Below, one piece after another: positions 1 to 64,000 of a stretch of DNA of 64,000 nt. The translations under genes and the position numbers were made by a program. The notes below the pieces were generated by a model. The model did not search any database. It saw only the letters and a program-made list of their open reading frames with translations, and had not been told where the DNA came from. This stretch comes from Allobosea sp. (GTDB taxonomy: Bacteria; Pseudomonadota; Alphaproteobacteria; Rhizobiales; Beijerinckiaceae): the NCBI RefSeq assembly GCF_017308075.1, contig NZ_JAFKFX010000043.1, forward strand, positions 1 through 64,000, in the 5' to 3' direction. How positions within the stretch are numbered: the first letter of the stretch is position 1; each line of letters starts with the position of its first letter.

Positions 1-146
1 CAAGGCCCATCTCAGGCGCTCTGCGGCTAGAACCTTCGACGCGCTCTGGCAGGCCGCCGGAGACATCTGCAACCTCGTCACCCCGGCCGAATCCAGAAAC
101 CTCTTCAGACATGCCGGATATGCATCCGATTAAACGTCCGAGGCTC
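1..146 (+). mobile_element. Right end of an IS630-family insertion sequence
   Basis: The window opens inside an insertion sequence. A transposase tail (2-133) is followed by only 13 bases before a TA dinucleotide at 147-148. IS630/Tc1 elements insert at TA and duplicate it. Read inward on the minus strand, the terminus starts GAGCCTCGGACGT, which is taken as the terminal inverted repeat. The left end lies outside the window, so the repeat could not be compared. The element appears to sit inside a CRISPR repeat (see 146-224). Confidence 0.75.
2..133 (+). CDS. IS630-family transposase, C-terminal fragment (cut by window edge)
   Basis: The frame is open from base 2 to TAA at 131-133 and gives 43 residues, beginning KAHLRRSAART and ending FRHAGYASD. 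This matches the usual C-terminus of IS630-family transposases (LRxxAARTxxxLWxxxGxxxxxFxPxECxNxFxxAGY). The DDE catalytic core would lie upstream, outside the window, so whether the enzyme is intact cannot be judged. It is transcribed toward the cas genes on the opposite strand. Confidence 0.8.
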   Translation, partial: KAHLRRSAARTFDALWQAAGDICNLVTPAESRNLFRHAGYASD

Positions 147-224
147 TAATCTTGAACGCCGTGCGGTTGCAGGGAAAGGACCGTTGCCGCTGGACCGCGA
201 TCTCTGAAACGCTAATCTCCATCA
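146..224 (+). CRISPR. Terminal part of a type II-C CRISPR array: one full repeat, one spacer, one repeat cut by the IS
   Basis: The 36-base unit at 189-224 starts GCTGGACCGCGATCTCTGA. Its bases 189-207 pair without interruption with the tracrRNA at 5071-5089: 15 Watson-Crick pairs (GACCGCGATCTCTGA with TCAGAGATCGCGGTC) followed by pairs that include two G-U wobbles. The string CTAATCT recurs at 146-152 and 212-218, exactly 66 bases apart, as expected for a 36-base repeat plus a 30-base spacer (159-188). The left copy begins where the IS630 element ends. The last six bases of the two repeats differ (153-158 versus 219-224), which fits a degenerate terminal repeat. The rest of the array, if retained, would lie beyond the IS outside the window. 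Confidence 0.75.
191..218 (+). promoter_or_regulatory. Possible crRNA promoter inside the CRISPR repeat
   Basis: Within the repeat, TGGACC (191-196) and TAATCT (213-218) are separated by 16 bases, a spacing compatible with a sigma-70 promoter. Type II-C arrays in Neisseria carry such promoters in each repeat, so individual spacers are transcribed separately toward cas2. The orientation here is the same. This is inferred from spacing and family behaviour. The IS insertion at 147 would have split the -10 of the preceding repeat. Confidence 0.35.
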
Positions 225-277
225 GCCCCTATCCCCTTGTAAAGAAAGAGGATAGGGGCGGTGATGGGATGTTTTTT
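220..277 (+). terminator. Rho-independent terminator of the CRISPR array
   Basis: GCCCCTATCC (225-234) pairs with GGATAGGGGC (250-259). A further CATCA/TGATG pairing at the base (220-224 with 262-266) has a two-base bulge. Six T residues follow at 272-277 on the plus strand. It directly follows the last repeat, so it should end plus-strand crRNA transcription before it runs antisense into cas2. The hairpin may also slow minus-strand transcripts leaving cas2. Confidence 0.75.
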
Positions 278-291
278 CTGCATGTTTCCGC

Positions 292-630
292 TCAGAATAG
301 CGCGAGTTGATCCGGATTTTTCCGGCTGCGTTTCCGGCGCTGGCCCGAGAACCTGACGATATTCTCATACTGCCGGTCGGTGAATGTCAGGATATGCACG
401 TCGCCGCGTGCGGGCAGATGCGCCTCGATCCGCCGCAGATAGGCCTCGAACTGCTCCTTGCCGTTGCAGAAGCGGGCATAGACCGAGAACTGGCTCTTCT
501 CGAAACCCTCGTCGAGCAGATATTCGCGAAACTTGGTCGCTGCGCGGCTCTCGACTTTGCTGGTCACGGGCAGGTCGAACATCACGAAGATCCACATGAG
601 CCGGTAACCGCTGAGCTGGGTGAGCGTCAT
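292..630 (-). CDS. cas2: CRISPR-associated endoribonuclease-fold protein Cas2
   Basis: A 112-residue protein with the Cas2 ferredoxin-like fold. The strand MWIFVMFDLPV carries the conserved Asp near the N-terminus, followed by the FREYLLDEGF helix and the SVYARFCNG segment typical of type II Cas2. Cas2 bridges two Cas1 dimers in the spacer-integration complex. The ATG (628-630) overlaps the cas1 stop in an ATGA junction, so the start is well supported and translation is probably coupled. It is the last cas gene; no csn2 or cas4 is present, which defines subtype II-C. Confidence 0.93.
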   Translation of the reverse strand: MTLTQLSGYRLMWIFVMFDLPVTSKVESRAATKFREYLLDEGFEKSQFSVYARFCNGKEQFEAYLRRIEAHLPARGDVHILTFTDRQYENIVRFSGQRRKRSRKNPDQLALF

Positions 631-1601
631 GGCGGGCGTTCCGCCGCGGGCATGGTCGAGGAGGGCTTGGGCTCCGACTCGGGAATCAGCCGGTCGAGGC
701 CCGCGATCTCGATCGGCGTTGGTGGCAAGGGCGTCACCAGTGCCGAGGCGTCGTTCGTCTCGAAGGTGCGCGCCAGCGACTGCGCCAGGCGCTGGGCCGC
801 CACGGTCACCGTGGTGACACCGTCCGCGCCCGAGAGATTGACTGCGATCAGTCCTGCGAACGCCCGCTTCGTGGCCGGGTCGACCTTGTCGAAGCCTTTT
901 GCGGCAAGGCGCAGCGCCAGCGCGTCGACCAGGGGCCGGAAGGGCTCGACGAGATCGTCGGCGAGCGCGAAGGCATTGCCGCGATTGGCGTGATGGATGC
1001 CGATCGAGGGATGCAGGCCTGCCGCGACCACCGACCGGGCGACCAGCGAGCGCAGGATGGTATAGCCATAGTTCAGGGGCCCGTTGATGTCCTGCGCATC
1101 GCGCTCGCGGCGGAAGCCCGGCCTCATCAGCAAGGGCCAGTAGCGCCGCGCCGCCTGCGCCTCGATATTGTCGGGATCGCCCGAGCGCACCTTGCGGACG
1201 AGCATGTCGAGCGCGGCGCGCTCCTTGCCATGCGCCGCGAGAATGGCGGCCTGCCAGCGCAGCTTGGCCACGATGATCCGGCTCCAGAGCTGCTTGGCGA
1301 GCGGGCGGCCGGCTGCCCATTGCGCCCGCATGCGCGCATTCTGCCCATGATGGCCGTCGAGCGGAAGCAGGACGCCGACCGGTGCATGGTTCTGCCCGCA
1401 CAGCACCAGCGGCACGCCGCGCTCGGCCAGGGCGACGGCGAGATTGGTGCTCCAGGTGACGCCATGCGCATGCACGATCACCGCCGCGATGTCGTCGAGC
1501 GGGACGCGGCCGATCTCCTGCCTGTCCTCGCTGACGAGGAGGAAGCCGCGCAGGGCGGAGAGGTGGCGGCCGTCGCTGGCGATGTCGACGACCCGCTCCA
1601 T
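627..1601 (-). CDS. cas1: CRISPR-associated integrase Cas1
   Basis: A 324-residue Cas1 of the type II class, the integrase that inserts new spacers into the array. The metal-binding residues are visible: Glu147 in the IEAQAARRYW segment, the His pair at 203-204 in GIHHANRGNAF, and the ADDLVEPFRP motif with its acidic residues near 215-219. The N-terminal beta domain includes the VIVHAHGVTW segment. It begins three bases after the cas9 stop and overlaps cas2 by four bases, so the three genes form one operon. Confidence 0.95.
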   Translation of the reverse strand: MERVVDIASDGRHLSALRGFLLVSEDRQEIGRVPLDDIAAVIVHAHGVTWSTNLAVALAERGVPLVLCGQNHAPVGVLLPLDGHHGQNARMRAQWAAGRPLAKQLWSRIIVAKLRWQAAILAAHGKERAALDMLVRKVRSGDPDNIEAQAARRYWPLLMRPGFRRERDAQDINGPLNYGYTILRSLVARSVVAAGLHPSIGIHHANRGNAFALADDLVEPFRPLVDALALRLAAKGFDKVDPATKRAFAGLIAVNLSGADGVTTVTVAAQRLAQSLARTFETNDASALVTPLPPTPIEIAGLDRLIPESEPKPSSTMPAAERPP

Positions 1602-1604
1602 GCC

Positions 1605-4600
1605 CTAGCCCTTCGGACGGGGCTTGCGAGCCGGAAAACCCGGGTCGTGGATGCGGCCGAGCTCGTCGATGCGGACCTGTCGCGCCTTCCAGCGCTGCAG
1701 CGAGCTGGGCGAGCCGTAGACATAGCGGAACGGGTCGTCCTTGTCGGCGTCGCGGGCTTTCAGGCTGCCGGCTTCCTGCGGCGGTGCCAGCACGAGCGAA
1801 CCGGCGGAGAACTTGACGACGCGCATCAGCTCGCGCTCACCGTCGCGCTCGATCGCGACGACGTCGTTCTGCTGGAGCGAGAGGACCTTGCGCGCCGTCG
1901 GGTTGTCGGCGCGGATCGGCGAGCTCCAACCCGGCTGGTGTGCTTCGAACATCGAGACGACCTCGTCCTTCCACCTGCCGGTCTTCAATTCCCAGACATC
2001 GAAGCGGTAATTGGAGTCGCCCTTATAGGCCTTGTAGGCGCGCCCCTCCCGGTTGCGGATCGGGATGACGGAGAGCGGCTCGACGACGCGGATGCGGCGT
2101 AGCCCTGGATAGGAGCGCGGTCCGCGCTCGGGATGGCCGAAGCTGCGCATTGCCTGCTCGAAGGCCGCCCCCTCCCTGCCGGCGGTCCAGTCCTTCAGCT
2201 TCTGTTTCAGATCCTCGTCGCGGATCGCGTCGAGATCGGCCGGTTTCTTGAATGCCGAGAGCGGCTTGCGCGTGACGACGATGTCGAGCCCGCGCGCATC
2301 CTTCTCGCCGGTGAGGCCATAGGCTGTCTCGTTGTGCAGGCGCCCGGCCGTCGTATCGCGATTCGCCGGACGTCCGGCCTTGCTCGCGCTGCCATGGTCC
2401 GGGCGATGGCTCACGGTGATGGCGCGCACTGCTTCGCCTACCGCCTCCGAGAAGCCTTGCCAGGGGTCGGGGATGCCGGCGACGAGCCGGTCGGCGGCCT
2501 CATGGCCCTGGCTGCCGGCCTCGCGGGCGATGCGATTGAGCATGGCGCGATCGGTCACCGCGACGACGATGGCGTCGATCGCGTGATGGCGGTGGTCCCG
2601 GCGGTTCTTCGGCTGGCTGGCGCCGCCGGCGAGATTGTGGTCCGGCAGATGATGGTTGAGCCCCCAATTGCGCCGCAACATCTCGGTCAATCGCCCGGGC
2701 GAGACCCAGACATGGCTCGAGCCCTGGCCGGTCTCGGGGTAGAGCGCCGAAAGATATTCCCGCGCCAGCCGCGAAAGATGCTGGGTGTCGATGAGGTGGC
2801 GGGCGAGGAAGCCGCCCTGCGCATCGAAGCGGCCGAGCGCCTCCGGTTCGAAGCGCCAGCGCTTCTCCCTGGGCAGGCGTGCGGCGCGGGCGGCGATCGC
2901 TTCCCAGTCGGCATCCGGGCCGAAATGGGCGCGCAGATCGGCCCGGGCCTCGAAGGGCGTGCGCTTGCGCTTGATGCGGTTGACCTCGCGCAGGCAGAGG
3001 ACGCGATTGCCGTTGGAATCGTCGAGCGTGGCGCTGAAGGGCAGGATGTGATCGATTTCGACCGCGCCCGAGAACAGCATGTCGAGCGAGATCTGCCGGC
3101 CGCTATAGACGCAGCGCCGGTCGAGCACATTGTCGCGGTTGAGCTCCTCCCAGAGCTTGAGCAGCGCCCGGTTGCCGCCCTTGTCGGCCTGTCCGATCTC
3201 CTGGAGCTTCCGCGAGCGCTGCTCGGCCGCCTCGCGATTCTTCCTGTTCTCGACATTGATCTCGCGCTTGCGCTCCTCGTCGAGCTTGAGCTCGCGGGCG
3301 AGCTCGATCGCGATCTCCTGCGGCGGTCCAAAACGGCGGATCAGTGCGTTGACGACGCGGCGCAGCTGGTTGAGGCCGATATGCACGGTCGGGTTGGTCA
3401 GCCGTCCCGTGCGCAGCGCCTCGTCCTGCTCATCGGGATCGGCGGTGCCGGGCAGGATGTGGCGCTCCAGTACCGCGCCGTAATAGGGCAGGGCGGGATT
3501 GCCCTTGTCGTCCTGCCAGATCCGCCCATCGCGCAGATCGGAATGATGGCCGAGCCCGGCGCGCTGCACCGCCTCGCTGTAGACGACGACCTCTTTCTCC
3601 AGCTCGGCGATCAGTGCCTTCGTCGCGGTCTCGCCGAAGCGGCCATAGCCCTCGGGCAGGCGTGCGCCGGTGACGTTCGCGGCCTGCTCGCCGGAGAGTC
3701 CGTGGGTCTGCTGCAGCCAATCCTCGAATTCGGTGATCTCGGCATCGCTTTCGAGCGTCAGCAGGCGCTCGATCACCGGCCATTGCGCCTCGGGCTTGAT
3801 GCCGAGCCAGGCCGGGCCGAGGCGGCTCTTATGGGCCATCTCGGCGGCGACCTCGTCGCCCTTCATCTCCTTGCGGTTCTCGCTCTCCTTGTTGAAGCGG
3901 GCATCGGGATCGAGCTTCAACCCCTTGCGCAGCGATTCATAGGTGACCGTCTTCCTCTGCCCGAGCTTCGAGAGCAGGGCGTCGCGCTGCGGCCTGTCGA
4001 GCGGGCGTGCTTCCGCCCCAGGCAGCACGATCCTCAACGCGTTGAGCTCTTCCAGCAGGCGCCGACGCTGGAACAGCGGATGCGCCTTGGGCAGGCGCGG
4101 TTCCGGTGGCAGCAAGGTGCAGAAGCCGATCTTCGGTTCCCTCAGCGGGCGCTGATGGAAGATGATCTCGTAGAACTGCTCGCGCCTTTCGGGTGTCAGC
4201 ACGGCGGGGTGATGCAGCGCCTGCGCCTGCCAGATCGCAGCGAACTCCTCTTCCAGCGTCTGCCGGTCGGGATAGAAATCATAGACCTCGCCGGCCTTGC
4301 CCGCCTCGGCATCGGGGGCGACGATCCGGGTCCGCACATGCGGGATCGCGTTGGGATCGGCGGCGCCTGCCCGGCGCTTGTGCAGGAACTCGCCGAACGT
4401 CCTCGCGTCCGCTTGCGCCATCTGCTCGTGCAGCCGGGCGACGCCGATCCTGATCATCCCGGCATCGTCGTTGCGGCCGCGGTCGGTCTTGCGATTCGAC
4501 TTGAAGCCGCGCCGCTGGTTCAGGTGGAACAGCGCTCGGCCGAGATGGGCTGGCGGCAAGGCTTCGTCCAGCGCCCGCGTCCGCAATTCATAGGGATCGA

Positions 4601-4889
4601 GCGCGGCAAGGGCCCGGCGGGTCTCGTCATCTGCGGGGAAAAAGCCGGCCAGCGTCAGATATTTGAGCAGGGCCGCCTGGCGCTGCTTGAAGCGGTCGCG
4701 TCGGCGCCGCATGGCGCGGGCGTCGCGGCGTCCGCCCGCCAAAGATGCCCCCGATTTTGGCTCGCGCCCATCGGAGAAGATGCGGGAGCCGGCGGCCTCG
4801 ACACCTTCCGGAGCGCCCTGGTCGTCGAGGCGGATAACCGCCCAGCCGAGTGAATTCGTGCCGAGATCGGCCCCCAGACGCCAACGCAT
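1605..4889 (-). CDS. cas9: Type II-C CRISPR effector nuclease Cas9
   Basis: RNA-guided DNA endonuclease of 1094 residues, the compact size of subtype II-C. RuvC-I lies in GADLGTNSLGW with Asp8. The arginine-rich bridge helix is at about 52-80, RuvC-II (IAIELARELK) has Glu529, HNH (EIDHILPFSATLDDSNGNRVL) has His614 and Asn628, and RuvC-III (HRHHAIDAIVVAV) has His769 and Asp772. All catalytic residues are present. The frame is open upstream to 4973, but the ATG at 4887-4889 places RuvC-I at the expected N-terminal position, so it was chosen. The C-terminal PAM-interacting domain ends in a basic tail. The PAM cannot be read from the sequence. Confidence 0.95.
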   Translation of the reverse strand: MRWRLGADLGTNSLGWAVIRLDDQGAPEGVEAAGSRIFSDGREPKSGASLAGGRRDARAMRRRRDRFKQRQAALLKYLTLAGFFPADDETRRALAALDPYELRTRALDEALPPAHLGRALFHLNQRRGFKSNRKTDRGRNDDAGMIRIGVARLHEQMAQADARTFGEFLHKRRAGAADPNAIPHVRTRIVAPDAEAGKAGEVYDFYPDRQTLEEEFAAIWQAQALHHPAVLTPERREQFYEIIFHQRPLREPKIGFCTLLPPEPRLPKAHPLFQRRRLLEELNALRIVLPGAEARPLDRPQRDALLSKLGQRKTVTYESLRKGLKLDPDARFNKESENRKEMKGDEVAAEMAHKSRLGPAWLGIKPEAQWPVIERLLTLESDAEITEFEDWLQQTHGLSGEQAANVTGARLPEGYGRFGETATKALIAELEKEVVVYSEAVQRAGLGHHSDLRDGRIWQDDKGNPALPYYGAVLERHILPGTADPDEQDEALRTGRLTNPTVHIGLNQLRRVVNALIRRFGPPQEIAIELARELKLDEERKREINVENRKNREAAEQRSRKLQEIGQADKGGNRALLKLWEELNRDNVLDRRCVYSGRQISLDMLFSGAVEIDHILPFSATLDDSNGNRVLCLREVNRIKRKRTPFEARADLRAHFGPDADWEAIAARAARLPREKRWRFEPEALGRFDAQGGFLARHLIDTQHLSRLAREYLSALYPETGQGSSHVWVSPGRLTEMLRRNWGLNHHLPDHNLAGGASQPKNRRDHRHHAIDAIVVAVTDRAMLNRIAREAGSQGHEAADRLVAGIPDPWQGFSEAVGEAVRAITVSHRPDHGSASKAGRPANRDTTAGRLHNETAYGLTGEKDARGLDIVVTRKPLSAFKKPADLDAIRDEDLKQKLKDWTAGREGAAFEQAMRSFGHPERGPRSYPGLRRIRVVEPLSVIPIRNREGRAYKAYKGDSNYRFDVWELKTGRWKDEVVSMFEAHQPGWSSPIRADNPTARKVLSLQQNDVVAIERDGERELMRVVKFSAGSLVLAPPQEAGSLKARDADKDDPFRYVYGSPSSLQRWKARQVRIDELGRIHDPGFPARKPRPKG

Positions 4890-5035
4890 ATCCTGCCCCC
4901 AGCGTGGCGCTTCCGCCTGGCTGTCGCAATCAGGGATTGCGTTGGGAGTTGCGCCTAAGCCGAGGGTAGTCACCGGTTCGGCGCGTCGTCAAGAAACTCT
5001 CAGGCGGCGCAAGATTTCTTCTTGTGGGGACGTAA

Positions 5036-5063
5036 TTGACTGTTGGGCATTCCGCTGTATCTT
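5036..5063 (+). promoter_or_regulatory. tracrRNA promoter
   Basis: TTGACT (5036-5041) and TATCTT (5058-5063) are separated by 16 bases. Transcription would begin near 5070, just before the anti-repeat. It lies in the 4890-5213 gap upstream of cas9 and points away from it. The remainder of the gap before 5036 presumably holds the cas9 promoter, but no clear boxes were seen there. Confidence 0.65.
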
Positions 5064-5069
5064 AAAGAC

Positions 5070-5148
5070 TTCAGAGATCGCGGTCTGGCTGTTAACAAGC
5101 AGTCATGTCTGCACCAGATAAGGGCGGCGCTCCGGCGTCGCCTTTTTT
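5070..5148 (+). ncRNA. tracrRNA of the type II-C CRISPR-Cas system
   Basis: A small RNA of about 79 nt. The anti-repeat (5071-5089, TCAGAGATCGCGGTCTGGC) is complementary to the first 19 bases of the CRISPR repeat at 189-207, with G-U pairs at two positions. It is followed by a short stem built on GCAG/CTGC (about 5099-5112) and a terminator hairpin at 5123-5142 with six T residues. The anti-repeat, promoter and terminator together make this assignment firm. It sits divergently upstream of cas9, a common II-C arrangement. RNase III processing of the duplex is expected from the family. Confidence 0.88.
5123..5148 (+). terminator. tracrRNA terminator
   Basis: An eight-pair stem (GGCGGCGC with GCGTCGCC, one G-U pair) closes a TCCG loop and is followed by TTTTTT at 5143-5148. 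It doubles as the 3' hairpin of tracrRNA that Cas9 normally binds. Confidence 0.88.
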
Positions 5149-5262
5149 GTTTCTACCATCCGGTGGTGGTGATTTTCATGGCCGGGCCATGAACCGGCCA
5201 GCGCAGAGCTGGGATGCACGACCCGTTCGAACCATGGTCGCGCGAGGCGTTTGCTTGCACTT

Positions 5263-5291
5263 TTGACAAGAACAAAATAAGAACATTCTGG
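5263..5291 (+). promoter_or_regulatory. Promoter with an overlapping LexA (SOS) box
   Basis: GAACAAAATAAGAAC at 5270-5284 is GAACN7GAAC, the complement of the alphaproteobacterial LexA consensus GTTCN7GTTC. It lies immediately behind a TTGACA -35 box (5263-5268), between the -35 and the expected -10 near 5286. LexA bound there would block the promoter. The downstream gene at 5304 is therefore predicted to be induced by DNA damage. Confidence 0.75.
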
Positions 5292-5303
5292 AATCGGAGC
5301 TGG

Positions 5304-5588
5304 ATGAGGGCGGTTGAGATGCGGATTCGGCGAACCTGGCCGGAGATCGACCATTTGTTTCATGTCGAGGCCGAAGGCGGCGAGCGGATCGCCGTCATCA
5401 CGCACGACAAATACGCGCCGCGCGGCTCGCCTCGCTGGCATTGGGCGATGTCCGGAAAGCGCCGGGCTGCCGCGGCCGGATTCGGGCGCTGCCACGACAT
5501 CGAGGAGGTGAAGCGCAGGATTCGCGAGAGCCTGCCTGAAGGCGCGGCGGCCGCATCGCGCAGGGGTGGCCGCGACTGCTTGGCCTGA
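5304..5588 (+). CDS. Small protein of unknown function, predicted SOS-regulated
   Basis: A 94-residue protein that I do not recognise. The frame is open from 5214, but that part overlaps the promoter and LexA box. The ATG at 5304 has GGAG at 5296-5299 and lies 20 bases after the box, so it was chosen. The sequence is basic and tryptophan-containing (RIRRTWPEIDHLF, HWAMSGKRRAA), has no signal peptide or membrane segment, and ends in a charged helix (IEEVKRRIRESL) and a low-complexity tail. It follows the tracrRNA terminator and stands alone. The LexA box implies a role in the DNA-damage response, but nothing more specific can be said. Confidence 0.6.
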   Translation: MRAVEMRIRRTWPEIDHLFHVEAEGGERIAVITHDKYAPRGSPRWHWAMSGKRRAAAAGFGRCHDIEEVKRRIRESLPEGAAAASRRGGRDCLA

Positions 5589-5592
5589 AGCA

Positions 5593-5606
5593 TTTTCGCG
5601 CGAAAA
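5593..5606. terminator. Palindrome between convergent genes
   Basis: TTTTCGCGCGAAAA is a perfect 14-base palindrome between the stop of the SOS-box gene and the stop of the convergent MFS gene. It may act as a weak bidirectional terminator; no long T run follows. Confidence 0.35.
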
Positions 5607-5609
5607 GGC

Positions 5610-6863
5610 TCAGAGTTCGCTTTGGCGGGGGCGCGGCCCGAGATCGGGGAGCGAGGTCTCGGCGGGCGTGCGGGCCGCGGCGGCCTCCGGCGCGATCGGA
5701 TTGGTCAGGATGCGCATCGCGAAATAGCTCGCGACCGCCAGCGAGAGCACGCCGATATAGAGCAGCAGACCTTGCGGCCCGACGATCTGCATCACGGCGG
5801 TCGCGACCAGCGGGCCGATCGTCGCCCCGACGCTCCACAGGAAGAGCAGCCCTGCCGAGAGGCCGACGGCCTGGTCGCGGCCGAGCCGGAAATAGGCGTG
5901 GGTCACCGCCACCGTATAGAGCGGCACGCTGCAGCCGCCGGTGAGCGCGAACAGGCCGTAGAGCCACCAGTCGCGCTGCGTCGTGCCTGACAGGAAAAGC
6001 GCGCCGAGCGTTGCAGCGGACAGGGCGGTCGCCGCGGTGGCACCGAGCAGGACGCGACGGCTGTCGACCCGGTCGGCGAGCCAGCCGATCGGCCATTGCA
6101 GCAGGAGCGCGCCGAGCTGGATCACCGCGGTCAGCAGGAGCGCGCGCTGCTGGCCGAGCCCGATCAGGATGCCATAGGCCGGAACGACATTGGTCAGCGG
6201 CCCGCTGACCAGGCCGACATAGAGGCAGCCGATCACGGCGGCCGGGGCCTGCTGCCAGAGCGTCTTGAGGCGGACCGAGACCAGTTCGGCCGATTCCGGG
6301 CCCTTCGCCCGGGTAAGGCTCACCGGAATCAGCGCGATCGAGAAGGCGACGCTGGCGATCAGGAAGACGTCATGGGTCTGGATCGCGACATAGCCGATGC
6401 CGACCTGCGAGCCGATCAGGGCCAGCCGGTTCAGAATCTGGTAGATGCCGAAGATCCGGCCGCGATGGCTCGAGCGGGCCTGGCCGCTGATCCAGCTCTC
6501 GATGCAGATGCTGTGGCCGGCCGCCGCGACGCCCATGACGAAGCGCGTCAGGCTCCACCATTCGACCGGCAGGACCGGAAAGCTGAGCGTCAGCGCCGCC
6601 TGCAGCGAGGCGAACACCGCAAAGCCGCGAATATGGCCGACGCGCCGGATCAGCGCCGGAATCCAGAAGCAGCCGAGCAGGAAGCCAACCGAATAGGCCG
6701 AGCCGACCAGGCCGATCAGCAGCAGCGGCTGCTCCTCCAGGGCCATGCGCAGCGGCACGACCGTGTTCATGATCGTGCTCGCGACCTGCAGGATCAGCGC
6801 GCCGGTGACGATGGCGCCGAGCGCCGCGACCGAGCCGGTTTGCGGTTTCGAGACGTCGCTCAC
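5610..6863 (-). CDS. MFS transporter, YcaD-like
   Basis: Inner-membrane transporter of the major facilitator superfamily with twelve predicted membrane segments. The first is VAALGAIVTGALILQVAST, and the GCFWIPALIRRVGHIRGF region resembles the MFS loop 2-3 signature. The layout recalls YcaD-type exporters, but the substrate is unknown. The frame is open to 7013; the upstream part is not membrane-like, and the GTG at 6863 just before the first hydrophobic segment gives 417 residues. That start is a judgement, since no strong ribosome site is seen. It diverges from a second MFS gene at 7220. Confidence 0.75.
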   Translation of the reverse strand: MSDVSKPQTGSVAALGAIVTGALILQVASTIMNTVVPLRMALEEQPLLLIGLVGSAYSVGFLLGCFWIPALIRRVGHIRGFAVFASLQAALTLSFPVLPVEWWSLTRFVMGVAAAGHSICIESWISGQARSSHRGRIFGIYQILNRLALIGSQVGIGYVAIQTHDVFLIASVAFSIALIPVSLTRAKGPESAELVSVRLKTLWQQAPAAVIGCLYVGLVSGPLTNVVPAYGILIGLGQQRALLLTAVIQLGALLLQWPIGWLADRVDSRRVLLGATAATALSAATLGALFLSGTTQRDWWLYGLFALTGGCSVPLYTVAVTHAYFRLGRDQAVGLSAGLLFLWSVGATIGPLVATAVMQIVGPQGLLLYIGVLSLAVASYFAMRILTNPIAPEAAAARTPAETSLPDLGPRPRQSEL

Positions 6864-7219
6864 GGCCGGGTCGATTCCGTGCAGGCGAACTGCCGCGAAG
6901 CGGGGCGGCGGGGCGAGAACGAATTCTGGGTCAACACGGCGTTCTCGCGAAATCGATTGCCGGCCACAGTAGCTGCCGGCAGGAATAGCATGTCCGTCCG
7001 GATAAGCCCCCAAATTTTGGCGGAACTGAGCATGCCGACCGGCCGAGTGGCGGCATCGCCGTCATGCGCTGGGCGCAGCCGCGGGCGGAGCGCCTTTCAC
7101 CGGCGCGCCCTTGCGGTTTGCGCCGAGGGGCGGCTTCAGTGCGGTGAGAGGCGAGGCCGCGAGCGGGCCAGGGAGCGGGACTTGTCGGAGACTGTGAACA
7201 GGGGCGTTTCCGCACCGGC
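6864..7219. other. Divergent intergenic region between two MFS genes
   Basis: This 356-base gap should hold promoters for both MFS genes. The only clear structure is an inverted repeat, GCGAGAACG (6913-6921) and CGTTCTCGC (6940-6948), with an 18-base loop. It may be a regulator site or hairpin in the 5' region of the leftward gene. No gene was recognised here. Confidence 0.5.
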
Positions 7220-8434
7220 ATGGACGAAGAGCCGCCGAAGCTGATGGCCGCGCCACGTTCGACCACTGCGACCGTTCTCGCGCTCGGAACCGCCCAGACC
7301 GTGGCCTGGGCATCGAGCTATTATTTGCCGGCAGTGCTGGCGACGCCGATGGCGCGCGATCTTTCGACCAGCCCGGTCGAGATTTTCGCCGCTTTTTCGG
7401 CGGCGCTGGTGGTGTCGGCGGTCATCGGCCCCTGGGGCGGAGCGGTGATCGACCGGCGCGGCGGGCGCGGTGTCCTGATCGGCTCCAATCTCATCTTCGC
7501 CGCCGGGCTCGCCTGCCTCGCCTTGGCGCAGGGGACGGTCCTGCTCTGGACCGGCTGGCTCGCCATGGGGCTCGGCATGGGGATCGGGCTCTATGAGGCG
7601 GCCTTCGCCGCGCTCGCCTGCATCTATGGCCGGGAGGCACGCTCGCCGATCACCGGCATCACCCTGATCGCCGGCTTCGCCAGCACGATCGGCTGGCCGT
7701 TATCGGCGCTGATGGAGGCGCAGATCGGCTGGCGCGGTGCCTGCCTTGGCTGGGCCGGGCTGCATCTCTTTCTGGCGCTGCCGCTCAATTGCTTGCTGCC
7801 GTCAGGCCATATAGCCATTTCCGCCCCTGCGGCTGCGGTGAAGACGGGGCAGGACGGCGACCGGGCGGAGGCCCGCAAATCGCGCTGGGTCATGGTGCTG
7901 CTGGCGCTGGTGTTCGCCATCACCTGGTTCAACAGCACGGCGATGGCGGCGCATCTGCCACGGCTGCTCGAGGCGGCCGGGGCGACGACGGCGGTGGCGG
8001 TCGCCGCAGGTGCGCTGATCGGGCCGGCCCAGGTTGCCGCCCGGCTCGCCGAGTTCACGCTGATGCGGCAGCTGCATCCCTTGATCTCGGCAAGGCTGGC
8101 GACGCTGACGCATCCCCTCGGCGCCGGCGTTCTGCTGGCGCTCGGCGCGCCCGGGGCCTATGCCTTCGCCTTCCTGCACGGGGCCGGCAACGGCGTTCTG
8201 ACCATCGCCAAGGGGACCTTGCCGCTCGCGCTGTTCGGGCCGGCCGGCTACGGCTTGACGCAAGGGCTGATCGGCGGTCCCGGGCGAGCCTTGCAGGCCG
8301 CCGCACCGCTGCTGTTCGGGCTGGCGCTCGACCGCTGGGGCGTGCAGGCGATCTGGCTGACGAGCGGGCTCGCGCTCGTCGCCTTCCTGATGCTGCTCGG
8401 GGTCCGGCTGCCGAAAGGCGAGGTTCATCCCTGA
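7220..8434 (+). CDS. MFS transporter
   Basis: A 404-residue major facilitator with about twelve membrane segments and the loop signature GGAVIDRRGGRGVLIGS after segment 2. The first segment is TVLALGTAQTVAWASSYYL. The central loop (about 195-215) is hydrophilic, and segments 7-12 follow from WVMVLLALVFAI. A second ATG at 7244 is possible. Substrate unknown; many transporters with this sequence pattern export drugs or organic anions. It is divergent from, and not closely similar to, the MFS gene at 5610. Confidence 0.85.
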   Translation: MDEEPPKLMAAPRSTTATVLALGTAQTVAWASSYYLPAVLATPMARDLSTSPVEIFAAFSAALVVSAVIGPWGGAVIDRRGGRGVLIGSNLIFAAGLACLALAQGTVLLWTGWLAMGLGMGIGLYEAAFAALACIYGREARSPITGITLIAGFASTIGWPLSALMEAQIGWRGACLGWAGLHLFLALPLNCLLPSGHIAISAPAAAVKTGQDGDRAEARKSRWVMVLLALVFAITWFNSTAMAAHLPRLLEAAGATTAVAVAAGALIGPAQVAARLAEFTLMRQLHPLISARLATLTHPLGAGVLLALGAPGAYAFAFLHGAGNGVLTIAKGTLPLALFGPAGYGLTQGLIGGPGRALQAAAPLLFGLALDRWGVQAIWLTSGLALVAFLMLLGVRLPKGEVHP

Positions 8435-8449
8435 AGCGGCGCTGTCGGC

Positions 8450-8638
8450 TCAGCGCTTGGCGACATGCTCCGGCTTGCCCTCGTGCTTGGTCGAGGCGAA
8501 CTCCTCGAGCTCTTTCTCGGTCATCGACCCTTCCATCGCTTTCGAGGCGCCCTTGAGATCGCTCCTGGGGATCTCGCCCCGCTCGGCGGCCAGGGCCATT
8601 CCGGCCGCCTTCTGCTGCGCCTTGGATTTCGCAGGCAT
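8450..8638 (-). CDS. DUF3008 family protein
   Basis: A 62-residue hydrophilic protein matching DUF3008 along its whole length: MPAKSKAQQKAAGMAL at the start, SDLKGASKAM in the middle, and MTEKELEEFASTKHEGKP at the end. AGGAGG lies at a good distance before the ATG. The function is not established; in several alphaproteobacteria such proteins sit with stress genes. It is convergent with the upstream MFS gene. Confidence 0.85.
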   Translation of the reverse strand: MPAKSKAQQKAAGMALAAERGEIPRSDLKGASKAMEGSMTEKELEEFASTKHEGKPEHVAKR

Positions 8639-8710
8639 GGCTGGCCTCCTTCTCCGAATGGGCGGGGATGCCCGATCAACCGGAGGGCGGCGCGATGGTT
8701 CCGGCAGGTT

Positions 8711-9448
8711 TCAGCGCCGGCGCGGACCGCGCCGGGAGGAGGTACTTTCGGGCGGGCCCCGGTCGCGATCGGCGGCTGCCGCCGTCGCCAGCCAGATCAC
8801 ATGCCGGGCGCCGCCGCCGGAGGCATTGGCGCGGACCTTCTTCTCCTCGACCGCAAATCCGCTCATGCGCAGGCGCTCGGTGAAGGCGCGGTCCGGTCCC
8901 GCCGACCAGATGGCGAGCACGCCGCCCTTGCGCAGGGCGGATTTGGCGGCGGCGAGCCCGGCGAAATCATAGAGCCGGTCATTGGCCTCGACCATCAAGC
9001 CATCGGGGCCGTTGTCGACGTCGAGCAGGATCGCGTCATAGCCGGACTTGCCGGCACGGATCAGCGAGGCGACATCGGCCTCGCGGATACTGACGCGGGG
9101 ATCGTCGAGGCAGCCAGCGAAGATCGCAGCGAGCGGGCCGCGGGCCCAGGCGACGACCTGCGGGATCAATTCGGCGACGATGATCTCGGCATCGGCCGGC
9201 AGCACGGCGAGGGCGGCGCGCAAGGTGAAGCCCATGCCGAGCCCGCCGATCAGGAAGCGCGGCCGGGCGCGCTGGCCGAGGCGCTCGGCGGCGAGCGTCG
9301 CCAGCGCTTCCTCCGAGCCGCGCAGCCGTGAATTCATCAACTCGTTATGGCCGAGCGTGATCGAGAACTCGCTATCGCCGCGCTGCAGCAGTTTCAGCGT
9401 GCCGCCGCCCGGGATCGGGGCGGCGTCGAGCTGTGTCCAATGCGCCAT
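8711..9448 (-). CDS. Spermidine synthase-like SAM-fold protein
   Basis: A 245-residue protein with a Rossmann methyltransferase fold of the spermidine/spermine synthase type. The nucleotide loop is LIGGLGMGFTL at about 66-76, the acidic end of strand 2 is IIVAELIPQVV, and DAILLDVDNGP corresponds to the catalytic Asp region. The N-terminal beta-hairpin domain is short. The last 25 residues are Arg/Ser-rich and low complexity. It begins four bases after the amidohydrolase stop, so the two are co-transcribed. Whether it makes a polyamine or methylates another substrate is unknown. Confidence 0.75.
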   Translation of the reverse strand: MAHWTQLDAAPIPGGGTLKLLQRGDSEFSITLGHNELMNSRLRGSEEALATLAAERLGQRARPRFLIGGLGMGFTLRAALAVLPADAEIIVAELIPQVVAWARGPLAAIFAGCLDDPRVSIREADVASLIRAGKSGYDAILLDVDNGPDGLMVEANDRLYDFAGLAAAKSALRKGGVLAIWSAGPDRAFTERLRMSGFAVEEKKVRANASGGGARHVIWLATAAAADRDRGPPESTSSRRGPRRR

Positions 9449-9452
9449 CGCT

Positions 9453-10688
9453 TCAGTCCAGTCGCGTCCGTTTGACGAAGGCCCCGGCCTTCATGATCAC
9501 AGGCATGTGCCGGCCCTGGCGGGTCAGCAGCGCCAGATCCTTCAGTGGATCGCCATCGACGACGACGAGGTCGGCATGGGCGCCGGGCGCGATCATGCCG
9601 ATCCTGCCTTCGCGCTTCAGCAGTTTCGCCGCGACATGGGTGGCGGCGCCGATCACCTCATGGGCGGGCAGGGCGCGGCCGCGAATGACGAACTCCTCCG
9701 ACTGGTGCCGGTGCATCTCGCCGAGCAGGTCGCTGCCATAGGCCATGGGCAGGCCGGCCGATTTCATGATCGCGAGCGACTCCATGCCGGCGGCGCGGAC
9801 ACTCTCGACCTTGGCGACCGAGTCGGGTGGGAAGCCGAGCTTGCCGCCCTCGCTGGCGAGCTTGTCATAGGTGACGAGGGTGGGCACTGCGACGGCGCCG
9901 TTCCTGGCGGCGAGCTTCGCGGTCTCGGCCTGGATCAGGTTGCAATGCTCGAGCGAATGGACGCCGGCCTCGACGCAGCGGCGTATTGCCTCGTCGGTAT
10001 AGACATGGGCGGAGACATAGGTGCCGGCCATGCGGGCCTCCTCGACCACGGCCTGCAATTCGCCGACCGAGAAGCCGAGGAAATGGATCGGGTCGGTCGG
10101 CGAGGCGCAGCCGCCATTGGCCATGATCTTGATGAAGTCGGCGCCGCCCTTCAGCTCCTCGCGGGCGGCGCGGCGCACCTCCGCCTCGCCATCACAGATG
10201 CGGCCGAGCGCGCCGAGGCGATGGCGGGTTCCGGGCGCCGTGCGGTCGTCATAGCGCCCGCGAAAATCGGCATGGCCGCCGGTCTGGCTCAGAGCCTTGC
10301 CGGAGATGACGAGGCGCGGCGTCGGGAAATCACTCTCCTCGGTCGCCTGCTTCAGGCCAAAATCGGCCCCGCCGACATCGCGCACCGTGGTGAAGCCGCG
10401 CAGCAGCATCTCGCGCATGATCACCAGCGAGCGCACCGTGACGAGCGAGTCCGGCAGCGCCGCATTGCGGCCGAGATCGGCGAGGCCGGCGATGACATGG
10501 ACATGGGCGTCGATCAGCCCGGGCATCAGGGTGCGGCCCTTGAGGTCGATCGCCCTGGCCTTGTCGGCGCGCAAGGACCTGCCGACCTCGCGGATCAGCC
10601 CGTCCTCGACGAGAACGTTGACCGGCTCGCCGCGCTCGGGCGCGGTTCCGTCGACGATGCGGGCGTTCTGGAACAGGGTCGCGGCCAT
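9453..10688 (-). CDS. Amidohydrolase family protein (prolidase/imidazolonepropionase-like)
   Basis: A 411-residue metal-dependent hydrolase. Metal ligands are visible: HxH in DAHVHVI near residue 60, the Lys in DFIKIMANGG (about 180), His in SAHVYTD, His in SLEHCNL and Asp in AYGSDLLG. The C-terminal beta-sandwich ends GAHADLVVVDGDP. Family members cleave amide or cyclic amide bonds, often Xaa-Pro or imidazolone compounds; the substrate here is unknown. It lies between the DUF2938 gene and the spermidine-synthase-like gene on the same strand. Confidence 0.88.
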   Translation of the reverse strand: MAATLFQNARIVDGTAPERGEPVNVLVEDGLIREVGRSLRADKARAIDLKGRTLMPGLIDAHVHVIAGLADLGRNAALPDSLVTVRSLVIMREMLLRGFTTVRDVGGADFGLKQATEESDFPTPRLVISGKALSQTGGHADFRGRYDDRTAPGTRHRLGALGRICDGEAEVRRAAREELKGGADFIKIMANGGCASPTDPIHFLGFSVGELQAVVEEARMAGTYVSAHVYTDEAIRRCVEAGVHSLEHCNLIQAETAKLAARNGAVAVPTLVTYDKLASEGGKLGFPPDSVAKVESVRAAGMESLAIMKSAGLPMAYGSDLLGEMHRHQSEEFVIRGRALPAHEVIGAATHVAAKLLKREGRIGMIAPGAHADLVVVDGDPLKDLALLTRQGRHMPVIMKAGAFVKRTRLD

Positions 10689-10727
10689 GATGGCGGTCCT
10701 TGGAGCGAGTGCGGGCGAAGGCGGCGG

Positions 10728-11207
10728 TCAGCGCGTCAACAGCGCGGTGAGATAGAGGCCGAGGCCGAAGACGACGTGGTTGACGAGGCCGATAAGCCGA
10801 ATCTGGCCGGGGTTCGGCCGCTTCGAGGCGGCGACGCCGAAGCCCATGCCGGGCTGCAGGATGAACCAGCCGCAGCCGACGGTGACGATGCCGACGATCA
10901 GCGCCGGGATCAATGTCGGCGCCTTGGCCCAGCCGATGCCCCAGATCAGCAGCAGCACGGCGGCGAAGAGCACGCCGACGAGATAGTGCATGATCCAGCC
11001 GATCGAGAGTTCGCCGGAAACCGGCTCCGAGGCCGAGATCGGGTCGTGCATGAAGCGCCCCCGCGGCAGATGCGCGAACCAGCGCCCGACCATCGCCCAA
11101 TTGGCGAGCGGGATGCCGAGTGTGCGGTTGAGCAGCAGGGCCCAGAGGTCGAGAATGGCGGTAGCGCCGACGCCGATCACGATCGCGCGGCCGAGAAATT
11201 CAAGCAT
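10728..11207 (-). CDS. DUF2938 membrane protein
   Basis: A 159-residue integral membrane protein with four predicted segments, from AIVIGVGATAILDLWALLL to LIGLVNHVVFGLGLYL. The pattern with GRFMHDPISASEPVSGE between segments 1 and 2 and QPGMGFGVAASKRPNP before the last segment is characteristic of DUF2938. No function is known. It is the first gene of a leftward set with the amidohydrolase at 10688, 39 bases away. Confidence 0.82.
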   Translation of the reverse strand: MLEFLGRAIVIGVGATAILDLWALLLNRTLGIPLANWAMVGRWFAHLPRGRFMHDPISASEPVSGELSIGWIMHYLVGVLFAAVLLLIWGIGWAKAPTLIPALIVGIVTVGCGWFILQPGMGFGVAASKRPNPGQIRLIGLVNHVVFGLGLYLTALLTR

Positions 11208-11410
11208 GCTTCACCCCTCCCAGCGGTCCCGAAGGCCGCGTCCCCAAGCGAGTCTTATGGAGGGGAAAGCGGGGGACGAGGTCAACGGAAAGGGCGACCT
11301 TATCCCCCTTGCAGGCGCAGGGGCGGCATGCGCCGGGCATGGGCCATCGGTCGCAGCCGGAACCTCGGGCGGCACCGTTCGTTTCCTCGGCGACGGCAGG
11401 GGAGCGAACG

Positions 11411-12529
11411 ATGGCGGTTGCAACGGCGGCGAAGGCGGGCACAAAGGGTGGGCATGGTGCGCAGGAACTGCCCTCGGTCACCGTCACCAGCTATAATCTC
11501 GAAATCCGCGACGGTGACGGCTTCATCGGCGACAAGGCGAGCCGCGGCGCCTTCATGGACCATCTCGCCGAATTGCGCGGCCATCTCGCCGAGAATGGCG
11601 AGGATCCGCTCGGCGACGCCGACGCGGCTCCGAGCAAGTCCGAGCTCGACGAACTGATCAGCAAGGGCGAGGCACGCGAAGCTGCGCTGGTGCTCTCCGC
11701 GGTCGAGCGCTTCGCCCAGTCGCTGTCCTTCGTGATTCGTCGCTTCCTACGGCAGAAGGCCTGGGCTCCGGTCGAGCGCATCGTGGTCGGCGGTGGCTTT
11801 CGCCAGAGCCGCGTCGGCGAGCTCGCCATCGCCCGTGCCGGCATCCTCCTGCAATCGGAGGGGCATGCGATCGAGCTCGTGCCGGTCCGGCACCATCCGG
11901 ACGAGGCCGGTCTGGTCGGCAGCGCCCATCTCGCGCCGAAATGGATCTTCGAGGCCTATGACAGCCTGGTCGCCGTCGATATCGGCGGCTCGAACATCCG
12001 GGCCGGCATTGTCGAGCTGCGCCAGGATAAGGCGCACGATCTCAGCAAGGCACGGGTCTGGGAAACCGAGCTCTGGCGTCATGCCGACGAGGAGCCAAGT
12101 CGCGAGGAGGCGGTGAGCCGGCTCGGCAAGATGCTGCGCGAGCAGATCAGGCACGCCGGGAAGGAGGGCTTGCGCGTCGCGCCCTTCATCGGTGTCGGCT
12201 GTCCCGGGCTGATCGAGGCCGATGGCGCGATCGATCGCGGGGCGCAGAACCTGCCGGGCAACTGGTCGAGCAGCCGCTTCAACCTGGTCGAGAGCATCCG
12301 CGAGATGGCGCCGGAGATCGGCGAGCACGAGACCGTGGTGGTGATGCATAACGACGCCGTGGTGCAGGGGCTCAGCGAAATGCCGTTCATGCAGGATGTC
12401 GAGAACTGGGCTGTGCTGACCATCGGCACCGGGCTCGGCAATGCGAGCTACCGCAACCGGCAGAAGCCGAAGGACAAGGATAAGGACACGGACGAGATGG
12501 AGAAAGCGGGTAAGGGCAAGAAGGCTTGA
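11411..12529 (+). CDS. ROK-family (actin-like kinase fold) protein with permuted motif order
   Basis: A 372-residue protein with ROK motifs in an unusual order. A typical ROK kinase reads DIGGTK, CPG, NDA, GTGxG, zinc site, IVIGGG, GLLGAA. Here the late motifs come first, RIVVGGGFRQSR near residue 120 and DEAGLVGSAHL near 165. They are followed by VAVDIGGSNIRAGIV (about 185), GVGCPGLIE (about 260), MHNDA (about 310) and TIGTGLGNA (about 340), then a Lys-rich tail. The CxCGxxGC zinc motif is absent. The ATG at 11411 has GGGAG seven bases upstream; the frame is open from 11309. Sugar kinase activity is possible but not shown. Confidence 0.8.
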   Translation: MAVATAAKAGTKGGHGAQELPSVTVTSYNLEIRDGDGFIGDKASRGAFMDHLAELRGHLAENGEDPLGDADAAPSKSELDELISKGEAREAALVLSAVERFAQSLSFVIRRFLRQKAWAPVERIVVGGGFRQSRVGELAIARAGILLQSEGHAIELVPVRHHPDEAGLVGSAHLAPKWIFEAYDSLVAVDIGGSNIRAGIVELRQDKAHDLSKARVWETELWRHADEEPSREEAVSRLGKMLREQIRHAGKEGLRVAPFIGVGCPGLIEADGAIDRGAQNLPGNWSSSRFNLVESIREMAPEIGEHETVVVMHNDAVVQGLSEMPFMQDVENWAVLTIGTGLGNASYRNRQKPKDKDKDTDEMEKAGKGKKA

Positions 12530-12534
12530 GTGCT

Positions 12535-13530
12535 TCAATCCCGCTTCGCCGGCAGCGCCCACAGCAGCCCGCGCGTGATCACCGCCGGGAAGACGGTGAG
12601 GTGGTCCTCGCCGGGGATGATCTCGCTGGTCAGCGACAGGCCGGGATATTCGCGCGATCGCAGCGCCTTCTCGAAGTCCTGCATGTCGGCGATCATGTCT
12701 AGGTTGCGGCTGAAGCGCGGGTCGTTGGAGGCCTTGTTGATCGTCTCATAGGAGGCGATCGCCATCAGCACATTCGCCTTCAGATCCTTGTTGGCGTCGG
12801 CATAGGCCTTCTCGCGGGCGAACATCACCTTCTGGTCGAACCAAAGCGAGGGGCTGCCGAGAATGTAGTGCGAGAACATCTTCGGCTCGGTCAGAAGGAT
12901 GTGGACGCCGAACAGGCCGCCATAGGAGTGGCCGGCATAGATGCTGCGGGTGGTGTCGGTACGATAGGTCGCGGCGACGAAGGGCATCAGCTCGTCGGCG
13001 AGGAAGCGGCGATAGCCTTCCGCCTCGCCGAAGAGCGGCGGGCGGCCGGATTCGTCCCTCGTCTTCTCGCCGTTCGGCGTCGGCGTATAGTCGCGCCGCC
13101 GGCTGTATTGCCTGGTATCGCCGATCGCATAGGAGAGGCCGACGAGGATGAACTCCTCCAGCCCCTGGGCGCGGTTGCCGACGCGCTGGGCGATGCTGCG
13201 GACCAGCGGGAAGGAATAGTCGCCGTCGCTGACGAACAGCACCGGGAAGCGCCGCCGCGGCGAAGAATGGTAGGATGGCGGCAGGGCGACATAGATCTCG
13301 TAATCGCGCTGCAGCGTCTTGGCGCGGATCGTCCTGACCTCGTTGTCCTTGAGGACGAAGGGGGCGGGGTTCGCAGCGAGCGGCGGCGCAGCGGCAGTTG
13401 CGGCGGCGGGATTTGCGGCAGGGCCAGCCGCGACGACCGGAGCCTGCGGTTCCGCGACCGGCTGCGCGAGCGCGGGGGTGGCGCAGATCAGCAGGACGAA
13501 CAGGGCAGACAGGCGCAGCATCCGCCGCAT
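12535..13530 (-). CDS. Secreted alpha/beta-hydrolase esterase (enterochelin-esterase-like)
   Basis: A 331-residue protein with a Sec signal peptide (LRLSALFVLLICATPALA) and an Ala/Pro-rich linker to about 55. The catalytic domain resembles the PF00756 esterase family (IroE/BesA-like): SDGDYSFPLV strand, nucleophile Ser202 in AGHSYGG, and catalytic His310 in PGEDHLTVFP. It should act in the periplasm on an ester, possibly a siderophore or acylated sugar. It lies just beyond soxA on the same strand, separated by 64 bases, and may be read from the sox transcript. Confidence 0.85.
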   Translation of the reverse strand: MRRMLRLSALFVLLICATPALAQPVAEPQAPVVAAGPAANPAAATAAAPPLAANPAPFVLKDNEVRTIRAKTLQRDYEIYVALPPSYHSSPRRRFPVLFVSDGDYSFPLVRSIAQRVGNRAQGLEEFILVGLSYAIGDTRQYSRRRDYTPTPNGEKTRDESGRPPLFGEAEGYRRFLADELMPFVAATYRTDTTRSIYAGHSYGGLFGVHILLTEPKMFSHYILGSPSLWFDQKVMFAREKAYADANKDLKANVLMAIASYETINKASNDPRFSRNLDMIADMQDFEKALRSREYPGLSLTSEIIPGEDHLTVFPAVITRGLLWALPAKRD

Positions 13531-13594
13531 CTCCGACAGGAATGTGCCGCCATCGTGGCGGGCTCGGCCCGCCGGGCCAAGCCAATCCGGCTGA

Positions 13595-14353
13595 TCAGCG
13601 TCGCAGGCCGGGGCTCTCCAAGGGCAGCCCCTTGGCGCGCGCGGCGAGATAGAGTTCCAGCGCGAGATAGTCCGGGGCGCCATAGTCGAACTGCGTGGCG
13701 CGGACGCCGAGCGAGCAGGCGCGCAGGCGCCGGTGCAGCGAGCCGACGCCGTTCCATTCGAGGCGATAGGCGGGATAGCCGGTGCCGATGCCATGGCTGA
13801 TCGTGTCGCCGCGCAGCTTTTCGCCGACGAGACCGTCATGGCATTGCCGGCAGGAGAGGTTGAGCTGGCCCTGCCGGCGCTCATAGAAGGCCTTGCCGGC
13901 TTCGAGATAGGGCTTGGCCGCCCCTTCGGTCGCGACGGCCATGGGCAGGCCGCGCGAGAACGAGGCGACATAGGCGGTGAGCCCCAGCAGTTCAGGGCTT
14001 TCATAGCCGAAGGCCGGCTCGTTCTGGCGTTGCGTGCGGCATTGCTCGATGCGCCCTTCGAGATTGAGCAGCTTGCCGCTGGCGGCATCGACCTGCGGAT
14101 AGCGGGTCGCGGCGCCCTTCAGGCTTCGCTCCGGACCGGCATGGCAGGCGATGCAGGCCGGCGCCCCGCCGCTGCGCCGGCTGAAGAGTTCCCCGCCCTG
14201 CTCGACCCAGAGGAAGCCGGGATTGCGGGCCTCGTCGGATTGCTGCCGGAGCATCTCCGGCGAGAGGAAGGCGCTGCCCGGTTTGATCTCCTGGGCTGAG
14301 ACCATAGTCGCAGCGAGCGACAAGCCGATGAACAGTGCCGCGCGTGTCGTCAC
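13595..14353 (-). CDS. soxA: Sulfur-oxidation c-type cytochrome SoxA
   Basis: A 252-residue diheme SoxA, the subunit that with SoxX joins thiosulfate to the SoxY carrier cysteine in the periplasm. It has a signal peptide, heme motif CIACH (about 68), heme motif CRQCH (about 170), and the SLHRRLRACSLGVRA segment whose Cys becomes the persulfide heme ligand. The YGAPDYLALELYLAARAKGL end is typical of SoxA. The start is GTG at 14351-14353, seven bases after soxZ. No soxB or soxCD is in the window. Confidence 0.92.
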   Translation of the reverse strand: MTTRAALFIGLSLAATMVSAQEIKPGSAFLSPEMLRQQSDEARNPGFLWVEQGGELFSRRSGGAPACIACHAGPERSLKGAATRYPQVDAASGKLLNLEGRIEQCRTQRQNEPAFGYESPELLGLTAYVASFSRGLPMAVATEGAAKPYLEAGKAFYERRQGQLNLSCRQCHDGLVGEKLRGDTISHGIGTGYPAYRLEWNGVGSLHRRLRACSLGVRATQFDYGAPDYLALELYLAARAKGLPLESPGLRR

Positions 14354-14360
14354 TGGCTGC

Positions 14361-14687
14361 TCATGTCACGACGAGGCGCGCGGTGCGTGTGAAGACCACC
14401 CCGCCATCCTCGCGCCATTCGAAAAGCAGGTCTCCGGTTTCGACGGCCCGGGTGGTGAAGCTGACGAAGGGGTTGGCCGAGATGCCGGTATGCATGTCGA
14501 AGCGGAAGACCGGTTCGCCGGCATAGGTCACGGTGAGGCGGTTGAGGATCTTGCGCGGCACGATGCGGCCCTCCGCGTCGACCTGCCCGCCGCGATCCAT
14601 GGGATGGCGGACGAGCACCCGGATCTCGATGATCTCGCCGGCCTTGGCCTCGGCGGGCATGGTGATGCGGGCGTTGAACGTCGACAT
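14361..14687 (-). CDS. soxZ: Thiosulfate-oxidation carrier subunit SoxZ
   Basis: A 108-residue immunoglobulin-like protein that pairs with SoxY. Recognisable segments are IEIRVLVRHPMDRG, IVPRKILNRLTV, FDMHTGISANPF and LLFEWREDGG. It has no signal peptide and is normally exported with SoxY by the Tat route. It starts four bases after the second-frame stop of soxY, so the pair is co-transcribed. The gene itself is intact. Confidence 0.92.
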   Translation of the reverse strand: MSTFNARITMPAEAKAGEIIEIRVLVRHPMDRGGQVDAEGRIVPRKILNRLTVTYAGEPVFRFDMHTGISANPFVSFTTRAVETGDLLFEWREDGGVVFTRTARLVVT

Positions 14688-14691
14688 GACA

Positions 14692-15185
14692 TCAGCCTCC
14701 GTCGATGCAGGCGCTGAGCGTCACGACGATATCGGCGTCGGCCATGACATAGCCGCCGCTGCTCAGCGCGGCGATCGCCACGACCTTTTGCGAGGTGGCG
14801 AGACGCAGGGTGGCGCGGATGTCGGCCCTGCCGCTGCGAGGACCGAGATGGAAGCCGCCATGTCGGGATAAGGGTTCTTCTCGGCGATGACATGGATCCA
14901 GCGGACATGGTCGCTCTCGGTCATCGGAGATTCGACCTGGATCGCGACATCGACCGAATTGCCGTTCTCGACCAGCTGCGGGATGTCGAAGACGATGCCG
15001 CCGCGAGCCGGGACGGCTCCCTCGGTGATACGCCCGATCAGCTCGGCGAGGGTGGGAGGCGCGGCGGCATAAGCTGCTGCGGGCGAGATGGCCAGCGCGA
15101 AGCCGGCGGCGCCGGCCGCCATCACCTCGCGGCGCGAGGGGCGGGCTTCAGGGCGTGCGCAGGCTGACGAGATAGGCGACGACAT
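14692..15185 (-). pseudogene. soxY: soxY, sulfur-carrier subunit, with a frameshift
   Basis: SoxY holds sulfur intermediates on a C-terminal cysteine arm. The first frame reads a Tat-like signal (SRREVMAAGAAGFAL), the mature start and VRWIHVIAEKNPYPDMAA, then continues as unrelated sequence to 14763. From 14853 the -1 frame restores the family: FHLGPRSGRADIRATL, LATSQKVVAIAALSSGG and the end VTLSACIDGG. One base appears to be missing at 14853-14855. The carrier Cys is present, but the end is CIDGG rather than the usual GGCGG. The start at 15185 overlaps soxX by 38 bases and is the only ATG before the twin arginines. Either a real mutation or a sequencing error. Confidence 0.8.
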
Positions 15186-15609
15186 CCTCGATCTCCTGGG
15201 CGTTGAGGGCCGGCAGACCGCGAAATTGCGGGGCGACGTCTCGTAATCCTTCGGTGCGGAAATAGGGCGGCATCACGGTTTCCGGGTTGAGCAGGCTGGT
15301 GTCGACCAGGCGCAGCCGCAACTGGCCGGCAGTAAGCCTTGCGCCGACGCCGGCGAGTGGCGGGCCGATCGTCCCCTGGAAAGGCTCGTCCGGCACCGGC
15401 ACCCGGTGGCAGATCAGGCAGTTGCCGCGCGTGCGGTCGAGCACCAGCGCCCGGCCGCGCGCTGGATCGCCGATCTCGCCTCCGAGCGGCGCCGGGATCG
15501 CGTCGCCGGCGATGGTGTAGGCTTCGAGGGCGCCTGCGGGAGTAGCGAGAAGCGTTGCCAGAACAAGCGCCAGTTGTCCCGGGCGACTGCAGGTCGACCC
15601 GGGATCCAT
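15148..15609 (-). CDS. soxX: Sulfur-oxidation c-type cytochrome SoxX
   Basis: A 153-residue monoheme cytochrome. It has a signal peptide (LALVLATLLATPAGA), heme motif CLICH at 64-68, IGPPLAGVGARL, and the axial-Met region TVMPPYF followed by the SoxX helix end EIEDVVAYLVSL. It forms the SoxAX complex. The only ATG ahead of the signal peptide lies in an intergenic palindrome (15599-15649), which gives an odd N-terminus MDPGSTCSRPGQ with little positive charge. The native start may have been replaced by that repeat. It is the first gene of the soxXYZA set. Confidence 0.88.
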   Translation of the reverse strand: MDPGSTCSRPGQLALVLATLLATPAGALEAYTIAGDAIPAPLGGEIGDPARGRALVLDRTRGNCLICHRVPVPDEPFQGTIGPPLAGVGARLTAGQLRLRLVDTSLLNPETVMPPYFRTEGLRDVAPQFRGLPALNAQEIEDVVAYLVSLRTP

Positions 15610-15685
15610 GCCTGAGCTTTTCAGGTCAGCGTTCCGGCATGGATCCCGGCTCTTCGCTTCGCTCCGGCCGGGATGATCTCGTATT
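15599..15685. repeat. Intergenic palindromic repeat
   Basis: CCGGGATCCATGCC (15599-15612) and GGCATGGATCCCGG (15636-15649) are perfect inverted copies with a 23-base loop. They are followed by TCTTCGCTTCGCTCCGGCCGGGAT, given here as positions 15651-15674. Elements with GGATCCCGG and CTTCGCTTCGC are recalled as dispersed intergenic repeats in Rhizobiales; genome-wide copy number was not checked. It covers the soxX start codon. Confidence 0.6.
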
Positions 15686-15725
15686 TTCGCGAAAGGCAAC
15701 TTGCCTCTCGCAGTGTCGCGCAACC

Positions 15726-17915
15726 TCACGCCTTGCGCAGATCGGCGTGGCGGAGCGGCATGGACCGCACCCGCTTGCCGGTGGCGGCGAAGATCGCGTT
15801 CAGCACGGCCGGCGCCGCGACCGCGATGGTCGGCTCGCCGACGCCGCCCCAGAAGCCGCCCGAGGGCACGATCACCGTCTCGACCGCCGGCATGTCCTCC
15901 AGCCGCATCACCGGATAGCTGTCGAAATTCTCCTCGACGATGCGCCCGTCCTTGACGGTGCATTCGCCGAACAGCGCGGCGGAGAGGCCGTAGACGAAGG
16001 AGCCCTCGACCTGGCGCTCGATCTGCGCCGGGTTCACGGCATGGCCTGGATCGGTCGCGGCAGTGATCTTGTGGACCTTGAGCTTGCCCTCGGGGCTGAC
16101 CGAGACCTCGGCGACCGCCGCGACATAGGAGCCGAAGCCCATGGTCTGGCAGATGCCGCGATAAACGCCTTCGGGCGCCTTCGTGCCCCAGCCGGCCTTT
16201 TCGGCCACCGCGTTGAGCACGGCGAGGTGCTTGGGATGGCTCTTCATCAGCGCGCGACGGAATTCGAGCGGGTCCTTGCCGGTGGCATGGGCGAGCTCGT
16301 CGATGAAGCATTCGAGATAGATCGTGTTCTGGTTGAGGTTGACCCCACGCCAGAAGCCCGGCGGCACATGCGGATTGCGCATGGCGTGGTCGATCAGGAG
16401 GTTCGGGATGGTGTAGCCGATCGAGGCTTCCGGTCCCGGCGGGTTGAGGCCCTGGAAGACGGCGGGGTCGCGGCCGTTCTGGATGTTCTGCGGGAAGATG
16501 CCGGCGACGATCGACTGTCCGGAAATACGCATGTGCAGGCCGGTCAGGTTGCCGTCCTTGTCGAGCGCACCTGTCAGCTTGCACTGGGTCACCGGATGGA
16601 AGCGGCCATGCAGCATGTCCTCCTCGCGCGACCAGATCAGCTTTACCGGCGTGCCCGGGATCTGCTTGGCAATCGCGACGACCTGGCGGATCCAGTCATG
16701 CACCGCGCCGCGCCGGCCGAAGCCGCCGCCGAGATCGATCTTGTAGGCCTCGCATTTCGCCAGCGGCAGGCCAGAGGCCTCGGCGGTCGCGGCGAGTGCT
16801 GCCTCGCCGTTCTGGGTCGGCGTCCATACTTCGCAGCGCTCCGGCGTATAGAGTGCGGTCGCGTTCATCACCTCCATGCAGGCATGGTTCTGGAACGGAT
16901 AGGAATAGACCTGCTCGATCGTCCGCGCCGCGCCGGCGATCGCCGCCTTGACGTCGCCGACCTGGTTGCCGACGGCTGCCTGCGGCGCGTCGAGCCCCTC
17001 CTTCAGCCAGGCGGCGATGCTCTCGCTCGAGACCTTGGCGTGCTCGCCCTCGTCCCAGACGATGGGCAGCGCGTCGAGCGCGGTCTTGGCGCGCCACCAG
17101 GTGTCGGCGACGACCGCGACGGCGCTGTCGCCGACCGGCACGACATGCTTCACGCCGGGCATGTCCTTGATCTTGGCGGCGTCGAAGCTCTTCACCTTGC
17201 CGCCGAAGACCGGGCAGTCCTTGATCGCGGCGTTGAGCATCCCCGGCAGCTTGAAGTCCATGCCGTAGATCTTCTTGCCGTTGGTCTTGTCGGCGGTGTC
17301 GAGCCGTCTCAGCGGCTTGCCGGCGATGGTCCAGTCCTTCGGATCCTTCAGTGGCACCTCGCTCGGCGGCGAGAGCTTGGCGGCGGCGGCCGCGACCTCG
17401 CCATAGCGCAGCGAACGGCCAGACGCCTTATGGGTGATCACCCCCTTGGCGACGCTGCATTCGGCGGCGGGGACCTTCCATTCGGCGGCAGCGGCCTGGA
17501 CCAGCATGATCCGCGCGGCCGCGCCGCCCTTGCGGACATAGTCGTGGGATTCACGGATGCCGCGGCTGCCGCCGGTCGAGAAATTGCCCCAGACGCGGTT
17601 GCGCGCGAGGTTCTGGCCGGGCGTGGGATATTCGGTCGTCACCTTGGCCCAGTCGCATTCCAGCTCCTCGGCGACGAGCTGGGCGAGGCCGGTGAGCGTG
17701 CCCTGGCCCATTTCGGAGCGGGCGATGCGGATCACCACCTTGTCGTCGGGCTGGACGACGACCCAGGCGTTGATTTCGGGCGTTGCGCCCTGGGCCAGCG
17801 CCTCGTCGGCGAAGGGCACGGAAAAGCCGAAGCTGAAGGCACCGGCGGTGGCGGCCGAGCCGGCAAGCAGGCTGCGGCGGGAGAGCTTCATCTCGACGGC
17901 AGAGGCGGATGTCAT
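15726..17915 (-). CDS. Molybdenum hydroxylase large subunit (isoquinoline 1-oxidoreductase/aldehyde oxidase type)
   Basis: A 729-residue molybdopterin-binding subunit of the xanthine dehydrogenase family, single-subunit IorB/aldehyde-dehydrogenase type. A Tat signal (KLSRRSLLAGSAATAG) places it in the periplasm. Conserved parts include RIARSEMGQGTLTGLAQL, KTNGKKIYGMDF, YSYPFQNHACMEVMNA, LGGGFGRRGAVHDW, GFWRGVNLNQN and GGFWGGVGEPTIAV near the C-terminus. The start at 17915 has GGAGG nearby; the frame is open to 17960. The FeS partner is at 18006-18473. Substrate, probably an aldehyde or N-heterocycle, is unknown. Confidence 0.88.
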   Translation of the reverse strand: MTSASAVEMKLSRRSLLAGSAATAGAFSFGFSVPFADEALAQGATPEINAWVVVQPDDKVVIRIARSEMGQGTLTGLAQLVAEELECDWAKVTTEYPTPGQNLARNRVWGNFSTGGSRGIRESHDYVRKGGAAARIMLVQAAAAEWKVPAAECSVAKGVITHKASGRSLRYGEVAAAAAKLSPPSEVPLKDPKDWTIAGKPLRRLDTADKTNGKKIYGMDFKLPGMLNAAIKDCPVFGGKVKSFDAAKIKDMPGVKHVVPVGDSAVAVVADTWWRAKTALDALPIVWDEGEHAKVSSESIAAWLKEGLDAPQAAVGNQVGDVKAAIAGAARTIEQVYSYPFQNHACMEVMNATALYTPERCEVWTPTQNGEAALAATAEASGLPLAKCEAYKIDLGGGFGRRGAVHDWIRQVVAIAKQIPGTPVKLIWSREEDMLHGRFHPVTQCKLTGALDKDGNLTGLHMRISGQSIVAGIFPQNIQNGRDPAVFQGLNPPGPEASIGYTIPNLLIDHAMRNPHVPPGFWRGVNLNQNTIYLECFIDELAHATGKDPLEFRRALMKSHPKHLAVLNAVAEKAGWGTKAPEGVYRGICQTMGFGSYVAAVAEVSVSPEGKLKVHKITAATDPGHAVNPAQIERQVEGSFVYGLSAALFGECTVKDGRIVEENFDSYPVMRLEDMPAVETVIVPSGGFWGGVGEPTIAVAAPAVLNAIFAATGKRVRSMPLRHADLRKA

Positions 17916-18005
17916 GGCGTCCTCCAGATTCTGGTCGGCGTGGGCGAGGCGAGCGGCCATTCGGCGGATCGCGATCGAGCCCGGCGCTGTGAAGGGAAAC
18001 AGGGT

Positions 18006-18473
18006 TCAGCCGCGGCCGAGCTCGCCGCCGGCGGCGACCTGCTGGATGGCGGCCTTGACGCGGTTATAGGTGCCGCAGCGGCAGATATTGGTCATCTCGG
18101 CCGCGATATCGGCTTCCGACGGCTTGGGATTGGCCTGGAGCATGGCTGCGGCGGCCATGATCATGCCGCTCTGGCAGAAGCCGCATTGCGGCACGTCGTG
18201 CTCGATCCAGGCCTTCTGCAGCGGATGGCTGCCATCGGGCGACAGCCCCTCGATGGTGACGATCTTCTGCTCGGCCGTGACGGCGCTCACCGGCATGGAG
18301 CAGGAGCGCGTGGCGACACCGTCGACATGCACGGTGCAGGCGCCGCATTGAGCGACGCCGCAGCCATATTTCGTGCCGGTCAGGCCGATTTGCTCGCGTA
18401 TGACCCAGAGTAGCGGCGTGTCGCCGTCGACCTCCACATCGATCGTCTTGCCGTTGATGTTGAGCTTAGCCAT
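18006..18473 (-). CDS. (2Fe-2S)-binding small subunit of the molybdenum hydroxylase
   Basis: A 155-residue IorA-type protein. The plant-ferredoxin cluster is [16 protein letters not shown] with a fourth Cys shortly after (ATRSCSMP). The C-terminal helical cluster has CGFCQSGM and [11 protein letters not shown]. It passes electrons from the molybdenum site to an acceptor. The ATG at 18473 follows GGGAGG; the frame is open further up, but the family starts here ([16 protein letters not shown]). It precedes the large subunit by 90 bases. Confidence 0.93.
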
Positions 18474-18908
18474 CGCAAACCTCCCGGTTTCGATTCCAGA
18501 GCTGGCGAGAGAGCCAGCGCGCCTCGCCGTTCGGTCGTTCCGGCCGCTCCGGGCCAGATTTATATTGGATGAAATACAAACCGAGTTGGCGCGGGAGCGC
18601 CAGTACCTCTGCGGCATGGCGGCGATCACGGTCTCGCGGGGGCGGGGTAACGCCGTGGCCGGAGCGCGAAGCCGCCGCAGCGACGAGGTTCCGCCATCAT
18701 GCTGTCCGGTTTCTTGCCGAAATGGCGCTGCGTGACCGCAGTATCCGGCTCGTTTTCACGGGAATGTGATGTCCTTCTCCGAACCTTGCCGGCCGGCGCG
18801 GCGTCGCCGCGAAGCCCGCCCGCAACCGCTTTTCTCCGGCATGCTTGATTTCGCCGCGCAGCGGTGGCGAGGCTGCGCAAGGACGCGAATCAGCCCGGCG
18901 AGATCGGA
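18474..18908. other. Intergenic region upstream of the molybdenum hydroxylase and MscS-like genes
   Basis: This 435-base gap lies between divergent genes. It contains an AT-rich patch at about 18556-18580 (TTTATATTGGATGAAATAC) that could carry a promoter for the leftward hydroxylase genes, but no convincing box pair was fixed. No gene or repeat was recognised. Confidence 0.4.
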
Positions 18909-21518
18909 ATGCCAGTGACGTCGAAAGCCCGTAACGCCTTCGCCGTTCTGGGCGGCCGACTCGGCGCCGCCATGTTCGGGCTCTTCCTGCTGCTGCCGCT
19001 CTCGGTACTGGCCCAGCCGGCCGACCCGGCGGCCGCGCGCGCCAGAGTCGATTCGATCAGGGGCGAGCTGACCCAGATCGAGTCGGCGCTGGGCAATCCC
19101 AATGCCTCCGATGCCGAGCTGCAGCGGCAGAGGCTGCGCCTGCAGCCCCTGCTCGACCAGATCCGCGCCCTGACCGAGGAACAGGCACCGCGCTTCGAGC
19201 AGGCGAGGGCGCGGCTCGAGCAGCTCGGGCCGAAGCCGGACGCCAAGGCGCCGCCGGAAGCCGCTGAAGTCGCCAAGGAGCGCGATGCACGCGAAAAGGG
19301 GTTCTCCGAGGCCGACGAGTCGCTCAAGCTCGCCCGGGCGACCCAGCTTCAGGCCGAGCAGCTGCAGACGGCGATCAGCGACCTCAGGCGCGAGCGCTTC
19401 GCCAAGATGCTGTTCGCACCCGGCCCCTCGCCGCTGAGCCCGGAAACCTGGGCCGCGACGGTCACGACCCTGCCGTCGGATCTCCGCGCCTCGCATCTCG
19501 TCTTGGGTGATTGGCTCTCGGTTTTCAGCGCCGCGCTGCTGAGCCCACGCGGGGTGCTCGTGCTGCTCGGCTTCATCGGCGCGATCGGCCTCTATATTGC
19601 CCGTGCGCGCTATCTGCCGCGGTTGAGCAATCGTCTCGCAGCGCATGAGACCGACAGCGAGGTCCGTTGCCTTTATGGCGCGATCATCCGCCTGTTCGCC
19701 CGTTCGGCGCCGCCGGCGCTGGCGAGCTGGCTGATCTATGCCGCGCTCAACACGGCCGGCCTGCTGCCGCCCCGCATCCAGCCGGTGATCCTCGCCATCG
19801 TCTACGGGCTCGCGCTCTTCGCCTTCGTCCAGGCACTGGCCGACGCGCTGTTCGCCCCGGGGGAGCCGCAGCGCCGGCTGGTCAGCGTGATGGAATCGAC
19901 CGCGCGCACCGTGGTCTGGATGGCCGGCTGGCTCGCCATCGTCATGGCGAGCGGCAAGGTTCTCGAAGCCTGGCTGCAGGCGATCGCCGCCGGTCTGACG
20001 CTGTCGATCATCGTGCGCAGCGTCCTCGCCGCGCTTTTTGCGCTGACGCTGGTCGTCGGCCTCTACCGGCTGCGCGACAATGACGAGATCGAGCAGGAAG
20101 CCTGCCTCGGCCCTTATGTTCCGGTCGACGGGGCCAGTCTCGGTCCGGTGCGCATCCTGTCCTGGGTGGTCGGCGTCGCCATCATCCTGGCGGTGCTGCT
20201 CGGCTATGTCGTGCTCGCCACCTTCCTGACCGAGCAGGTGCTCTGGCTCGGGATCCTCGCCGGCCTCTTCGTGCTGCTGATGCAACTGATCGAACTCGGC
20301 ATCGGCAATCTCCTGACCGGCGAGGGGCGCTTCGCGCTGACCCTGCGGACGGGCGTCGGCCTGCGCGCCGCCACTTTGCAGAAATTCGCGGTGGTGCTCA
20401 CCGGCGTGCTCAAGATCGTGCTGATCGTCGTGACGATCATGCTGGTCCTGGCGCCCTGGGGGCTGGAATCGACCGATCTGCTGACCTCGCTGCGGGCGGC
20501 GTTCTTCGGTTTCCAGGTCGGTGGCGTCACCGTCTCGCTGTCTTCGATCTTCGTCGCCGCCGCGATGTTCGCGCTCGGTCTCGCCGCGACGCGCTCGCTG
20601 CAGGGCTGGCTCAACGACAAGTTCCTGCCGACGACCAAGCTCGACACCGGCCTGCGCAATTCGATCACCACCGCCGCCGGCTATCTCGGCTATGCAGCTG
20701 CCGTAGCGCTCGCGGTCTCGACGCTCGGCTTCAGCCTGGAGCGGCTGACGCTGGTCGCCTCGGCGCTCTCCGTCGGTATCGGTTTCGGCCTGCAATCGGT
20801 GGTGTCGAACTTCGTTTCGGGGCTGATCCTGCTCTGGGAGCGGCCGATCCGGGTCGGCGACCAGGTGCTGGTCGGCGACGCCGAGGGCATCGTCAAGCGG
20901 ATCAATGTGCGCTCGACCGAGATCGAGACCTTCGACCGCTCCACGGTCGTCGTGCCGAACTCGAACCTGGTCTCCGGCGTGGTGCGCAACCGTGTCCGCT
21001 CCGACCGCACGGGGCGCGTGCTAATCTCGATCAGCGTGCCGCGCACATTCGATCCGACCGAGGTGCGTTCCCTGCTGGCGGACGCCGGCACCGAGCATGG
21101 CGACGTGCTGAAGAAGCCGCCGCCGAACGTGCTGTTCAAGAAGATCGCCCCGACGACCCTGGATTTCGACCTGATCTGCGTGGTCGGTGACGTCGACCAG
21201 GTCGGCCGCGTCACCAGCGATCTCAACTACGTCATCCACAAGCGCCTCGCCGAGCTCGAGAAGCCCGCAGCGGCCGCCGAGTTGACGGTGAAGGGGCTGG
21301 AGGGCATCGAGGAGTCGCTCGGCAGCATCGCGACCGCCGTCGCCGGCGAGCGCAAGGCTCCCGCGCGGAAGGGGGCGAGCAAAGTCAAGGCGAGCCGGTC
21401 CCGCGCGGCGAACGAAGTCGCAGCGGACGAGGCCGAGGAAGCAGCTCCCACCAGGAACGGCTCTGCGCCGGAGGCCGGCAAGGACGAGGCCGCAGGCAAG
21501 GACGACAACAAGGAATGA
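18909..21518 (+). CDS. MscS-type mechanosensitive channel with DUF3772 N-terminal domain
   Basis: A large inner-membrane channel of 869 residues. A signal-like segment (LFLLLPLSVLA) is followed by a periplasmic coiled-coil region (about 30-180, rich in Leu/Gln/Arg) and about nine membrane segments. The MscS core contains SALSVGIGFGLQSVVSNFVSGLILLWERP, IRVGDQV, and RSTEIETFDRSTVVVPNSNLV. The C-terminal 90 residues are a Lys/Ala/Glu-rich tail. It should release solutes on hypo-osmotic shock. The start was set at 18909; 18864 is also possible. The CAP gene follows by four bases. Confidence 0.88.
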   Translation: MPVTSKARNAFAVLGGRLGAAMFGLFLLLPLSVLAQPADPAAARARVDSIRGELTQIESALGNPNASDAELQRQRLRLQPLLDQIRALTEEQAPRFEQARARLEQLGPKPDAKAPPEAAEVAKERDAREKGFSEADESLKLARATQLQAEQLQTAISDLRRERFAKMLFAPGPSPLSPETWAATVTTLPSDLRASHLVLGDWLSVFSAALLSPRGVLVLLGFIGAIGLYIARARYLPRLSNRLAAHETDSEVRCLYGAIIRLFARSAPPALASWLIYAALNTAGLLPPRIQPVILAIVYGLALFAFVQALADALFAPGEPQRRLVSVMESTARTVVWMAGWLAIVMASGKVLEAWLQAIAAGLTLSIIVRSVLAALFALTLVVGLYRLRDNDEIEQEACLGPYVPVDGASLGPVRILSWVVGVAIILAVLLGYVVLATFLTEQVLWLGILAGLFVLLMQLIELGIGNLLTGEGRFALTLRTGVGLRAATLQKFAVVLTGVLKIVLIVVTIMLVLAPWGLESTDLLTSLRAAFFGFQVGGVTVSLSSIFVAAAMFALGLAATRSLQGWLNDKFLPTTKLDTGLRNSITTAAGYLGYAAAVALAVSTLGFSLERLTLVASALSVGIGFGLQSVVSNFVSGLILLWERPIRVGDQVLVGDAEGIVKRINVRSTEIETFDRSTVVVPNSNLVSGVVRNRVRSDRTGRVLISISVPRTFDPTEVRSLLADAGTEHGDVLKKPPPNVLFKKIAPTTLDFDLICVVGDVDQVGRVTSDLNYVIHKRLAELEKPAAAAELTVKGLEGIEESLGSIATAVAGERKAPARKGASKVKASRSRAANEVAADEAEEAAPTRNGSAPEAGKDEAAGKDDNKE

Positions 21519-21522
21519 TGCG

Positions 21523-22044
21523 ATGCTTTCGTTTTCCGCTCGTCCCGCCCGTGGGCGCGCAATGAGCTGCCCTGCCGCGCTGGCCGGCGCCCTGGCGCTG
21601 TTCAACATCGCCGGCTGCATCGAGCCGGTACGGACCCAGCCGGCCTTCTATCGCGATCTCGGCTCGCCCTCGGCGCGCGTCGATGCGGAGGCGGCGCGCG
21701 CGACGATCTCGGCCTATCGCCTGAATGCCGGCCTCGCCACGCTGAAGCTCGATCCGGAGCTGATGCAGGCGGCCGAGCAGGAGGCGAAGGCGATGGCGGC
21801 GGCCGACAAGCCGGCGCAGGCCGAAGCGGTCAAGGCACGTCTGGCGCGCGCCGGCCAGTCCGGAGCCGAGGCCAATCTCTCGGCCGGCTACCGGCGGCTG
21901 GCAGAGGCCTTTTCCGGCTGGCGCGATTCGCCCCAGCACGACCGCGTCATGAAGGCGCCGGGCGCGACCCGGATGGGCATCGCCTCGGCCTATGCGCCAG
22001 GTTCGAAATACCAGGTCTACTGGGCGCTGATCGTCGCGCCCTGA
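21523..22044 (+). CDS. CAP/SCP-domain lipoprotein
   Basis: A 173-residue protein with a hydrophobic N-terminus ending in lipobox-like FNIAGC (Cys32), so probably an outer-membrane or periplasmic lipoprotein. The rest matches the CAP superfamily: an ISAYRLNAGLATLKLDPELMQAAEQEA helix region, an AFSGWRDSPQHDRVM segment, and MGIASAYAPG with the closing strand YQVYWALIVAP. The usual CAP His is not obvious in the second helix. Function in bacteria is mostly unknown. Probably co-transcribed with the channel gene. Confidence 0.8.
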   Translation: MLSFSARPARGRAMSCPAALAGALALFNIAGCIEPVRTQPAFYRDLGSPSARVDAEAARATISAYRLNAGLATLKLDPELMQAAEQEAKAMAAADKPAQAEAVKARLARAGQSGAEANLSAGYRRLAEAFSGWRDSPQHDRVMKAPGATRMGIASAYAPGSKYQVYWALIVAP

Positions 22045-22062
22045 TCCCGGCCGGGGCAGGCG

Positions 22063-22887
22063 TCAGGGCTTGGCGCCGTTGGGCAAAGGCGGCGCGTCCG
22101 CCTTCAGCACGATGGCGACGCGGCGGTTGAAGGGCAGATAGGGATTGTCCTTGATCAGCGGCTCGGTGTCGGCCTTGCCGGCGACCGAGGCGAAGCGCTC
22201 GTCGGGCACGCCGGCAGTGCCGAGTATCTCGCGTACCGCCGAGGCGCGGCCGACCGAGAGTGCCCAGGGATTGCCGCGGAGGAATGTGCCCGGCCGCGGC
22301 GTCGCGGTATGGCCGGTGATCGCGATCTTGTTGGGCATGCGGCGCAGTGTCGGGGCGATCGCAGCGAGCAGCTTGCGCATGCGGGCATTGGGCTGGGTCG
22401 AGCCTTCGTCGAACATGGCGCGCCCGTCCTGGTCGACGAGCTGGATGTCGATGCCGGTCTCCGAGACCTCGACGAGGATGTTGCGCGAGAGCTCGCCGAT
22501 CTCCGGCATCTCGCGCAGGGCCTGACGCAGCGAGGCGGCGGCGAGCGCAAAGCCGCGATCATGCGTCGCCGAGATCAGGCCGTCTTCCTTCTGCTGGTTG
22601 TGGTTGGGTGCGGTGTTGTCGGAAGCGTCCTCGATCGGCCGGACATAGGAATTCTTAATGTGGGTCTTGGTCGGGATGCCGTCGACCTCGACGATGCCGG
22701 CGAGGCGGACGTCCTTTTGCGTGCCGAAGGCGTCGCGCATCGAGCCGGCGACGATCTGGAGCTTCTGCTTGTCCTGGCTGGAATAGGCCGCGACCATGAC
22801 GAAGAAGGCCATCAGCAGCGCCATCAGGTCGGCGAAGGTCACGAACCAGCCGTGACCGCCATGGCCGCCGCGCTTCTTCCTGGCCAT
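22063..22887 (-). CDS. MotB-like protein (OmpA-family peptidoglycan-binding stator)
   Basis: A 274-residue MotB/OmpA protein. One membrane helix near the N-terminus (WFVTFADLMALLMAFFVM) contains Asp20, which is the proton-binding residue in MotB. The C-terminal OmpA domain has the ITGHTATPRPG, WALSVGRASAV and FNRRVAIVL motifs that bind peptidoglycan. It follows the MotA-like gene by 14 bases. No flagellar structural gene is in the window, so it may serve flagella encoded elsewhere or another ion-driven machine. Confidence 0.85.
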   Translation of the reverse strand: MARKKRGGHGGHGWFVTFADLMALLMAFFVMVAAYSSQDKQKLQIVAGSMRDAFGTQKDVRLAGIVEVDGIPTKTHIKNSYVRPIEDASDNTAPNHNQQKEDGLISATHDRGFALAAASLRQALREMPEIGELSRNILVEVSETGIDIQLVDQDGRAMFDEGSTQPNARMRKLLAAIAPTLRRMPNKIAITGHTATPRPGTFLRGNPWALSVGRASAVREILGTAGVPDERFASVAGKADTEPLIKDNPYLPFNRRVAIVLKADAPPLPNGAKP

Positions 22888-22901
22888 CGTTCAGCCGCCC
22901 T

Positions 22902-23672
22902 TCAGCTGGCTTGCGCCATTTCGGCCCGATGATGATCGGGCAGATAGGCCAGCAGCATTTCGCGCACCAGGGTCGGGCTCTTGGCGTCGCGCATCTGCAG
23001 CACGCCGTCGATGATCAGCGTGCGCGAGATCTCCTCCTCCTCGAGCTTGATGTGCAGCTTGTCGGCGATCGGCAGGGTGAGCATGTTGGCGACCATGGCG
23101 CCGTAGAGCGTCGCCAGCAGTGCGGTCGCCATGGCCGGGCCGAGCCTGGAAGGGTCGGACATGTTGGCGAACATGGTGACCATGCCGATTATGGTGCCGA
23201 TCATGCCCCAGGCCGGGGCGCAGTCGCCGATGGCGCGGTAGACCTTCGAGCCTTCGTCGAGCCGCTGCAGGAAGTTGTCGCGGTCGCGCTCCATCGTGTC
23301 GCGGATGAAATCCTTGTCGTAGCCGTCGGCGATGTAGCGCAGACCCTGGGCCAGGAACGGGTCGGAGACCTCGACGTTTTCCAGCGCCACCGGGCCGCTC
23401 TTGCGGTTGATCTCGGCGACGCGGGTGATCTCGTCGATCAGCTCGCGCGGATGGATGGCGCGCATGGTGAAGGCGAAGCGGATGCCCATGGGCAGGCCAT
23501 TGGCGATTACCGAGAAAGGGAAGCGCAGCAGGGTGGCAGCCGACGCCCCGCCGAAGATGATGATCGCGGCGTGCTTGTCCCAATAGGCGGCGAAATTGCC
23601 GCCATCGATCAAGATCAGCGAGACGATCGTCGCGATGCCACCGATAATGCCGACGCCGGTTGCGAGATCCAT
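22902..23672 (-). CDS. MotA/PomA-like proton-channel stator subunit
   Basis: A 256-residue inner-membrane protein with four predicted segments: VGIIGGIATIVSLILIDGG, AAIIIFGGASAATLL, then AWGMIGTIIGMVTMF and MATALLATLYGAMVANML. Pro in DCAPAWGMIG and the cytoplasmic charged loop between segments 2 and 3 are typical of MotA/PomA. With the MotB-like neighbour it should form an ion-driven stator. The ATG at 23672 fits the family start; the frame is open to 23987. Confidence 0.85.
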   Translation of the reverse strand: MDLATGVGIIGGIATIVSLILIDGGNFAAYWDKHAAIIIFGGASAATLLRFPFSVIANGLPMGIRFAFTMRAIHPRELIDEITRVAEINRKSGPVALENVEVSDPFLAQGLRYIADGYDKDFIRDTMERDRDNFLQRLDEGSKVYRAIGDCAPAWGMIGTIIGMVTMFANMSDPSRLGPAMATALLATLYGAMVANMLTLPIADKLHIKLEEEEISRTLIIDGVLQMRDAKSPTLVREMLLAYLPDHHRAEMAQAS

Positions 23673-23911
23673 GAAAAGGCTATCCTGATGCGCGTCGCCG
23701 CCGACGCTGCTCGCCCGGCCTCTCGCATGCTCCAAACGATAGGGCGCGCGGGTTGAAGGAAGCGTTAAGGTTGAGAAACTCCTCATGCCGGCAGGCGCTG
23801 CAGGGATCTGAAGGCGGTTTCGCCGAATCGCGATGGAGCCCGTTTGATTTCGCGCCGGATTTTCACCACAACCGGTGTCGTCTGCTCGCGCCCGTACTCT
23901 AAGGTCCTGCG

Positions 23912-25720
23912 ATGTCCCTGTTTGCGCTCTATGCCCGCGTGCTCGGCGAACTCGGTCCGGAGAGGCGCCTCGGGCTGATCCTGGCATTGGCCAATATCGC
24001 CCTGGCGGCGGCGGCTTTCGCTGAGCCGATGCTGTTCGGTGCGCTGATCGACAAGCTGACCAGCGTCCAGAACGCCGGCAACCGGCCGAGCTGGAGCGAC
24101 ATCAACCTCCTGATCGCCGCCTGGGTCGGCTTCGGCCTGTTCAACATCGCCGCGGGCGTGTTCGTCGCGCTGTTCGCCGATCGTCTGGCGCATCGCCGGC
24201 GGCTCGCGGTGATGGCGAACTATTTCGAGCATGCGCTGACGCTGCCGCTCGCCTATCACACGCAGACCCATTCCGGCCGCGTCCTCAAGGTGATGCTGGA
24301 AGGCACCAGCGGCATGTGGGCGCTGTGGCTCTCCTTCTTTCGTGAGCATTGCGCGAGCTTCGTCGCGCTCTTCATCCTGCTGCCCTTCACGCTCTGGAAG
24401 AACTGGCAGCTCGGGCTCCTGCTGATCTTCCTGGTCGTGCTGTTCGGCTCGCTGACGGCCTATGTGCTGCGCAAGACCGACAAGTTGCAGAGCAATGTCG
24501 AGAGCTATCATTCGAGCCTCGCCGAGCGGGCTTCGGACGCGCTCGGCAACGTCCCGGTGATCCAGAGCTTCACCCGGATCGAGGCCGAGGTACGCGGCCT
24601 GCGCTCGACGATCACCAGCCTGCTCGAAGCGCAGATCCCGGTCCTGACCTGGTGGGCGGTGGCGACGGTGGCAACGCGCGCCTCGGCGACGCTGACCGTG
24701 CTCTCGATCTTCGTCGTCGGCACCTGGCTCCTGATGCAGGGGCAGACCACGGTCGGCGAGATCGTCACCTTCATGGGCTTCGCCACCATGCTGGTCGGCC
24801 GGCTCGAGCAGATCGTCGCCTTCGTCAACTTCATCTTCATGCAGGCGCCGAAGATGCGGGAGTTCTTCGAGGTGGTCGACACGCTGCCGGCGGTGCGCGA
24901 CCTGCCGGGCGCGCCCGATGCCGGCCGGCTCGAAGGCCGCATCACCTTCGACGACGTCTCCTTCTCCTATGACGGCAAACGTGCAGCCGTGGCCGACGTC
25001 TCCTTCGAGGTCATGCCCGGCGAGACGATCGCCATCGTCGGATCGACCGGTTCGGGCAAATCGACCACGCTCGGCCTGCTGCACCGGGCCTTCGATCCGC
25101 AATCGGGCCGGATCCTCGCCGATGGCCGGGATATCCGCGAGATCTCGCTGCTCTCGCTGCGCCGGAACATCGGCGTCGTCTTCCAGGAGCCGATGCTGTT
25201 CGCCCGCTCGATCCGCGAAAACCTGACCGTCGGCAAGCCGGACGCGACCGATGCCGAGATGATGGAAGCGCTCGATCGCGCTCAGGCGACGGAGGTGATG
25301 GCGCGCCAGCCCGACGGGCTCGACACCATCGTCGGCGAGCGCGGCCGCACCCTCTCCGGCGGTGAGCGCCAGCGCCTCTCGATCGCCCGGGCGCTGCTCA
25401 AGAACCCGCCGATCCTGATCCTCGACGAGGCGACCTCGGCCCTCGACGCCGCGACCGAAGTGAAGCTGCAAAAGGCGCTCGACGAGGTGATGAAGGGCCG
25501 CACCACCTTCGTCATCGCCCACCGCCTCGCCACGATCCGCAATGCCGACCGCATCCTGGTCTTCGAGCAGGGCAGGGTGATCGAGATGGGCTCCTTCGAG
25601 GAACTCGTCGCCAAGGGCGGGCGCTTCGAGGCGCTGGCGCGGGCGCAGTATCTCGTGACCGACAAGCCCGCCGAGGCGCGGGAGTCGTCGCTTGCGGCCA
25701 AGGGCATCGTCGAAGGGTGA
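23912..25720 (+). CDS. ndvA: Cyclic beta-1,2-glucan exporter, fused ABC permease/ATPase (NdvA/ChvA)
   Basis: A 602-residue half-size ABC exporter. Six membrane segments occupy about 1-310. The ATPase has Walker [10 protein letters not shown], signature [16 protein letters not shown] and Walker [13 protein letters not shown], followed by the [15 protein letters not shown] His loop. N-terminal [15 protein letters not shown] and the [12 protein letters not shown] segment agree with NdvA/ChvA of rhizobia, which move cyclic glucan to the periplasm for osmotic adaptation and host interaction. No glucan synthase ndvB is adjacent. Confidence 0.88.
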
Positions 25721-25823
25721 GCCAGGGCGGCTTCGCTTACCTGTGAGGTAATCGACCGGCCGCTCCATTGCCCGCATGGTCCCCGATATCGCGGGTCGAG
25801 GCCCGCTCCAAGGGGACCTTGCC

Positions 25824-26153
25824 ATGACCGCCTATGCCATCGCCCATTTGCGCGACGTCGATCGCAACGCCGAGATCATCGACTACATCCTGCGCATCGA
25901 CGAGACCCTCGCGCCCTTCGGTGGCCGCTTCCTGATCCATGGCGTGACGCCCGAGATTCTGGAAGGGCCCTGGGAGGGCGATCTCGTCGTCATCGCCTTT
26001 CCGGACCGTGAAGCCGCGCAGGCCTGGTACGCCTCGCCGGGCTATCAGGCGATCCTGCCGCTCCGGACGCGCAATTCGCGCAGCGCCGCCTTCATCGTCG
26101 AAGGAGCGCCGGAGGGATACCGGGCGACCGATTTCCTGGCGAAGCTCGGCTGA
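25824..26153 (+). CDS. DUF1330 family protein
   Basis: A 109-residue ferredoxin-like alpha/beta-barrel protein. AYAIAHLRDVDRN, FGGRFLIHGVTPEILEG, VVIAFPDREAAQAWY and YQAILPLRTRNSRSAAFIVEG follow the DUF1330 pattern closely. The ATG at 25824 has AAGGGGA upstream; the frame is open from 25776. No function is established; related folds are small dimeric enzymes. It is convergent with the CorC-like gene six bases away. Confidence 0.88.
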   Translation: MTAYAIAHLRDVDRNAEIIDYILRIDETLAPFGGRFLIHGVTPEILEGPWEGDLVVIAFPDREAAQAWYASPGYQAILPLRTRNSRSAAFIVEGAPEGYRATDFLAKLG

Positions 26154-26159
26154 TCCGCT

Positions 26160-27467
26160 TCAGGCCGCGGGAGGCGGCTCGGCCGGGCCGTTGCCCGTCG
26201 GCGTGATCCGCAGCGCGGTGACGCGGTTGCGGCTCTTGCGCATCACCTCGAAGCGGAAGCCGTGGAAGGTGAAGGCCTGGCCGGCTTCGGGAATGGCGCG
26301 CGCCTCGTGGATGACGAGCCCGGCGACAGTGGTCGCCTCCTCGTCCGGCAGGTTCCAGTCCATGGCGCGGTTGAGGTCGCGGATCGGCGCCCCGCCATCG
26401 ACGATGACCGAGCCGTCCGCCTGCGGGCGCAGGCCGGGCAGGGCGATGTCGTGTTCGTCGCGGATATCGCCGACGATCTCCTCGAGGATGTCCTCCAGCG
26501 TGACCAGCCCCATGACCTCGCCATACTCGTCGACGGCGAGGGCGAAATGCGTCTTGCGGGCGAGGAAGGCCTTGAGCTGCTCGGGCAGCGAGGTCGTCAC
26601 CGGCACGAACCAGGGCGAAAGCGCGATCTCGCCGACATCGAGCCTGCCGGCATCGCCACCCGCGGCGTCGAGCGCGCGCAGCAAATCCTTGGCGTGCAGG
26701 ATGCCGACGATGTTCTCCGGCTTTTCGAGCCAGAGCGGCAGGCGCGTATAGGGCGAGGCGAGGACCTCGCGCACGATCGCCTCGGGGCCGAGATCGAGAT
26801 TGATCGTGCGCATCTTGGTGCGGTGGATCATCACGTCGGCGACTTCGAGGTCTTTCAGGTCGAGCAGGCCGCTGACCATGTCGCCATCGGCCTTCTCGAC
26901 CGTGCCCTGCTGGCGCATCAGCTCGACCTGGTCGCGCAGCACCTCGTCGGTGGCGAGCACGGGGCGCTGCGAATCGATCCGCAGCCCGAACAGGCCGATG
27001 CAGCGCCGCGCCAGCCATTGCAGCAGGCGTAGCGGCGGGCCGAGCACGGTGAGCAGGCGCGCCACCGGCCGGACGAAGAAGAGCGCCGTGCGGTCCGGCT
27101 TGGCGACCGCCACCATGCGCGGCGCGAGCTCGCCGAAAAGAATGGCGAGCAGCGCGACGGCCGCTGCGGCGCAGAGCGCGCCCGATGCGCCATAGAGGAC
27201 CGCGGCGGCATAGGTGGCGAAGGCCGCCGTCGCGGTCTTGACCAAGGTGCGTGCGAGCAGGAGGACGCCGCTCAGGCGCTCGCGATTCGACAGCGCGCGC
27301 AGCGCGATCGCGGCGCGCCGGCTGCCGGCCTTCTCCTGTGCGGTGAGTCGTGCGCGGGATGTCGCGTTGAGCGCCGCCTCGCTGGCCGAGAGGAAGCCGG
27401 TCAGCAACAGGCCGAGAACGACGATCGCGACCGCCAGCCAGGGATCGATGGGGACGAGCGCGGCCAT
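26160..27467 (-). CDS. CNNM/HlyC-CorC family membrane protein
   Basis: A 435-residue protein with a DUF21 membrane domain (first helix AIVVLGLLLTGFLSASEAALN, then GVLLLARTLVKTATAAF), two CBS domains (VADVMIHRTKMRTINL and the HFALAVDEYGEVMGLVTLEDILEEIVGD segment) and the C-terminal CorC_HlyC FAD-like domain (EATTVAGLVIHEARAIP). Members are linked to magnesium or cobalt efflux, despite being annotated as hemolysins. It lies 10 bases downstream of aroB and closes the aroK-aroB operon, an order common in this group. Confidence 0.9.
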   Translation of the reverse strand: MAALVPIDPWLAVAIVVLGLLLTGFLSASEAALNATSRARLTAQEKAGSRRAAIALRALSNRERLSGVLLLARTLVKTATAAFATYAAAVLYGASGALCAAAAVALLAILFGELAPRMVAVAKPDRTALFFVRPVARLLTVLGPPLRLLQWLARRCIGLFGLRIDSQRPVLATDEVLRDQVELMRQQGTVEKADGDMVSGLLDLKDLEVADVMIHRTKMRTINLDLGPEAIVREVLASPYTRLPLWLEKPENIVGILHAKDLLRALDAAGGDAGRLDVGEIALSPWFVPVTTSLPEQLKAFLARKTHFALAVDEYGEVMGLVTLEDILEEIVGDIRDEHDIALPGLRPQADGSVIVDGGAPIRDLNRAMDWNLPDEEATTVAGLVIHEARAIPEAGQAFTFHGFRFEVMRKSRNRVTALRITPTGNGPAEPPPAA

Positions 27468-27477
27468 TGGCGTGCGA

Positions 27478-28623
27478 TCAGGCCCCCGCGAGTTCGCTTT
27501 CGATGAAGCCGCGCACCTCGTCGGCGGGAACGCCCGGCGCGATGAAGCTCTTGCCGATGCCGTGGGCGAGGATGAAGGTCAGTGCGCCGCGCTTGACCTT
27601 CTTGTCCTGGGTCATGGCCTCGACGATCTCGGCGGCGCTGCCGACGCCGCCCGGCACGTCCTGCAGTCGCGAGGGCAGGCCGACCGCGCCAAGATGTGCC
27701 GCGACGCGCCCGGCATCCTGGCCCGGGCAGAGACCGAGCCGCTGCGAGAAGCGGAAAGCCAGCGCGAGGCCGATCGCGACCGCCTCGCCATGGACGAGGC
27801 GGCTGGAATCATAGGCGGTCAGCCGTTCCAGCGCATGGGCGAACGTGTGGCCGAGATTGAGCAAGGCGCGGTCGCCATCCTCGCGCTCGTCGCGCACCAC
27901 GATTCCCGCCTTGGCGCGGCAGGCGGTGGCGACTGCATGGTCGCGCTCCGGCCCGCCGGCGATGACGCGCCGCCAGTTCGCCTCGCACCAGTCGAAGAAG
28001 GCGGCGTCGTCGATCAGCCCGTACTTCACCACCTCGGCATAACCGGCCTTGAATTCGCGTTCGCTGAGCGTATCGAGCAGAGCGGTGTCGCAGATCACCA
28101 GAGCCGGCTGGTGGAAGGCGCCGATCAGGTTCTTGCCATGGCCGGAATTGATGCCGGTCTTGCCGCCGACCGAGGAATCGACCTGGGCGAGCAGGCTCGT
28201 CGGAATCTGGACGAAGCGCACGCCGCGCCGCAGCACCGAGGCGGCAAAGCCCGAGAGATCGCCGACCACGCCGCCGCCGAGCGCGATGACGAGATCGTTG
28301 CGCTCGATCTTGGCGGCCAGCAGCCCGTCGCAGAGCTCGACGAAGCAGGGATAGGATTTCGAGGCCTCGCCGGGCCGGATCGTCAGGCGGGTCGTCGCGA
28401 TGCCGGCCTGGTGCAGGCAGCTTTCCAGCGCCGGCGCGTGCAGCGCGGCGAGATTGTCGTCGGTGACGATGGCGGCGCGGGCACCCGGAGCGAGCTTGGC
28501 GATGACGCCAGCGGCTTCGCAGAGCTGGTGACGCCCGATCAGGATGTCATAGGCGCGCTCGCCGAGCGGAACGGGAACGAGAATGCGCTCTGCGCGCGCG
28601 GCATCTGCTGCTTGCTTGGTCAT
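27478..28623 (-). CDS. aroB: 3-dehydroquinate synthase
   Basis: A 381-residue AroB, second step of the shikimate pathway (DAHP to 3-dehydroquinate), NAD- and zinc-dependent. The NAD loop lies in ALGGGVVGDLSGFAASV. Metal and catalytic residues are in GYAEVVKYGLI (Glu), LNLGHTFAHALE (His) and LVHGEAVAIGL (His). GGKTGINSGHGKNLIGAFHQP is a family hallmark. The ATG overlaps the aroK stop in an ATGA junction. Confidence 0.95.
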   Translation of the reverse strand: MTKQAADAARAERILVPVPLGERAYDILIGRHQLCEAAGVIAKLAPGARAAIVTDDNLAALHAPALESCLHQAGIATTRLTIRPGEASKSYPCFVELCDGLLAAKIERNDLVIALGGGVVGDLSGFAASVLRRGVRFVQIPTSLLAQVDSSVGGKTGINSGHGKNLIGAFHQPALVICDTALLDTLSEREFKAGYAEVVKYGLIDDAAFFDWCEANWRRVIAGGPERDHAVATACRAKAGIVVRDEREDGDRALLNLGHTFAHALERLTAYDSSRLVHGEAVAIGLALAFRFSQRLGLCPGQDAGRVAAHLGAVGLPSRLQDVPGGVGSAAEIVEAMTQDKKVKRGALTFILAHGIGKSFIAPGVPADEVRGFIESELAGA

Positions 28624-29201
28624 CGGCTGCTCGTTGCACGCTCGAGCTCGGCGAGCGCGGCTTCGACGACGATCTCATGCGGATCATCGCTGGAAATCAC
28701 GGTGATGTCGGCCTGGGAATAGACCGGTTCGCGCTCGGCGAGGAGGCGGCGCATCGTCCCCTCCGGGTCGGCGGTACGCAGCAGCGGGCGGTTGCTACGT
28801 TTGCGCACGCGGCGCATCAGCACGTCGACATCGGCCTTGAGCCAGACCGAGATGCCGAATTCGGCGATGCGGGCGCGGGTGTCGGGATTCATATAGGCGC
28901 CGCCGCCGGTCGCCAGCACCAGGGGCGAACGGGTGGCGAGGATGCGCGCGATGACGCGGCGCTCGCCGTCGCGGAATTCGGTCTCGCCGCGCTGGGCGAA
29001 GATGTCGGGGATCGACATGCCGGCGGCCGTCTCGATCTCGGTGTCGGCATCGACGAAGGGCAGGCCGAGACGTGTGGCGAGCCGCTTGCCGACCGAGCTC
29101 TTGCCCGACCCCATCATGCCGACGAGCACGACGGAGCGCCGGCCGAGCGCGGAGCGCAGGGCGGCGACATCAAGCGTTTCGACAGTATCGGCCATCAGCA
29201 T
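28620..29201 (-). CDS. aroK: Shikimate kinase
   Basis: A 193-residue P-loop kinase. Walker A is GMMGSGKSSVGKRLA, the shikimate-binding Asp is in FVDADTEIE, and LVLATGGGAYM and RNRPLL-like KRSNRPLLR form the remaining site. It phosphorylates shikimate at O3. The ATG at 29201 lies nine bases from AAGGAGG (29211-29218 region). An ATG at 29231 would precede the ribosome site and was rejected. First gene of aroK-aroB-corC-like. Confidence 0.93.
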   Translation of the reverse strand: MLMADTVETLDVAALRSALGRRSVVLVGMMGSGKSSVGKRLATRLGLPFVDADTEIETAAGMSIPDIFAQRGETEFRDGERRVIARILATRSPLVLATGGGAYMNPDTRARIAEFGISVWLKADVDVLMRRVRKRSNRPLLRTADPEGTMRRLLAEREPVYSQADITVISSDDPHEIVVEAALAELERATSSR

Positions 29202-29346
29202 CGCAACGTTTCCTCCTTGCCGCTCTAGCATGTGCGATGCTTTGCCGCCACGTCCTCCTGATGCGCCGCGCAGGTCCTGCCGCGCCTTGACCGGCCGCGA
29301 CGAGTCAGACTGCTACCGGCCGATGCAGGGACAGGAGGAAAGCGGC

Positions 29347-31191
29347 ATGCCGAGGCCGGGAGGAGAGGTCGAGATCGCAGCTCTACGCGCGCCCTTCGTG
29401 TTGCTCGACGATCGCAGCACTGGCTCGGCTTTGCTCTACGCCGAACCAGTTGAGGTGGTGGAAGCCGAGGGGCTGTCCGAGGTCGCGGCGGCGCTGGCCC
29501 GGATCGAGGCGGGGCTTGCGGCGGGGCTGCATGCGGCGGGCTTTCTCTCCTATGAGCTCGGCTACGCCTTCGAGCCGCGCCTGGCGCCATTCCTGCCGGA
29601 GGGTCGGACCCTGCCGCTGCTCTGGATCGGATTGTTCCGCGAGGCGCAGGCGCTGGATGCCGCCGCGCTCGACCGGCAATTCGCCGGCGTCGCCGCGCCA
29701 CCGCCGCTGGACGCCGTCGCGCTCGGTCTCAATGAGGCGCAGCACGCCGCCGCCGTCAGGCATGTGCTCGACTATCTGCGAGCGGGCGATGCCTATCAGG
29801 TCAATCTCACCTTTCCGATCCGCTTCCGCTATGGCGGCGATCCGCTCGCCCTCTATGCGGCGCTGCGCGCCAGCCAGCCGGTCGCCCATGGCGGCATCGT
29901 CGCGACGGGCGCGGCGACGCTCCTCTCGGTCTCGCCGGAGCTCTTCGTCGAGACGCAAGGCGGGCGGGCGACGACGCGACCGATGAAGGGTACGGTCGCA
30001 CGCGGTACGGATGCGGCGGGCGATGCCGTTGCGATGGCGGCGCTACGGGCCGATCCGAAGCAGCGTGCCGAGAACCTGATGATCGTCGATCTCCTGCGCA
30101 ACGATCTCGGCCGGGTCAGCGAGATCGGCTCCGTCGCCGTGCCAAAGCTCTTCAGCGTCGAGACCTATCCGACGCTGCACACCCTGACCTCGGAGGTGAC
30201 GAGCCGGTTGCGGCCGGGCCTGTCGGCGGGCGAGCTGATCCGGGCGATGTTCCCCTGCGGCTCGGTGACCGGCGCGCCCAAGCTGCGCGCCATGGAGATC
30301 ATCCGCGAGCTCGAGGCCTGGCCGCGCGACGCCTACACCGGATCGATCGGCGCGATCACGCCGAATGGCGATCTACGCTTCAACGTCGCGATCCGGACGG
30401 CGACGCTGCTGCCGGACGGGCGAGGCGTCTATGGGGTCGGCGGCGGCATCGTCGTCGATTCCGATCCGGCGAGCGAGTTCGCGGAATGCCGGCTGAAGGC
30501 CCGAGTGCTGACCGATCTCGCCGAGGATTACGGGCTGTTCGAGACGCTGCTCTGGTCGCGGGGGGCAGGTTATCGCCGGCTGGAGCTGCATCTCGGACGA
30601 CTCGCCAGCTCGGCGGCGGAGCTGGGTTTCCGCTTCGACGGCGAGGCCTTGAGGGCGCAGCTGGCCGAATGCGCCGGCGGTTTCGGAGAGGGATGCGAAC
30701 AGCGTGTCCGCTTCGAGCTGCGGCGCGACGGTTCCGTTTCGATCCGGCATGCGCCGCTGCCGAAGGAGACGGAGCGGACGCTGACGATCGGCATCGCGGC
30801 CGAGCGGAGCGATGCCGCCGATCCGTTCGCGCGGCACAAGACGACGCGCCGGGGGCGCTATGAGCGCTGCTTCGCCGCTGCCGAGGCGCAAGGCTGCGAC
30901 GATGCGCTCCTGCTCAACCGCGAGGGCTTCGTCACCGAGGCCAGCCGGGCGAACGTCTTTCTCGAGCGCGACGGCGTGCTGCTGACGCCGCCCCTCGCGC
31001 ATGGCCTGCTACAAGGTGTGCTACGCCGCGAGCTGCTGGAGGCGGGCCAGGCACGGGAGGCCGCCCTGCGGGTCGAGGATTTGCGGGGCGAGGCGTGCTG
31101 GTTCGTCGGCAGCAGCCTGCGCGGCCTGCGACGAGCGCGCCTGCTCCTCGACCATCCAAGGCTTGCATCGGCGGTGGCGGATCGGGAATAA
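29347..31191 (+). CDS. pabB: Fused aminodeoxychorismate synthase component I and 4-amino-4-deoxychorismate lyase
   Basis: A 614-residue fusion for p-aminobenzoate (folate) synthesis. Residues 1 to about 370 are PabB: AYQVNLTFPIRF, RPMKGTVARG with the active Lys, IVDLLRNDLGRV, and MFPCGSVTGAPKLRAMEII. From about 385 the PLP-dependent lyase PabC follows: LFETLLWSRG, the Lys in HKTTRRGRY, and FVTEASRANVFLERDG. The fusion occurs in other proteobacteria. AGGAGG precedes the ATG at 29347; the open frame extends upstream. The glutaminase PabA must be encoded elsewhere. Confidence 0.92.
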   Translation: MPRPGGEVEIAALRAPFVLLDDRSTGSALLYAEPVEVVEAEGLSEVAAALARIEAGLAAGLHAAGFLSYELGYAFEPRLAPFLPEGRTLPLLWIGLFREAQALDAAALDRQFAGVAAPPPLDAVALGLNEAQHAAAVRHVLDYLRAGDAYQVNLTFPIRFRYGGDPLALYAALRASQPVAHGGIVATGAATLLSVSPELFVETQGGRATTRPMKGTVARGTDAAGDAVAMAALRADPKQRAENLMIVDLLRNDLGRVSEIGSVAVPKLFSVETYPTLHTLTSEVTSRLRPGLSAGELIRAMFPCGSVTGAPKLRAMEIIRELEAWPRDAYTGSIGAITPNGDLRFNVAIRTATLLPDGRGVYGVGGGIVVDSDPASEFAECRLKARVLTDLAEDYGLFETLLWSRGAGYRRLELHLGRLASSAAELGFRFDGEALRAQLAECAGGFGEGCEQRVRFELRRDGSVSIRHAPLPKETERTLTIGIAAERSDAADPFARHKTTRRGRYERCFAAAEAQGCDDALLLNREGFVTEASRANVFLERDGVLLTPPLAHGLLQGVLRRELLEAGQAREAALRVEDLRGEACWFVGSSLRGLRRARLLLDHPRLASAVADRE

Positions 31192-31221
31192 CCGATAAGG
31201 TTAACAAGGAAATCGCCGGCC

Positions 31222-31365
31222 GTGCCGACGCTGTTCAAGTTCCTGACTTTCCTCGCCGTGATCGGTGGCCTGGTGTTCGGCGGCATGGTCGCGCTCGTCA
31301 CCTTCGTCAAGCCGGAGCCGCGCGAGATGGTCGAGGTCGTCCCGCCCTCGAAGCTGCAGAAATGA
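31222..31365 (+). CDS. Small single-pass membrane protein upstream of xerD
   Basis: A 47-residue protein starting at GTG (31222-31224), with AAGGA about eleven bases upstream. It has one membrane helix (FLTFLAVIGGLVFGGMVALV), then a short FVKPEPREMVEVVPPSKLQK tail ending at TGA 31363-31365. A similar small protein is recalled directly ahead of xerD in other Rhizobiales, sometimes mislabelled as a histidine kinase. It lies ten bases before xerD. The function is unknown. Confidence 0.7.
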   Translation: MPTLFKFLTFLAVIGGLVFGGMVALVTFVKPEPREMVEVVPPSKLQK

Positions 31366-31375
31366 GTCGCCGAAG

Positions 31376-32311
31376 ATGACCCAGCAGGCGCGCGCCTGGG
31401 TTAACGCCTTCCTCGACATGCTCGCAGCCGAGCGCGGCGCGGCGAAGAACACGATCGAGGCCTATCAGCGCGACCTCGACGACTATCTCGAATTTTCCGC
31501 CGGGCATGGTGGCCCGGCCGGCGTCGCGGCAGCCGATATCCGGGCCTTCCTGGCCGAGCTTTCGGAGCGCGGGCTCAAGGCTTCTTCCGCGGCGCGGCGG
31601 CTGTCGGCGGTGCGGCAGTTCCATCGTTTCCTCTACACCGAGGGGCTGGTCGGCAGCGACCCGACCGCGGCGATCGAGGGGCCGCGGCTCGGGCGGCCCT
31701 TGCCCAAGGTGCTTTCGGTGGCCGAGGTCGACCGGCTGATCGCGACCGCGCAGCAGGCGGCGGAGCGCGAAGGCCAGTCGCCGGCGGCGCAGGCGCGCAG
31801 CCGGCGGATGCGCTGCCTGATCGAGATGCTCTACGCCACCGGCATGCGCGTTTCCGAGTTGATCGCGCTGCCGCTCTCGGCCGCGACGACGCGCGAGCGC
31901 TTCCTGGTGGTGCGCGGCAAGGGCGACAAGGACCGGCTGGTGCCGCTCAACGAGGCGGCACGGCTGGCGGCCGCCGCGCATCTCGCCTTCCTGCGCCAGC
32001 AGGGCGATGCCGGCGGGCGCTGGCTCTTTCCGTCGGATGGCGAGAGCGGGCATCTGACCCGGCAGGCCTTCGGGCGCGATCTCAAGACGCTCGCCGCGGA
32101 GGCGGGGCTGTCGCCGGCCAAGGTCAGCCCGCATGTATTGCGACACGCCTTCGCCAGCCATCTCCTGCAGAACGGCGCGGATCTGCGCGTCGTCCAGGAA
32201 TTGCTGGGGCATGCCGACATCGCGACGACGCAAATCTACACGCACATCCTCGACGAGCGGCTGAAGAGCCTGGTGCGCGACCTGCACCCGCTGATGGATG
32301 GCAAGGGGTAG
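31376..32311 (+). CDS. xerD: Tyrosine recombinase XerD
   Basis: A 311-residue tyrosine recombinase. The N-terminal SAM-like domain (WVNAFLDMLAAERGAAKNTI) is followed by the catalytic domain. The RKHRHY residues are visible: Arg in TGMRVSELIAL, Lys in VRGKGDKDR, His and Arg in HVLRHAFASHLL, His in LLGHADIATTQIYTH, and Tyr in the same segment. XerC/XerD resolve chromosome dimers at dif. The ATG at 31376 is ten bases after the small membrane gene. Length and position argue for the housekeeping protein, not a phage integrase. Confidence 0.93.
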   Translation: MTQQARAWVNAFLDMLAAERGAAKNTIEAYQRDLDDYLEFSAGHGGPAGVAAADIRAFLAELSERGLKASSAARRLSAVRQFHRFLYTEGLVGSDPTAAIEGPRLGRPLPKVLSVAEVDRLIATAQQAAEREGQSPAAQARSRRMRCLIEMLYATGMRVSELIALPLSAATTRERFLVVRGKGDKDRLVPLNEAARLAAAAHLAFLRQQGDAGGRWLFPSDGESGHLTRQAFGRDLKTLAAEAGLSPAKVSPHVLRHAFASHLLQNGADLRVVQELLGHADIATTQIYTHILDERLKSLVRDLHPLMDGKG

Positions 32312-32320
32312 AGCAGGCGC

Positions 32321-32647
32321 TCAGGCCTTGGTCGGCTGGTGCTCCAGCAGGATTTGGCCCTGTTTCTCGACGCCGAGGCGCAGCTTCTCGGCGAAGACGG
32401 CGAGCATCCAGGGCAGCATCACCTCGACCCGGACGAGGCTGTCCTCGATGTCGAGTTTGCCGTTCACGGTCTGGCCGAGGGCGGCGACGCCGAAATGCAG
32501 CGTGTCGCCCTGCCAGTCCTCCTGCGTGAGCTGCATGTGCAGCGTGCCGAGCTTGTCGCGGACCTTGTCGACGCCGCCCTGTAGGCGCGCCCGGGCGGCT
32601 TCTCGCCCGAGCGTATGGGAAACGGTGATGGTGACGGGGCGTTTCAT
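32321..32647 (-). CDS. Polyhydroxyalkanoic acid system family protein
   Basis: A 108-residue protein of the PHA-granule family (PF09650). Features are ITVSHTLGREAARARLQGG at the N-terminus, the FGVAALGQTVNGKLDIEDSLVRVEVMLPWML core, and a C-terminal LRLGVEKQGQILL helix. It is convergent with xerD, ten bases away. The family is named for its link to polyhydroxyalkanoate genes, but none is adjacent, so the role here is uncertain. Confidence 0.85.
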   Translation of the reverse strand: MKRPVTITVSHTLGREAARARLQGGVDKVRDKLGTLHMQLTQEDWQGDTLHFGVAALGQTVNGKLDIEDSLVRVEVMLPWMLAVFAEKLRLGVEKQGQILLEHQPTKA

Positions 32648-32767
32648 CGGCGGCTCCGGCTCATGCGTTTGGCTGTCGCAGCCGCAGAGATGCGCATCGT
32701 CTCAGGCCGTTGCAACCGGCCGGGTGGTTCCGGCCAGTCGAGGACGACGACGAGGGGGGGCGCCTGA

Positions 32768-32977
32768 TCAGTTGCTGCGGGCCTGGAGGGCCTGCTGGCC
32801 TTCCTGGGTCACGTTCCAGCGCTCGTCGCCGGGCTCGGCGAGGCCCCGTCCCTGAAGCAGGCGCAGCATCGCTTCGCCGAAGATGAAGCGCCGGGTTTCC
32901 TCGCTGATGCTCTCCAGCGCGATCCATTCGGGATCGGTCATCACGGGCGCTTGCGTGTTCGTCGCGGTTTCGGCCAT
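32768..32977 (-). CDS. Small conserved-type protein of unknown function
   Basis: A 69-residue acidic protein, not recognised. A short disordered start (MAETATNTQAPV) leads into a helical region (WIALESISEETRRFIFGEAMLRLLQGRG) and ends WNVTQEGQQALQA, a pattern resembling the end of a winged-helix domain. The ribosome site is GGAGG shortly upstream. It stands alone between two other leftward genes. Confidence 0.6.
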   Translation of the reverse strand: MAETATNTQAPVMTDPEWIALESISEETRRFIFGEAMLRLLQGRGLAEPGDERWNVTQEGQQALQARSN

Positions 32978-33099
32978 TGCGGTCCTCCTCCGTGCCGTTT
33001 GTTGCGGTCAGAGGGAAAATCGCGACCAATCTTGGAAAGCATGTGGCAAGGGCAGGGTATCCCTGCGGCAAAAGCCGAGGATTTTCTCGGTTTCGGCGC

Positions 33100-33885
33100 T
33101 CAGCCGAGAGGCAGGCGCAAGCCGGCTTCGGCGGCGCAGGCTTTCAGCGTGAGCAGGATCGCCTCTTCATCGGTGGCGACGCCGTGGCGCTTCAGGCAAG
33201 GCACGAGGATCGCGGCCTCGGCATAGCCGGAGAGGCCGACCACCGGGCAGGCGATGTCCGTGACGGCGAGGATGTCGCGGCTCGGCGCGATGCGATGGCC
33301 TTGCTCGCGGATCTCCGCGAAGATCGCCTCGGTTTCGGGCTGGTCGAGCCGCTTGCGGAACTCCGGCTCGGCCTCGCGCATCAGCGCGCGCCGCCGTGCT
33401 TCCGACTGGAAGGCGAGGATGAGCAGGCCGGAATTGGCCTCCAGCGCCGGGCGTCCATAGCCGGGCCGGACGATCACGCTGGCGTCGAGATGGCCCGCCG
33501 TGGTCGCCAGCACCACGGTCTGCGCCCGGCTGAGGACGACGAGATGGGCCGCCTGGCCACTTTCCTCGCTGAAACGCTCCATCAGCGGCAGCACGGCCGC
33601 GGTCAGCTGCTTGCCGCCCGGCGTCCGGATGCCGAGATCGAACAGGCGACGCGACAGACCGAGCCGATCGGTCCCGGCCTCACGTTCGAGATAGCCGCGC
33701 TGCTGCAGCACGAAGACCATGCGGAAGATCTCGCTCTTCGAGCGCCGCAACTGCTCCGCGATCGTGCGGGTCGAGAGCGGTTCGCCGACCTCGGCCAGGA
33801 GTTCGAGGATATCGAGCCCTTTCTCCAGGGCCGGCGCCGCGTAGCTGGCCTTGTCGTCGGTCTCGGCTTCGACGGGGTCGCTCAT
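33100..33885 (-). CDS. IclR-family transcriptional regulator
   Basis: A 261-residue regulator with an N-terminal winged helix (PALEKGLDILELLAE, TRTIAEQLRRSKSEIFRMVFVLQQRGYL) and a C-terminal IclR effector domain (VVLSRAQTVVLATTAGH, VIVRPGYGRPAL, RDILAVTDIACPVVG). It diverges from the ABC importer and catabolic genes at 34048-38991 and probably controls them in response to their substrate. ATG at 33885 was chosen over GTG at 33894. Confidence 0.88.
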   Translation of the reverse strand: MSDPVEAETDDKASYAAPALEKGLDILELLAEVGEPLSTRTIAEQLRRSKSEIFRMVFVLQQRGYLEREAGTDRLGLSRRLFDLGIRTPGGKQLTAAVLPLMERFSEESGQAAHLVVLSRAQTVVLATTAGHLDASVIVRPGYGRPALEANSGLLILAFQSEARRRALMREAEPEFRKRLDQPETEAIFAEIREQGHRIAPSRDILAVTDIACPVVGLSGYAEAAILVPCLKRHGVATDEEAILLTLKACAAEAGLRLPLG

Positions 33886-33905
33886 GATGCCCACACCAAT
33901 CTGGT

Positions 33906-33925
33906 TTCATATATGAAGCTTGACA
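33906..33925. promoter_or_regulatory. Likely IclR operator and promoter region
   Basis: A perfect 12-base palindrome TTCATATATGAA at 33906-33917 lies between iclR and the ABC operon. A TTGACA at 33920-33925 follows on the plus strand and TTGACT lies at 33936-33941 on the minus strand. IclR proteins bind short palindromes, often between divergent genes. Assignment to this regulator is inferred from position. Confidence 0.5.
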
Positions 33926-34047
33926 TCAAATAAGAAGTCAATCAGCCTCCCCGTAAAGAGGGGGAGACATGACGCCATTGCCGCAGCAAGCGTGGGCAGT
34001 CGTCGGGCACCGGACCGCCGGTCCGCGGGCCTGGTGGGCCTGACGCG

Positions 34048-34710
34048 ATGAAGTACGGTCTCCAGTTCCGCGACGTCTTCGCCGCCTGGGAGTCGATTCT
34101 CGATGGCGTCTGGATCACCCTGCTTTTGTCCGGCGTCGCGATGGTCGGCGGTCTGGCGATCGGCGTCCTCTGCGCCGCGGCGCGCGTCTACGGCCCGGGC
34201 TGGCTGCGCCGCCTCGTCGGCGCCTATGTCGAGGTGATCCGCAACACCCCGCTCCTGGTCCAGCTCTTCCTGATCTTCTTCGGTCTGCCCAGCCTCGGCC
34301 TGCGGCTCGACGGGCTGACCGCGGCGATGATCGCGCTGGTGATCAATCTCGGCGCCTACACCACCGAGATCGTGCGCGCCGGCCTCGAAGCGGTGCCGAA
34401 GGCGCAGATCGAGGCCGGGCATTCGCTCGGGCTCTCGGGTCTGCAGGTCTTCCGCTATATCGTGGTCTTCCCGGCGCTGAAGGCGATGTTCCCGGCGCTC
34501 GCCAGCCAGTTCGTGCTGATGATGCTGGCGACCAGCGTGGTCTCGCAGATCTCGGTCGAGGATCTGTTCCATGCCGCCTCGATCGTTCAGTCGCGCACCT
34601 TCCGCGACTTCGAGGTCTATACCGTCATCGGCGTGCTCTATCTTTCGCTCGCCTTCGCCTTCCGGGGCCTCTTCGCGGTGATCTACCGCCTGGCTTTCGT
34701 GCAGCGATGA
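34048..34710 (+). CDS. Polar amino-acid ABC transporter permease
   Basis: A 220-residue HisM-type inner-membrane permease with about five segments. The N-terminal HEQ motif region (AWESILDGVWITLLLSGVA) and the EAA loop (GLEAVPKAQIEAGHSLGLSGLQVFRYIVVFPAL) are typical. It forms a heterodimer with the next permease, which overlaps it by four bases (ATGA). First gene of a rightward operon of importer and catabolic enzymes. Confidence 0.9.
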   Translation: MKYGLQFRDVFAAWESILDGVWITLLLSGVAMVGGLAIGVLCAAARVYGPGWLRRLVGAYVEVIRNTPLLVQLFLIFFGLPSLGLRLDGLTAAMIALVINLGAYTTEIVRAGLEAVPKAQIEAGHSLGLSGLQVFRYIVVFPALKAMFPALASQFVLMMLATSVVSQISVEDLFHAASIVQSRTFRDFEVYTVIGVLYLSLAFAFRGLFAVIYRLAFVQR

Positions 34711-35357
34711 TCAGAGAATTCGGCTTCATCGACGTGATGTACCTCGTCGGCGCGGCGCGCTGGACGCTGCTGCTGACCGTCACGGCCTTCGCCGGCGCAT
34801 CCGTCATCGGTCTGGCGATCGCGATCGCGCGCATCCTGCCCTTCGCGCCGGTGCGTTGGCTGGCTGCCGGCTACATCCACATCGTCCAGGGCACGCCGCT
34901 GCTGGTCTGGCTGTTCCTGATCTTCTTCGGGCTGCCGCTGATCGGCATCTCGGTCAATCCCTGGCTCGCGGCGGCCGTCGCCTTCTCGGTCTATGGCAGC
35001 GCCTTCCTCGGCGAGATCTGGCGCGGCGCCCTGGTCTCGATCGCCAGGACGCAATGGGAGGCCGGTGCCTCGCTCGGGCTCTCGCTCGCCGAGCAGCTGC
35101 GCTACGTCATCATCCCGCAGTCGGTACGGGTCGCGATCCCGCCGACTGTGGGCTTCCTGGTCCAACTGATCAAGAACACCTCGCTCGCGGCGGTGATCGG
35201 GCTGGTCGAGTTGACCCGTGAGGGCCAGCTGACGGCGGCGGGCACCTACAAGCCCTTCGCGGTCTACATCACCGTCGCCTGCATTTACTTCCTGATGTGT
35301 TTCCCTCTGACCCAATGGAGCCGCTCGCTCGAGCGGAAGCTCGATGTCGCTCGTTGA
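34707..35357 (+). CDS. Polar amino-acid ABC transporter permease, second subunit
   Basis: A 216-residue permease with the same fold as its neighbour. The transport motifs are GTPLLVWLFLIFFGLPLIG and the EAA loop LVSIARTQWEAGASLGLSLAEQLRYVIIPQSV. It overlaps the upstream permease by 4 bases and the ATPase gene downstream by 14 bases, so all three are translated from one message. Confidence 0.9.
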   Translation: MIREFGFIDVMYLVGAARWTLLLTVTAFAGASVIGLAIAIARILPFAPVRWLAAGYIHIVQGTPLLVWLFLIFFGLPLIGISVNPWLAAAVAFSVYGSAFLGEIWRGALVSIARTQWEAGASLGLSLAEQLRYVIIPQSVRVAIPPTVGFLVQLIKNTSLAAVIGLVELTREGQLTAAGTYKPFAVYITVACIYFLMCFPLTQWSRSLERKLDVAR

Positions 35358-36075
35358 AATCCGGGAAATCAGCAAGAGCTACGGCTCCAATCAGGTGCTG
35401 AAGAACGTTTCGCTCGACGTCGCCAAGGGCGAGGTCGTCGCCGTGATCGGCCGCTCCGGCTCGGGCAAGAGCACCTTGCTGCGCTGTGTCAACGGGCTGG
35501 AGGAAATCCAGGCCGGCACGATCCGCGTCGATGGCGTTCAGGTCAACGATCCCGCCACCGATCTGCGCAAGCTGCGCCAGCAGGTCGGCATCGTCTTCCA
35601 GAGCTTCAACCTGTTCCCGCATCTCTCGGTCTGCGACAACATCACGCTCGCGCCGCGGGTGGTGAAGAAGCAGGCCCCGGAAGCGGCCCGCGAGGTCGCC
35701 GCCGATGTGCTGCGCCGCGTCGGCCTCGAAGGCAAGCTTGACGCCTTTCCCTCGCAGCTATCCGGCGGCCAGCAGCAACGCGTCGCCATCGCCCGCTCGC
35801 TCGCCATGCAGCCCAAGCTGATGCTGTTCGACGAGGTCACCTCGGCGCTGGACCCGGAACTGACCGGCGAGGTGCTGAAGGTGCTGGAATCCGTGGCGCA
35901 GGAGGGGATGACCATGATCCTCGTCACCCACGAGATGGGGTTCGCCCGCCGGTTCGGCTCGCGTGTCGTGTTCATGCACGAGGGCCGGATCCACGAAGAA
36001 GGCCAGGCCGCGGCGGTGCTCGCCGAGCCGCAGACGCCCGAGCTCAAGACCTTCCTCAGCGCCGTGCTGCACTGA
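35344..36075 (+). CDS. Polar amino-acid ABC transporter ATP-binding protein
   Basis: A 243-residue ATPase of the GlnQ/HisP class. Walker A is GRSGSGKST, the Q loop is in GIVFQSFNLFPHLSV, the signature is LSGGQQQRVAIARSL, Walker B is LMLFDEVTSALD and the switch His is in LVTHEMGFARRFG. It powers the two permeases encoded just upstream. Confidence 0.93.
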   Translation: MSLVEIREISKSYGSNQVLKNVSLDVAKGEVVAVIGRSGSGKSTLLRCVNGLEEIQAGTIRVDGVQVNDPATDLRKLRQQVGIVFQSFNLFPHLSVCDNITLAPRVVKKQAPEAAREVAADVLRRVGLEGKLDAFPSQLSGGQQQRVAIARSLAMQPKLMLFDEVTSALDPELTGEVLKVLESVAQEGMTMILVTHEMGFARRFGSRVVFMHEGRIHEEGQAAAVLAEPQTPELKTFLSAVLH

Positions 36076-36115
36076 GGCCAAGAAACCAGTTCCGGTCCAC
36101 GAGGGGAGAAAACAC

Positions 36116-36898
36116 ATGCGTAAGCTGTTTGCAGGTCTGGCGGCCATGGCCATCGCCGCCTTCGGTGCCGCGGAAGCCCGCGCCGACAAGCTCCAGGACA
36201 TCCTGTCCAAGGGCGTGGTTCGCATCGGCGTGCCGCTCGATGCGCCGCCCTTCGGCTCGCAGGACGCCAACCGCAAGCCGATCGGCTTCGACATCGAGCT
36301 CGCCGAGATGGTCGCCAAGGGCCTCGGCGTGAAGCTCGAAATGCAGCAGATCACCGGCGCCAACCGCATTCCGTTCCTGCTCACCGACAAGGTCGACATC
36401 GTCATCTCGGTGATGGGCCTGTCGCCCGAGCGCGCCCGCCAGATCCAGTTCACGGCGCCTTATGCCAACACCTTCCTCGCGGTCTACGGCCCGAAATCCT
36501 CGACCGTGAACAGCGCAGCGACCCTCGGCTCGGTCCGCGTCGCCGCTGCCAAGGGCACGACCCAGGAACTCGCGATCACCGAATCGGCGCCCAAGGCCAA
36601 TGTGATGCGCACCGAGGACGATGCGACCGCCGCCGCCGCCTACATCACCGGCCAGGCCGATCTGCTCGCGACCAACTCGATCGTCGCCCAGGCGCTCGCC
36701 AAGCAGAACCCGAACAAGGAATTCGAGCGCAAGTTCACCATCCGCCGCAGCCCGGCCCATATGGGCGTGCAGATGGACCAGCACAATCTGGTGCGCTGGC
36801 TCGACGGCTTCATCTTCTTCAACAGCCTGAACGGCGAGCTCGACCGGCTGCACAAGAAGTATCTCGACATGCCGATGGATCCGCTGCCGACCCTCTGA
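36116..36898 (+). CDS. Periplasmic amino-acid binding protein of the ABC importer
   Basis: A 260-residue family 3 solute-binding protein with a signal peptide (KLFAGLAAMAIAAFGAAEARA). The mature protein starts DKLQDILSKGVVRIGVPLDAPPFG; the ligand-binding segments DIELAEMVAKGLGVKLE and RIPFLLTDKVDIVIS are standard. GAGGGGAGA precedes the ATG. With the downstream deacylase it may bind an N-acetylated diamino acid, ectoine-type or related compound; this is inferred only from context. Confidence 0.9.
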   Translation: MRKLFAGLAAMAIAAFGAAEARADKLQDILSKGVVRIGVPLDAPPFGSQDANRKPIGFDIELAEMVAKGLGVKLEMQQITGANRIPFLLTDKVDIVISVMGLSPERARQIQFTAPYANTFLAVYGPKSSTVNSAATLGSVRVAAAKGTTQELAITESAPKANVMRTEDDATAAAAYITGQADLLATNSIVAQALAKQNPNKEFERKFTIRRSPAHMGVQMDQHNLVRWLDGFIFFNSLNGELDRLHKKYLDMPMDPLPTL

Positions 36899-36915
36899 GC
36901 AGCCAGCTTTCTTCC

Positions 36916-36946
36916 GGCCAGGCACTTCGTGCCTGGCCTCCTTTCT
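36916..36946 (+). terminator. Terminator after the binding-protein gene
   Basis: GGCCAGGCAC (36916-36925) pairs with GTGCCTGGCC (36929-36938) across a three-base loop and is followed by a T-rich tract. It may reduce readthrough from the importer into the enzyme genes, so the transporter is made in excess. Confidence 0.75.
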
Positions 36947-37009
36947 TTTCCGGCGATAGCACGGGGCCCGGCCGGCCCTGATCGCCCCTTCGCGTCCGCG
37001 AGCCCCGCC

Positions 37010-38050
37010 ATGACCAGTTCCCGCCAGAAGACCGCCCCGCGCCCGTCCTCAGCCTTCCTCACCGTCGATCCCGAGAAGAACGGCAAGCAGGTCGGCTTCC
37101 TGATGATCCCGCATTCGCCGCATGACGACGCCTGGGGCGCGACGCGCATCCCGGTCGCGGTGATCAAGAACGGCGAGGGACCGACCGCGATCCTCGAAGG
37201 CGGCAATCACGGCGACGAATATGAGGGGCCGATCGCGATCTGCGAGCTGATCCGCGATCTCGATCCCGGCCGCGTGCAGGGGCGGCTGATCCTGATGCCG
37301 GCGAACAACGTCCATGCCGTGATCGCCGGCCAGCGCACTTCGCCGGTCGACGGGCTGAACTTCAACCGCACTTTCCCGGGCGATCCGCGCGGCACCATCA
37401 CCCAGCAGATCTCGGCCTTCGTCAACGACCATATCATGCCGCTCGGCGACGCCTTCCTCGACCTTCATTCCGGCGGCTCCTCGCTCGACATCATCCCGAG
37501 CGCGATCGTCGAGCCGACCGATGATCCGGCCCTGCACAAGCGCAATGTCGCGGCGGTGCAGGCCTTCGATGCGCCGATGACGGTGGTGATCTCCAATCTC
37601 GGCGAGCCGCGTACCGCCACCGCCGCCGCCTGCCGCAACGGGCTCGTCACGGTCGGCACCGAAATGGCCGGGGCCGGCACGGTCTCGCTCGAGGCGCTGA
37701 AGGTCTGCCGGCGCGGCGTCGCCAACGTCCTTGACCATCTCGGCATCGTCGCGCTCGAAAAGCGCGAACCGCGGCGCGGCGACGGCCAGGTGCTCGAACT
37801 GCCGGGCACGGCCGCCTATGTCTACGCCACCGCCGACGGCGTCTTCGAGCCCTTCCACGCCAATGGCGAGAAGGTCAGCGCCGGCCAGCCGGCCGGGCGG
37901 ATCCACTGCACCTGGGATCCGACGCGCCCGCCCGAAACCTTGCACTATGCCGCCGATGGCATCCTCTATGGCCGGCGTCAGCCGGGCCGGGTCAAGCCGG
38001 GCAATTGCTGCCTGATCGTCGCGGCGCCTTACCGGGGGACGCTGTCGTGA
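37010..38050 (+). CDS. Succinylglutamate desuccinylase/aspartoacylase-family deacylase, DoeB-like
   Basis: A 346-residue zinc enzyme of the M14-like AstE/AspA family. Ligands are His and Glu in GGNHGDEYEGP and His in LDLHSGGSS; the substrate Arg is likely in LNFNRTFPGDPRG. The sequence is closest in feel to N2-acetyl-L-2,4-diaminobutyrate deacetylase DoeB (GKQVGFLMIPHSPHDDAWG, HGDEYEGP). DoeB follows ring opening in ectoine breakdown, but the ring-opening hydrolase DoeA is not here. The substrate is therefore an N-acyl amino acid of unknown identity. ATG at 37010 has a weak ribosome site. Confidence 0.8.
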   Translation: MTSSRQKTAPRPSSAFLTVDPEKNGKQVGFLMIPHSPHDDAWGATRIPVAVIKNGEGPTAILEGGNHGDEYEGPIAICELIRDLDPGRVQGRLILMPANNVHAVIAGQRTSPVDGLNFNRTFPGDPRGTITQQISAFVNDHIMPLGDAFLDLHSGGSSLDIIPSAIVEPTDDPALHKRNVAAVQAFDAPMTVVISNLGEPRTATAAACRNGLVTVGTEMAGAGTVSLEALKVCRRGVANVLDHLGIVALEKREPRRGDGQVLELPGTAAYVYATADGVFEPFHANGEKVSAGQPAGRIHCTWDPTRPPETLHYAADGILYGRRQPGRVKPGNCCLIVAAPYRGTLS

Positions 38051-38991
38051 TCAGCCTCGAAGACATCCAGGATGCGCGCTGGCGCATCGCGCCGCATATC
38101 CGCAAGACGCCGCTGCTGCCCTATGCGCAGACCAGCACGGGCGAGGATTTCGGCGGCGGGGTCACGCTGAAACTCGAATTGCTGCAGGCGGCGGGCTCGT
38201 TCAAGGGGCGCGGCGCGATGAACCGCCTGCTGACGCTCTCGCCCGAGCAGCTCAAGGCCGGCGTCGTCACCGCCTCCGGTGGCAATCACGGCCTCGCCAT
38301 CGCCCGCTCGGCCCATGTGCTCGGCGCCAAGGCCAAGATCTTCCTGCCGTCCAATGTCGTCGCCGACAAGGTCGCCAAGCTCAGGAAATGGGGCGCCGAT
38401 GTCGAGATCGTCGGCGCGGTCTGGGACGACGCCAATGCTGCGGCGCTCGCCCATGCCCAGAAGACCGGCGCGACCTATGCCCACCCCTTCAGCGACCCGG
38501 TCGTGGTCGCAGGCCAGGGCACGCTCGGCCTCGATATCCTCGACGAGATGCCGGAGGTCGACGTCATCCTCGTCGCCATCGGTGGCGGCGGCCTGATTAC
38601 GGGCCTTTCGACCGCGGTGAAGGCGCTCCGGCCGAAGACCCGCATCATCGGCATCGAGCCCTACGGCTCGCCGACCCTGCATGCCTGCCTCGCCGCGGGC
38701 AAGCTGGTGACGCTCGACAAGCTCGAAACCCGCGTCGCCACCATGTCCTGCCGCCAGACCGACCAGGCGATCTACGAGGCGGCCGCCCGCAATGTCGACG
38801 AAGTCGTGCTGGTCAGCGACGAGGAGATGGAGCAGGCGGCCCGCTCGCTCTGGTTCGAGTTCGGCATCGCAGCCGACCTGTCCGGGGCGGCTGCGGCCGC
38901 GGCGCTGCAATCGAAGCGCTTCGTTCCGGAGCCCGGAAGCAAGGTCTGCGCTTTGGTCTGCGGCGCCGGAACGGACGGCACCGGCGCCTGA
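38047..38991 (+). CDS. Threonine/serine dehydratase-like PLP enzyme
   Basis: A 314-residue fold II PLP enzyme. The PLP Lys is in AAGSFKGRGAMN, the substrate loop is ASGGNHGLAIA and the phosphate loop is IGGGGLITG. The start is GTG overlapping the deacylase stop (GTGA), showing translational coupling. Similar enzymes (EutB) sit in hydroxyectoine gene clusters. It probably deaminates a hydroxy-amino acid from the deacylase reaction. No C-terminal ACT domain is present. Confidence 0.85.
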   Translation: MISLEDIQDARWRIAPHIRKTPLLPYAQTSTGEDFGGGVTLKLELLQAAGSFKGRGAMNRLLTLSPEQLKAGVVTASGGNHGLAIARSAHVLGAKAKIFLPSNVVADKVAKLRKWGADVEIVGAVWDDANAAALAHAQKTGATYAHPFSDPVVVAGQGTLGLDILDEMPEVDVILVAIGGGGLITGLSTAVKALRPKTRIIGIEPYGSPTLHACLAAGKLVTLDKLETRVATMSCRQTDQAIYEAAARNVDEVVLVSDEEMEQAARSLWFEFGIAADLSGAAAAAALQSKRFVPEPGSKVCALVCGAGTDGTGA

Positions 38992-38994
38992 GCC

Positions 38995-39741
38995 TCAGGG
39001 CGCGACGCTGAGCCCATCGACGCCGTGCTTGCGGATCAGCGCGGCGATGAAGCCCGAGGCTTTCGCCGCTTCGACGAAGCGGGTGAGGTAGTCCATCGCC
39101 TCGGCCTTCGGCCGGGGCACGCCGATCGCCTGCTGCACGGTCATGAAATGGCCGTCGAGCAGGCGTGTGCCGGGGATTGCGGCACGGTCGGAGATCAGGC
39201 GCGGCCGCAGGCCGGCCAAAGCTTCGAGCTTTTGAGCGACGAAGTCGACGGCCGCCTCGTCGAGCGTGCCGGAGCGGATCAGCGTCGCCTTGCGGATATG
39301 GCGGTCGAGCCAGAGCCCGTAGGCGGCGCGGCCGGTCACGGCGATGCGCACGCCATCGGCGTCGACATCTGAGATTTGGCGCAGCGGCGAGGCGTCCCGG
39401 ACGAGATAGGTCGCCTCGATCTCGGCATAGGCCGGTGTGAAGCTGATCGTCTCGGCCCGCTGCGGTTCGGCGCCGATCAGCCCGACATCCCATTCGTCGC
39501 GGAGCGCCGCATCGGCGAGCAGGCCGGGATTGTCATAGGGGACATGGCGCAGGCCGGACCCAAGATGTTCGGCCAGTGCGCGCGCCAGATCGGGCGAGAC
39601 GCCTTGCGGCTCGCCTTCCGGGGACCGGCTCGAAACCAGCAGGAAGTTCGAGAGGTTGATGCCGGCGCGCAGCAGGTTGCCGGGTACCAGATGCTCGCGC
39701 AGCGTCGGCGAAAGCGTGCCGATATCGGGCCGAAATTCCAT
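38995..39741 (-). CDS. Family 3 solute-binding-like protein without signal peptide
   Basis: A 248-residue protein with the amino-acid binding protein fold: LLRAGINLSNFLLVSS, SPDLARALAEHLGSGLRHV, WDVGLIGAEPQRAETISFTPAYAEIEATY. No signal peptide or lipobox is seen at the N-terminus, which is unusual for a transport binding protein; a cytoplasmic sensor role is possible. It is convergent with the dehydratase gene, three bases away, and may belong to the same metabolic unit. Confidence 0.75.
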   Translation of the reverse strand: MEFRPDIGTLSPTLREHLVPGNLLRAGINLSNFLLVSSRSPEGEPQGVSPDLARALAEHLGSGLRHVPYDNPGLLADAALRDEWDVGLIGAEPQRAETISFTPAYAEIEATYLVRDASPLRQISDVDADGVRIAVTGRAAYGLWLDRHIRKATLIRSGTLDEAAVDFVAQKLEALAGLRPRLISDRAAIPGTRLLDGHFMTVQQAIGVPRPKAEAMDYLTRFVEAAKASGFIAALIRKHGVDGLSVAP

Positions 39742-39997
39742 GGCATTCTTCCTGCGACTGCGAGCCGGGCAGTTATGCGCCTAGCGCCGCGGCATGGGCA
39801 AGCAGGCGCTGCGTCATGCCTTCAGGACTTGCCTTGTGGGTCAATGGCCTCTACCTCGCTGGGTGATCGCTCGCTTGCCCTGCTGACCGCCCGCAGTCGC
39901 GGATCCGCGCCCGTGCGCGTCAAGGGAGTTCCGGCGCGTCAAGGAAGTCCCGGCGCGTCGAGACTGCCGAGCGTCCAACCGACGAACAGGATTTGGT

Positions 39998-40270
39998 ATG
40001 TCCCGCAAGAAATCGAAGCCGCTCGATGCTGAATTCGTCATGTTCGACGTGTTCTACGAAGATGGCTCGCGCACCTCGAACCGGCGCGTGCCGAGCCATC
40101 TCCTCGGCGGGCTCGACGGCGATGAGCCGGCGCGTGAGGCGGTCATCGAACAGGACCGCGTGATCGCGGAGAAATCCGGCAAGCCGAGCCTGGCAATCAC
40201 GTCGATCGTGCGCTCCGGCAAGCCGGCGGTCGAGAAAGCCGGCAAGGACAAGTCCGGGCGCAAGGGCTGA
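39998..40270 (+). CDS. Small basic protein of unknown function
   Basis: A 90-residue hydrophilic protein, not recognised. It starts MSRKKSKPLDAEFVMFDVFYEDGS, contains the RRVPSHLLGGLDGDEPAREAV segment and ends Lys/Gly-rich (KDKSGRKG). There is no signal peptide. ATG 39998 follows a moderately purine-rich stretch. Tandem 14-base GC-rich units with GGCGCGTCAAGG appear upstream at about 39918-39955. Confidence 0.6.
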   Translation: MSRKKSKPLDAEFVMFDVFYEDGSRTSNRRVPSHLLGGLDGDEPAREAVIEQDRVIAEKSGKPSLAITSIVRSGKPAVEKAGKDKSGRKG

Positions 40271-40303
40271 CCCCGGCGCCCGTTCCTGGCCTCGCCTTAG
40301 CGG

Positions 40304-40951
40304 TTAGCGCTTGGCCGTGCGCCGCTTCGCCGGCTGCGGCGCAGTGCTGCCGGTGAAGAGCGAGCCCAGCACGTAGAGCGCGATGCCGACGCCGAGTACC
40401 GCCGCGAGCGGTTCGCGCTCGGTCCGCTGCACCAGCATGCGCCCGCCCTCGCGGGCATAGTCGCGGCCGGTATCGACATAATCGCGGCCGCGGGCCAGGT
40501 AGTCGCGGCCCTGATCGAGTTGCTCACGCCCATTGCCGAGGAGCTGGCGGCCGGCCCGCAACGCGTCGTCGCCATAATCGCGCAGCATCCGGCTCCAGCC
40601 GCTGGTGTCCGGCTGCCAGCTCGTCGAGCGCCGCCCGGTCATCGCCCAGGCGATCAGGCCGACGCTGACCGCGCCGAGCGCGAAGGCCGCCAGGGGATGA
40701 CGCTCGACCGTCTCGACCGCAGCCTCGCCGGTTTCCTGAACATAACGCCCGGCATCGCGCAGGCTCTCGCGCGGATCGATCTCGGCGACCTTGTCGCGAG
40801 CCCGCTCATAGCTGCCCTTGACGGTGTCGGCTGCACGGCTGGCCAGCTCGCTCGCCCGCTCGGCGACGCCGTTGGCGGCGCGCTCGATCTCGTCCCTCGC
40901 TTCGCCGGCGCTGCGTGGCACGTCCGGTGGCATACGCTTGTCGCTGTCCAT
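40304..40951 (-). CDS. Membrane-anchored stress-type protein (ElaB/DUF883-like) with internal repeats
   Basis: About 215 residues. An amphipathic, Ala/Glu/Arg-rich coiled region (ARDEIERAANGVAERASELASRA) precedes a membrane helix (LAAFALGAVSVGLIAWAM). A stretch of GRDY-type repeats (GRDYLARGRDYVDTGRDY) follows, then a second helix (LAAVLGVGIALYVLGSLF) and a basic tail. ElaB/YqjD-type proteins tether ribosomes or envelope in stationary phase; similarity is in general architecture only. ATG at 40951 follows GGAG; ATG at 40966 is an alternative. Confidence 0.6.
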   Translation of the reverse strand: MDSDKRMPPDVPRSAGEARDEIERAANGVAERASELASRAADTVKGSYERARDKVAEIDPRESLRDAGRYVQETGEAAVETVERHPLAAFALGAVSVGLIAWAMTGRRSTSWQPDTSGWSRMLRDYGDDALRAGRQLLGNGREQLDQGRDYLARGRDYVDTGRDYAREGGRMLVQRTEREPLAAVLGVGIALYVLGSLFTGSTAPQPAKRRTAKR

Positions 40952-41053
40952 CACTTGAAACTCCATTTGCAGGGCTCCCTCTGGAAACGAGGCAGCTACG
41001 GCAGGGTTCCGTTCGAAAGGGCATAAAAGGGCGGCGTCAGCGCGATCTAGGGA

Positions 41054-41263
41054 TCAGCGCGTGGCGCGCCTGGTGGTGCGGACGACGGTGGGAGCGCTGA
41101 TCGCGCCGGCCGCTCCGCCGACGACCGCACCGACCGGTCCCGCGACGACCGCGCCGGTGCCGGCGCCGACCGCGGCGCCACCGACGCGCTGCTCGACGGT
41201 GTTGCAGGCGGCCAGGCCAAACGCGAGGCTCACGGCGGTGACGAAGACAGCAGGCCGGTTCAT
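41054..41263 (-). CDS. Small glycine-zipper lipoprotein
   Basis: A 69-residue lipoprotein. Signal peptide VFVTAVSLAFGLAAC ends in a lipobox with Cys near residue 20, followed by NTVEQRVGG and a glycine/alanine-rich zipper (AAVGAGTGAVVAGPVGAVVGGAAG). GGGAG lies six bases before the ATG at 41263. Glycine-zipper lipoproteins such as SlyB-type sit in the outer membrane. No partner gene is adjacent. Confidence 0.75.
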   Translation of the reverse strand: MNRPAVFVTAVSLAFGLAACNTVEQRVGGAAVGAGTGAVVAGPVGAVVGGAAGAISAPTVVRTTRRATR

Positions 41264-41398
41264 CTGACGCTCCCGAAATAGTGTGGCGTTGGGAACGCAT
41301 CGGGGGCGCGGAAGTTCCTGCATGGCGATGACAGGATGAGGCATCGCGGCTTAATCTCGCGCTGGTGAGTGCGACTCATCGCCCGCAGGAGACTTCCC

Positions 41399-41851
41399 AT
41401 GAGAAACCTCGTTCTTTCGACTGCGCTCGCCTGCCTGGCCGCAGGCTTTATGACTGCGCCCGCCTCGGCGCTGACGATGAAGGAATGCAGCGCGAAATAT
41501 CAGGAGGCGAAGAAGGCGAATACGCTGAAGGGGCAGAAATGGAACGATTTCCGCAAGGCGCAATGCGGCGATGACGACGCCGGCGAGGCCGATGCCGCCG
41601 CCGCCGTGACCGAGACGCCCGCCGCCGCGCCTGCGAGCGCTCCGGCCAAGCCTGCTGGCAAGGCCAAGGCTGCGGTGTTCCCGAAGGCGGTCGCGCCGAA
41701 ATACAGCAACGAGACGGCCGGCAAGGCACGCCTCAAGACCTGCGCTGACCAGTACAACGCCAACAAGGCGGCGAACGCCAATGGCGAGCTGAAATGGATC
41801 GAGAAGGGCGGCGGCTACTGGAGCCAGTGCAACGCCAAGCTGAAGAGCTGA
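41399..41851 (+). CDS. Secreted protein with two Cys-containing repeats, PsiF-like
   Basis: A 150-residue exported protein with signal peptide NLVLSTALACLAAGFMTAPASA. Two related units follow: MKECSAKYQEAKKANTLKGQKWNDFRKAQC, positions about 25-55, and the LKTCADQYNANKAANANGELKWIEKGGGYWSQC unit near the end. They are joined by an Ala/Pro/Lys-rich linker. Each unit has two Cys and a central Trp, suggesting a small disulfide-held helical hairpin. Similar to PsiF-type periplasmic proteins in pattern; role unknown. AGGAGA precedes the ATG at 41399. Confidence 0.75.
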   Translation: MRNLVLSTALACLAAGFMTAPASALTMKECSAKYQEAKKANTLKGQKWNDFRKAQCGDDDAGEADAAAAVTETPAAAPASAPAKPAGKAKAAVFPKAVAPKYSNETAGKARLKTCADQYNANKAANANGELKWIEKGGGYWSQCNAKLKS

Positions 41852-41890
41852 GTGTCAGCGCATTCTCGGCCATCGTATCGGCAGTGATCG

Positions 41891-41917
41891 CACCCCCGGC
41901 GCCTTGCGTCGGGGGTG
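41891..41917. terminator. Hairpin between convergent genes
   Basis: CACCCCCG (41891-41898) and CGGGGGTG (41910-41917) form an eight-pair stem with an 11-base loop between the secreted-protein gene and the convergent HAD gene. No long T tract follows, so termination efficiency is uncertain. Confidence 0.5.
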
Positions 41918-41965
41918 AAGCGTTCCTGGCCGGCGAGATGCCTGCGACGCTCCGGCCCGCCGGCT

Positions 41966-42871
41966 TCAATCCCACTGGAACCAGGGCAGCGCGAATTGCG
42001 GCGCCGGTCCTTCGCGCGCGAACAGGCGCCGGCAGCTCTCGGGATCGACCTCGCCGGCCGCCGTCCAACGTAGCGCGCCGCGGTGGATGCCACCGGCGAT
42101 GAAGGCAGCGTCGATACCGGCTGCCGCCGCGCCGGCGACGTCGTGCTCGAGCGAGTCGCCGATCGCCAGCAGGCGCGCGGCAGGGATGCCCGACAGGCGC
42201 AGGCAGGTCCGGTAGATCCGCGCATGCGGCTTGCCGTGAGAATGAACCGTCCCGCCCATCGCCTCATAGGCTTGGGCGACGAGGCCCGGAGCCTCGTGGA
42301 GACGGCCATCGGCGTGGACGCGGTGGCGGTCGGGATTGGCGCAGATCATCGGGATGCCGCGGGAGGCGGCGCGCGCGAGCAGGGGCTGCCACCCGGCGAC
42401 GGACTGGGCCGGCGGTTCCATGCTCATCAGCAGGATGAAGTCGGCGGCGTCCGGATCGTCGGTCGGCGTCAGCCCGAGGCCGTCGGCGAGGCGCTCCTCG
42501 CCCGGCCGCACCAGCAGCAGGCAGTTGCGGCCAAGCTCGCGATAGGCCGGCTCGCCGCCCGCCATCAGCGCGTCGCGCGCATCGTCCCCGGCCGAGACCA
42601 CGTGATCGTAGAGTGCGCGGGGGAAGCCCAGCCGCGCCAGCGTCGCCTCGTTCTCGCTGCCGGGCTTGCCTGAATTCGAGAGGATGATCACCGTCTTGCC
42701 GGCCTGCCGGATGCGCTCGAGACAGGAGAGCGCTTTCGGATAGGGTGCGCTGCCGTCATGCAGCACGCCCCATTGGTCGAGCAGGAAACCGTCATAGCGC
42801 GAGACCAGAGCGCCGATGCCGGCCGGGAAATCGGGGAGGCTGCGCCGCTCAGACGATGCGTGAACGGACAT
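41966..42871 (-). CDS. HAD-superfamily class IIA hydrolase (TIGR01459 type)
   Basis: A 301-residue phosphatase. HAD motif I is GFLLDQWGVLHDG (the nucleophile region), motif II ILSNSGKP, the Lys of motif III in HGKPHARIY, and motif IV AIGDSLEHDVAGA. Class IIA members hydrolyse small phosphates such as sugar or glycerol phosphates. The gene starts inside the end of phnE (23-base overlap), so it is part of the importer operon and may act on the imported phosphorus compound. Confidence 0.85.
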   Translation of the reverse strand: MSVHASSERRSLPDFPAGIGALVSRYDGFLLDQWGVLHDGSAPYPKALSCLERIRQAGKTVIILSNSGKPGSENEATLARLGFPRALYDHVVSAGDDARDALMAGGEPAYRELGRNCLLLVRPGEERLADGLGLTPTDDPDAADFILLMSMEPPAQSVAGWQPLLARAASRGIPMICANPDRHRVHADGRLHEAPGLVAQAYEAMGGTVHSHGKPHARIYRTCLRLSGIPAARLLAIGDSLEHDVAGAAAAGIDAAFIAGGIHRGALRWTAAGEVDPESCRRLFAREGPAPQFALPWFQWD

Positions 42872-43685
42872 AGGCGGAGAGCGCTTCGCTGATGATGACG
42901 ATGCCGAGGATGGCGATCAGGATGACGATGGCCTGCGACCAGGCGAACTGGTTGATCGAGGCATAGAGCAGGAGGCCGATGCCGCCGGCGCCGACGAAGC
43001 CGAGCACGCTGGATTCCCGGACATTGATGTCCCAGCGATAGATCGTGGTGCCGATCAGAACGGGCAGGGTCTGCGGCAGGATCGCCACCGCATAGACCTG
43101 GAAGGTACGGGCGCCGGAGGCCTCGACCGCCTCGATCTGTCCGGCGTCGACCTCCTCGATCGCCTCGGCGACGAGCTTGGCGATGAAGCCGACCGAACGC
43201 GCAGCGACGGCGCAGATGCCGGCGACCGGACCCGGACCGAAGATGGCGACGAAGAGCAGGCCCCAGATCACCGTGTTGATCGAGCGCGAGAGCACCAGCA
43301 TGGCGCGGCCGATCAGCCAAGTGCCCTGGTTCAGCGTGGTGTTGCGCGCGGCCAGGAAGGCGACGGGCAGCGCGAAGAGCACCGCGATCATCGTGCCGAG
43401 CGTCGCGATATGCAGCGTCTCGATCAGCGGCTGGATGATGCGCGGGAAATAGGACCAGCGCGGCGGCCACATGCGCGCGATCAGGTCCGCCGCCTGCTCA
43501 TGCGCATCGGCGAAGAAGGCCCATTCGATGTCGAGCGCCGAGACCGACCAGGCGGCGGCGAACGCGATGCCGCCGAGCCAGAGCCAGTGGACGAGGCGCT
43601 CCTTGAACGAATAGCGCTCCCAGCTGTCGGGGTAGAGGCGGGCCGGCACCGGCGTGCCGCGCGGCTCGGGCTGATGCACGGTCAT
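42849..43685 (-). CDS. phnE: Phosphonate-type ABC transporter permease PhnE
   Basis: A 278-residue inner-membrane permease. Segments include WLWLGGIAFAAAWSVSAL, LHIATLGTMIAVLFALPVAFLAARN and the EAA region EEVDAGQIEAVEASGARTFQVYAVAILPQTLP, with the PhnE end ESSVLGFVGAGGIGLLLYAS. The ATG at 43685 overlaps the upstream phnE stop (ATGA); the frame is open to 43718. It pairs with the second PhnE at 43682. Confidence 0.9.
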   Translation of the reverse strand: MTVHQPEPRGTPVPARLYPDSWERYSFKERLVHWLWLGGIAFAAAWSVSALDIEWAFFADAHEQAADLIARMWPPRWSYFPRIIQPLIETLHIATLGTMIAVLFALPVAFLAARNTTLNQGTWLIGRAMLVLSRSINTVIWGLLFVAIFGPGPVAGICAVAARSVGFIAKLVAEAIEEVDAGQIEAVEASGARTFQVYAVAILPQTLPVLIGTTIYRWDINVRESSVLGFVGAGGIGLLLYASINQFAWSQAIVILIAILGIVIISEALSAYVRSRIV

Positions 43686-44488
43686 CTCAATCTCCGCCGT
43701 GCCCAGTCGCTGAACCATTCGCCGAAGGCGACCATGGCGGCGATGGTCAAGAGGATGGCGCTGGCGAAGTCGAAATCATAGCGCGAGAACGAGGCCGAGA
43801 GGGTCTGGCCGATGCCGCCGGCGCCGACGATGCCGATCACGGTCGAATGGCGCAGATTGGAATCGAGCCGGTAGATCAGCACGCCGAGCGTCTTGACCAG
43901 GACCTGCGGCACCACGGCGTAGCCGAAGATCTGGCCGAAGCTGGCGCCGGTCGCCCGGATCGCCTCGACCGGGCCGGGCTTCATGTTCTCGATGTCCTCG
44001 GCCAGCATCTTGCCGAGGAAGATCGCCGAGGAGAAGGCGAGCGTCAGCAGCCCGGCGACCGGGCCGAAGCCGAAGAGCTTGACGAAGAAGATCGCGATGA
44101 TGACCTCGTGGAAGGTCCGGCCGACCACGATCAGCCCGCGTGCCGCGAGATAGAGCGGGCGCGGCGAGAGATTGGCCGCGGCGGCGATGCCGATCGGGAT
44201 CGAGAACACCGCGCCGACGATGGTCGCGGCGATGGCGATCTGGACGCTCTCGACCATGCCGGTGAGCAAGAGCTGCCAGCGGCTGAAATCCGGCGGGACC
44301 ATCCGCTCCAGGATGTTCCAGGCTCGCGGCAGGCCGGCGAGGATGCGGGCCGTGTCTACGTTCAGCGTCGACAGAGACCAGGTGAGATAGGCCGCGAGCG
44401 CGAGCCAGAAGGCGAGGCGGCGCCCCGGGCTGCCGAAGATGCTCGGCGCGCGCCACTGGCTCGGGTAGCTGGAAGCCGGAGCGCTCAC
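43682..44488 (-). CDS. phnE: Phosphonate-type ABC transporter permease PhnE, second copy
   Basis: A 268-residue permease similar in plan to its neighbour: [17 protein letters not shown], the [30 protein letters not shown] segment, EAA loop [24 protein letters not shown], and [16 protein letters not shown]. Two PhnE proteins side by side, as here, form a heterodimer in many alphaproteobacteria. Both junctions are four-base overlaps. Confidence 0.9.
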
Positions 44489-45324
44489 GGCCGCATGCCG
44501 ATCAGCGCGGGCTCGTCGTCATCCTCGCTCGGTGCGGGGGCCCAGTCCTCGGCGCCGTAGATCTCGGTCAGCGCCGCTTCGGTGAGCGCCGAAGCCTCGG
44601 CGTCGAAGACGACGATGCCGTCGCGCAGGCCGATGATCCGGTCGGCATAGGCACGGGCGAGGGCGACGTCGTGGATGTTGATGATCGCCGGCGTCTGGCG
44701 CTCGGCGACGAGCTCGCGCACCAGCCGCATGATCTGGCGCGAGGTCTTGGGGTCGAGGCTCGCGGTCGGCTCGTCGAGCAGAAGCAGGTCCGGCCGCTGC
44801 ATCAAAGCGCGGGCGATGCCGACGCGCTGGCGCTGGCCGCCGGAGAGGGCATCGGCGCGCTGGTTGTGATAGCCGTCGAGCCCGACGCGGTCGAGCAGGG
44901 CGAAGGCGGCCTGGATGTCCTCCAGCGGAAAGCGCCAGCGCAGCGAGGCGATGAGCCCGACATAGCCCAGCCGCCCGGAGAGCACGTTCTGCATCACGCT
45001 CAGCCGCTCGACCAGGTTGTATTCCTGGAAGATCATGCCGATGCGGCGCCGGGCGGCGCGCAGGCCCTTGCGGTCGAGCGCGACGATGTCCTCGCCGTTG
45101 AGGAGGATGCGCCCGGCCGTCGGTTCGACCAGCCGGTTGATGCAGCGGATGAAGGTGCTCTTGCCGGCGCCGGAGGAGCCGATCACCGCGACGAGCTGCG
45201 GCCGGTCGATCACCACGTCGATGCCGCCGAGCGCCCTCTTGCCGGTCGGGTAGACCTTGGTCAGCCCTTCGACGGCGAGGAGCGGCGAGGCGCCGCCCGT
45301 CGCCGCATGGAAGCCTTGAGACAT
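44485..45324 (-). CDS. phnC: Phosphonate-type ABC transporter ATP-binding protein PhnC
   Basis: A 279-residue ATPase. Walker A is [10 protein letters not shown] loop [15 protein letters not shown], signature [17 protein letters not shown] and Walker [13 protein letters not shown], with His in [12 protein letters not shown]. The Q-loop wording is typical of PhnC. An acidic tail follows residue 255. The ATG overlaps the phnD stop (TGATG). Confidence 0.93.
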
Positions 45325-46313
45325 CAGTCGCCCTTCAGCTTGGCGAGGCCGTCTTGAGTATAGCTGATGCCGCTCTCGCGCTGGATGACGATGATGTCCG
45401 ACCAGGCGGCCTTGTAGCTCAGCTCCTTGAAGCCCTTGGTGTCCTTGAATTCCTTGGCGAGCCCGGACTTCAGGAAGTCGAAGGAGAGGAAGGCTTCCTT
45501 GATCTTGGCCTGGAGCTCCGGGTTGAGGTCATGGGCGATGCCGAAGGCGGTGCGCGGGAAGGGCGCGGATTCGTAGACGATGCGGACGTCGTCGCGCTTG
45601 AACATGCCGCGATCGGCCATGCGCTCGAGCACGCTGGAGGCGATGGGGGCGGCGTCATAGTCCTTGTTGACCACGCCCATGATCGAATTGTCGTGCTTGC
45701 CGGAATAGAGGACCTCGTAGTCCTTGCCGGGCACGATGCCCTTTTCCTTGAACAGGATGCGCGGGGCGGTGTCGCCGGAATTCGAGGAGGGCGCGACATG
45801 GGCGACGCGCTTGCCCTTGAGGTCGGCGATCGACTGGATCGGGCTGCCCTTCGGCACGATCAGCTGCAGGGTGTAGCCGATCGAGTTGTCATGCTTTTCC
45901 ATCGCCACGATCGGCCGGAAGCCGGCGAGATTGACCGCGAAGGGCGTCGGTCCGCTGGCGACGCCGGCGATATGCAGGCGGCCGGAGCGCATCGCCTCGA
46001 CCTGCGCCGCATAGGATTCGGCGCCGAACCATTTGACCTTCTTACCGGTGATCTTGGAGAGATGGGCCAGGAAGTCGGCGAAGACGTTCTCGTAGACCGA
46101 CGGGTCCTCGACCGGCGTATAGGAGAAGATCAGCGTGTCCGGATCCTTCTGACGCGCCTTGTCGGCCGGGATGTCGGCGAGCAGATCGCCATCGGCGTCG
46201 CAATAACGGGCATCGAGCGTACCGCGATTGGGGCAATTCTGAGCCTGTGCCGGGCTGGCCAGGCCGAAGCCGAGCGCGATCAGGCAAAGCGACGCGATCT
46301 TGGCGCGCAGCAT
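45324..46313 (-). CDS. phnD: Phosphate/phosphite/phosphonate-binding protein PhnD
   Basis: A 329-residue periplasmic binding protein. Signal peptide [18 protein letters not shown]; mature region with [69 protein letters not shown] and [19 protein letters not shown]-type serines bind the phosphoryl group in PhnD. GGGAGG precedes the ATG at 46313. First gene of the leftward operon phnD-phnC-phnE-phnE-HAD. Confidence 0.92.
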
Positions 46314-46402
46314 GGCAACCTCCCTGGAGTGCAGCGCTCCGTTGGTCGGGCGCATGTAAGATTTCTTCCATCCTGATCAAAATTGGCCGGCTAAGCAAGG
46401 CT

Positions 46403-47188
46403 TCACGCGACCAGCCAGTGGATACCCGTGCGTTGCCAGGCGGCGCACAGACGCGCCGGCGGCTCGGCGTCGGTGACGATCATGCCGAACGCCCTGGGAT
46501 CGGCGATCCGCGCCGTGCCCGTCTGGTCGAATTTGGAGCTGTCCGCCACGCCGAGGACCATGCCGGCACGGCTGATCGCGGCCTGGCGCACCGCGATCTT
46601 CTCGAGGTCGAAATCCATCGGCGCGCCATCATCGTCGAAGCCGCCAAATCCCAGCACGGCGTAGTCGAAGCGCAAGCCCATGATGCAGGCGACCGCTGCC
46701 CCGCCGACCAGCGAGCCATTGGCGCCGCGGGTGCTGCCGCCGGTGACAGCCACGTCGAAAACGCCGTGCTGGCATAGGATCTGCGCAACCGAGACGCTGG
46801 CGGTGACGATCCGCAGGTCGGGCTTGCCGACAAGGGCCCGCGCCACGGCCTCGACCGTCGTGCCGACATCGAGAAAGATCGAGGCGCCGGCCGGTACGAT
46901 CCCGGCGACGGCCGTACCGATGCGCTGCTTGCCTTGCGGCGAGACCGTCAGCTTCTGGGCATAGGCCGAGCGAAAGCCGCCCGTGGCGAGACCGGCGCCG
47001 CCATGGAAGCGTTGCAGATAATTGCTGGCCTGCAATTGGATGATGTCCCGGCGCACCGTCTGGGCGGAGACGCCGAAGCGCTCGGCGAGCGTCTCGATGG
47101 TGCTGAAGCCGGCCTGCTGGACGATCGCCAGGATCTGCTGCTGGCGCGGTGTCAGCGCGCTGGTCTCGCGAATGTCTGGGCTGGTCAT
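46403..47188 (-). CDS. DeoR/GlpR-family transcriptional regulator
   Basis: A 261-residue regulator. The N-terminal helix-turn-helix is TPRQQQILAIVQQAGFSTIETLAERFGVSAQTVRRDI. The C-terminal sugar-phosphate sensor has IFLDVGTTVEAVARAL, VTGGSTRGANGSLVGG and GVADSSKFDQTG. It is encoded just upstream of phnD on the same strand (89 bases) and probably controls the importer and HAD gene. DeoR effectors are usually phosphorylated sugars. ATG 47188 is preferred over TTG 47200. Confidence 0.88.
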   Translation of the reverse strand: MTSPDIRETSALTPRQQQILAIVQQAGFSTIETLAERFGVSAQTVRRDIIQLQASNYLQRFHGGAGLATGGFRSAYAQKLTVSPQGKQRIGTAVAGIVPAGASIFLDVGTTVEAVARALVGKPDLRIVTASVSVAQILCQHGVFDVAVTGGSTRGANGSLVGGAAVACIMGLRFDYAVLGFGGFDDDGAPMDFDLEKIAVRQAAISRAGMVLGVADSSKFDQTGTARIADPRAFGMIVTDAEPPARLCAAWQRTGIHWLVA

Positions 47189-47314
47189 GGGAGCCGGCAA
47201 TCCCCTTGGCTTGGGTGTCGCAGACCCGGCCGCGGCGGCCGCCGCGAGGGGAACGGCGTCATCGAGACCCGTACGACGCCCGCTTGTCCAGCCCGGGACC
47301 GCCGCGCCGGCCTG

Positions 47315-48217
47315 TCAGAAAGTCCAGCCGATATCCATCTGCACGAGGTGGCGGCTGAAATTGGTCAGGTCGAGCCGGCCGGGCTGGCCCCTCTCCTCGC
47401 CATAGACCTGGACGTTGTAGGCTAGCGAGATGGCGAGCTGATCGGTCGCCTGCCAGTAGATGCCCGGGCCGACGAAAGTGGCGTGCCCGGCGAGCTTGCC
47501 GAAGCCGAGCGTGTCGTGCTGGCGCATATGGCGCACTTCGCCGCTGAGATAGACATCCTCGACGACCTGCCAGGCGAGCGCGCCGCCGATGGTGAAAGTG
47601 GAGGCCCGTTCATGCGGCGAGGGGCCGGACCAGATCAGGTTGTGCGAGAGGTTGAAGGCGGCATGGAGCGTGTTGGGGATCAGGACCTTGTCGGCCAGCA
47701 CGCGCATGGTGGTGTTGTAGGTCGAGAAGCGGCCTTCGCCATGGCTCTCATTGCGTTCGAGCCCGGCATCGATGCCCATGGTCAGGCCGAAGCCGTGCCG
47801 GCCATGGTTGAGCAGGCGATAGCGCGCCTCGAAGCCGCCGCCATAGGCTTTGTCCTTGAGCCCCTGGCGCTCGATCTGCGAGCGTGTCGTGCCGCCGAGC
47901 AGATAGGGACTGACCTCGAGGCAAGGCAGCAAGCCATAGGAGCCCTGCAGCATCGCGCCGCGGCCCAGGGAGCGGCCGCGGCGGACGCCGCCATCGGCAT
48001 TGAGCGTCAGGCCGAGGCTGCCGCGGCCGAGATCGGCGATGCCGGAGCCGTCGGTGAAGCCGAAGGCGTCGGTGGGAGCGTCGTCGTCGCTATCGCAGAC
48101 CGATCTGGCGGCTGCCGGATCGGGCCGGCCTTCGATCGCTTGCGCCGGAGCGAGCATGGAGAGAGTGATCGCGAGGCCGGTAGCCAATGCGCAAAGGGAA
48201 GATAGGAAGTTCGACAA
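47315..48217 (-). CDS. Putative outer-membrane beta-barrel protein
   Basis: A 300-residue exported protein with signal peptide ALATGLAITLSMLAPAQA. The mature part is rich in alternating beta-strand patterns with aromatic belts (GFEARYRLL, FGLTMGIDAGLERNE, LHAAFNLSHNLIW, YLSGEVRHMRQHD, QLAISLAYNVQVYG) and ends in a C-terminal Phe (VQMDIGWTF), typical of proteins inserted by BamA. It was not matched to a known family. The start is TTG at 48217; no better ATG fits the signal peptide. Confidence 0.7.
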   Translation of the reverse strand: MSNFLSSLCALATGLAITLSMLAPAQAIEGRPDPAAARSVCDSDDDAPTDAFGFTDGSGIADLGRGSLGLTLNADGGVRRGRSLGRGAMLQGSYGLLPCLEVSPYLLGGTTRSQIERQGLKDKAYGGGFEARYRLLNHGRHGFGLTMGIDAGLERNESHGEGRFSTYNTTMRVLADKVLIPNTLHAAFNLSHNLIWSGPSPHERASTFTIGGALAWQVVEDVYLSGEVRHMRQHDTLGFGKLAGHATFVGPGIYWQATDQLAISLAYNVQVYGEERGQPGRLDLTNFSRHLVQMDIGWTF

Positions 48218-48484
48218 GATTGTGCACTCGCCATGTCAGCCAGAAAGCCTGCCATGGCCGATACGTTCCTAAACCGGCGTGAAGATCACCGCGTCGGATA
48301 CCGGATCGGGCCGCATTTCGCCTCATTTTGGTCGTCGAGGTTAACGGATCGCTCTCAACCTCCGCAGCCTTGTCGCGATCGCAGCTGATGCGCGCCGATC
48401 GCTTGGAGCGACCGTCCCGGGCGCGGGCACCGCCGTCCCGGGCGCATCTTCGACCAGGCTGTGCCGGCCATCCGGTCGTGGCGG

Positions 48485-49735
48485 TCAGGCCGCCCCGATC
48501 TCCGTCAGCCGGCTCATCTGGCTGCGGGTCCAGCGCGGGACATCGTTGCGCTGCCAGACCTGCGAGAGCGCATCCAGGAAGGCGGCCTCGTCCTCATCGG
48601 TGTGGAACGGGTTGGGCGTGACGCGCAGTCGCTCCGTTCCGCGTGGTACGGTCGGGTAGTTGATCGGCTGCACATAGATCCCGTGCTGCTCCATCAATTC
48701 GTCGGTCAGGTGCTTGGCGAGGCCGGCATCGCCGATCATGACCGGCAGGATATGGCTCGGGCTCGGCAGGACGGGAAGCTCCAAAGCCTCCAGCCCGGCC
48801 TTGACCGAACGCACCCGGCGATGAAGCGTCTCGCGCTCCACGGAGCTGGACTTCAGATGCGCGATCGCGGCGCGGACACCGGCGACGGTCGCCGGCGGCA
48901 GCGCCGTCGAGAAGATGAAGCCGGGCGCATGGCTGCGGACGAAATCGACGACCTCCGCCCCGCCGGCGATATAGCCGCCGATCGCGCCAAAACCCTTGCT
49001 GAGCGTGCCCTGGACGATGTCGATGCGGCTCATCAGGCTTTCCGCCTCGGCGATACCCCCGCCACGGGGGCCGTAGAGGCCGACGCTGTGAACCTCGTCG
49101 AGATAGGTCAGGGCGTTGTAGCGCTCGGCGAGATCGCAGATCGCCGCCATGGGCGCGAAGTCGCCATCCATGGAATAGCAGCTCTCGAAGCAGATCAGCT
49201 TCGGCCGGCCGGGCTCGATCGCCTTCAGCTTGCGCTCGAGATCCTCGACGTCATTGTGGCGGAACAGCTTCTTGGCGACGCCGGAACGGCGGATGCCCTC
49301 GATCATCGAGGCATGGTTCAGCGTGTCCGAGAGGACCACGCAATCCGGCAGCAGCCTGACGAGCGTCGAGAGGGCGGCGTCATTGGCGGCATAGCCCGAG
49401 GTGAAGACGAGGGCGGCTTCCTTGGCGTGGAGATCGGCCAAGTCTTCCTCCAGCCGGACATGCTCATGGCTGGTGCCGGAGATGTTGCGCGTGCCGCCCG
49501 CACCGGCCCCGAAGCTCGACAGGGCACTGCGGGCCGCGTCGAGCACGGCCGGATGAACGCTCATCCCGAGATAGTCGTTCGAGCACCAGATCGTCACCGG
49601 CCGCTGGACGCGGTGGTCATAGGCGCGGATCGGGTTGCCGGGCAGGCGCTCGAGATTGGCGAAGACGCGATAGCGCCTTTCGCGTTTCAGGCTGTCCAGC
49701 GCGCCGCTGAAAAAGCGGGAATAATCGAAATCCAT
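48485..49735 (-). CDS. hemA: 5-aminolevulinate synthase
   Basis: A 416-residue ALA synthase (glycine + succinyl-CoA to ALA), PLP fold [57 protein letters not shown] Lys in [14 protein letters not shown], and [19 protein letters not shown] are all present. It is the last gene of a leftward set with glyA 172 bases upstream. ALA synthase is the normal haem entry in alphaproteobacteria, but the company of other PLP enzymes suggests a specialised second copy. The ATG at 49735 fits the family start; the frame is open upstream. Confidence 0.92.
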
Positions 49736-49907
49736 CGTCTCGCCATATGCTTGGCGGCGCCCGTCATGACGCGGCGGGCTCCGCTTGGTTGTGCCGGCGC
49801 CCGGTGCCTGCGACCGCAGCGACCGGTGTGAAGGCATTGCGTCTCCAGCAGGCGCGGCGGCGTTCCGACCGGGCGCCGCCGGAGTTCCGACCGCCATCGG
49901 CTTTAGG

Positions 49908-51143
49908 TCAGGCCGTGACGGGATGGGCGTCGGTCAGACGCCGGATCTCCTCCCTGATCGCGGGCTCGTCGAGGGTCTCGCCGCGCGCGCCGCGCAGGAC
50001 GGCGAGGATGAGCTCGCCGACTGCGCGGAAGGTCTCGGCGTCGAAGCCGCGCGAGGTTCCGGCGGGCGTGCCGAAGCGGATGCCGGAGGTGATGGTCGGC
50101 GGCTGGGGGTCGTAGGGCACGGTGTTCTTGTTGGCGGTCAGGCCGAACCGCTCCAGAGCCTCGATGGCGACCTTGCCGGAAATGCCGAAGGGCTGGAGGT
50201 CGACCAGGAGCAGATGGCAGTCGGTGCCGCCGGTGACGAGCCGCAGCCCGCCGGCGCTGAGCGTCTCGGCGAGGGCCCGGGCATTCTCGACGACAGCCCC
50301 GGAGTAATCCGCGAAGGAGGGCTGCAGAGCTTCGTGAAATGCTGCGGCCTTGCCGGCGATGACATGCATGAGGGGACCGCCCTGCGTGCCCGGGAAGACG
50401 GCCTTGTCGATCTTCCTGGCGATCTCGGCATCATTGGTCAGGATGAGCCCGCCGCGCGGCCCGCGCAGCGTCTTGTGCGTGGTCGAGGTCACGACATGCG
50501 CGTGCGGAACCGGATCGGGATAGAGCCCGGTCGCGATCAGCCCGGCATAATGCGCGACATCGGCGACGAGATAGGCGCCGACCTCGTCGGCGATGGCGCG
50601 CATCCGGGCAAAATCGATGGCGCGCGGATAGGCGGAGCCGCCGGCGAAGATCAGGCGCGGCCGGCTCTCCCTGGCGATGCGCGCCATCTCCTCATAGTCG
50701 ATGAGCTCATCGTCCCTGCGCACTGCATAGGGCACGACCTCGAACCAGCGGCCGGACAGGCTGACCGGCGAGCCATGGGTGAGATGGCCGCCGCAGGACA
50801 GGTCCAGGCCCATGATCCGGTCGCCCGGCTTCAGCAGCGCGAAGAGAACGGCGATGTTGGCGTTGGCGCCGGAATGCGGTTGGACATTGGCGAAGGCCGC
50901 GCCAAACAGCTCGCAGATCCGCTCGATCGCGAGTTGCTCGACCTTGTCGACCGCTTCGCAGCCGCCGTAATAGCGGCGGCCCGGATAGCCCTCGGCATAT
51001 TTGTTGGTCAGGAGCGAGCCCTGGGCGGCGCGGACCGCCCGGCTGACGATGTTCTCCGAGGCGATCAATTCGATATGGCGGTGTTGACGCTCAGCTTCTT
51101 CGGCCAGCGCCGCCGAAAGCGCGGGATCGGGTAGATCGTTCAT
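49908..51143 (-). CDS. glyA: Serine hydroxymethyltransferase, divergent paralogue
   Basis: A 411-residue SHMT, PLP fold I, interconverting serine and glycine with tetrahydrofolate. [44 protein letters not shown] Lys in [15 protein letters not shown] and SGIRFGTPA are conserved. The phosphate-cup motif normally HSGSQAN reads HSGANAN, and LAHGGHLTHG reads [10 protein letters not shown]. These changes fit a paralogue, not the main housekeeping enzyme. The ATG overlaps the amidotransferase stop (ATGA), so the two are translationally coupled. Confidence 0.9.
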
Positions 51144-51874
51144 TTAGACAGTCCTTCGAGCCAATCCGCCAGCATCTGCCGGGCGGCCTCGCGCAGAGCC
51201 GGGCCGAAACGCTCGGCATCCGCACGCAGATTTCGGGGAGCGATCCCGGCCGCCGCCAGCTCGACGGCATGGCCGACCAGCCAGCGCTCGATTCCGGCGC
51301 AGGCATTGACCTCGGGATGGAATTGCAGGCCGAGGACATTGCGGCCAAGCGCGAAGCCCTGCGTCGCGCAGAGCGGCGTCGCGGCGAGATTGTCCGCGCC
51401 CTCGGGGATCTCGAATGCGTCGCCGTGCCAGTGGAGCACCGGGACACCGTCGAGATGGCGCAGCGGGCCGGCGTGGCCGGCCGCCGTCAGGATCAGCTCC
51501 GAGAAGCCGATCTCCTTGACGCCGCTCGGCGCCACCTTTGCGCCGAGCGTCGCGGCGATCTGCTGGGCGCCGAGGCAGATGCCCAGGGTCGGCAGGTTCG
51601 ACGCCAGGCGTGCGGCGAGAATCCGCCGCTCCTGCCTGAGGAAAGGGTAGGTCTCGTCCTCGTAGACGCCGACCGGGCCGCCGAGGACCACGAGCAGCTC
51701 GGGCAGGAGCGGGTCGAGCGTCCAAAGCTCGTTCACGTCGAGGTCGTAGTAATGGATGCGATAGCCGCGTGCCGTCAGCACCGCCTCGAAGGTGCCGAGA
51801 TCCTCGAAATCGAGATGCCGGATGACGATCGCGGTCTTCAGCGTGGCTGGAACTCTCCTGGGCGCTGCGGCCAT
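51140..51874 (-). CDS. Class I glutamine amidotransferase (GuaA-like glutaminase domain, stand-alone)
   Basis: A 244-residue class I GATase. The nucleophile is Cys in [13 protein letters not shown], the triad His and Glu are in LQFHPEVN, and [13 protein letters not shown] is the usual early motif. No synthase domain is attached. It could release ammonia for a partner enzyme or hydrolyse a gamma-glutamyl amide. The ATG at 51874 has AAGGA seven bases upstream; an upstream GTG frame to 51958 is open. Coupled to glyA by a four-base overlap. Confidence 0.85.
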
Positions 51875-51980
51875 CGACAGGTCCTTCACGATCGGGATGC
51901 GCGCTTGCGGGTTCGGGCCCAGCGCTAGATCGCCGCGCGTCCGTTCGGACGCGGTCACGGTGATCTATCTTGTTGTTATT

Positions 51981-52025
51981 GCATCGGAGTTTCCCGAAAA
52001 GTGGATTCCACTTTTCGGTCCGATG
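51981..52025. repeat. Perfectly nested intergenic palindrome
   Basis: GCATCGGA at 51981 and TCCGATGC ending at 52025 flank an inner inverted repeat, CCGAAAAGTGGA and TCCACTTTTCGG. This long hairpin type is recalled as a dispersed element in Rhizobiales genomes; copy number was not checked. It lies in the 253-base gap between psd and the amidotransferase gene, where it could end or process the transcript. The rest of that gap shows no gene. Confidence 0.7.
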
Positions 52026-52127
52026 CTATAGAGCACGCCAGGTGCTGCAGGGCGTGCCGGGTTCGCGAAGGCGGCTGGGCCGGCTCTTGGCGTTGCCGCC
52101 GGCTGGTGGCCTCGAAGGCGGGCGGGG

Positions 52128-52847
52128 TCAGGTGGTCCGGAACACGCGCTGCGTTTTGGCGGTGCTCAGATCCGCGAGCGGGGTCTCGCCGGCAACGGCG
52201 CGCTGGCCGACCGCGACGAGCACATCGCTGCCGACGGGCATATAGACGTCGAGCCTCGAGCCGAAGCGGATCAGGCCGAAGCGCTCGCCGACGGCGAGTT
52301 CGTCGTCCGGCGCGACCCAGTGGACGATGCGGCGCGCGATCAGGCCGGCGATCTGGACGACGGCGATCGGGCCGTGGGCCGAGGCGATCGCCAGGGCATT
52401 GCGTTCATTATGCTCGCTCGCCTTGTCGAGATCGGCGTTGACGAAACGGCCCGGCGTATAGGCGATGCGGCTGACCCGTCCGGCGATCGGCATGCGATTC
52501 ACATGGCAGTCGAAAATGCTCATGAACACGGAGACCCGCAGCATCGGTTTCGCCGGAAGCTGGAGTTCGGGCGGTGGCAGGACCTCGACGATCATGCTGA
52601 CGCGGCCATCTGCGGGAGAGACGATCAGCTCGGCCGATTGCGGCGTCGTGCGCGGGGGATCGCGGAAGAAGTGGATGACCCAGCCGGTGATGATGGCGGC
52701 GATCCAGGCGAGGGCGCTCGAGACGAAACCGGCGGCGATGGTGAGGATCAGGCCGATGGCGATGAAGGGGTAGCCGGCGCGATGGACCGGAACGAGGCTG
52801 CTGCGGATGGAGGCGACGATACTCACGAAAGGCGTTCCTCGAGGCAA
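52128..52847 (-). CDS. psd: Phosphatidylserine decarboxylase proenzyme
   Basis: A 239-residue pyruvoyl enzyme. Two membrane segments near the N-terminus (FIAIGLILTIAAGFVSSAL, WIAAIITGWVIHFF) precede the catalytic domain with IVSPADGRVSMI, VFMSIFDCHVNRMPIAGRV, and the self-cleavage site GS in IRFGSRLDVYMP. It makes phosphatidylethanolamine from phosphatidylserine. The usual partner pssA is not adjacent, unlike the common Rhizobiales psd-pssA pair. It follows the dioxygenase-like gene by 43 bases. Confidence 0.9.
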   Translation of the reverse strand: MPRGTPFVSIVASIRSSLVPVHRAGYPFIAIGLILTIAAGFVSSALAWIAAIITGWVIHFFRDPPRTTPQSAELIVSPADGRVSMIVEVLPPPELQLPAKPMLRVSVFMSIFDCHVNRMPIAGRVSRIAYTPGRFVNADLDKASEHNERNALAIASAHGPIAVVQIAGLIARRIVHWVAPDDELAVGERFGLIRFGSRLDVYMPVGSDVLVAVGQRAVAGETPLADLSTAKTQRVFRTT

Positions 52848-52890
52848 TCGAACAGTCGGGCGAGCGGCCTTGGCTGCGGGGTGCGCAGGA

Positions 52891-53604
52891 TCAGGAATTC
52901 CATTCGGTGGTCTTTCTGAAAGTCATGAGGAGGATGTCCCAGTGGCCGGCCAGCGCCCCCTTGCGCGGGTGGATCGGCGTGATGCCGAGCCTGACGCGGC
53001 GGGGGTCGAGAATGAGGGCTTCGAGGGGCCGCCCAAGGGACAGGGCGGCGATCCTGATGCCGCCTGGCGCGACAAGCTGCGCCATGCCGCCGGCTATGCC
53101 GGAGCGTTTGACGGCGAGCACGACGATCCGCTCGTGGGCCTGGCGATGCAGGGCCCGGAGCGAAGTGCTGGTCCTGTCCGGCCCGGTTTCGACGCGGAGC
53201 TGATGCATTGCGACATGCCAGAGGCTGGCGGCGTCGGCGACGCTGAAAGTCGTTCGCGCGAGCTGCAGGAGTGCGTTGATCAGCGCGCCGCTGGTGGCAT
53301 CGGCCGCCATCGGCGCCACCCCGGTTCCGATCTCACTCGGGAACCGCAAGCGCTCGCCATCCTGAGATTGCGATCTCGGCGTCCGGCGCCAGATGAAATT
53401 CTGGCCGATGAGGAAGACCGCGCCCCGTCGTCGCGCAGAGCCGCCATTGGCGGCGATGCCTTCCTCGATAGGTAGAAGCTCCCAGCTCGCTCTCAGGCGC
53501 GACCATTCGGACAGCGGTCCCGCGCCCAGCAAACCGCGCATGCGAGCGCCGGACATGCGCACGAAGCCGTGCTCGTCCAGTTCCTGTGCGAGCTGGCCGG
53601 GCAT
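52891..53604 (-). CDS. 2OG-Fe dioxygenase family protein (IDO-like) lacking metal ligands
   Basis: A 237-residue protein matching the L-isoleucine-4-hydroxylase-type family (PF10014): GQNFIWRRTPRSQSQDG, WHVAMHQLRVE, ALHRQAHERIVVLAVKRSGIAGGMAQ, LGRPLEALILDPRRVRLGITPIH and WDILLMTF. The catalytic HxD is HRQ, the distal His (normally HGVTP or HAVTP) is Leu in RLGITP, and the 2OG-binding Arg before DILL is Trp. Three of four functional residues are thus lost although the frame is intact. It is probably not an oxygenase. The ATG at 53604 gives the family length; the frame is open to 53766. Confidence 0.7.
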   Translation of the reverse strand: MPGQLAQELDEHGFVRMSGARMRGLLGAGPLSEWSRLRASWELLPIEEGIAANGGSARRRGAVFLIGQNFIWRRTPRSQSQDGERLRFPSEIGTGVAPMAADATSGALINALLQLARTTFSVADAASLWHVAMHQLRVETGPDRTSTSLRALHRQAHERIVVLAVKRSGIAGGMAQLVAPGGIRIAALSLGRPLEALILDPRRVRLGITPIHPRKGALAGHWDILLMTFRKTTEWNS

Positions 53605-54011
53605 TTCCGGATCGCGCCTGCCCGCGGTTTGCGATGCGGCGGAGCCGTCTGGCCCGGGCGCGCCTCGCGATCGGGAGCGGGGTGACCGGGCCGGGCGCGT
53701 GAGGACCGGCAGAGGCGGCGGACGGGTCGCAGTCAAGCTGAACAGGCTCCATCTCCGGAGGAACACGCTCGATGGCTAGGAGCGCAGTGGCCCGGCAGAC
53801 AGGTCCGGTTTGCAGAAATGCGAGGAGCCGGTCGGGCGAGCCGCCTCGGCTCCGGCACCGAACCGGCCCAGCGCCGCGTTGTGATCCGGCGCTTCAATCC
53901 GCCCGGCGCACGGTCGAATCTCGGCTTCTCCCATGAGCCCGCGGCCCGGTCGGCAGATCGTCGGGCGGAAGCGGCGCTCTGCGCCGCCCGAGCCGCTCAA
54001 AAGGCAGACAC
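53605..54011. other. Divergent control region of the PLP-enzyme island
   Basis: This 407-base gap separates the leftward set (dioxygenase-like to hemA) from the rightward set (serC to trpB) and should hold both promoters. It is GC-rich; no convincing -10/-35 pair, operator palindrome or known riboswitch was seen. Short open frames here look like chance. Confidence 0.5.
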
Positions 54012-55214
54012 GTGTCCAATCAGCCGATCAAGCCGACCGAACGTCCGCGCAATCCGCATTTCTCGTCGGGGCCCTCCGCCAAGCGCTATGGCTGGGGGCC
54101 GGCGGTGTTGAGCGAGGCCCTCATCGGCCGCTCGCATCGATCGGTGCCCGGCAAGGCCAAGCTCGCTGAGGTGATCGGCCGGACGCGCGCCATTCTGGGC
54201 GTGCCGGAGGATTATCGCATCGCCATCGTTCCCGCCTCGGATACCGGTGCGGTCGAGATGGCGCTGTGGTCGCTGCTCGGGCCGCGCGGCGTCGATGTCC
54301 TCGCCTGGGAGAGCTTCGGGCAGGAATGGGTGAGCGACATCACCACGCAGCTTCGGATCGCGGACACCCGCGTGATGACCGCCGCCTATGGCGCATTGCC
54401 CGATCTCGGGCAGGTCGATGCCGCGCGCGACGTCGTCTTCACCTGGAACGGCACGACCTCGGGCGTGCGCGTGCCGAATGGCGACTGGATCGCCGATGAT
54501 CGCGCCGGGCTGACGATCTGCGATGCGACCTCGGCTGCTTTCGCCATGGACCTACCCTGGCGCAAGCTCGATGTCGTCACCTGGTCCTGGCAGAAGGTGC
54601 TCGGCGGCGAAGGCGCCCATGGCATGCTGGTGCTCGGCCCGCGTGCGGTCGAGCGGCTCGAGAGCCATGTGCCGCCCTGGCCGATGCCCAAGCTTTTCCG
54701 CATGACCAAGGGCGGCAGGCTGATCGAGACGATCTTTGAAGGCGAGACCATCAATACGCCCTCCCTGCTGGCGGTGGAGGATGCGATCGACGGGCTGGCC
54801 TGGGCCGAGGAGCTCGGTGGACTGCCCGCGCTGATCAGGCGCTGCGAGGGCAATCTCGCCATCGTCTCGGATTGGGTGCAGCGCAGCGCATGGGCCGGGC
54901 TCCTGGCGCAGAACGCCGAGACGCGGTCCTGCACCGCGCTCTGTCTCCAGATCGTTGCGCCGGAAGTGCGGGCGCTCGACGCAGCCGAGCAGGGGCGCTT
55001 CGTGTCGAAGATGGTCGCGCTGCTCGATCGGGAGGGGGTGGCTTACGATATCGGCGCCTACCGCGCGGCGCCGCCCGGGCTGAGGCTCTGGGGCGGGGCG
55101 ACGGTCGAGAATGCCGATATGAAGGCGGTGCTGCCCTGGCTCGATTGGGCTTATGAGACGGTCCGCCTCGACGGGGTGCCCGGCCGACCGGTCCCGGCAG
55201 CGGCGCTCGCCTGA
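54012..55214 (+). CDS. serC: Phosphoserine aminotransferase
   Basis: A 400-residue SerC of the alphaproteobacterial type (TIGR01365), PLP fold I. It transfers an amino group to 3-phosphohydroxypyruvate. RNPHFSSGPSAKRYGW, IVPASDTGAVEMALW, FTWNGTTSGVRVPNGDWI, DATSAAFAMDLPW and PLP Lys in TWSWQKVLGGEGAHG are clear. The start is GTG at 54012 after AAGG. Housekeeping serC normally precedes serA in this group; serA is absent here. First gene of the rightward set. Confidence 0.92.
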   Translation: MSNQPIKPTERPRNPHFSSGPSAKRYGWGPAVLSEALIGRSHRSVPGKAKLAEVIGRTRAILGVPEDYRIAIVPASDTGAVEMALWSLLGPRGVDVLAWESFGQEWVSDITTQLRIADTRVMTAAYGALPDLGQVDAARDVVFTWNGTTSGVRVPNGDWIADDRAGLTICDATSAAFAMDLPWRKLDVVTWSWQKVLGGEGAHGMLVLGPRAVERLESHVPPWPMPKLFRMTKGGRLIETIFEGETINTPSLLAVEDAIDGLAWAEELGGLPALIRRCEGNLAIVSDWVQRSAWAGLLAQNAETRSCTALCLQIVAPEVRALDAAEQGRFVSKMVALLDREGVAYDIGAYRAAPPGLRLWGGATVENADMKAVLPWLDWAYETVRLDGVPGRPVPAAALA

Positions 55215-55218
55215 GCCG

Positions 55219-56364
55219 ATGATCGCCCTGTCCGCCACCGAGGTCGGAAGCGCCGCCGGCGAGTCCGGTCATCAGGTCGATGATGGTCGCGGCATGGTCC
55301 GGATCTCGCTTGCGGCGATCCGGGCCAATTATCGCGCGATCACCGATCGCATCGCGCCCGCGCGCTGCGGGGCGGTGCTCAAGGCCGATGCCTATGGGCT
55401 CGGCATCGGGCGGATCGCGCCGGCATTGTACGAGGCGGGGTGCCGCGAGTTCTTCGTCGCGGTGCTGGCCGAGGCGCTGGCGCTGAAGCTCCTGCTTCCC
55501 GGCGACGCCGTGATCCATGTGCTGAACGGCCTCATGCCGGGCCAGGAGGCGGCCTGTGCCGCAGCCGGCATCCGCCCGGTCCTCAACAGCCTCGCCCAGG
55601 CGAGGGCCTGGGCAGGCCATGGCGCCGTCTCCGGGAATGGCAGCGGTGCCGTCCTGCAGCTCGACAGCGGCATGTCGCGCATGGGCCTGCCCCCGGAGGA
55701 ATGGCAGGCCCTTGCGGCAGATCGCCAACTGGTCGAGCGGCTCGGCCTGGCGCTGGTCATGAGCCATCTTGCGGTGGCGGACGAGCCGGAGCATCCCGGC
55801 AATGCCCTGCAGCTGGCGGCCTTCAAGGCGGCGGCCGCGCAATTCCCGGCCATGCCGCGCTCGCTGGCGAACTCGGCGGGGATCTTCCTCAGCCCGGCCT
55901 ATCATTTCGAGCTTTGCCGGCCGGGCGCCGCCCTCTACGGCCTGGTCGCGTCTCCCCGGATGCCGCGGCTCGATCCCGCGGTCGCCGTCTACGGGCGGAT
56001 CGTGCAGCTCCGCTCGATCGCGCCCGGCACGATGGTCGGCTATGGCTGGGCCTTCCGGGCGCGCCGCGAGACCCGCGTCGCGACGGTTTCGGTGGGCTAT
56101 GCCGACGGGTTCCTGCGCTTCGCCAGCGACCGCGGCGCGGTCTGGCTCGGCGCTCACCGCCTGCCCGTCATCGGGCGCGTCTCGATGGACTGCCTGACCG
56201 TCGACGCCACTGACGTATCGGCGGACCGGATCGGACCCGGCGACTATGTCGAGATCATCGGCCCCCACCAAACGGTCGAGGGAATGGCCGGTGATGCCGG
56301 CACGATCAATTACGAGATCTTGACCAGCCTCGGATCACGCTATCGGCGGGTCCATGTCGATTAG
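55219..56364 (+). CDS. alr: Alanine racemase-family enzyme
   Basis: A 381-residue fold III PLP racemase. PLP Lys is in AVLKADAYGLGIG (normally VVKANAYGHG). QLDSGMSRMGL, MSHLAVADEPEHPGN, SLANSAGIFL and RPGAALYGLV follow, with the second catalytic Tyr in VGYADGFLR and the GRVSMDCLTVDAT segment. It starts five bases after serC. Substrate could be Ala, Ser or another amino acid; the ND and HL changes around the Lys suggest divergence from housekeeping Alr. ATG 55294 is an alternative start. Confidence 0.88.
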   Translation: MIALSATEVGSAAGESGHQVDDGRGMVRISLAAIRANYRAITDRIAPARCGAVLKADAYGLGIGRIAPALYEAGCREFFVAVLAEALALKLLLPGDAVIHVLNGLMPGQEAACAAAGIRPVLNSLAQARAWAGHGAVSGNGSGAVLQLDSGMSRMGLPPEEWQALAADRQLVERLGLALVMSHLAVADEPEHPGNALQLAAFKAAAAQFPAMPRSLANSAGIFLSPAYHFELCRPGAALYGLVASPRMPRLDPAVAVYGRIVQLRSIAPGTMVGYGWAFRARRETRVATVSVGYADGFLRFASDRGAVWLGAHRLPVIGRVSMDCLTVDATDVSADRIGPGDYVEIIGPHQTVEGMAGDAGTINYEILTSLGSRYRRVHVD

Positions 56365-57616
56365 CGGCGAGAAGGCCGAGGTCGACGCCTCGGCACACAT
56401 CCCAGCCGGATCGGAGCCGCGCGCCGCGACGGCCTCGCCGACCGCCAGCCCCTCAGCCACGGATCTGAACGCCATGCACGGCATTCTCCTGTTCGATGTG
56501 AAAAAGCAGCTCTCTCTGCTGCGGCCTGAGATCGATCGGCGCATCGCCGAGGTGATCGATTCCGGGGTGTTCATCAACGGCCCGCAGGTGCGCGAATTCG
56601 AGGCCAGGCTCACGGAATTCGCCGGCTGTGCCCATGCGGTCGGGGTTTCCTCGGGCACCCACGCCCTGCAGATCGCCCTGATGGCGGAAGCGATCGGGCC
56701 GGGCGATGCGGTGTTCCTTCCGGCCTTCACCTATACCGCGACGGCGGAAGTGCCGCTCCTGCTGGGAGCGACCCCGGTCTTCGCCGATGTGGATACGGAC
56801 ACCTTCAACCTCAGCGTCGCCGATCTCGAACGACGGATCGCGCTGGTCAAGCAGGATGGGCGTCTTCGCCCGCGCGCCGTGATCGGGGCCGACCTGTTCG
56901 GGCTCCCGGCCGACTGGCCGGCGATCGAGGCGATCTGCGCCCGCGAGGGGATGCTCGCGCTCGACGATGCCGCGCAGTCCTTCGGGGCCGAGCTCGACGG
57001 ACGCAGGATCGGCCGCCATGGCCATGCGACCACCCTGTCATTCTTTCCGACCAAGACGCTCGGGGCGTTCGGCGATGCCGGCACGCTCCTCACCGATGAC
57101 GGGGCGCGGGCTGAAACCTACCGGAAAATCCGCAGTCATGGCGAGCGGGCCCGTTACGAGGTCGAGCGCATCGGGGTCAATGGGCGGATCGACACGATCC
57201 AGGCGACCATCCTCTCGGCCAAGATGACGCTGCTCGAAGCGGAGCTCGCCGAGCGCCGGCGGATCGCCGCCGTCTACGATGCGATCCTGGAAGGCAGGGT
57301 CGGCCTGCAGCGGGCTCAGCCCGGGGCGGTGAACGCCTATGGGCTCTACACCATCCGCCTGCCCGATATCGCGGTCCGTGCCACGGTCCAGGCGGCGCTG
57401 TCGGCGCAGGGCATCGGGTTCGGCGTCTATTATCCGAAGCCGATGCACCACCAACTGGCCTATGCCCGGATCCATCAGGACGCGATCAGCGGCGGCCCGC
57501 CGGCCCTGCCCAACAGCGAGGCCCTGTGCAGCCAGGTCCTGTCCTTGCCGATGAACCCCTATATGAGCGAGGGCGATGCGGAGCGGGTGGCCGCGATCGT
57601 CGGCGCCGCCGCATGA
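56354..57616 (+). CDS. DegT/DnrJ/EryC1-type aminotransferase
   Basis: A 420-residue PLP fold I aminotransferase of the sugar-aminotransferase class, WbpE/WecE-like. The PLP Lys is in LSFFPTKTLGAFGDAG (usual FFPxKxLG). Other motifs are GVSSGTHALQIAL, FLPAFTYTATAEVPLLLG, LALDDAAQSFGAELDG, and YYPKPMHHQLAY. The first 45 residues are a Ser/Ala/Pro-rich extension not seen in the family. It overlaps alr by 11 bases. Family members aminate keto-sugars or, more rarely, other ketones. Confidence 0.9.
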   Translation: MSISGEKAEVDASAHIPAGSEPRAATASPTASPSATDLNAMHGILLFDVKKQLSLLRPEIDRRIAEVIDSGVFINGPQVREFEARLTEFAGCAHAVGVSSGTHALQIALMAEAIGPGDAVFLPAFTYTATAEVPLLLGATPVFADVDTDTFNLSVADLERRIALVKQDGRLRPRAVIGADLFGLPADWPAIEAICAREGMLALDDAAQSFGAELDGRRIGRHGHATTLSFFPTKTLGAFGDAGTLLTDDGARAETYRKIRSHGERARYEVERIGVNGRIDTIQATILSAKMTLLEAELAERRRIAAVYDAILEGRVGLQRAQPGAVNAYGLYTIRLPDIAVRATVQAALSAQGIGFGVYYPKPMHHQLAYARIHQDAISGGPPALPNSEALCSQVLSLPMNPYMSEGDAERVAAIVGAAA

Positions 57617-57666
57617 TGCCGCGCCAGCCATCCCGGCGCCGATCAGGGGTACGGGGAGCGGCCTAG

Positions 57667-57683
57667 CGGTTTTCGCAAAACCG
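57667..57683. terminator. Small hairpin between the DegT-like and sufS genes
   Basis: CGGTTTT (57667-57673), loop CGC, AAAACCG (57677-57683). No T tract follows. It may attenuate or separate the two halves of the rightward set; the 181-base gap otherwise shows nothing. Confidence 0.3.
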
Positions 57684-57797
57684 GTTCTCCGTCCGGGGCC
57701 ACGGGGCTCTTAACCTCCTCGCAACCTCGCGCCGCCGTCCGCCGGGGCGAGAGCTTCCTCGTCGATCCCTTGGCGCGAAGACAGGTCCCGCGAAGCA

Positions 57798-59039
57798 ATG
57801 AACCAGCCGACCCCATCCTATGACGTTGCGGCCGTGCGGGCCGGTTTCCCGATCCTTGCCCGGCAGGTCTATGGGCGCCCGCTCGTCTATCTGGACACGG
57901 CCGCCTCGGCGCAAAAGCCGCGCGAGGTGACGCAGGCGATGCTCGACCTGATCGAGAACGACTACGCCAATGTCCATCGTGGCCTGCATTTCCTGGCCAA
58001 TCGCGCGACCGAGGTCTACGAGGGCGCCCGCGAAACCGCGCGGCGCTTCATCAACGCGTCGTCCGCGCAGGAGGTGATCTTCACCCGCTCCGTCACCGGA
58101 GCGCTCAATCTCGTCGCCTCCTCGCTGGGGCGCCATCTCGAGATCGGCGCGGGCGACGAGATCGTGCTCTCCGAGATGGAGCATCATTCCAATATCGTGC
58201 CCTGGCATTTCTGGCGCGAGCGTCATGGCGCCGTGATCCGCTGGGCTCCGGTCGACGAGGCCGGCGCACTCGACGTCGAAGCGCTGGAAGAGCTGCTGTC
58301 GCCGCGTACGAAGCTGGTCTCGCTCACCCATATGTCGAATGTGCTCGGCACGGTCGCGCCGATCCGGCGCATCGCGGAGCTCTGCCGCGCCCGCGGTATT
58401 CCGCTCGTCGTCGACGGCGCTCAGGGAGCGGTTCACCTGCCGCTCGACGTGCAGGCGCTCGGCGCCGATTTCTACTGCTTCACCGGTCACAAGATCTACG
58501 GGCCGACCGGCATCGGCGTGCTCTATGGACGGATGGAATGGCTCGAGCGGCTGCCGCCCTTCGAGGGCGGCGGCGAGATGGTCGAGACCGTCACCAAGGA
58601 GATGGTGACCTACAATCATCCGCCGCACCGCTTCGAGGCGGGCACGCCGCCGATCATCGAGGCGGCCGGGCTCGCGGCGGCGCTCGACTATGTCGAGCGG
58701 CTTGGGCGCGAGGCCATTCACGCCCATGAGGCGACATTGACGGACTATGCCCAGGCCCGGCTGGAGGCGTTCGGCGGTGTTGCCTTCTACGGTCGTGCCG
58801 CCGGGAAGGGCTCGATCGTCGCCTTCAATCTCGAGGGCGCGCATGCGCATGACGTCGCGACGATCCTCGACCGGGCTGGGGTCGCGGTGCGCGCCGGAAC
58901 CCATTGCGCCTCGCCGCTCCTCGCCAGGTTCGGGGCGACCTCGTCCTGCCGTGCCTCATTCGGGCTCTACAGTACCAAAGACGAGGTCGACGCCCTGATC
59001 GAGGCGCTGGCGACGGCCCGGCGGCTTCTGCTGCAATGA
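57798..59039 (+). CDS. sufS: SufS-type cysteine desulfurase
   Basis: A 413-residue group II cysteine desulfurase, PLP fold [60 protein letters not shown] Lys in [19 protein letters not shown] and the persulfide Cys in [11 protein letters not shown] are all present. It makes a protein-bound persulfide from cysteine or acts on selenocysteine. No sufBCDE genes are nearby, so it is not in an Fe-S assembly operon. The stop overlaps trpB by four bases. Confidence 0.92.
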
Positions 59040-60244
59040 ACGCGGCAGGGCTGAACTCGCTGCGCAACGGGCCCGACGAGAACGGGCGCTTCGGGATCTA
59101 TGGCGGGCGCTTCGTCTCCGAGACGCTGATGCCGCTGATCCACACCCTCCAGGACGCCTATGAGCAGGCGCGCGGCGATGCGGACTTCCTGGCCGAGATG
59201 CAGGGGCACCTCAAGAGCTTCGTCGGCCGGCCCTCGCCGCTCTACCATGCCGAGAATCTAAGCGCGCATCTCGGCGGCGCCCGGATCTATTTCAAGCGCG
59301 AGGACCTGAATCATACCGGGGCGCACAAGGTCAACAATGTGCTCGGGCAGATCATGCTGGCCCGGCGCATGGGCAAAAGACGCATCATTGCCGAGACCGG
59401 GGCGGGGATGCATGGCGTCGCTGCGGCGACGCTCTGTGCCCGGTTCGGGCTCGACTGCGTGGTCTATATGGGCGCGGTCGATGTCGGGCGCCAGGAAGCG
59501 AATGTCGCCCGGATGCGCATGCTTGGCGCGGAGATTCGCCCGGTTCAATCGGGTTCGGCGACGCTCAAGGATGCGATGAACGAAGCCCTGCGCGACTGGG
59601 TGACGAATGTCGGCGACACCTTCTACTGCATCGGCACGGTGGCCGGACCGCACCCCTATCCGATGATGGTCCGCGACTTCCAGTCGGTCATCGGCGAGGA
59701 GACGCGCCGGCAGGTGATCGAGCGCGAGGGCCGCCTGCCGGACGCGCTGCTCGCCTGCATCGGCGGCGGTTCGAACGCGATGGGGCTGTTCCATCCCTTC
59801 CTGGACGATGTCGCAGTCGAGATTTTCGGGGTCGAGGCGGCCGGGCTCGGACTCGACCGGGCCCATGCCGCCGCCATCGCCGGCGGGCGCCCCGGCGTGC
59901 TGCATGGCAATCGCACCTATCTGCTGATGGATGAGGATGGCCAGATCCAGGACGCCCATTCGCTTTCGGCGGGGCTGGATTATCCGGGCATCGGCCCCGA
60001 GCATGCCTGGCTGCACGATATCGGCCGGATCACCTATCTCGCGGCCAGCGATGAGGAAGCCGTCGAAGCCTTCGAGCTGTGTTCGCGACTCGAGGGCATC
60101 ATCCCGGCGCTGGAGGCCGCGCACGCGCTGGCGCGCCTGCCGGAGATCGCGGGATCGCGGCCGAAAGACCAGATCGTCGTCCTGGGTCTGTCCGGCCGGG
60201 GCGACAAGGATCTGCCGACGGTCCTGTCCCGCCGGAAATCGTAG
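59036..60244 (+). CDS. trpB: Tryptophan synthase beta chain, lone paralogue
   Basis: A 402-residue TrpB, PLP fold II, which joins indole to L-serine. PLP Lys is in [14 protein letters not shown], the Glu in [59 protein letters not shown] and SGRGDKDLP. The conserved GAGQHG carboxylate loop reads GAGMHG. There is no trpA or trpF nearby, unlike the housekeeping operon. It may use another nucleophile. ATG overlaps sufS (ATGA), so the two are co-translated. The frame is open upstream. Confidence 0.9.
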
Positions 60245-60496
60245 AGCGGGACCTCTGAACGCACCCGCCGGCCAGGAAACTCGATCATAGCCGCAACAGG
60301 CCTGCTGCAAGGCATAACGACCGTGCTAGGCTGCATGCAGCGGTCGGCTGCCTGGTCTCGTTACGGGAGTCGGGCGGGCCGCGAGAAGGGCCGGACCGGC
60401 CATGGTGGCGCAAGTGTTCCGGCCTGCCTGAAAACCTCGATCCGGCTGGTAACAGGAGCCGGCTCGGCTGCTATTCAGGATCTGGCAATGCCTCCC

Positions 60497-60570
60497 GGCC
60501 GGGTGGCGGAGTGGCGACGCGGCGGACTGCATATCCGCAAACCCTGGTTCAAATCCAGGCCCGGCCTCCA
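60497..60570 (+). tRNA. tRNA-Cys (anticodon GCA)
   Basis: A 74-base tRNA with encoded CCA. The acceptor GGCCGGG (60497-60503) pairs with CCCGGCC (60560-60566). The anticodon arm GCGGA-CTGCATA-TCCGC carries GCA, the T arm is CCTGG-TTCAAAT-CCAGG, and the end is TCCA. It stands alone, after the rightward PLP-enzyme set. No integrase or duplicated tRNA end was seen in the window, so there is no direct sign that an element used it for integration. Confidence 0.95.
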
Positions 60571-60637
60571 GCAATCAACCCCGGAAGCGCTGGGTGGAAC
60601 GCCTGCGTTCCGCCCCTCTTCATTCAATGGGATTGCG

Positions 60638-61321
60638 ATGCTCCTGATCGACGATGTCCTGGCGGGTCCGGTTGCGCCGCTGGGGCCGCAAGGGAAACCG
60701 AGCGGTATCGACAAGACGCCGGTCAGCGGCAAGATCCATGTCGGCATCGAGGGGCTCGCCAATGACGAGCAGGGCGACCGCAAACATCATGGCGGGCCTG
60801 AAAAGGCACTGCATCACTATGCTTTCGAGCACTACGCCATCTGGCGGAGGGAGATCGGCCCGAAACGCGTCCTGGCCGCTCCCGGTGCTTTCGGCGAGAA
60901 TCTGACGACCACAGGGCTGACCGAGGACATGGTCGCGGTCGGCGATACCTTCCGGCTGGGGAAGATCGTCATCCAGGTCAGCCAGGGCCGCCAGCCCTGC
61001 TGGAAGCTGAACGCCAGGTTCGAGGTTCCGGATATGGCGGTGCGTGTCCAGCGTACCGGATTGACCGGCTGGTACTATCGGGTGATCGAAACCGGTCATA
61101 TCGAGAAGGGCGACGAGCTTCGCCTCATCGACAGGCTCTCGCCGGACTGGACGCTGCGCAGGATCTGGCGAACCCTCTATGTCGACACCATGAATATCGA
61201 CGAGCTCGCGGCGATGTCCGAGCTCGCGCATCTCCCCGAAGGCTGGCGCGGCTACGCCAAAAGGCGACTGGCAACCCGGCAGGTCGAGGATTGGTCGCGC
61301 CGCTTGACGGGCGCGTCCTGA
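60638..61321 (+). CDS. MOSC-domain protein
   Basis: A 227-residue MOSC protein, YiiM-like. GIEGLANDEQGDRKHHGGPEKALHHYAFEHYAIW, GAFGENLTTTGLTEDMVAVGD and the Cys in SQGRQPCWKLNARF, presumably the sulfur-carrying residue, are typical, followed by a C-terminal helical 3-alpha domain. MOSC proteins of this class handle sulfur or N-hydroxylated compounds with a molybdenum cofactor. The frame is open upstream across the tRNA, so the ATG at 60638 was chosen. Confidence 0.88.
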   Translation: MLLIDDVLAGPVAPLGPQGKPSGIDKTPVSGKIHVGIEGLANDEQGDRKHHGGPEKALHHYAFEHYAIWRREIGPKRVLAAPGAFGENLTTTGLTEDMVAVGDTFRLGKIVIQVSQGRQPCWKLNARFEVPDMAVRVQRTGLTGWYYRVIETGHIEKGDELRLIDRLSPDWTLRRIWRTLYVDTMNIDELAAMSELAHLPEGWRGYAKRRLATRQVEDWSRRLTGAS

Positions 61322-61382
61322 AGACGCGTTTCGGAAAGTGGCCCGGGACTGATCATTGGCTGAGTTGTCAGCACGCCAGCTG

Positions 61383-61410
61383 CCGGCCGGCCGAATGGCC
61401 GGCCGGTCTT
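61383..61410. terminator. Strong hairpin between convergent genes
   Basis: CCGGCCGGCC (61383-61392), loop GAAT, GGCCGGCCGG (61397-61406), then TCTT. A ten-pair GC stem between the MOSC gene and the convergent aminotransferase gene; it probably ends both transcripts. Confidence 0.7.
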
Positions 61411-61417
61411 CATAACT

Positions 61418-62665
61418 TCAAGGGCGCAGACCGAGCGTGGCTGAAGACGACGCAGCCTCCGGCTTGCCGGGCCTGGACTGGCGGGAACCGGATTTGCCGC
61501 GCAGTGCCGTGCAGGCGGCCTGGATGCGGCGGGCCGCTTCCTTGATCTCACGCGGGCGGACTGTCAGTGGCGGCGCAAACCGGACCACACCGTCGCGTGC
61601 GGGAACCGACAGCATCCGCTCGGCATGCAAGGCATGCACGAGTTCGAGCGGATCGCCATGCAAGCGCAATCCCTGCAGGAGCCCGGCGCCGCGCACATCG
61701 CAGATCAGCTCGCCGTGCTGCCGCTGGATCCCAACCAGGAGTTCGCGGAAAAGCTCGGCCATCTCCAGGACATGCTCGAAGAACCCGGCGTCGAGAACGA
61801 TGTCCAGCACGGCGTTGCCGACGGCCATGGCCAGCGGGTTGCCACCGAAGGTCGTGCCATGCGATCCCGGCAGCATGCCCTTGGCCGCCTCGCGCGTGGC
61901 CAGGCAAGCGCCCATCGGGAAGCCGCCGCCGATCCCCTTGGCCAGTGTGACGATGTCGGGCTTTATGCCGCTCCATTCATGAGCGAAGAGCTTGCCGGTT
62001 CGGCCGACGCCGGATTGGACCTCGTCCAGGATGAGCAACAGGCCGCGTTCGTCGCAGATCTGGCGCAGCCGGATCAAGATCTCCGGTTCGACCGTGCGCA
62101 AGCCGCCTTCGCCCTGCACGGGCTCGAGCATGATCGCCGCGGTCTGCGCCGACAGCAGCGCGTCGAGCCCCTGCCAGTCGCCCAGCACGGCCTGATCGAA
62201 GCCGTCGACCTTGGGGCCGAAACCCTCAAGATATTTCGCATAGCCGGTGGCGGCGATCATCGCCAGCGAGCGGCCATGAAAGGCGCCGTCGAAGGTCACG
62301 ACGCGGTAGCGCTCGGGCCGGCCTGTCGCCGAATGATGTTTCCGGGCCATCTTGACCGCGGCCTCATTGGCCTCGCCGCCGGAGTTGGCGAAGAAGACGA
62401 CATCCGCGAAGCTCGCCTCGGTCAGCCGCTGCGCCAGCCTTTCGGCCTCGGGCACCCGGACCAGGTTCGAGGTATGCCAAAGCTTGCCGGCCTGGGTCTT
62501 GAGCGCCCTGATCAGGCGCGGATGGCCGTGGCCGAGCGCATTGACGGCGATGCCGGAGGCGAAGTCGAGATAGCGCTCGCCGCTCTGCGAATAGAGCCAG
62601 CTTCCCCGGCCGAATTCGAAGGCGAGTTCAAAGGGCGAGGCGACGGGCAGCAGAGGACGGGTCAT
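61418..62665 (-). CDS. Class III aminotransferase, acetylornithine aminotransferase-like
   Basis: A 415-residue PLP fold I class III aminotransferase. YLDFASGIAVNALGHGHP, FFANSGGEANEAAVKMAR, FDGAFHGRSLAMIAATG, LLILDEVQSGVGRTGKLFA, PLP Lys in IVTLAKGIGGGFPMGA and GSHGTTFGGNPLAMAV are close to ArgD. It would act on acetylornithine or a similar omega-amino acid. No arg genes are adjacent, so it is likely another lone copy in this PLP-rich region. The ATG at 62665 has GAGG upstream and agrees with the family; the frame is open to 62860. Confidence 0.88.
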   Translation of the reverse strand: MTRPLLPVASPFELAFEFGRGSWLYSQSGERYLDFASGIAVNALGHGHPRLIRALKTQAGKLWHTSNLVRVPEAERLAQRLTEASFADVVFFANSGGEANEAAVKMARKHHSATGRPERYRVVTFDGAFHGRSLAMIAATGYAKYLEGFGPKVDGFDQAVLGDWQGLDALLSAQTAAIMLEPVQGEGGLRTVEPEILIRLRQICDERGLLLILDEVQSGVGRTGKLFAHEWSGIKPDIVTLAKGIGGGFPMGACLATREAAKGMLPGSHGTTFGGNPLAMAVGNAVLDIVLDAGFFEHVLEMAELFRELLVGIQRQHGELICDVRGAGLLQGLRLHGDPLELVHALHAERMLSVPARDGVVRFAPPLTVRPREIKEAARRIQAACTALRGKSGSRQSRPGKPEAASSSATLGLRP

Positions 62666-62923
62666 CCAAGGCGCCTCGCATGGGAGGATTGGTCGAATCC
62701 GGGGCATGGCGCCCCGACGTGTTTCAGATGAGACAAGAGCGAATCCTCCGGCAAGGCAGCGTCTGGAACGCCGCTCGTACCGGCCCCGGGGGCTGGCCGG
62801 CAGGTCCGGGTCGCCGAATTTCGATAGGCCGGAAGGGTCTTCGCGACAGAATGGACGCAAATCTGTGCCGAATGTCGCAGTTTCTTGCGTGTCCGGTTCT
62901 GCCGTAGGCGGTTGCCAGTCGGG

Positions 62924-63475
62924 CTATCCGATCGTGCAGGCGGTCTCGGAGCAGCCGTCCTTCTCGGCGCCGTTCGGATCCGCGACGAGCGAGGTATCCG
63001 GGGGCTCGCCGATCAGGGCTGCGATTTCGGCGCCGAGCTGCAGATCGGGCAAATGGCCGAAGACCTGGCGGCGCAAGCGGCCGGCCCTGTCGATGAGAAG
63101 CAGCGTCGGGGTGCCCTGCATCCGGTAGCGCTGCATGGTGATGGGCAGGGGATCGTCCGGTCCCGTCGCGCGGTCGACGCCGACAGGGTAGGCGACCCGG
63201 TATTCATGGAGAAAGGCTTCGAGCGAAACCGGCCGCATCGCCGCGTGATGCTCGAAGACCGTGTGGAGACCGATCACCTGCACATGCTTGTTCGGGAAGA
63301 TCCGGTGGACCTGCGCCAATTGCGGCAGCAGATGCGAGACGCAGCCGGGGCAGAGCATCTGAAAGGCGCCTGCGACGACGACCCTGCCGCGAAGGGATGC
63401 AAGATCGACCGGGCGCGGCGTGTTGAACCAGCGCTCGATCTCCCAGTCCGGCGCAACCTGCGATTGGGGGCTCAT
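62924..63475 (-). CDS. Redoxin/TlpA-like thioredoxin-fold protein
   Basis: A 183-residue thioredoxin-fold protein with the redox motif FQMLCPGCVSH (CPGC), VIGLHTVFEHH, a cis-Pro in GTPTLLLIDRAGRL, and a C-terminal tail with two more Cys (GCSETACTIG). There is no signal peptide, so it acts in the cytoplasm, probably as a peroxiredoxin or thiol reductase. It diverges from the MarR gene, whose operator-like palindromes lie in between, and is likely under its control. Confidence 0.82.
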   Translation of the reverse strand: MSPQSQVAPDWEIERWFNTPRPVDLASLRGRVVVAGAFQMLCPGCVSHLLPQLAQVHRIFPNKHVQVIGLHTVFEHHAAMRPVSLEAFLHEYRVAYPVGVDRATGPDDPLPITMQRYRMQGTPTLLLIDRAGRLRRQVFGHLPDLQLGAEIAALIGEPPDTSLVADPNGAEKDGCSETACTIG

Positions 63476-63547
63476 GGGGTCTCCTATATCGGTCTCGCCT
63501 GGGTGGGAGGTCGGGCCGTCACTGCGTCCGGGGCGTGCAGGCTGAGA

Positions 63548-63616
63548 TCAACCGCTGGCGACGTTGCAGGCGTGGGAGACGCAAGGTCGCGGCGAATGGA
63601 AGCCGATGCCGTTCAT
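63548..63616 (-). CDS. Possible 22-residue peptide upstream of the redoxin gene
   Basis: A short frame starts MNGIGFHSP and ends ACNVASG, with Cys12 and Cys17. GGGAG lies seven bases before the ATG (63614-63616), a near-ideal ribosome site. It sits 72 bases upstream of the redoxin start and downstream of the operator region, so it would be the first frame on that transcript. It could be a leader peptide or a chance frame; no family is recognised. Confidence 0.4.
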   Translation of the reverse strand: MNGIGFHSPRPCVSHACNVASG

Positions 63617-63658
63617 GAGGCTCTCCCGCTCATGCCTGATGATAGATCGACATGAAAT

Positions 63659-63715
63659 ATTAGGAGTGCTAATTCTATTATCGACGTCAGTCAATGATAA
63701 ATTAGGAGTCCGAAT
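63659..63715. promoter_or_regulatory. Two operator-like palindromes of the MarR regulator
   Basis: ATTAGGAGTGCTAAT (63659-63673) is a perfect inverted repeat ATTAG-N5-CTAAT. ATTAGGAGTCCGAAT (63701-63715) is the same with one mismatch in the right arm. The starts are 42 bases apart, four helical turns, so two dimers would bind the same face. The second site covers the ribosome site of the MarR gene. The patch is AT-rich in a GC-rich genome. Confidence 0.7.
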
Positions 63716-63716
63716 T

Positions 63717-64000
63717 TTGGCCGCGATTTTCGATGCGATAAGCGAGCCGATCGCGCGACGGGTGACGGCTGGGCTGGCGAAGATCGGCGGAGTCTTGCGC
63801 AGCCACGCCTGGAAAGGCGCGGGTGCGGCAGGGGTGACGCCAACCCAGGGCCAGGCGCTCGGCCTGCTGCGGGAAGCGCCCGATGGCATGCGGCTGGCGG
63901 AACTCGCCGGCATGCTCGGCATCTCCGCGCCGACCGCCAGCGAAGCCGTCACCTCCCTGGTCCAGAAGGGGCTCGCGGTGAAGGCTCCGGGGCCGGACAG
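63717..64000 (+). CDS. MarR-family transcriptional regulator, cut by window edge
   Basis: The frame runs off the window after about 94 residues. From TTG at 63717 it reads LAAIFDAISEPIARRVTAGL and then a MarR-type winged helix: TPTQGQALGLLREAP, MRLAELAGMLGISAPTASEAV and SLVQKGLAVKAP. AGGAG lies eight bases upstream of the TTG. The palindromes at 63659-63715 suggest it represses itself and the divergent redoxin gene. The C-terminal half is missing, so its sensor residues cannot be judged. Confidence 0.75.
   Translation, partial: MAAIFDAISEPIARRVTAGLAKIGGVLRSHAWKGAGAAGVTPTQGQALGLLREAPDGMRLAELAGMLGISAPTASEAVTSLVQKGLAVKAPGPD

What the first reader, a model, noticed from the sequence alone, without database searches (positions are those of the whole stretch)
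48485..62665. An island of eight unrelated PLP-dependent enzymes in two divergent gene sets
Seen: ALA synthase, SHMT, SerC, alanine racemase, DegT aminotransferase, SufS, TrpB and an ArgD-like aminotransferase lie within 14 kb, joined by four-base overlaps (glyA with GATase, sufS with trpB). With them are psd, a stand-alone glutamine amidotransferase and a degenerate 2OG-dioxygenase homologue. None has its usual neighbour (serA, trpA, sufBCD, pssA, arg genes). Known: these families share only the cofactor PLP, and most use serine, glycine, alanine or cysteine. Inference: either a pathway to an unusual amino-acid-derived metabolite built from recruited primary enzymes, or a set of spare targets protecting against a broad PLP-enzyme inhibitor of the cycloserine type. 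No NRPS, ligase or exporter is present to favour the first.
Basis: partly seen in the sequence, partly recalled or inferred. Interest (0 to 1): 0.9.

Follow-up and report, generated by a model that had tools for sequence, protein, structure and literature searches.

The report
Backup island for poison-sensitive B6 enzymes
This stretch carries second copies of at least eight core enzymes that use vitamin B6 or a similarly reactive cofactor, near genes that probably sense and remake that cofactor, and it most likely lets the bacterium live with a poison such as cyanide that attacks such cofactors.

Summary
Eight PLP enzymes plus a phosphatidylserine decarboxylase, whose cofactor is a reactive pyruvoyl group, lie within 14 kb. 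All eight enzymes tested against the genome (ALAS, SHMT, SerC, Alr, SufS, TrpB, ArgD, Psd) are second copies, 42-73% identical to another; seven of those others have a usual neighbour (serA, trpF, sufBD, argF, a pssA-type gene, nrdR, dnaB). The island runs past the window: a MocR/PdxR-type PLP-binding regulator, pyridoxal kinase and an orphan aa3 oxidase subunit with heme O synthase follow within 12 kb. Related sets are mobile: a conjugative Agrobacterium plasmid has MocR|Trx-GATase-glyA(78%)-YggS-PdxY plus an ALAS remnant; plasmids pBYT1-1, pKAZ5 and p1-WH99 carry PLP-enzyme sets with YggS and B6 kinase. Of five plasmid cioAB (cyanide-insensitive oxidase) loci opened, four have a MocR-type gene and two a hemA. 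In print, a MocR-linked cyanide-resistance cluster of Pseudomonas CECT5344 holds SerC, HisC, ArgD and CysM. Best reading: a MocR-controlled backup island against a carbonyl-trapping poison, most probably cyanide. The agent is inferred; an organic PLP inhibitor is the main rival.

The parts
48485..49897 (-). 5-aminolevulinate synthase (ALAS/HemA), second copy; likely start 49735
   Evidence: TIGR01821 591 bits; other copy 58% at C46; start
49908..51143 (-). serine hydroxymethyltransferase (GlyA), second copy
   Evidence: NF000586; other copy 64% at C4, with an nrdR gene 1.1 kb downstream; 78% to the A. fabrum plasmid copy
51140..51958 (-). class I glutamine amidotransferase PRK07053, 4-base overlap with glyA; likely start 51874
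   Evidence: NF005458; overlap and start; 74% to the A. fabrum plasmid homologue, also next to glyA
52128..52847 (-). phosphatidylserine decarboxylase (pyruvoyl enzyme), second copy
   Evidence: NF003677; other copy 60% at C43 beside a CDP-alcohol phosphatidyltransferase, pssA-type
52891..53766 (-). degenerate 2OG-Fe dioxygenase homologue (PF10014), presumed metal ligands altered
   Evidence: PF10014; alignment with an intact homologue
54012..55214 (+). phosphoserine aminotransferase SerC type 2, second copy
   Evidence: NF002841/TIGR01365; other copy 59% followed by a phosphoglycerate dehydrogenase
55153..56364 (+). alanine racemase, second copy; likely start 55219
   Evidence: TIGR00492; other copy 42% at C15 beside dnaB
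56354..57616 (+). DegT/DnrJ-family aminotransferase
   Evidence: PseC-like models below cut-off; >=70% only in own and G014 among 298 family genomes
57798..59039 (+). SufS cysteine desulfurase, second copy
   Evidence: TIGR01979; other copy 67% beside a SufBD protein
59036..60244 (+). tryptophan synthase beta chain, second copy, without trpA
   Evidence: TIGR00263; other copy 73% beside phosphoribosylanthranilate isomerase; start 59036
60497..60570 (+). tRNA-Cys(GCA) inside the island
   Evidence: ARAGORN
60323..61321 (+). MOSC/YiiM-domain protein; the listed frame begins upstream of and reads across the tRNA, so the true start lies further down
   Evidence: PF03473, PF03475
61418..62860 (-). 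ArgD-type class III aminotransferase, second copy
   Evidence: NF002325, TIGR00707; other copy 57% followed by an ornithine/aspartate carbamoyltransferase
62924..63475 (-). AhpC/TlpA-type thiol-disulfide protein
   Evidence: PF00578; homologue next to GATase in L137, L139, L140
63564..64000 (+). MarR-family regulator (continues to contig position 64370)
   Evidence: PF12802

Best explanation
An acquired tolerance island that works by carrying spare copies of enzymes whose cofactor is a reactive carbonyl. A small nucleophilic poison, most probably cyanide (HCN), adds to the aldehyde of PLP and the ketone of pyruvoyl enzymes and blocks many core steps at once. A MocR/PdxR-type regulator that binds PLP senses the damaged cofactor and turns on: second copies of ALAS, SHMT, SerC, Alr, SufS, TrpB, ArgD and Psd (haem, one-carbon units, serine, cell wall, Fe-S, tryptophan, arginine, phosphatidylethanolamine); pyridoxal kinase to remake PLP; and an orphan aa3 oxidase subunit with heme O synthase for the other classic cyanide target. 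Shown: the spare copies, the linkage, the mobile relatives. Inferred: control by this MocR, the poison's identity, and whether the copies protect by dosage or by lower sensitivity. I put the general 'backup of carbonyl-cofactor enzymes' layer near 0.85 and cyanide as the agent near 0.5.
For: Eight of 8 enzymes tested have another copy in the same genome; seven of those have a usual neighbour by Pfam scan: serC-serA, trpB-trpF, sufS-sufBD, alr-dnaB, argD-argF, psd-pssA-type, glyA-nrdR; the neighbours of the other ALAS were not resolved. Psd is not a PLP enzyme but also has a carbonyl cofactor. Downstream on the contig: PdxR-type MocR (NF052282, 345 bits, cut-off 320), pyridoxal kinase (TIGR00687, 215, cut-off 144.5), heme o synthase and CtaD, the last three on one strand with gaps of 76 and 73 bases. 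COX1 is a third aa3 copy; I found no coxB/coxC between it and the contig end. A. fabrum conjugative plasmid: MocR 61%, thioredoxin, GATase 74%, SHMT 78%, YggS, PdxY 60% and an ALAS C-terminal remnant. All 3 plasmid records with a C28-type MocR at >=58% have GATase near it. Cyanide: Agrobacterium T29 plasmid has hemA, SerC 64%, ArgD 50%, HisC, MocR, a nitrilase-like protein and a CioA-type oxidase together; Roseomonas gilardii plasmid hemA-MocR-cioAB; Methylocystis cioAB-MocR beside nit1C-like genes, Aminobacter MSH1 cioAB-MocR near an ATCA hydrolase (meaning of nit1C and ATCA recalled). Papers, passages only: the cio cluster of P. pseudoalcaligenes CECT5344 holds SerC, HisC, ArgD, CysM, CysI and mocR (PMC11049912); SerC, HisC and ArgD are marked R in a table for cyanide-containing jewelry waste, read by me as found only there against ammonium (HisC also with 3-cyanoalanine), and a MocR mutant is said to express the cluster constitutively, cited as unpublished (PMC8567248); MocR-type MpaR mediates cyanide induction of an orphan oxidase subunit (PMC10790758); cyanide forms PLP-CN and inhibits PLP enzymes (PMC9291117).
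Against: No cytochrome bd, nitrilase or rhodanese family came up in family scans of 58 of the 59 predicted window proteins and of all but one of the full-length predictions beyond it (my gene caller is crude, and the rest of the genome was not searched for them). This MocR is only 25-27% identical to the MocRs beside cioAB. The island ALAS is no closer to the cioAB-linked hemA genes (54-55%) than to its own other copy (58%), and ArgD is closer to its own other copy (57%) than to T29's (48-50%). The closest SerC on plasmids (Azospirillum, 68-71%) gave no island in the one case opened. The pBYT1-1, pKAZ5, A. fabrum and P. equi stretches gave no hit to the T29 CydAB and C28 COX1 probes; the first three carry MFS transporters, which suits an organic toxin better. 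The reported IC50 for GAD is 280 uM, and the review doubts its physiological relevance. The CECT5344 waste also contains metals. No expression data. DegT, the degenerate dioxygenase and the HTH-TctC-GST-aldolase string are unexplained. The orphan COX1 may be an independent neighbour.
Confidence: 0.55

Rival explanations
1. Same backup principle, but the poison is an organic PLP inhibitor (cycloserine, canaline, a hydrazine or aminooxy amino acid, a vitamin B6 antimetabolite) met in the environment or made by neighbours.
For: Alr is among the spares. Related operons on pBYT1-1 and pKAZ5 carry MFS and BenE transporters with YggS, B6 kinase, ArgD-like, TrpBA and GlyA. P. equi WH99 has a PLP-enzyme set with amidases and a glutamine-synthetase-like protein. 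The GATase could remove a gamma-glutamyl conjugate (inference).
Against: Does not predict the spare COX1/CtaB beside pyridoxal kinase, nor the parallel with cioAB clusters. A B6 antimetabolite would not be expected to hit Psd. No transporter was found between 48.4 and 62.9 kb.
Confidence: 0.22
2. Same principle, but the poison is hydroxylamine or a related N-hydroxy compound, with the MOSC protein as part of a reductase that removes it.
For: Hydroxylamine attacks PLP and pyruvoyl carbonyls and haem; MOSC/YiiM proteins are linked to N-hydroxylamine tolerance (both recalled). P. equi carries a non-canonical purine NTP pyrophosphatase in its set.
Against: No nitrification or hydroxylamine-oxidising family came up in the contig scans; the MOSC link rests on recall.
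Confidence: 0.08
3. A biosynthetic cluster for an amino-acid-derived metabolite built from recruited primary enzymes.
For: DegT aminotransferase, GATase and a dioxygenase homologue are types often found in such clusters (established knowledge).
Against: Seven of the eight PLP enzymes and Psd match ordinary primary-metabolism models above cut-off, with catalytic motifs intact in the five families displayed. No ligase, NRPS, PKS or exporter in the island. The dioxygenase lacks presumed metal ligands. Relatives share the PLP-enzyme theme but not one fixed gene set.
Confidence: 0.06
4. Neutral accumulation: transferred housekeeping duplicates that happen to cluster.
For: Gene order was not conserved as one block in any locus examined; base composition is that of the rest of the window; ALAS and ArgD are not specially close to the cioAB-linked copies.
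Against: Restriction to one cofactor chemistry, expected by chance at most about 1e-6 per genome under my assumption; PLP-enzyme sets in other lineages.
Confidence: 0.08

Closest known systems
cio cyanide-resistance cluster of Pseudomonas pseudoalcaligenes (oleovorans) CECT5344, BN5_1899-1912
   Same: PLP enzymes SerC and ArgD (plus HisC, CysM) in a MocR-linked cluster seen under cyanide waste (PMC11049912, PMC8567248, passages)
   Different: No cioAB, nitrilase, CysI, HisC, DapA or MetF found here; adds ALAS, SHMT, Alr, SufS, TrpB, Psd, GATase, MOSC, pyridoxal kinase and an aa3 subunit. Its sequences were not at hand, so orthology was not tested
Agrobacterium sp. T29 plasmid cio island (NZ_CP040642.1)
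   Same: hemA, SerC, ArgD and MocR together on a conjugative plasmid
   Different: Has CioA-type oxidase and a nitrilase-like gene; no SHMT, GATase, Alr, SufS, TrpB or Psd hit in the stretch read; MocR of another lineage
A. fabrum L-11 pAtl-11c MocR|Trx-GATase-glyA-YggS-pdxY module
   Same: MocR 61%, GATase 74%, SHMT 78%, PdxY 60% and an ALAS remnant
   Different: Compact; no other spare PLP enzyme of the set hit there; followed by an MFS gene
pBYT1-1 / pKAZ5 operon YggS-(GNAT)-GATase-pdxK-argD-trpB-trpA-glyA
   Same: GATase, SHMT, TrpB, ArgD-type and B6 kinase beside a MocR
   Different: Only 34-60% identical; carries trpA, YggS, BenE and LysR; no ALAS, Alr, SufS or Psd hit there
MpaR-ccoN4 cyanide response of Pseudomonas aeruginosa
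   Same: MocR-type PLP-binding regulator and an orphan oxidase subunit (PMC10790758, passages)
   Different: cbb3 rather than aa3 subunit; no PLP-enzyme backup mentioned in the passages seen

Membership tests
cioAB-type cyanide-resistance cluster | cioAB genes | tested here: not met
   No cytochrome bd family in scans of 58 of 59 predicted window proteins and nearly all predictions beyond; rest of genome not tested
cioAB-type cyanide-resistance cluster | MocR-type regulator | tested here: met
   PdxR-type MocR at contig 67768-69207, but a different lineage from the MocRs beside plasmid cioAB
cioAB-type cyanide-resistance cluster | PLP-enzyme paralogues SerC and ArgD | tested here: met
cioAB-type cyanide-resistance cluster | induction by cyanide | not testable with these tools
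   needs expression data
target-duplication resistance island | second copies of the targets, first copies elsewhere | tested here: met
   8 of 8 enzymes tested; seven of the others have a usual neighbour
target-duplication resistance island | spare copies less sensitive than housekeeping copies | not testable with these tools
   Presumed Schiff-base lysines intact in the displayed ALAS, SHMT, SerC and SufS; sensitivity needs assays
antibiotic self-resistance (producer) | linked biosynthetic genes for the inhibitor | tested here: not met
   no NRPS, PKS or amide-ligase family among scanned contig proteins; rest of genome not tested
PdxR-MocR B6 regulon | PdxR-type regulator with B6-salvage gene nearby | tested here: met
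   NF052282 345 bits against cut-off 320; pyridoxal kinase about 1.7 kb away
PdxR-MocR B6 regulon | binding sites upstream of the island genes | tested here: inconclusive
   only short shared words, such as ATAGATCAC upstream of GATase and MocR; no control was run

The most novel reading that the evidence does not exclude
A recurrent, mobile class of tolerance islands that protect by cofactor chemistry rather than by pathway. Bacteria assemble, independently in several lineages, spare sets of PLP and pyruvoyl enzymes plus B6 salvage under MocR regulators that read the poison through its adduct with PLP. They thereby bypass HCN, or another carbonyl-trapping poison, at many targets at once.
Probability: 0.5. 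Interest if true: 0.87.

Novelty: new variant of a known kind. Interest (0 to 1): 0.8.

Why it matters
Cyanide tolerance is usually explained by resistant oxidases and detoxification. If this reading is right, loss of PLP and pyruvoyl enzymes is a second, selectable part of cyanide (or other carbonyl-poison) toxicity, and mobile DNA answers it with whole sets of backup enzymes. It would explain why cio clusters contain amino-acid enzymes, suggest a function for some 'extra' hemA, glyA, serC and trpB genes on plasmids, and make 'which PLP enzymes fail first under cyanide' directly testable.

Tried and rejected
Metabolite pathway: rejected as first choice (no assembly or export genes in the island; degenerate dioxygenase). 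Rearranged housekeeping: rejected, because every tested enzyme has another copy. Search by DegT: 82 of 298 family genomes match at E<=1e-60, but only G014 besides the own genome exceeds 47% (70%, at a contig end with no further island gene); the genome-contig scan gave 14 loci, best full-length 44%, and none held two island genes. Second Alr in G163: D-amino-acid catabolism context, not the island.

Plasmid regions opened that were NOT islands. SerC: 5 of 7 opened (of 24 records): Azospirillum thermophilum, Methylorubrum CM4, Deinococcus, Rhizobium tumorigenes, Sphingomonas. Psd: 2 of 2 (of 49). SHMT: 2 of 3 (60 of 242 records listed), both sarcosine-oxidase operons. Alr: 1 of 1 (of 214). GATase: six opened of 37 besides the A. 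fabrum plasmid; Variovorax CP063168 is no island, Rhizobium SSA_523 and A. brasilense have MocR beside GATase without spare PLP enzymes of the set. CioA: five of 449 seen; K84 has no annotated MocR-type gene. GATase genome loci: 9 of the 10 non-own hits fetched (L137-L145); two have SHMT beside it, one has cydAB near. The DegT and ALAS plasmid lists (234 and 177 records) were not opened; the TrpB list (119) served only to pick pKAZ5. The search for an operator motif gave only weak shared words. Repeat search around the tRNA-Cys 3' end: no second copy printed.

Literature searches that found no description of such islands, in open-access PMC text only; strain and plasmid searches. PMC10653877 was searched for PLP terms: none. 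PMC10488154 (passages) names another BYT-5 plasmid, without these genes.


Full report
WHAT IS THERE. The window is the first 64 kb of a 78,041-base contig (C28) of a 5.55 Mb, 62-contig genome. Between 48,485 and 62,860 lie ALAS, SHMT, a glutamine amidotransferase, phosphatidylserine decarboxylase and a PF10014 dioxygenase homologue on the minus strand; SerC, Alr, DegT, SufS and TrpB on the plus strand; then tRNA-Cys, a MOSC/YiiM protein (plus) and an ArgD-type aminotransferase (minus). The overlaps GATase/glyA (ATGA, 51140-51143) and sufS/trpB (59036-59039) are exact. GC is 66-70% here, as in the rest of the window. Shikimate kinase and 3-dehydroquinate synthase genes at 27-29 kb suggest a chromosomal site (inference).

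SECOND COPIES. I searched the whole genome with eight of the enzymes. Each has one clear other copy: SHMT 64%, ALAS 58%, TrpB 73%, SerC 59%, Alr 42%, SufS 67%, Psd 60%, ArgD 57%. More distant family members also appear in some searches (25-43%). A Pfam scan of neighbours shows that seven of the other copies sit in usual company: serC with phosphoglycerate dehydrogenase, trpB with phosphoribosylanthranilate isomerase, sufS with SufBD and an Fe-S assembly protein, alr with dnaB, argD with a carbamoyltransferase, psd with a CDP-alcohol phosphatidyltransferase, glyA with nrdR 1.1 kb away. The neighbours of the other ALAS were not resolved. DegT has a 42% relative in a polysaccharide-type cluster, which I do not count. 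GATase gave only itself in the own genome at the strict limit of 1e-70. MOSC and the dioxygenase were not tested. In the genus (67 genomes) a second Alr occurs in 2: this genome and G163, where it is a catabolic gene; one genome gave no Alr at the limit used.

THE COMMON DENOMINATOR. Of the eight proven second copies, seven use PLP; the eighth, Psd, uses a pyruvoyl group made from its own serine (established knowledge). Aldehyde and ketone are both trapped by carbonyl reagents, cyanide included. The theme is chemical, not metabolic. GATase, MOSC and the dioxygenase homologue do not fit it.

BEYOND THE WINDOW. On the same contig follow AhpC/TlpA and MarR (62.9-64.4 kb); HTH-cupin, TctC receptor, GST and class II aldolase (64.4-67.5 kb); a MocR of PdxR type (67768-69207, plus strand); and on the minus strand COX1 (CtaD), heme O synthase, pyridoxal kinase and a lactate-permease-like protein. 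COX1, CtaB and pyridoxal kinase are co-directional, with gaps of 76 and 73 bases if CtaB starts at 72801. COX1 is the third aa3 copy, 80% to the copy in a complete cox operon and 77% to another on C39. Between it and the contig end I found an AraC-type regulator and a transposase, no coxB or coxC, so it looks like an orphan subunit.

MOBILE RELATIVES. tblastn against 72,556 plasmid records led to regions that I opened one by one; the misses are listed under Tried and rejected. Agrobacterium fabrum pAtl-11c (conjugative): MocR 61% | thioredoxin, GATase 74%, SHMT 78%, YggS, PdxY 60%, then an unannotated C-terminal ALAS remnant. This ties the MocR and PdxY beyond the window to the GATase-SHMT-ALAS set inside it. 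The 3 plasmid records with a C28-type MocR at >=58% all have GATase near it. Pseudomonas BYT-1 pBYT1-1 and the IncC-typed plasmid pKAZ5: MocR, BenE, YggS, GATase, B6 kinase, ArgD-like, TrpB, TrpA, GlyA, LysR. Prescottella equi WH99 p1: glyA, TrpB-like, ilvA, gabT, aminotransferases, YggS, PfkB-type kinase (41% to PdxK), SerC 60%, hisC, trpBA and three MocR-like proteins within about 35 kb. Variovorax CP063167 carries HTH-cupin, TctC, GST, aldolase (51-67% to the C28 string), then GATase and MOSC. In the class, GATase at E<=1e-70 is in 11 of 385 genomes; of nine loci fetched, two have SHMT (74-75%) beside it with a MocR, and three have MarR-AhpC beside it, one of these near cydAB.

WHY CYANIDE. 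Agrobacterium T29's plasmid joins hemA (55%), a siroheme-type reductase, HisC, SerC 64%, ArgD 50%, MocR, a nitrilase-like protein and a cytochrome bd whose subunit I is 81% identical to a Roseomonas CioA and 74% to a CioA on a P. aeruginosa plasmid. Of the five CioA plasmid loci seen (of 449 records), four carry a MocR-type gene nearby and two (T29, Roseomonas gilardii) a hemA. In print, the cio cluster of P. pseudoalcaligenes CECT5344 contains SerC, HisC, ArgD, CysM, CysI, Nit4 and mocR (PMC11049912, passage). Its SerC, HisC and ArgD are marked 'R' in a table for cyanide-containing jewelry waste against ammonium, which I read as found only with the waste (HisC also appears with 3-cyanoalanine; the waste also holds metals), and a mocR mutant is said to express the cluster constitutively, cited there as unpublished (PMC8567248, passages and part of a table). 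MpaR, a MocR-type regulator, mediates cyanide induction of the orphan oxidase subunit gene ccoN4, and its authors propose that it binds the PLP cyanohydrin (PMC10790758, passages). Cyanide forms PLP-CN and inhibits GAD and GABA transaminase; the review finds the IC50 of 280 uM for GAD high and doubts its physiological relevance (PMC9291117, passages). A proteome with cyanide plus mercury showed more cysteine desulfurase and alanine racemase (PMC10433974, passage; there discussed under mercury).

HOW IT MOST LIKELY WORKS. Shown: spare copies, linkage, recurrence on mobile DNA. Inferred: cyanide enters, MocR's PLP is modified, the spare enzymes, pyridoxal kinase and oxidase subunit are made, and growth continues. 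In the pairs displayed (ALAS, SHMT, SerC, SufS, Psd) the catalytic motifs are intact, so these are probably working enzymes. Whether they resist better or only replace what is lost is open. Roles of GATase (perhaps a gamma-glutamyl hydrolase), DegT, MOSC, the thiol proteins and the degenerate dioxygenase are not settled.

WHAT SPEAKS AGAINST. No cytochrome bd, nitrilase or rhodanese family came up in scans of 58 of 59 predicted window proteins and nearly all predictions beyond; my gene caller is crude and missed at least shikimate kinase. This MocR is a separate lineage (25-27%) from the cioAB-linked ones. The island ALAS is no closer to the cioAB-linked hemA genes (54-55%) than to its own other copy (58%), and ArgD is closer to its own other copy (57%) than to T29's (48-50%); SerC is slightly closer to T29's (63-64%) than to its own other copy (59%), but closer still (68-71%) to Azospirillum plasmid copies, and the one of these opened is no island. 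pBYT1-1, pKAZ5, A. fabrum and P. equi gave no oxidase hit to the probes used, and the first three have MFS transporters, which an organic toxin would explain. The general backup reading does not depend on these points; the agent does.

NOVELTY. Target duplication as a defence (established knowledge) and amino-acid enzymes inside cio clusters are known. A chemically unified island of eight spare PLP/pyruvoyl enzymes with B6 salvage, and its mobile relatives, I did not find described in the open-access text searched. Most subscription papers are not in that library.

Noticed in passing
G000 C39:32861-34411 (L161:8834-10447): Another aa3 CtaD-like subunit I, next to an XdhC/CoxI-family gene and a Tim44-domain protein; no coxB/coxC recognised in the ORF list.
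   Followed up: partly
60497-60570: tRNA-Cys in the middle of the island, overlapped by the listed MOSC frame; a possible integration site, but no flanking repeat was found.
   Followed up: partly
L116:22775-23107: Unannotated C-terminal remnant of a 5-aminolevulinate synthase (61% to the island copy) behind pdxY on A. fabrum pAtl-11c.
   Followed up: yes
64448-67479 of the contig; L133:5889-8963: HTH-cupin / TctC receptor / GST / class II aldolase string conserved (51-67%) on a Variovorax replicon, there followed directly by GATase and MOSC.
   Followed up: partly
L109:3492-16192: Novosphingobium ES2-1 plasmid p3: sulfite reductase, metB, thioredoxin, TlpA, an intact PF10014 dioxygenase and MOSC in one stretch with superoxide dismutase and peroxiredoxin.
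   Followed up: partly
627-4973: Cas1 and a large Cas9-like gene (HNH_4, RuvC_III domains).
   Followed up: no
14361-18629: SoxZ and SoxY genes beside a molybdopterin-binding subunit and a 2Fe-2S protein.
   Followed up: no
34048-39741: Amino-acid-type ABC transporter genes with an AstE/AspA-type deacylase and a PALP enzyme; possibly a hydroxyectoine-type catabolic cluster (recalled).
   Followed up: no
41966-47200: Phosphonate-type ABC transporter (Phosphonate-bd protein, ATPase, two permeases), HAD hydrolase and DeoR regulator just before the island.
   Followed up: partly
51994-52018 and 57667-57683: Perfect palindromes CCGAAAAGTGGATTCCACTTTTCGG and CGGTTTTCGCAAAACCG upstream of GATase and SufS, possibly repeat elements.
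   Followed up: no
L166:20315-20872: ATCA hydrolase annotated near cioAB and MocR on Aminobacter MSH1 pUSP1; ATCA is the cyanide-cystine product (recalled).
   Followed up: no
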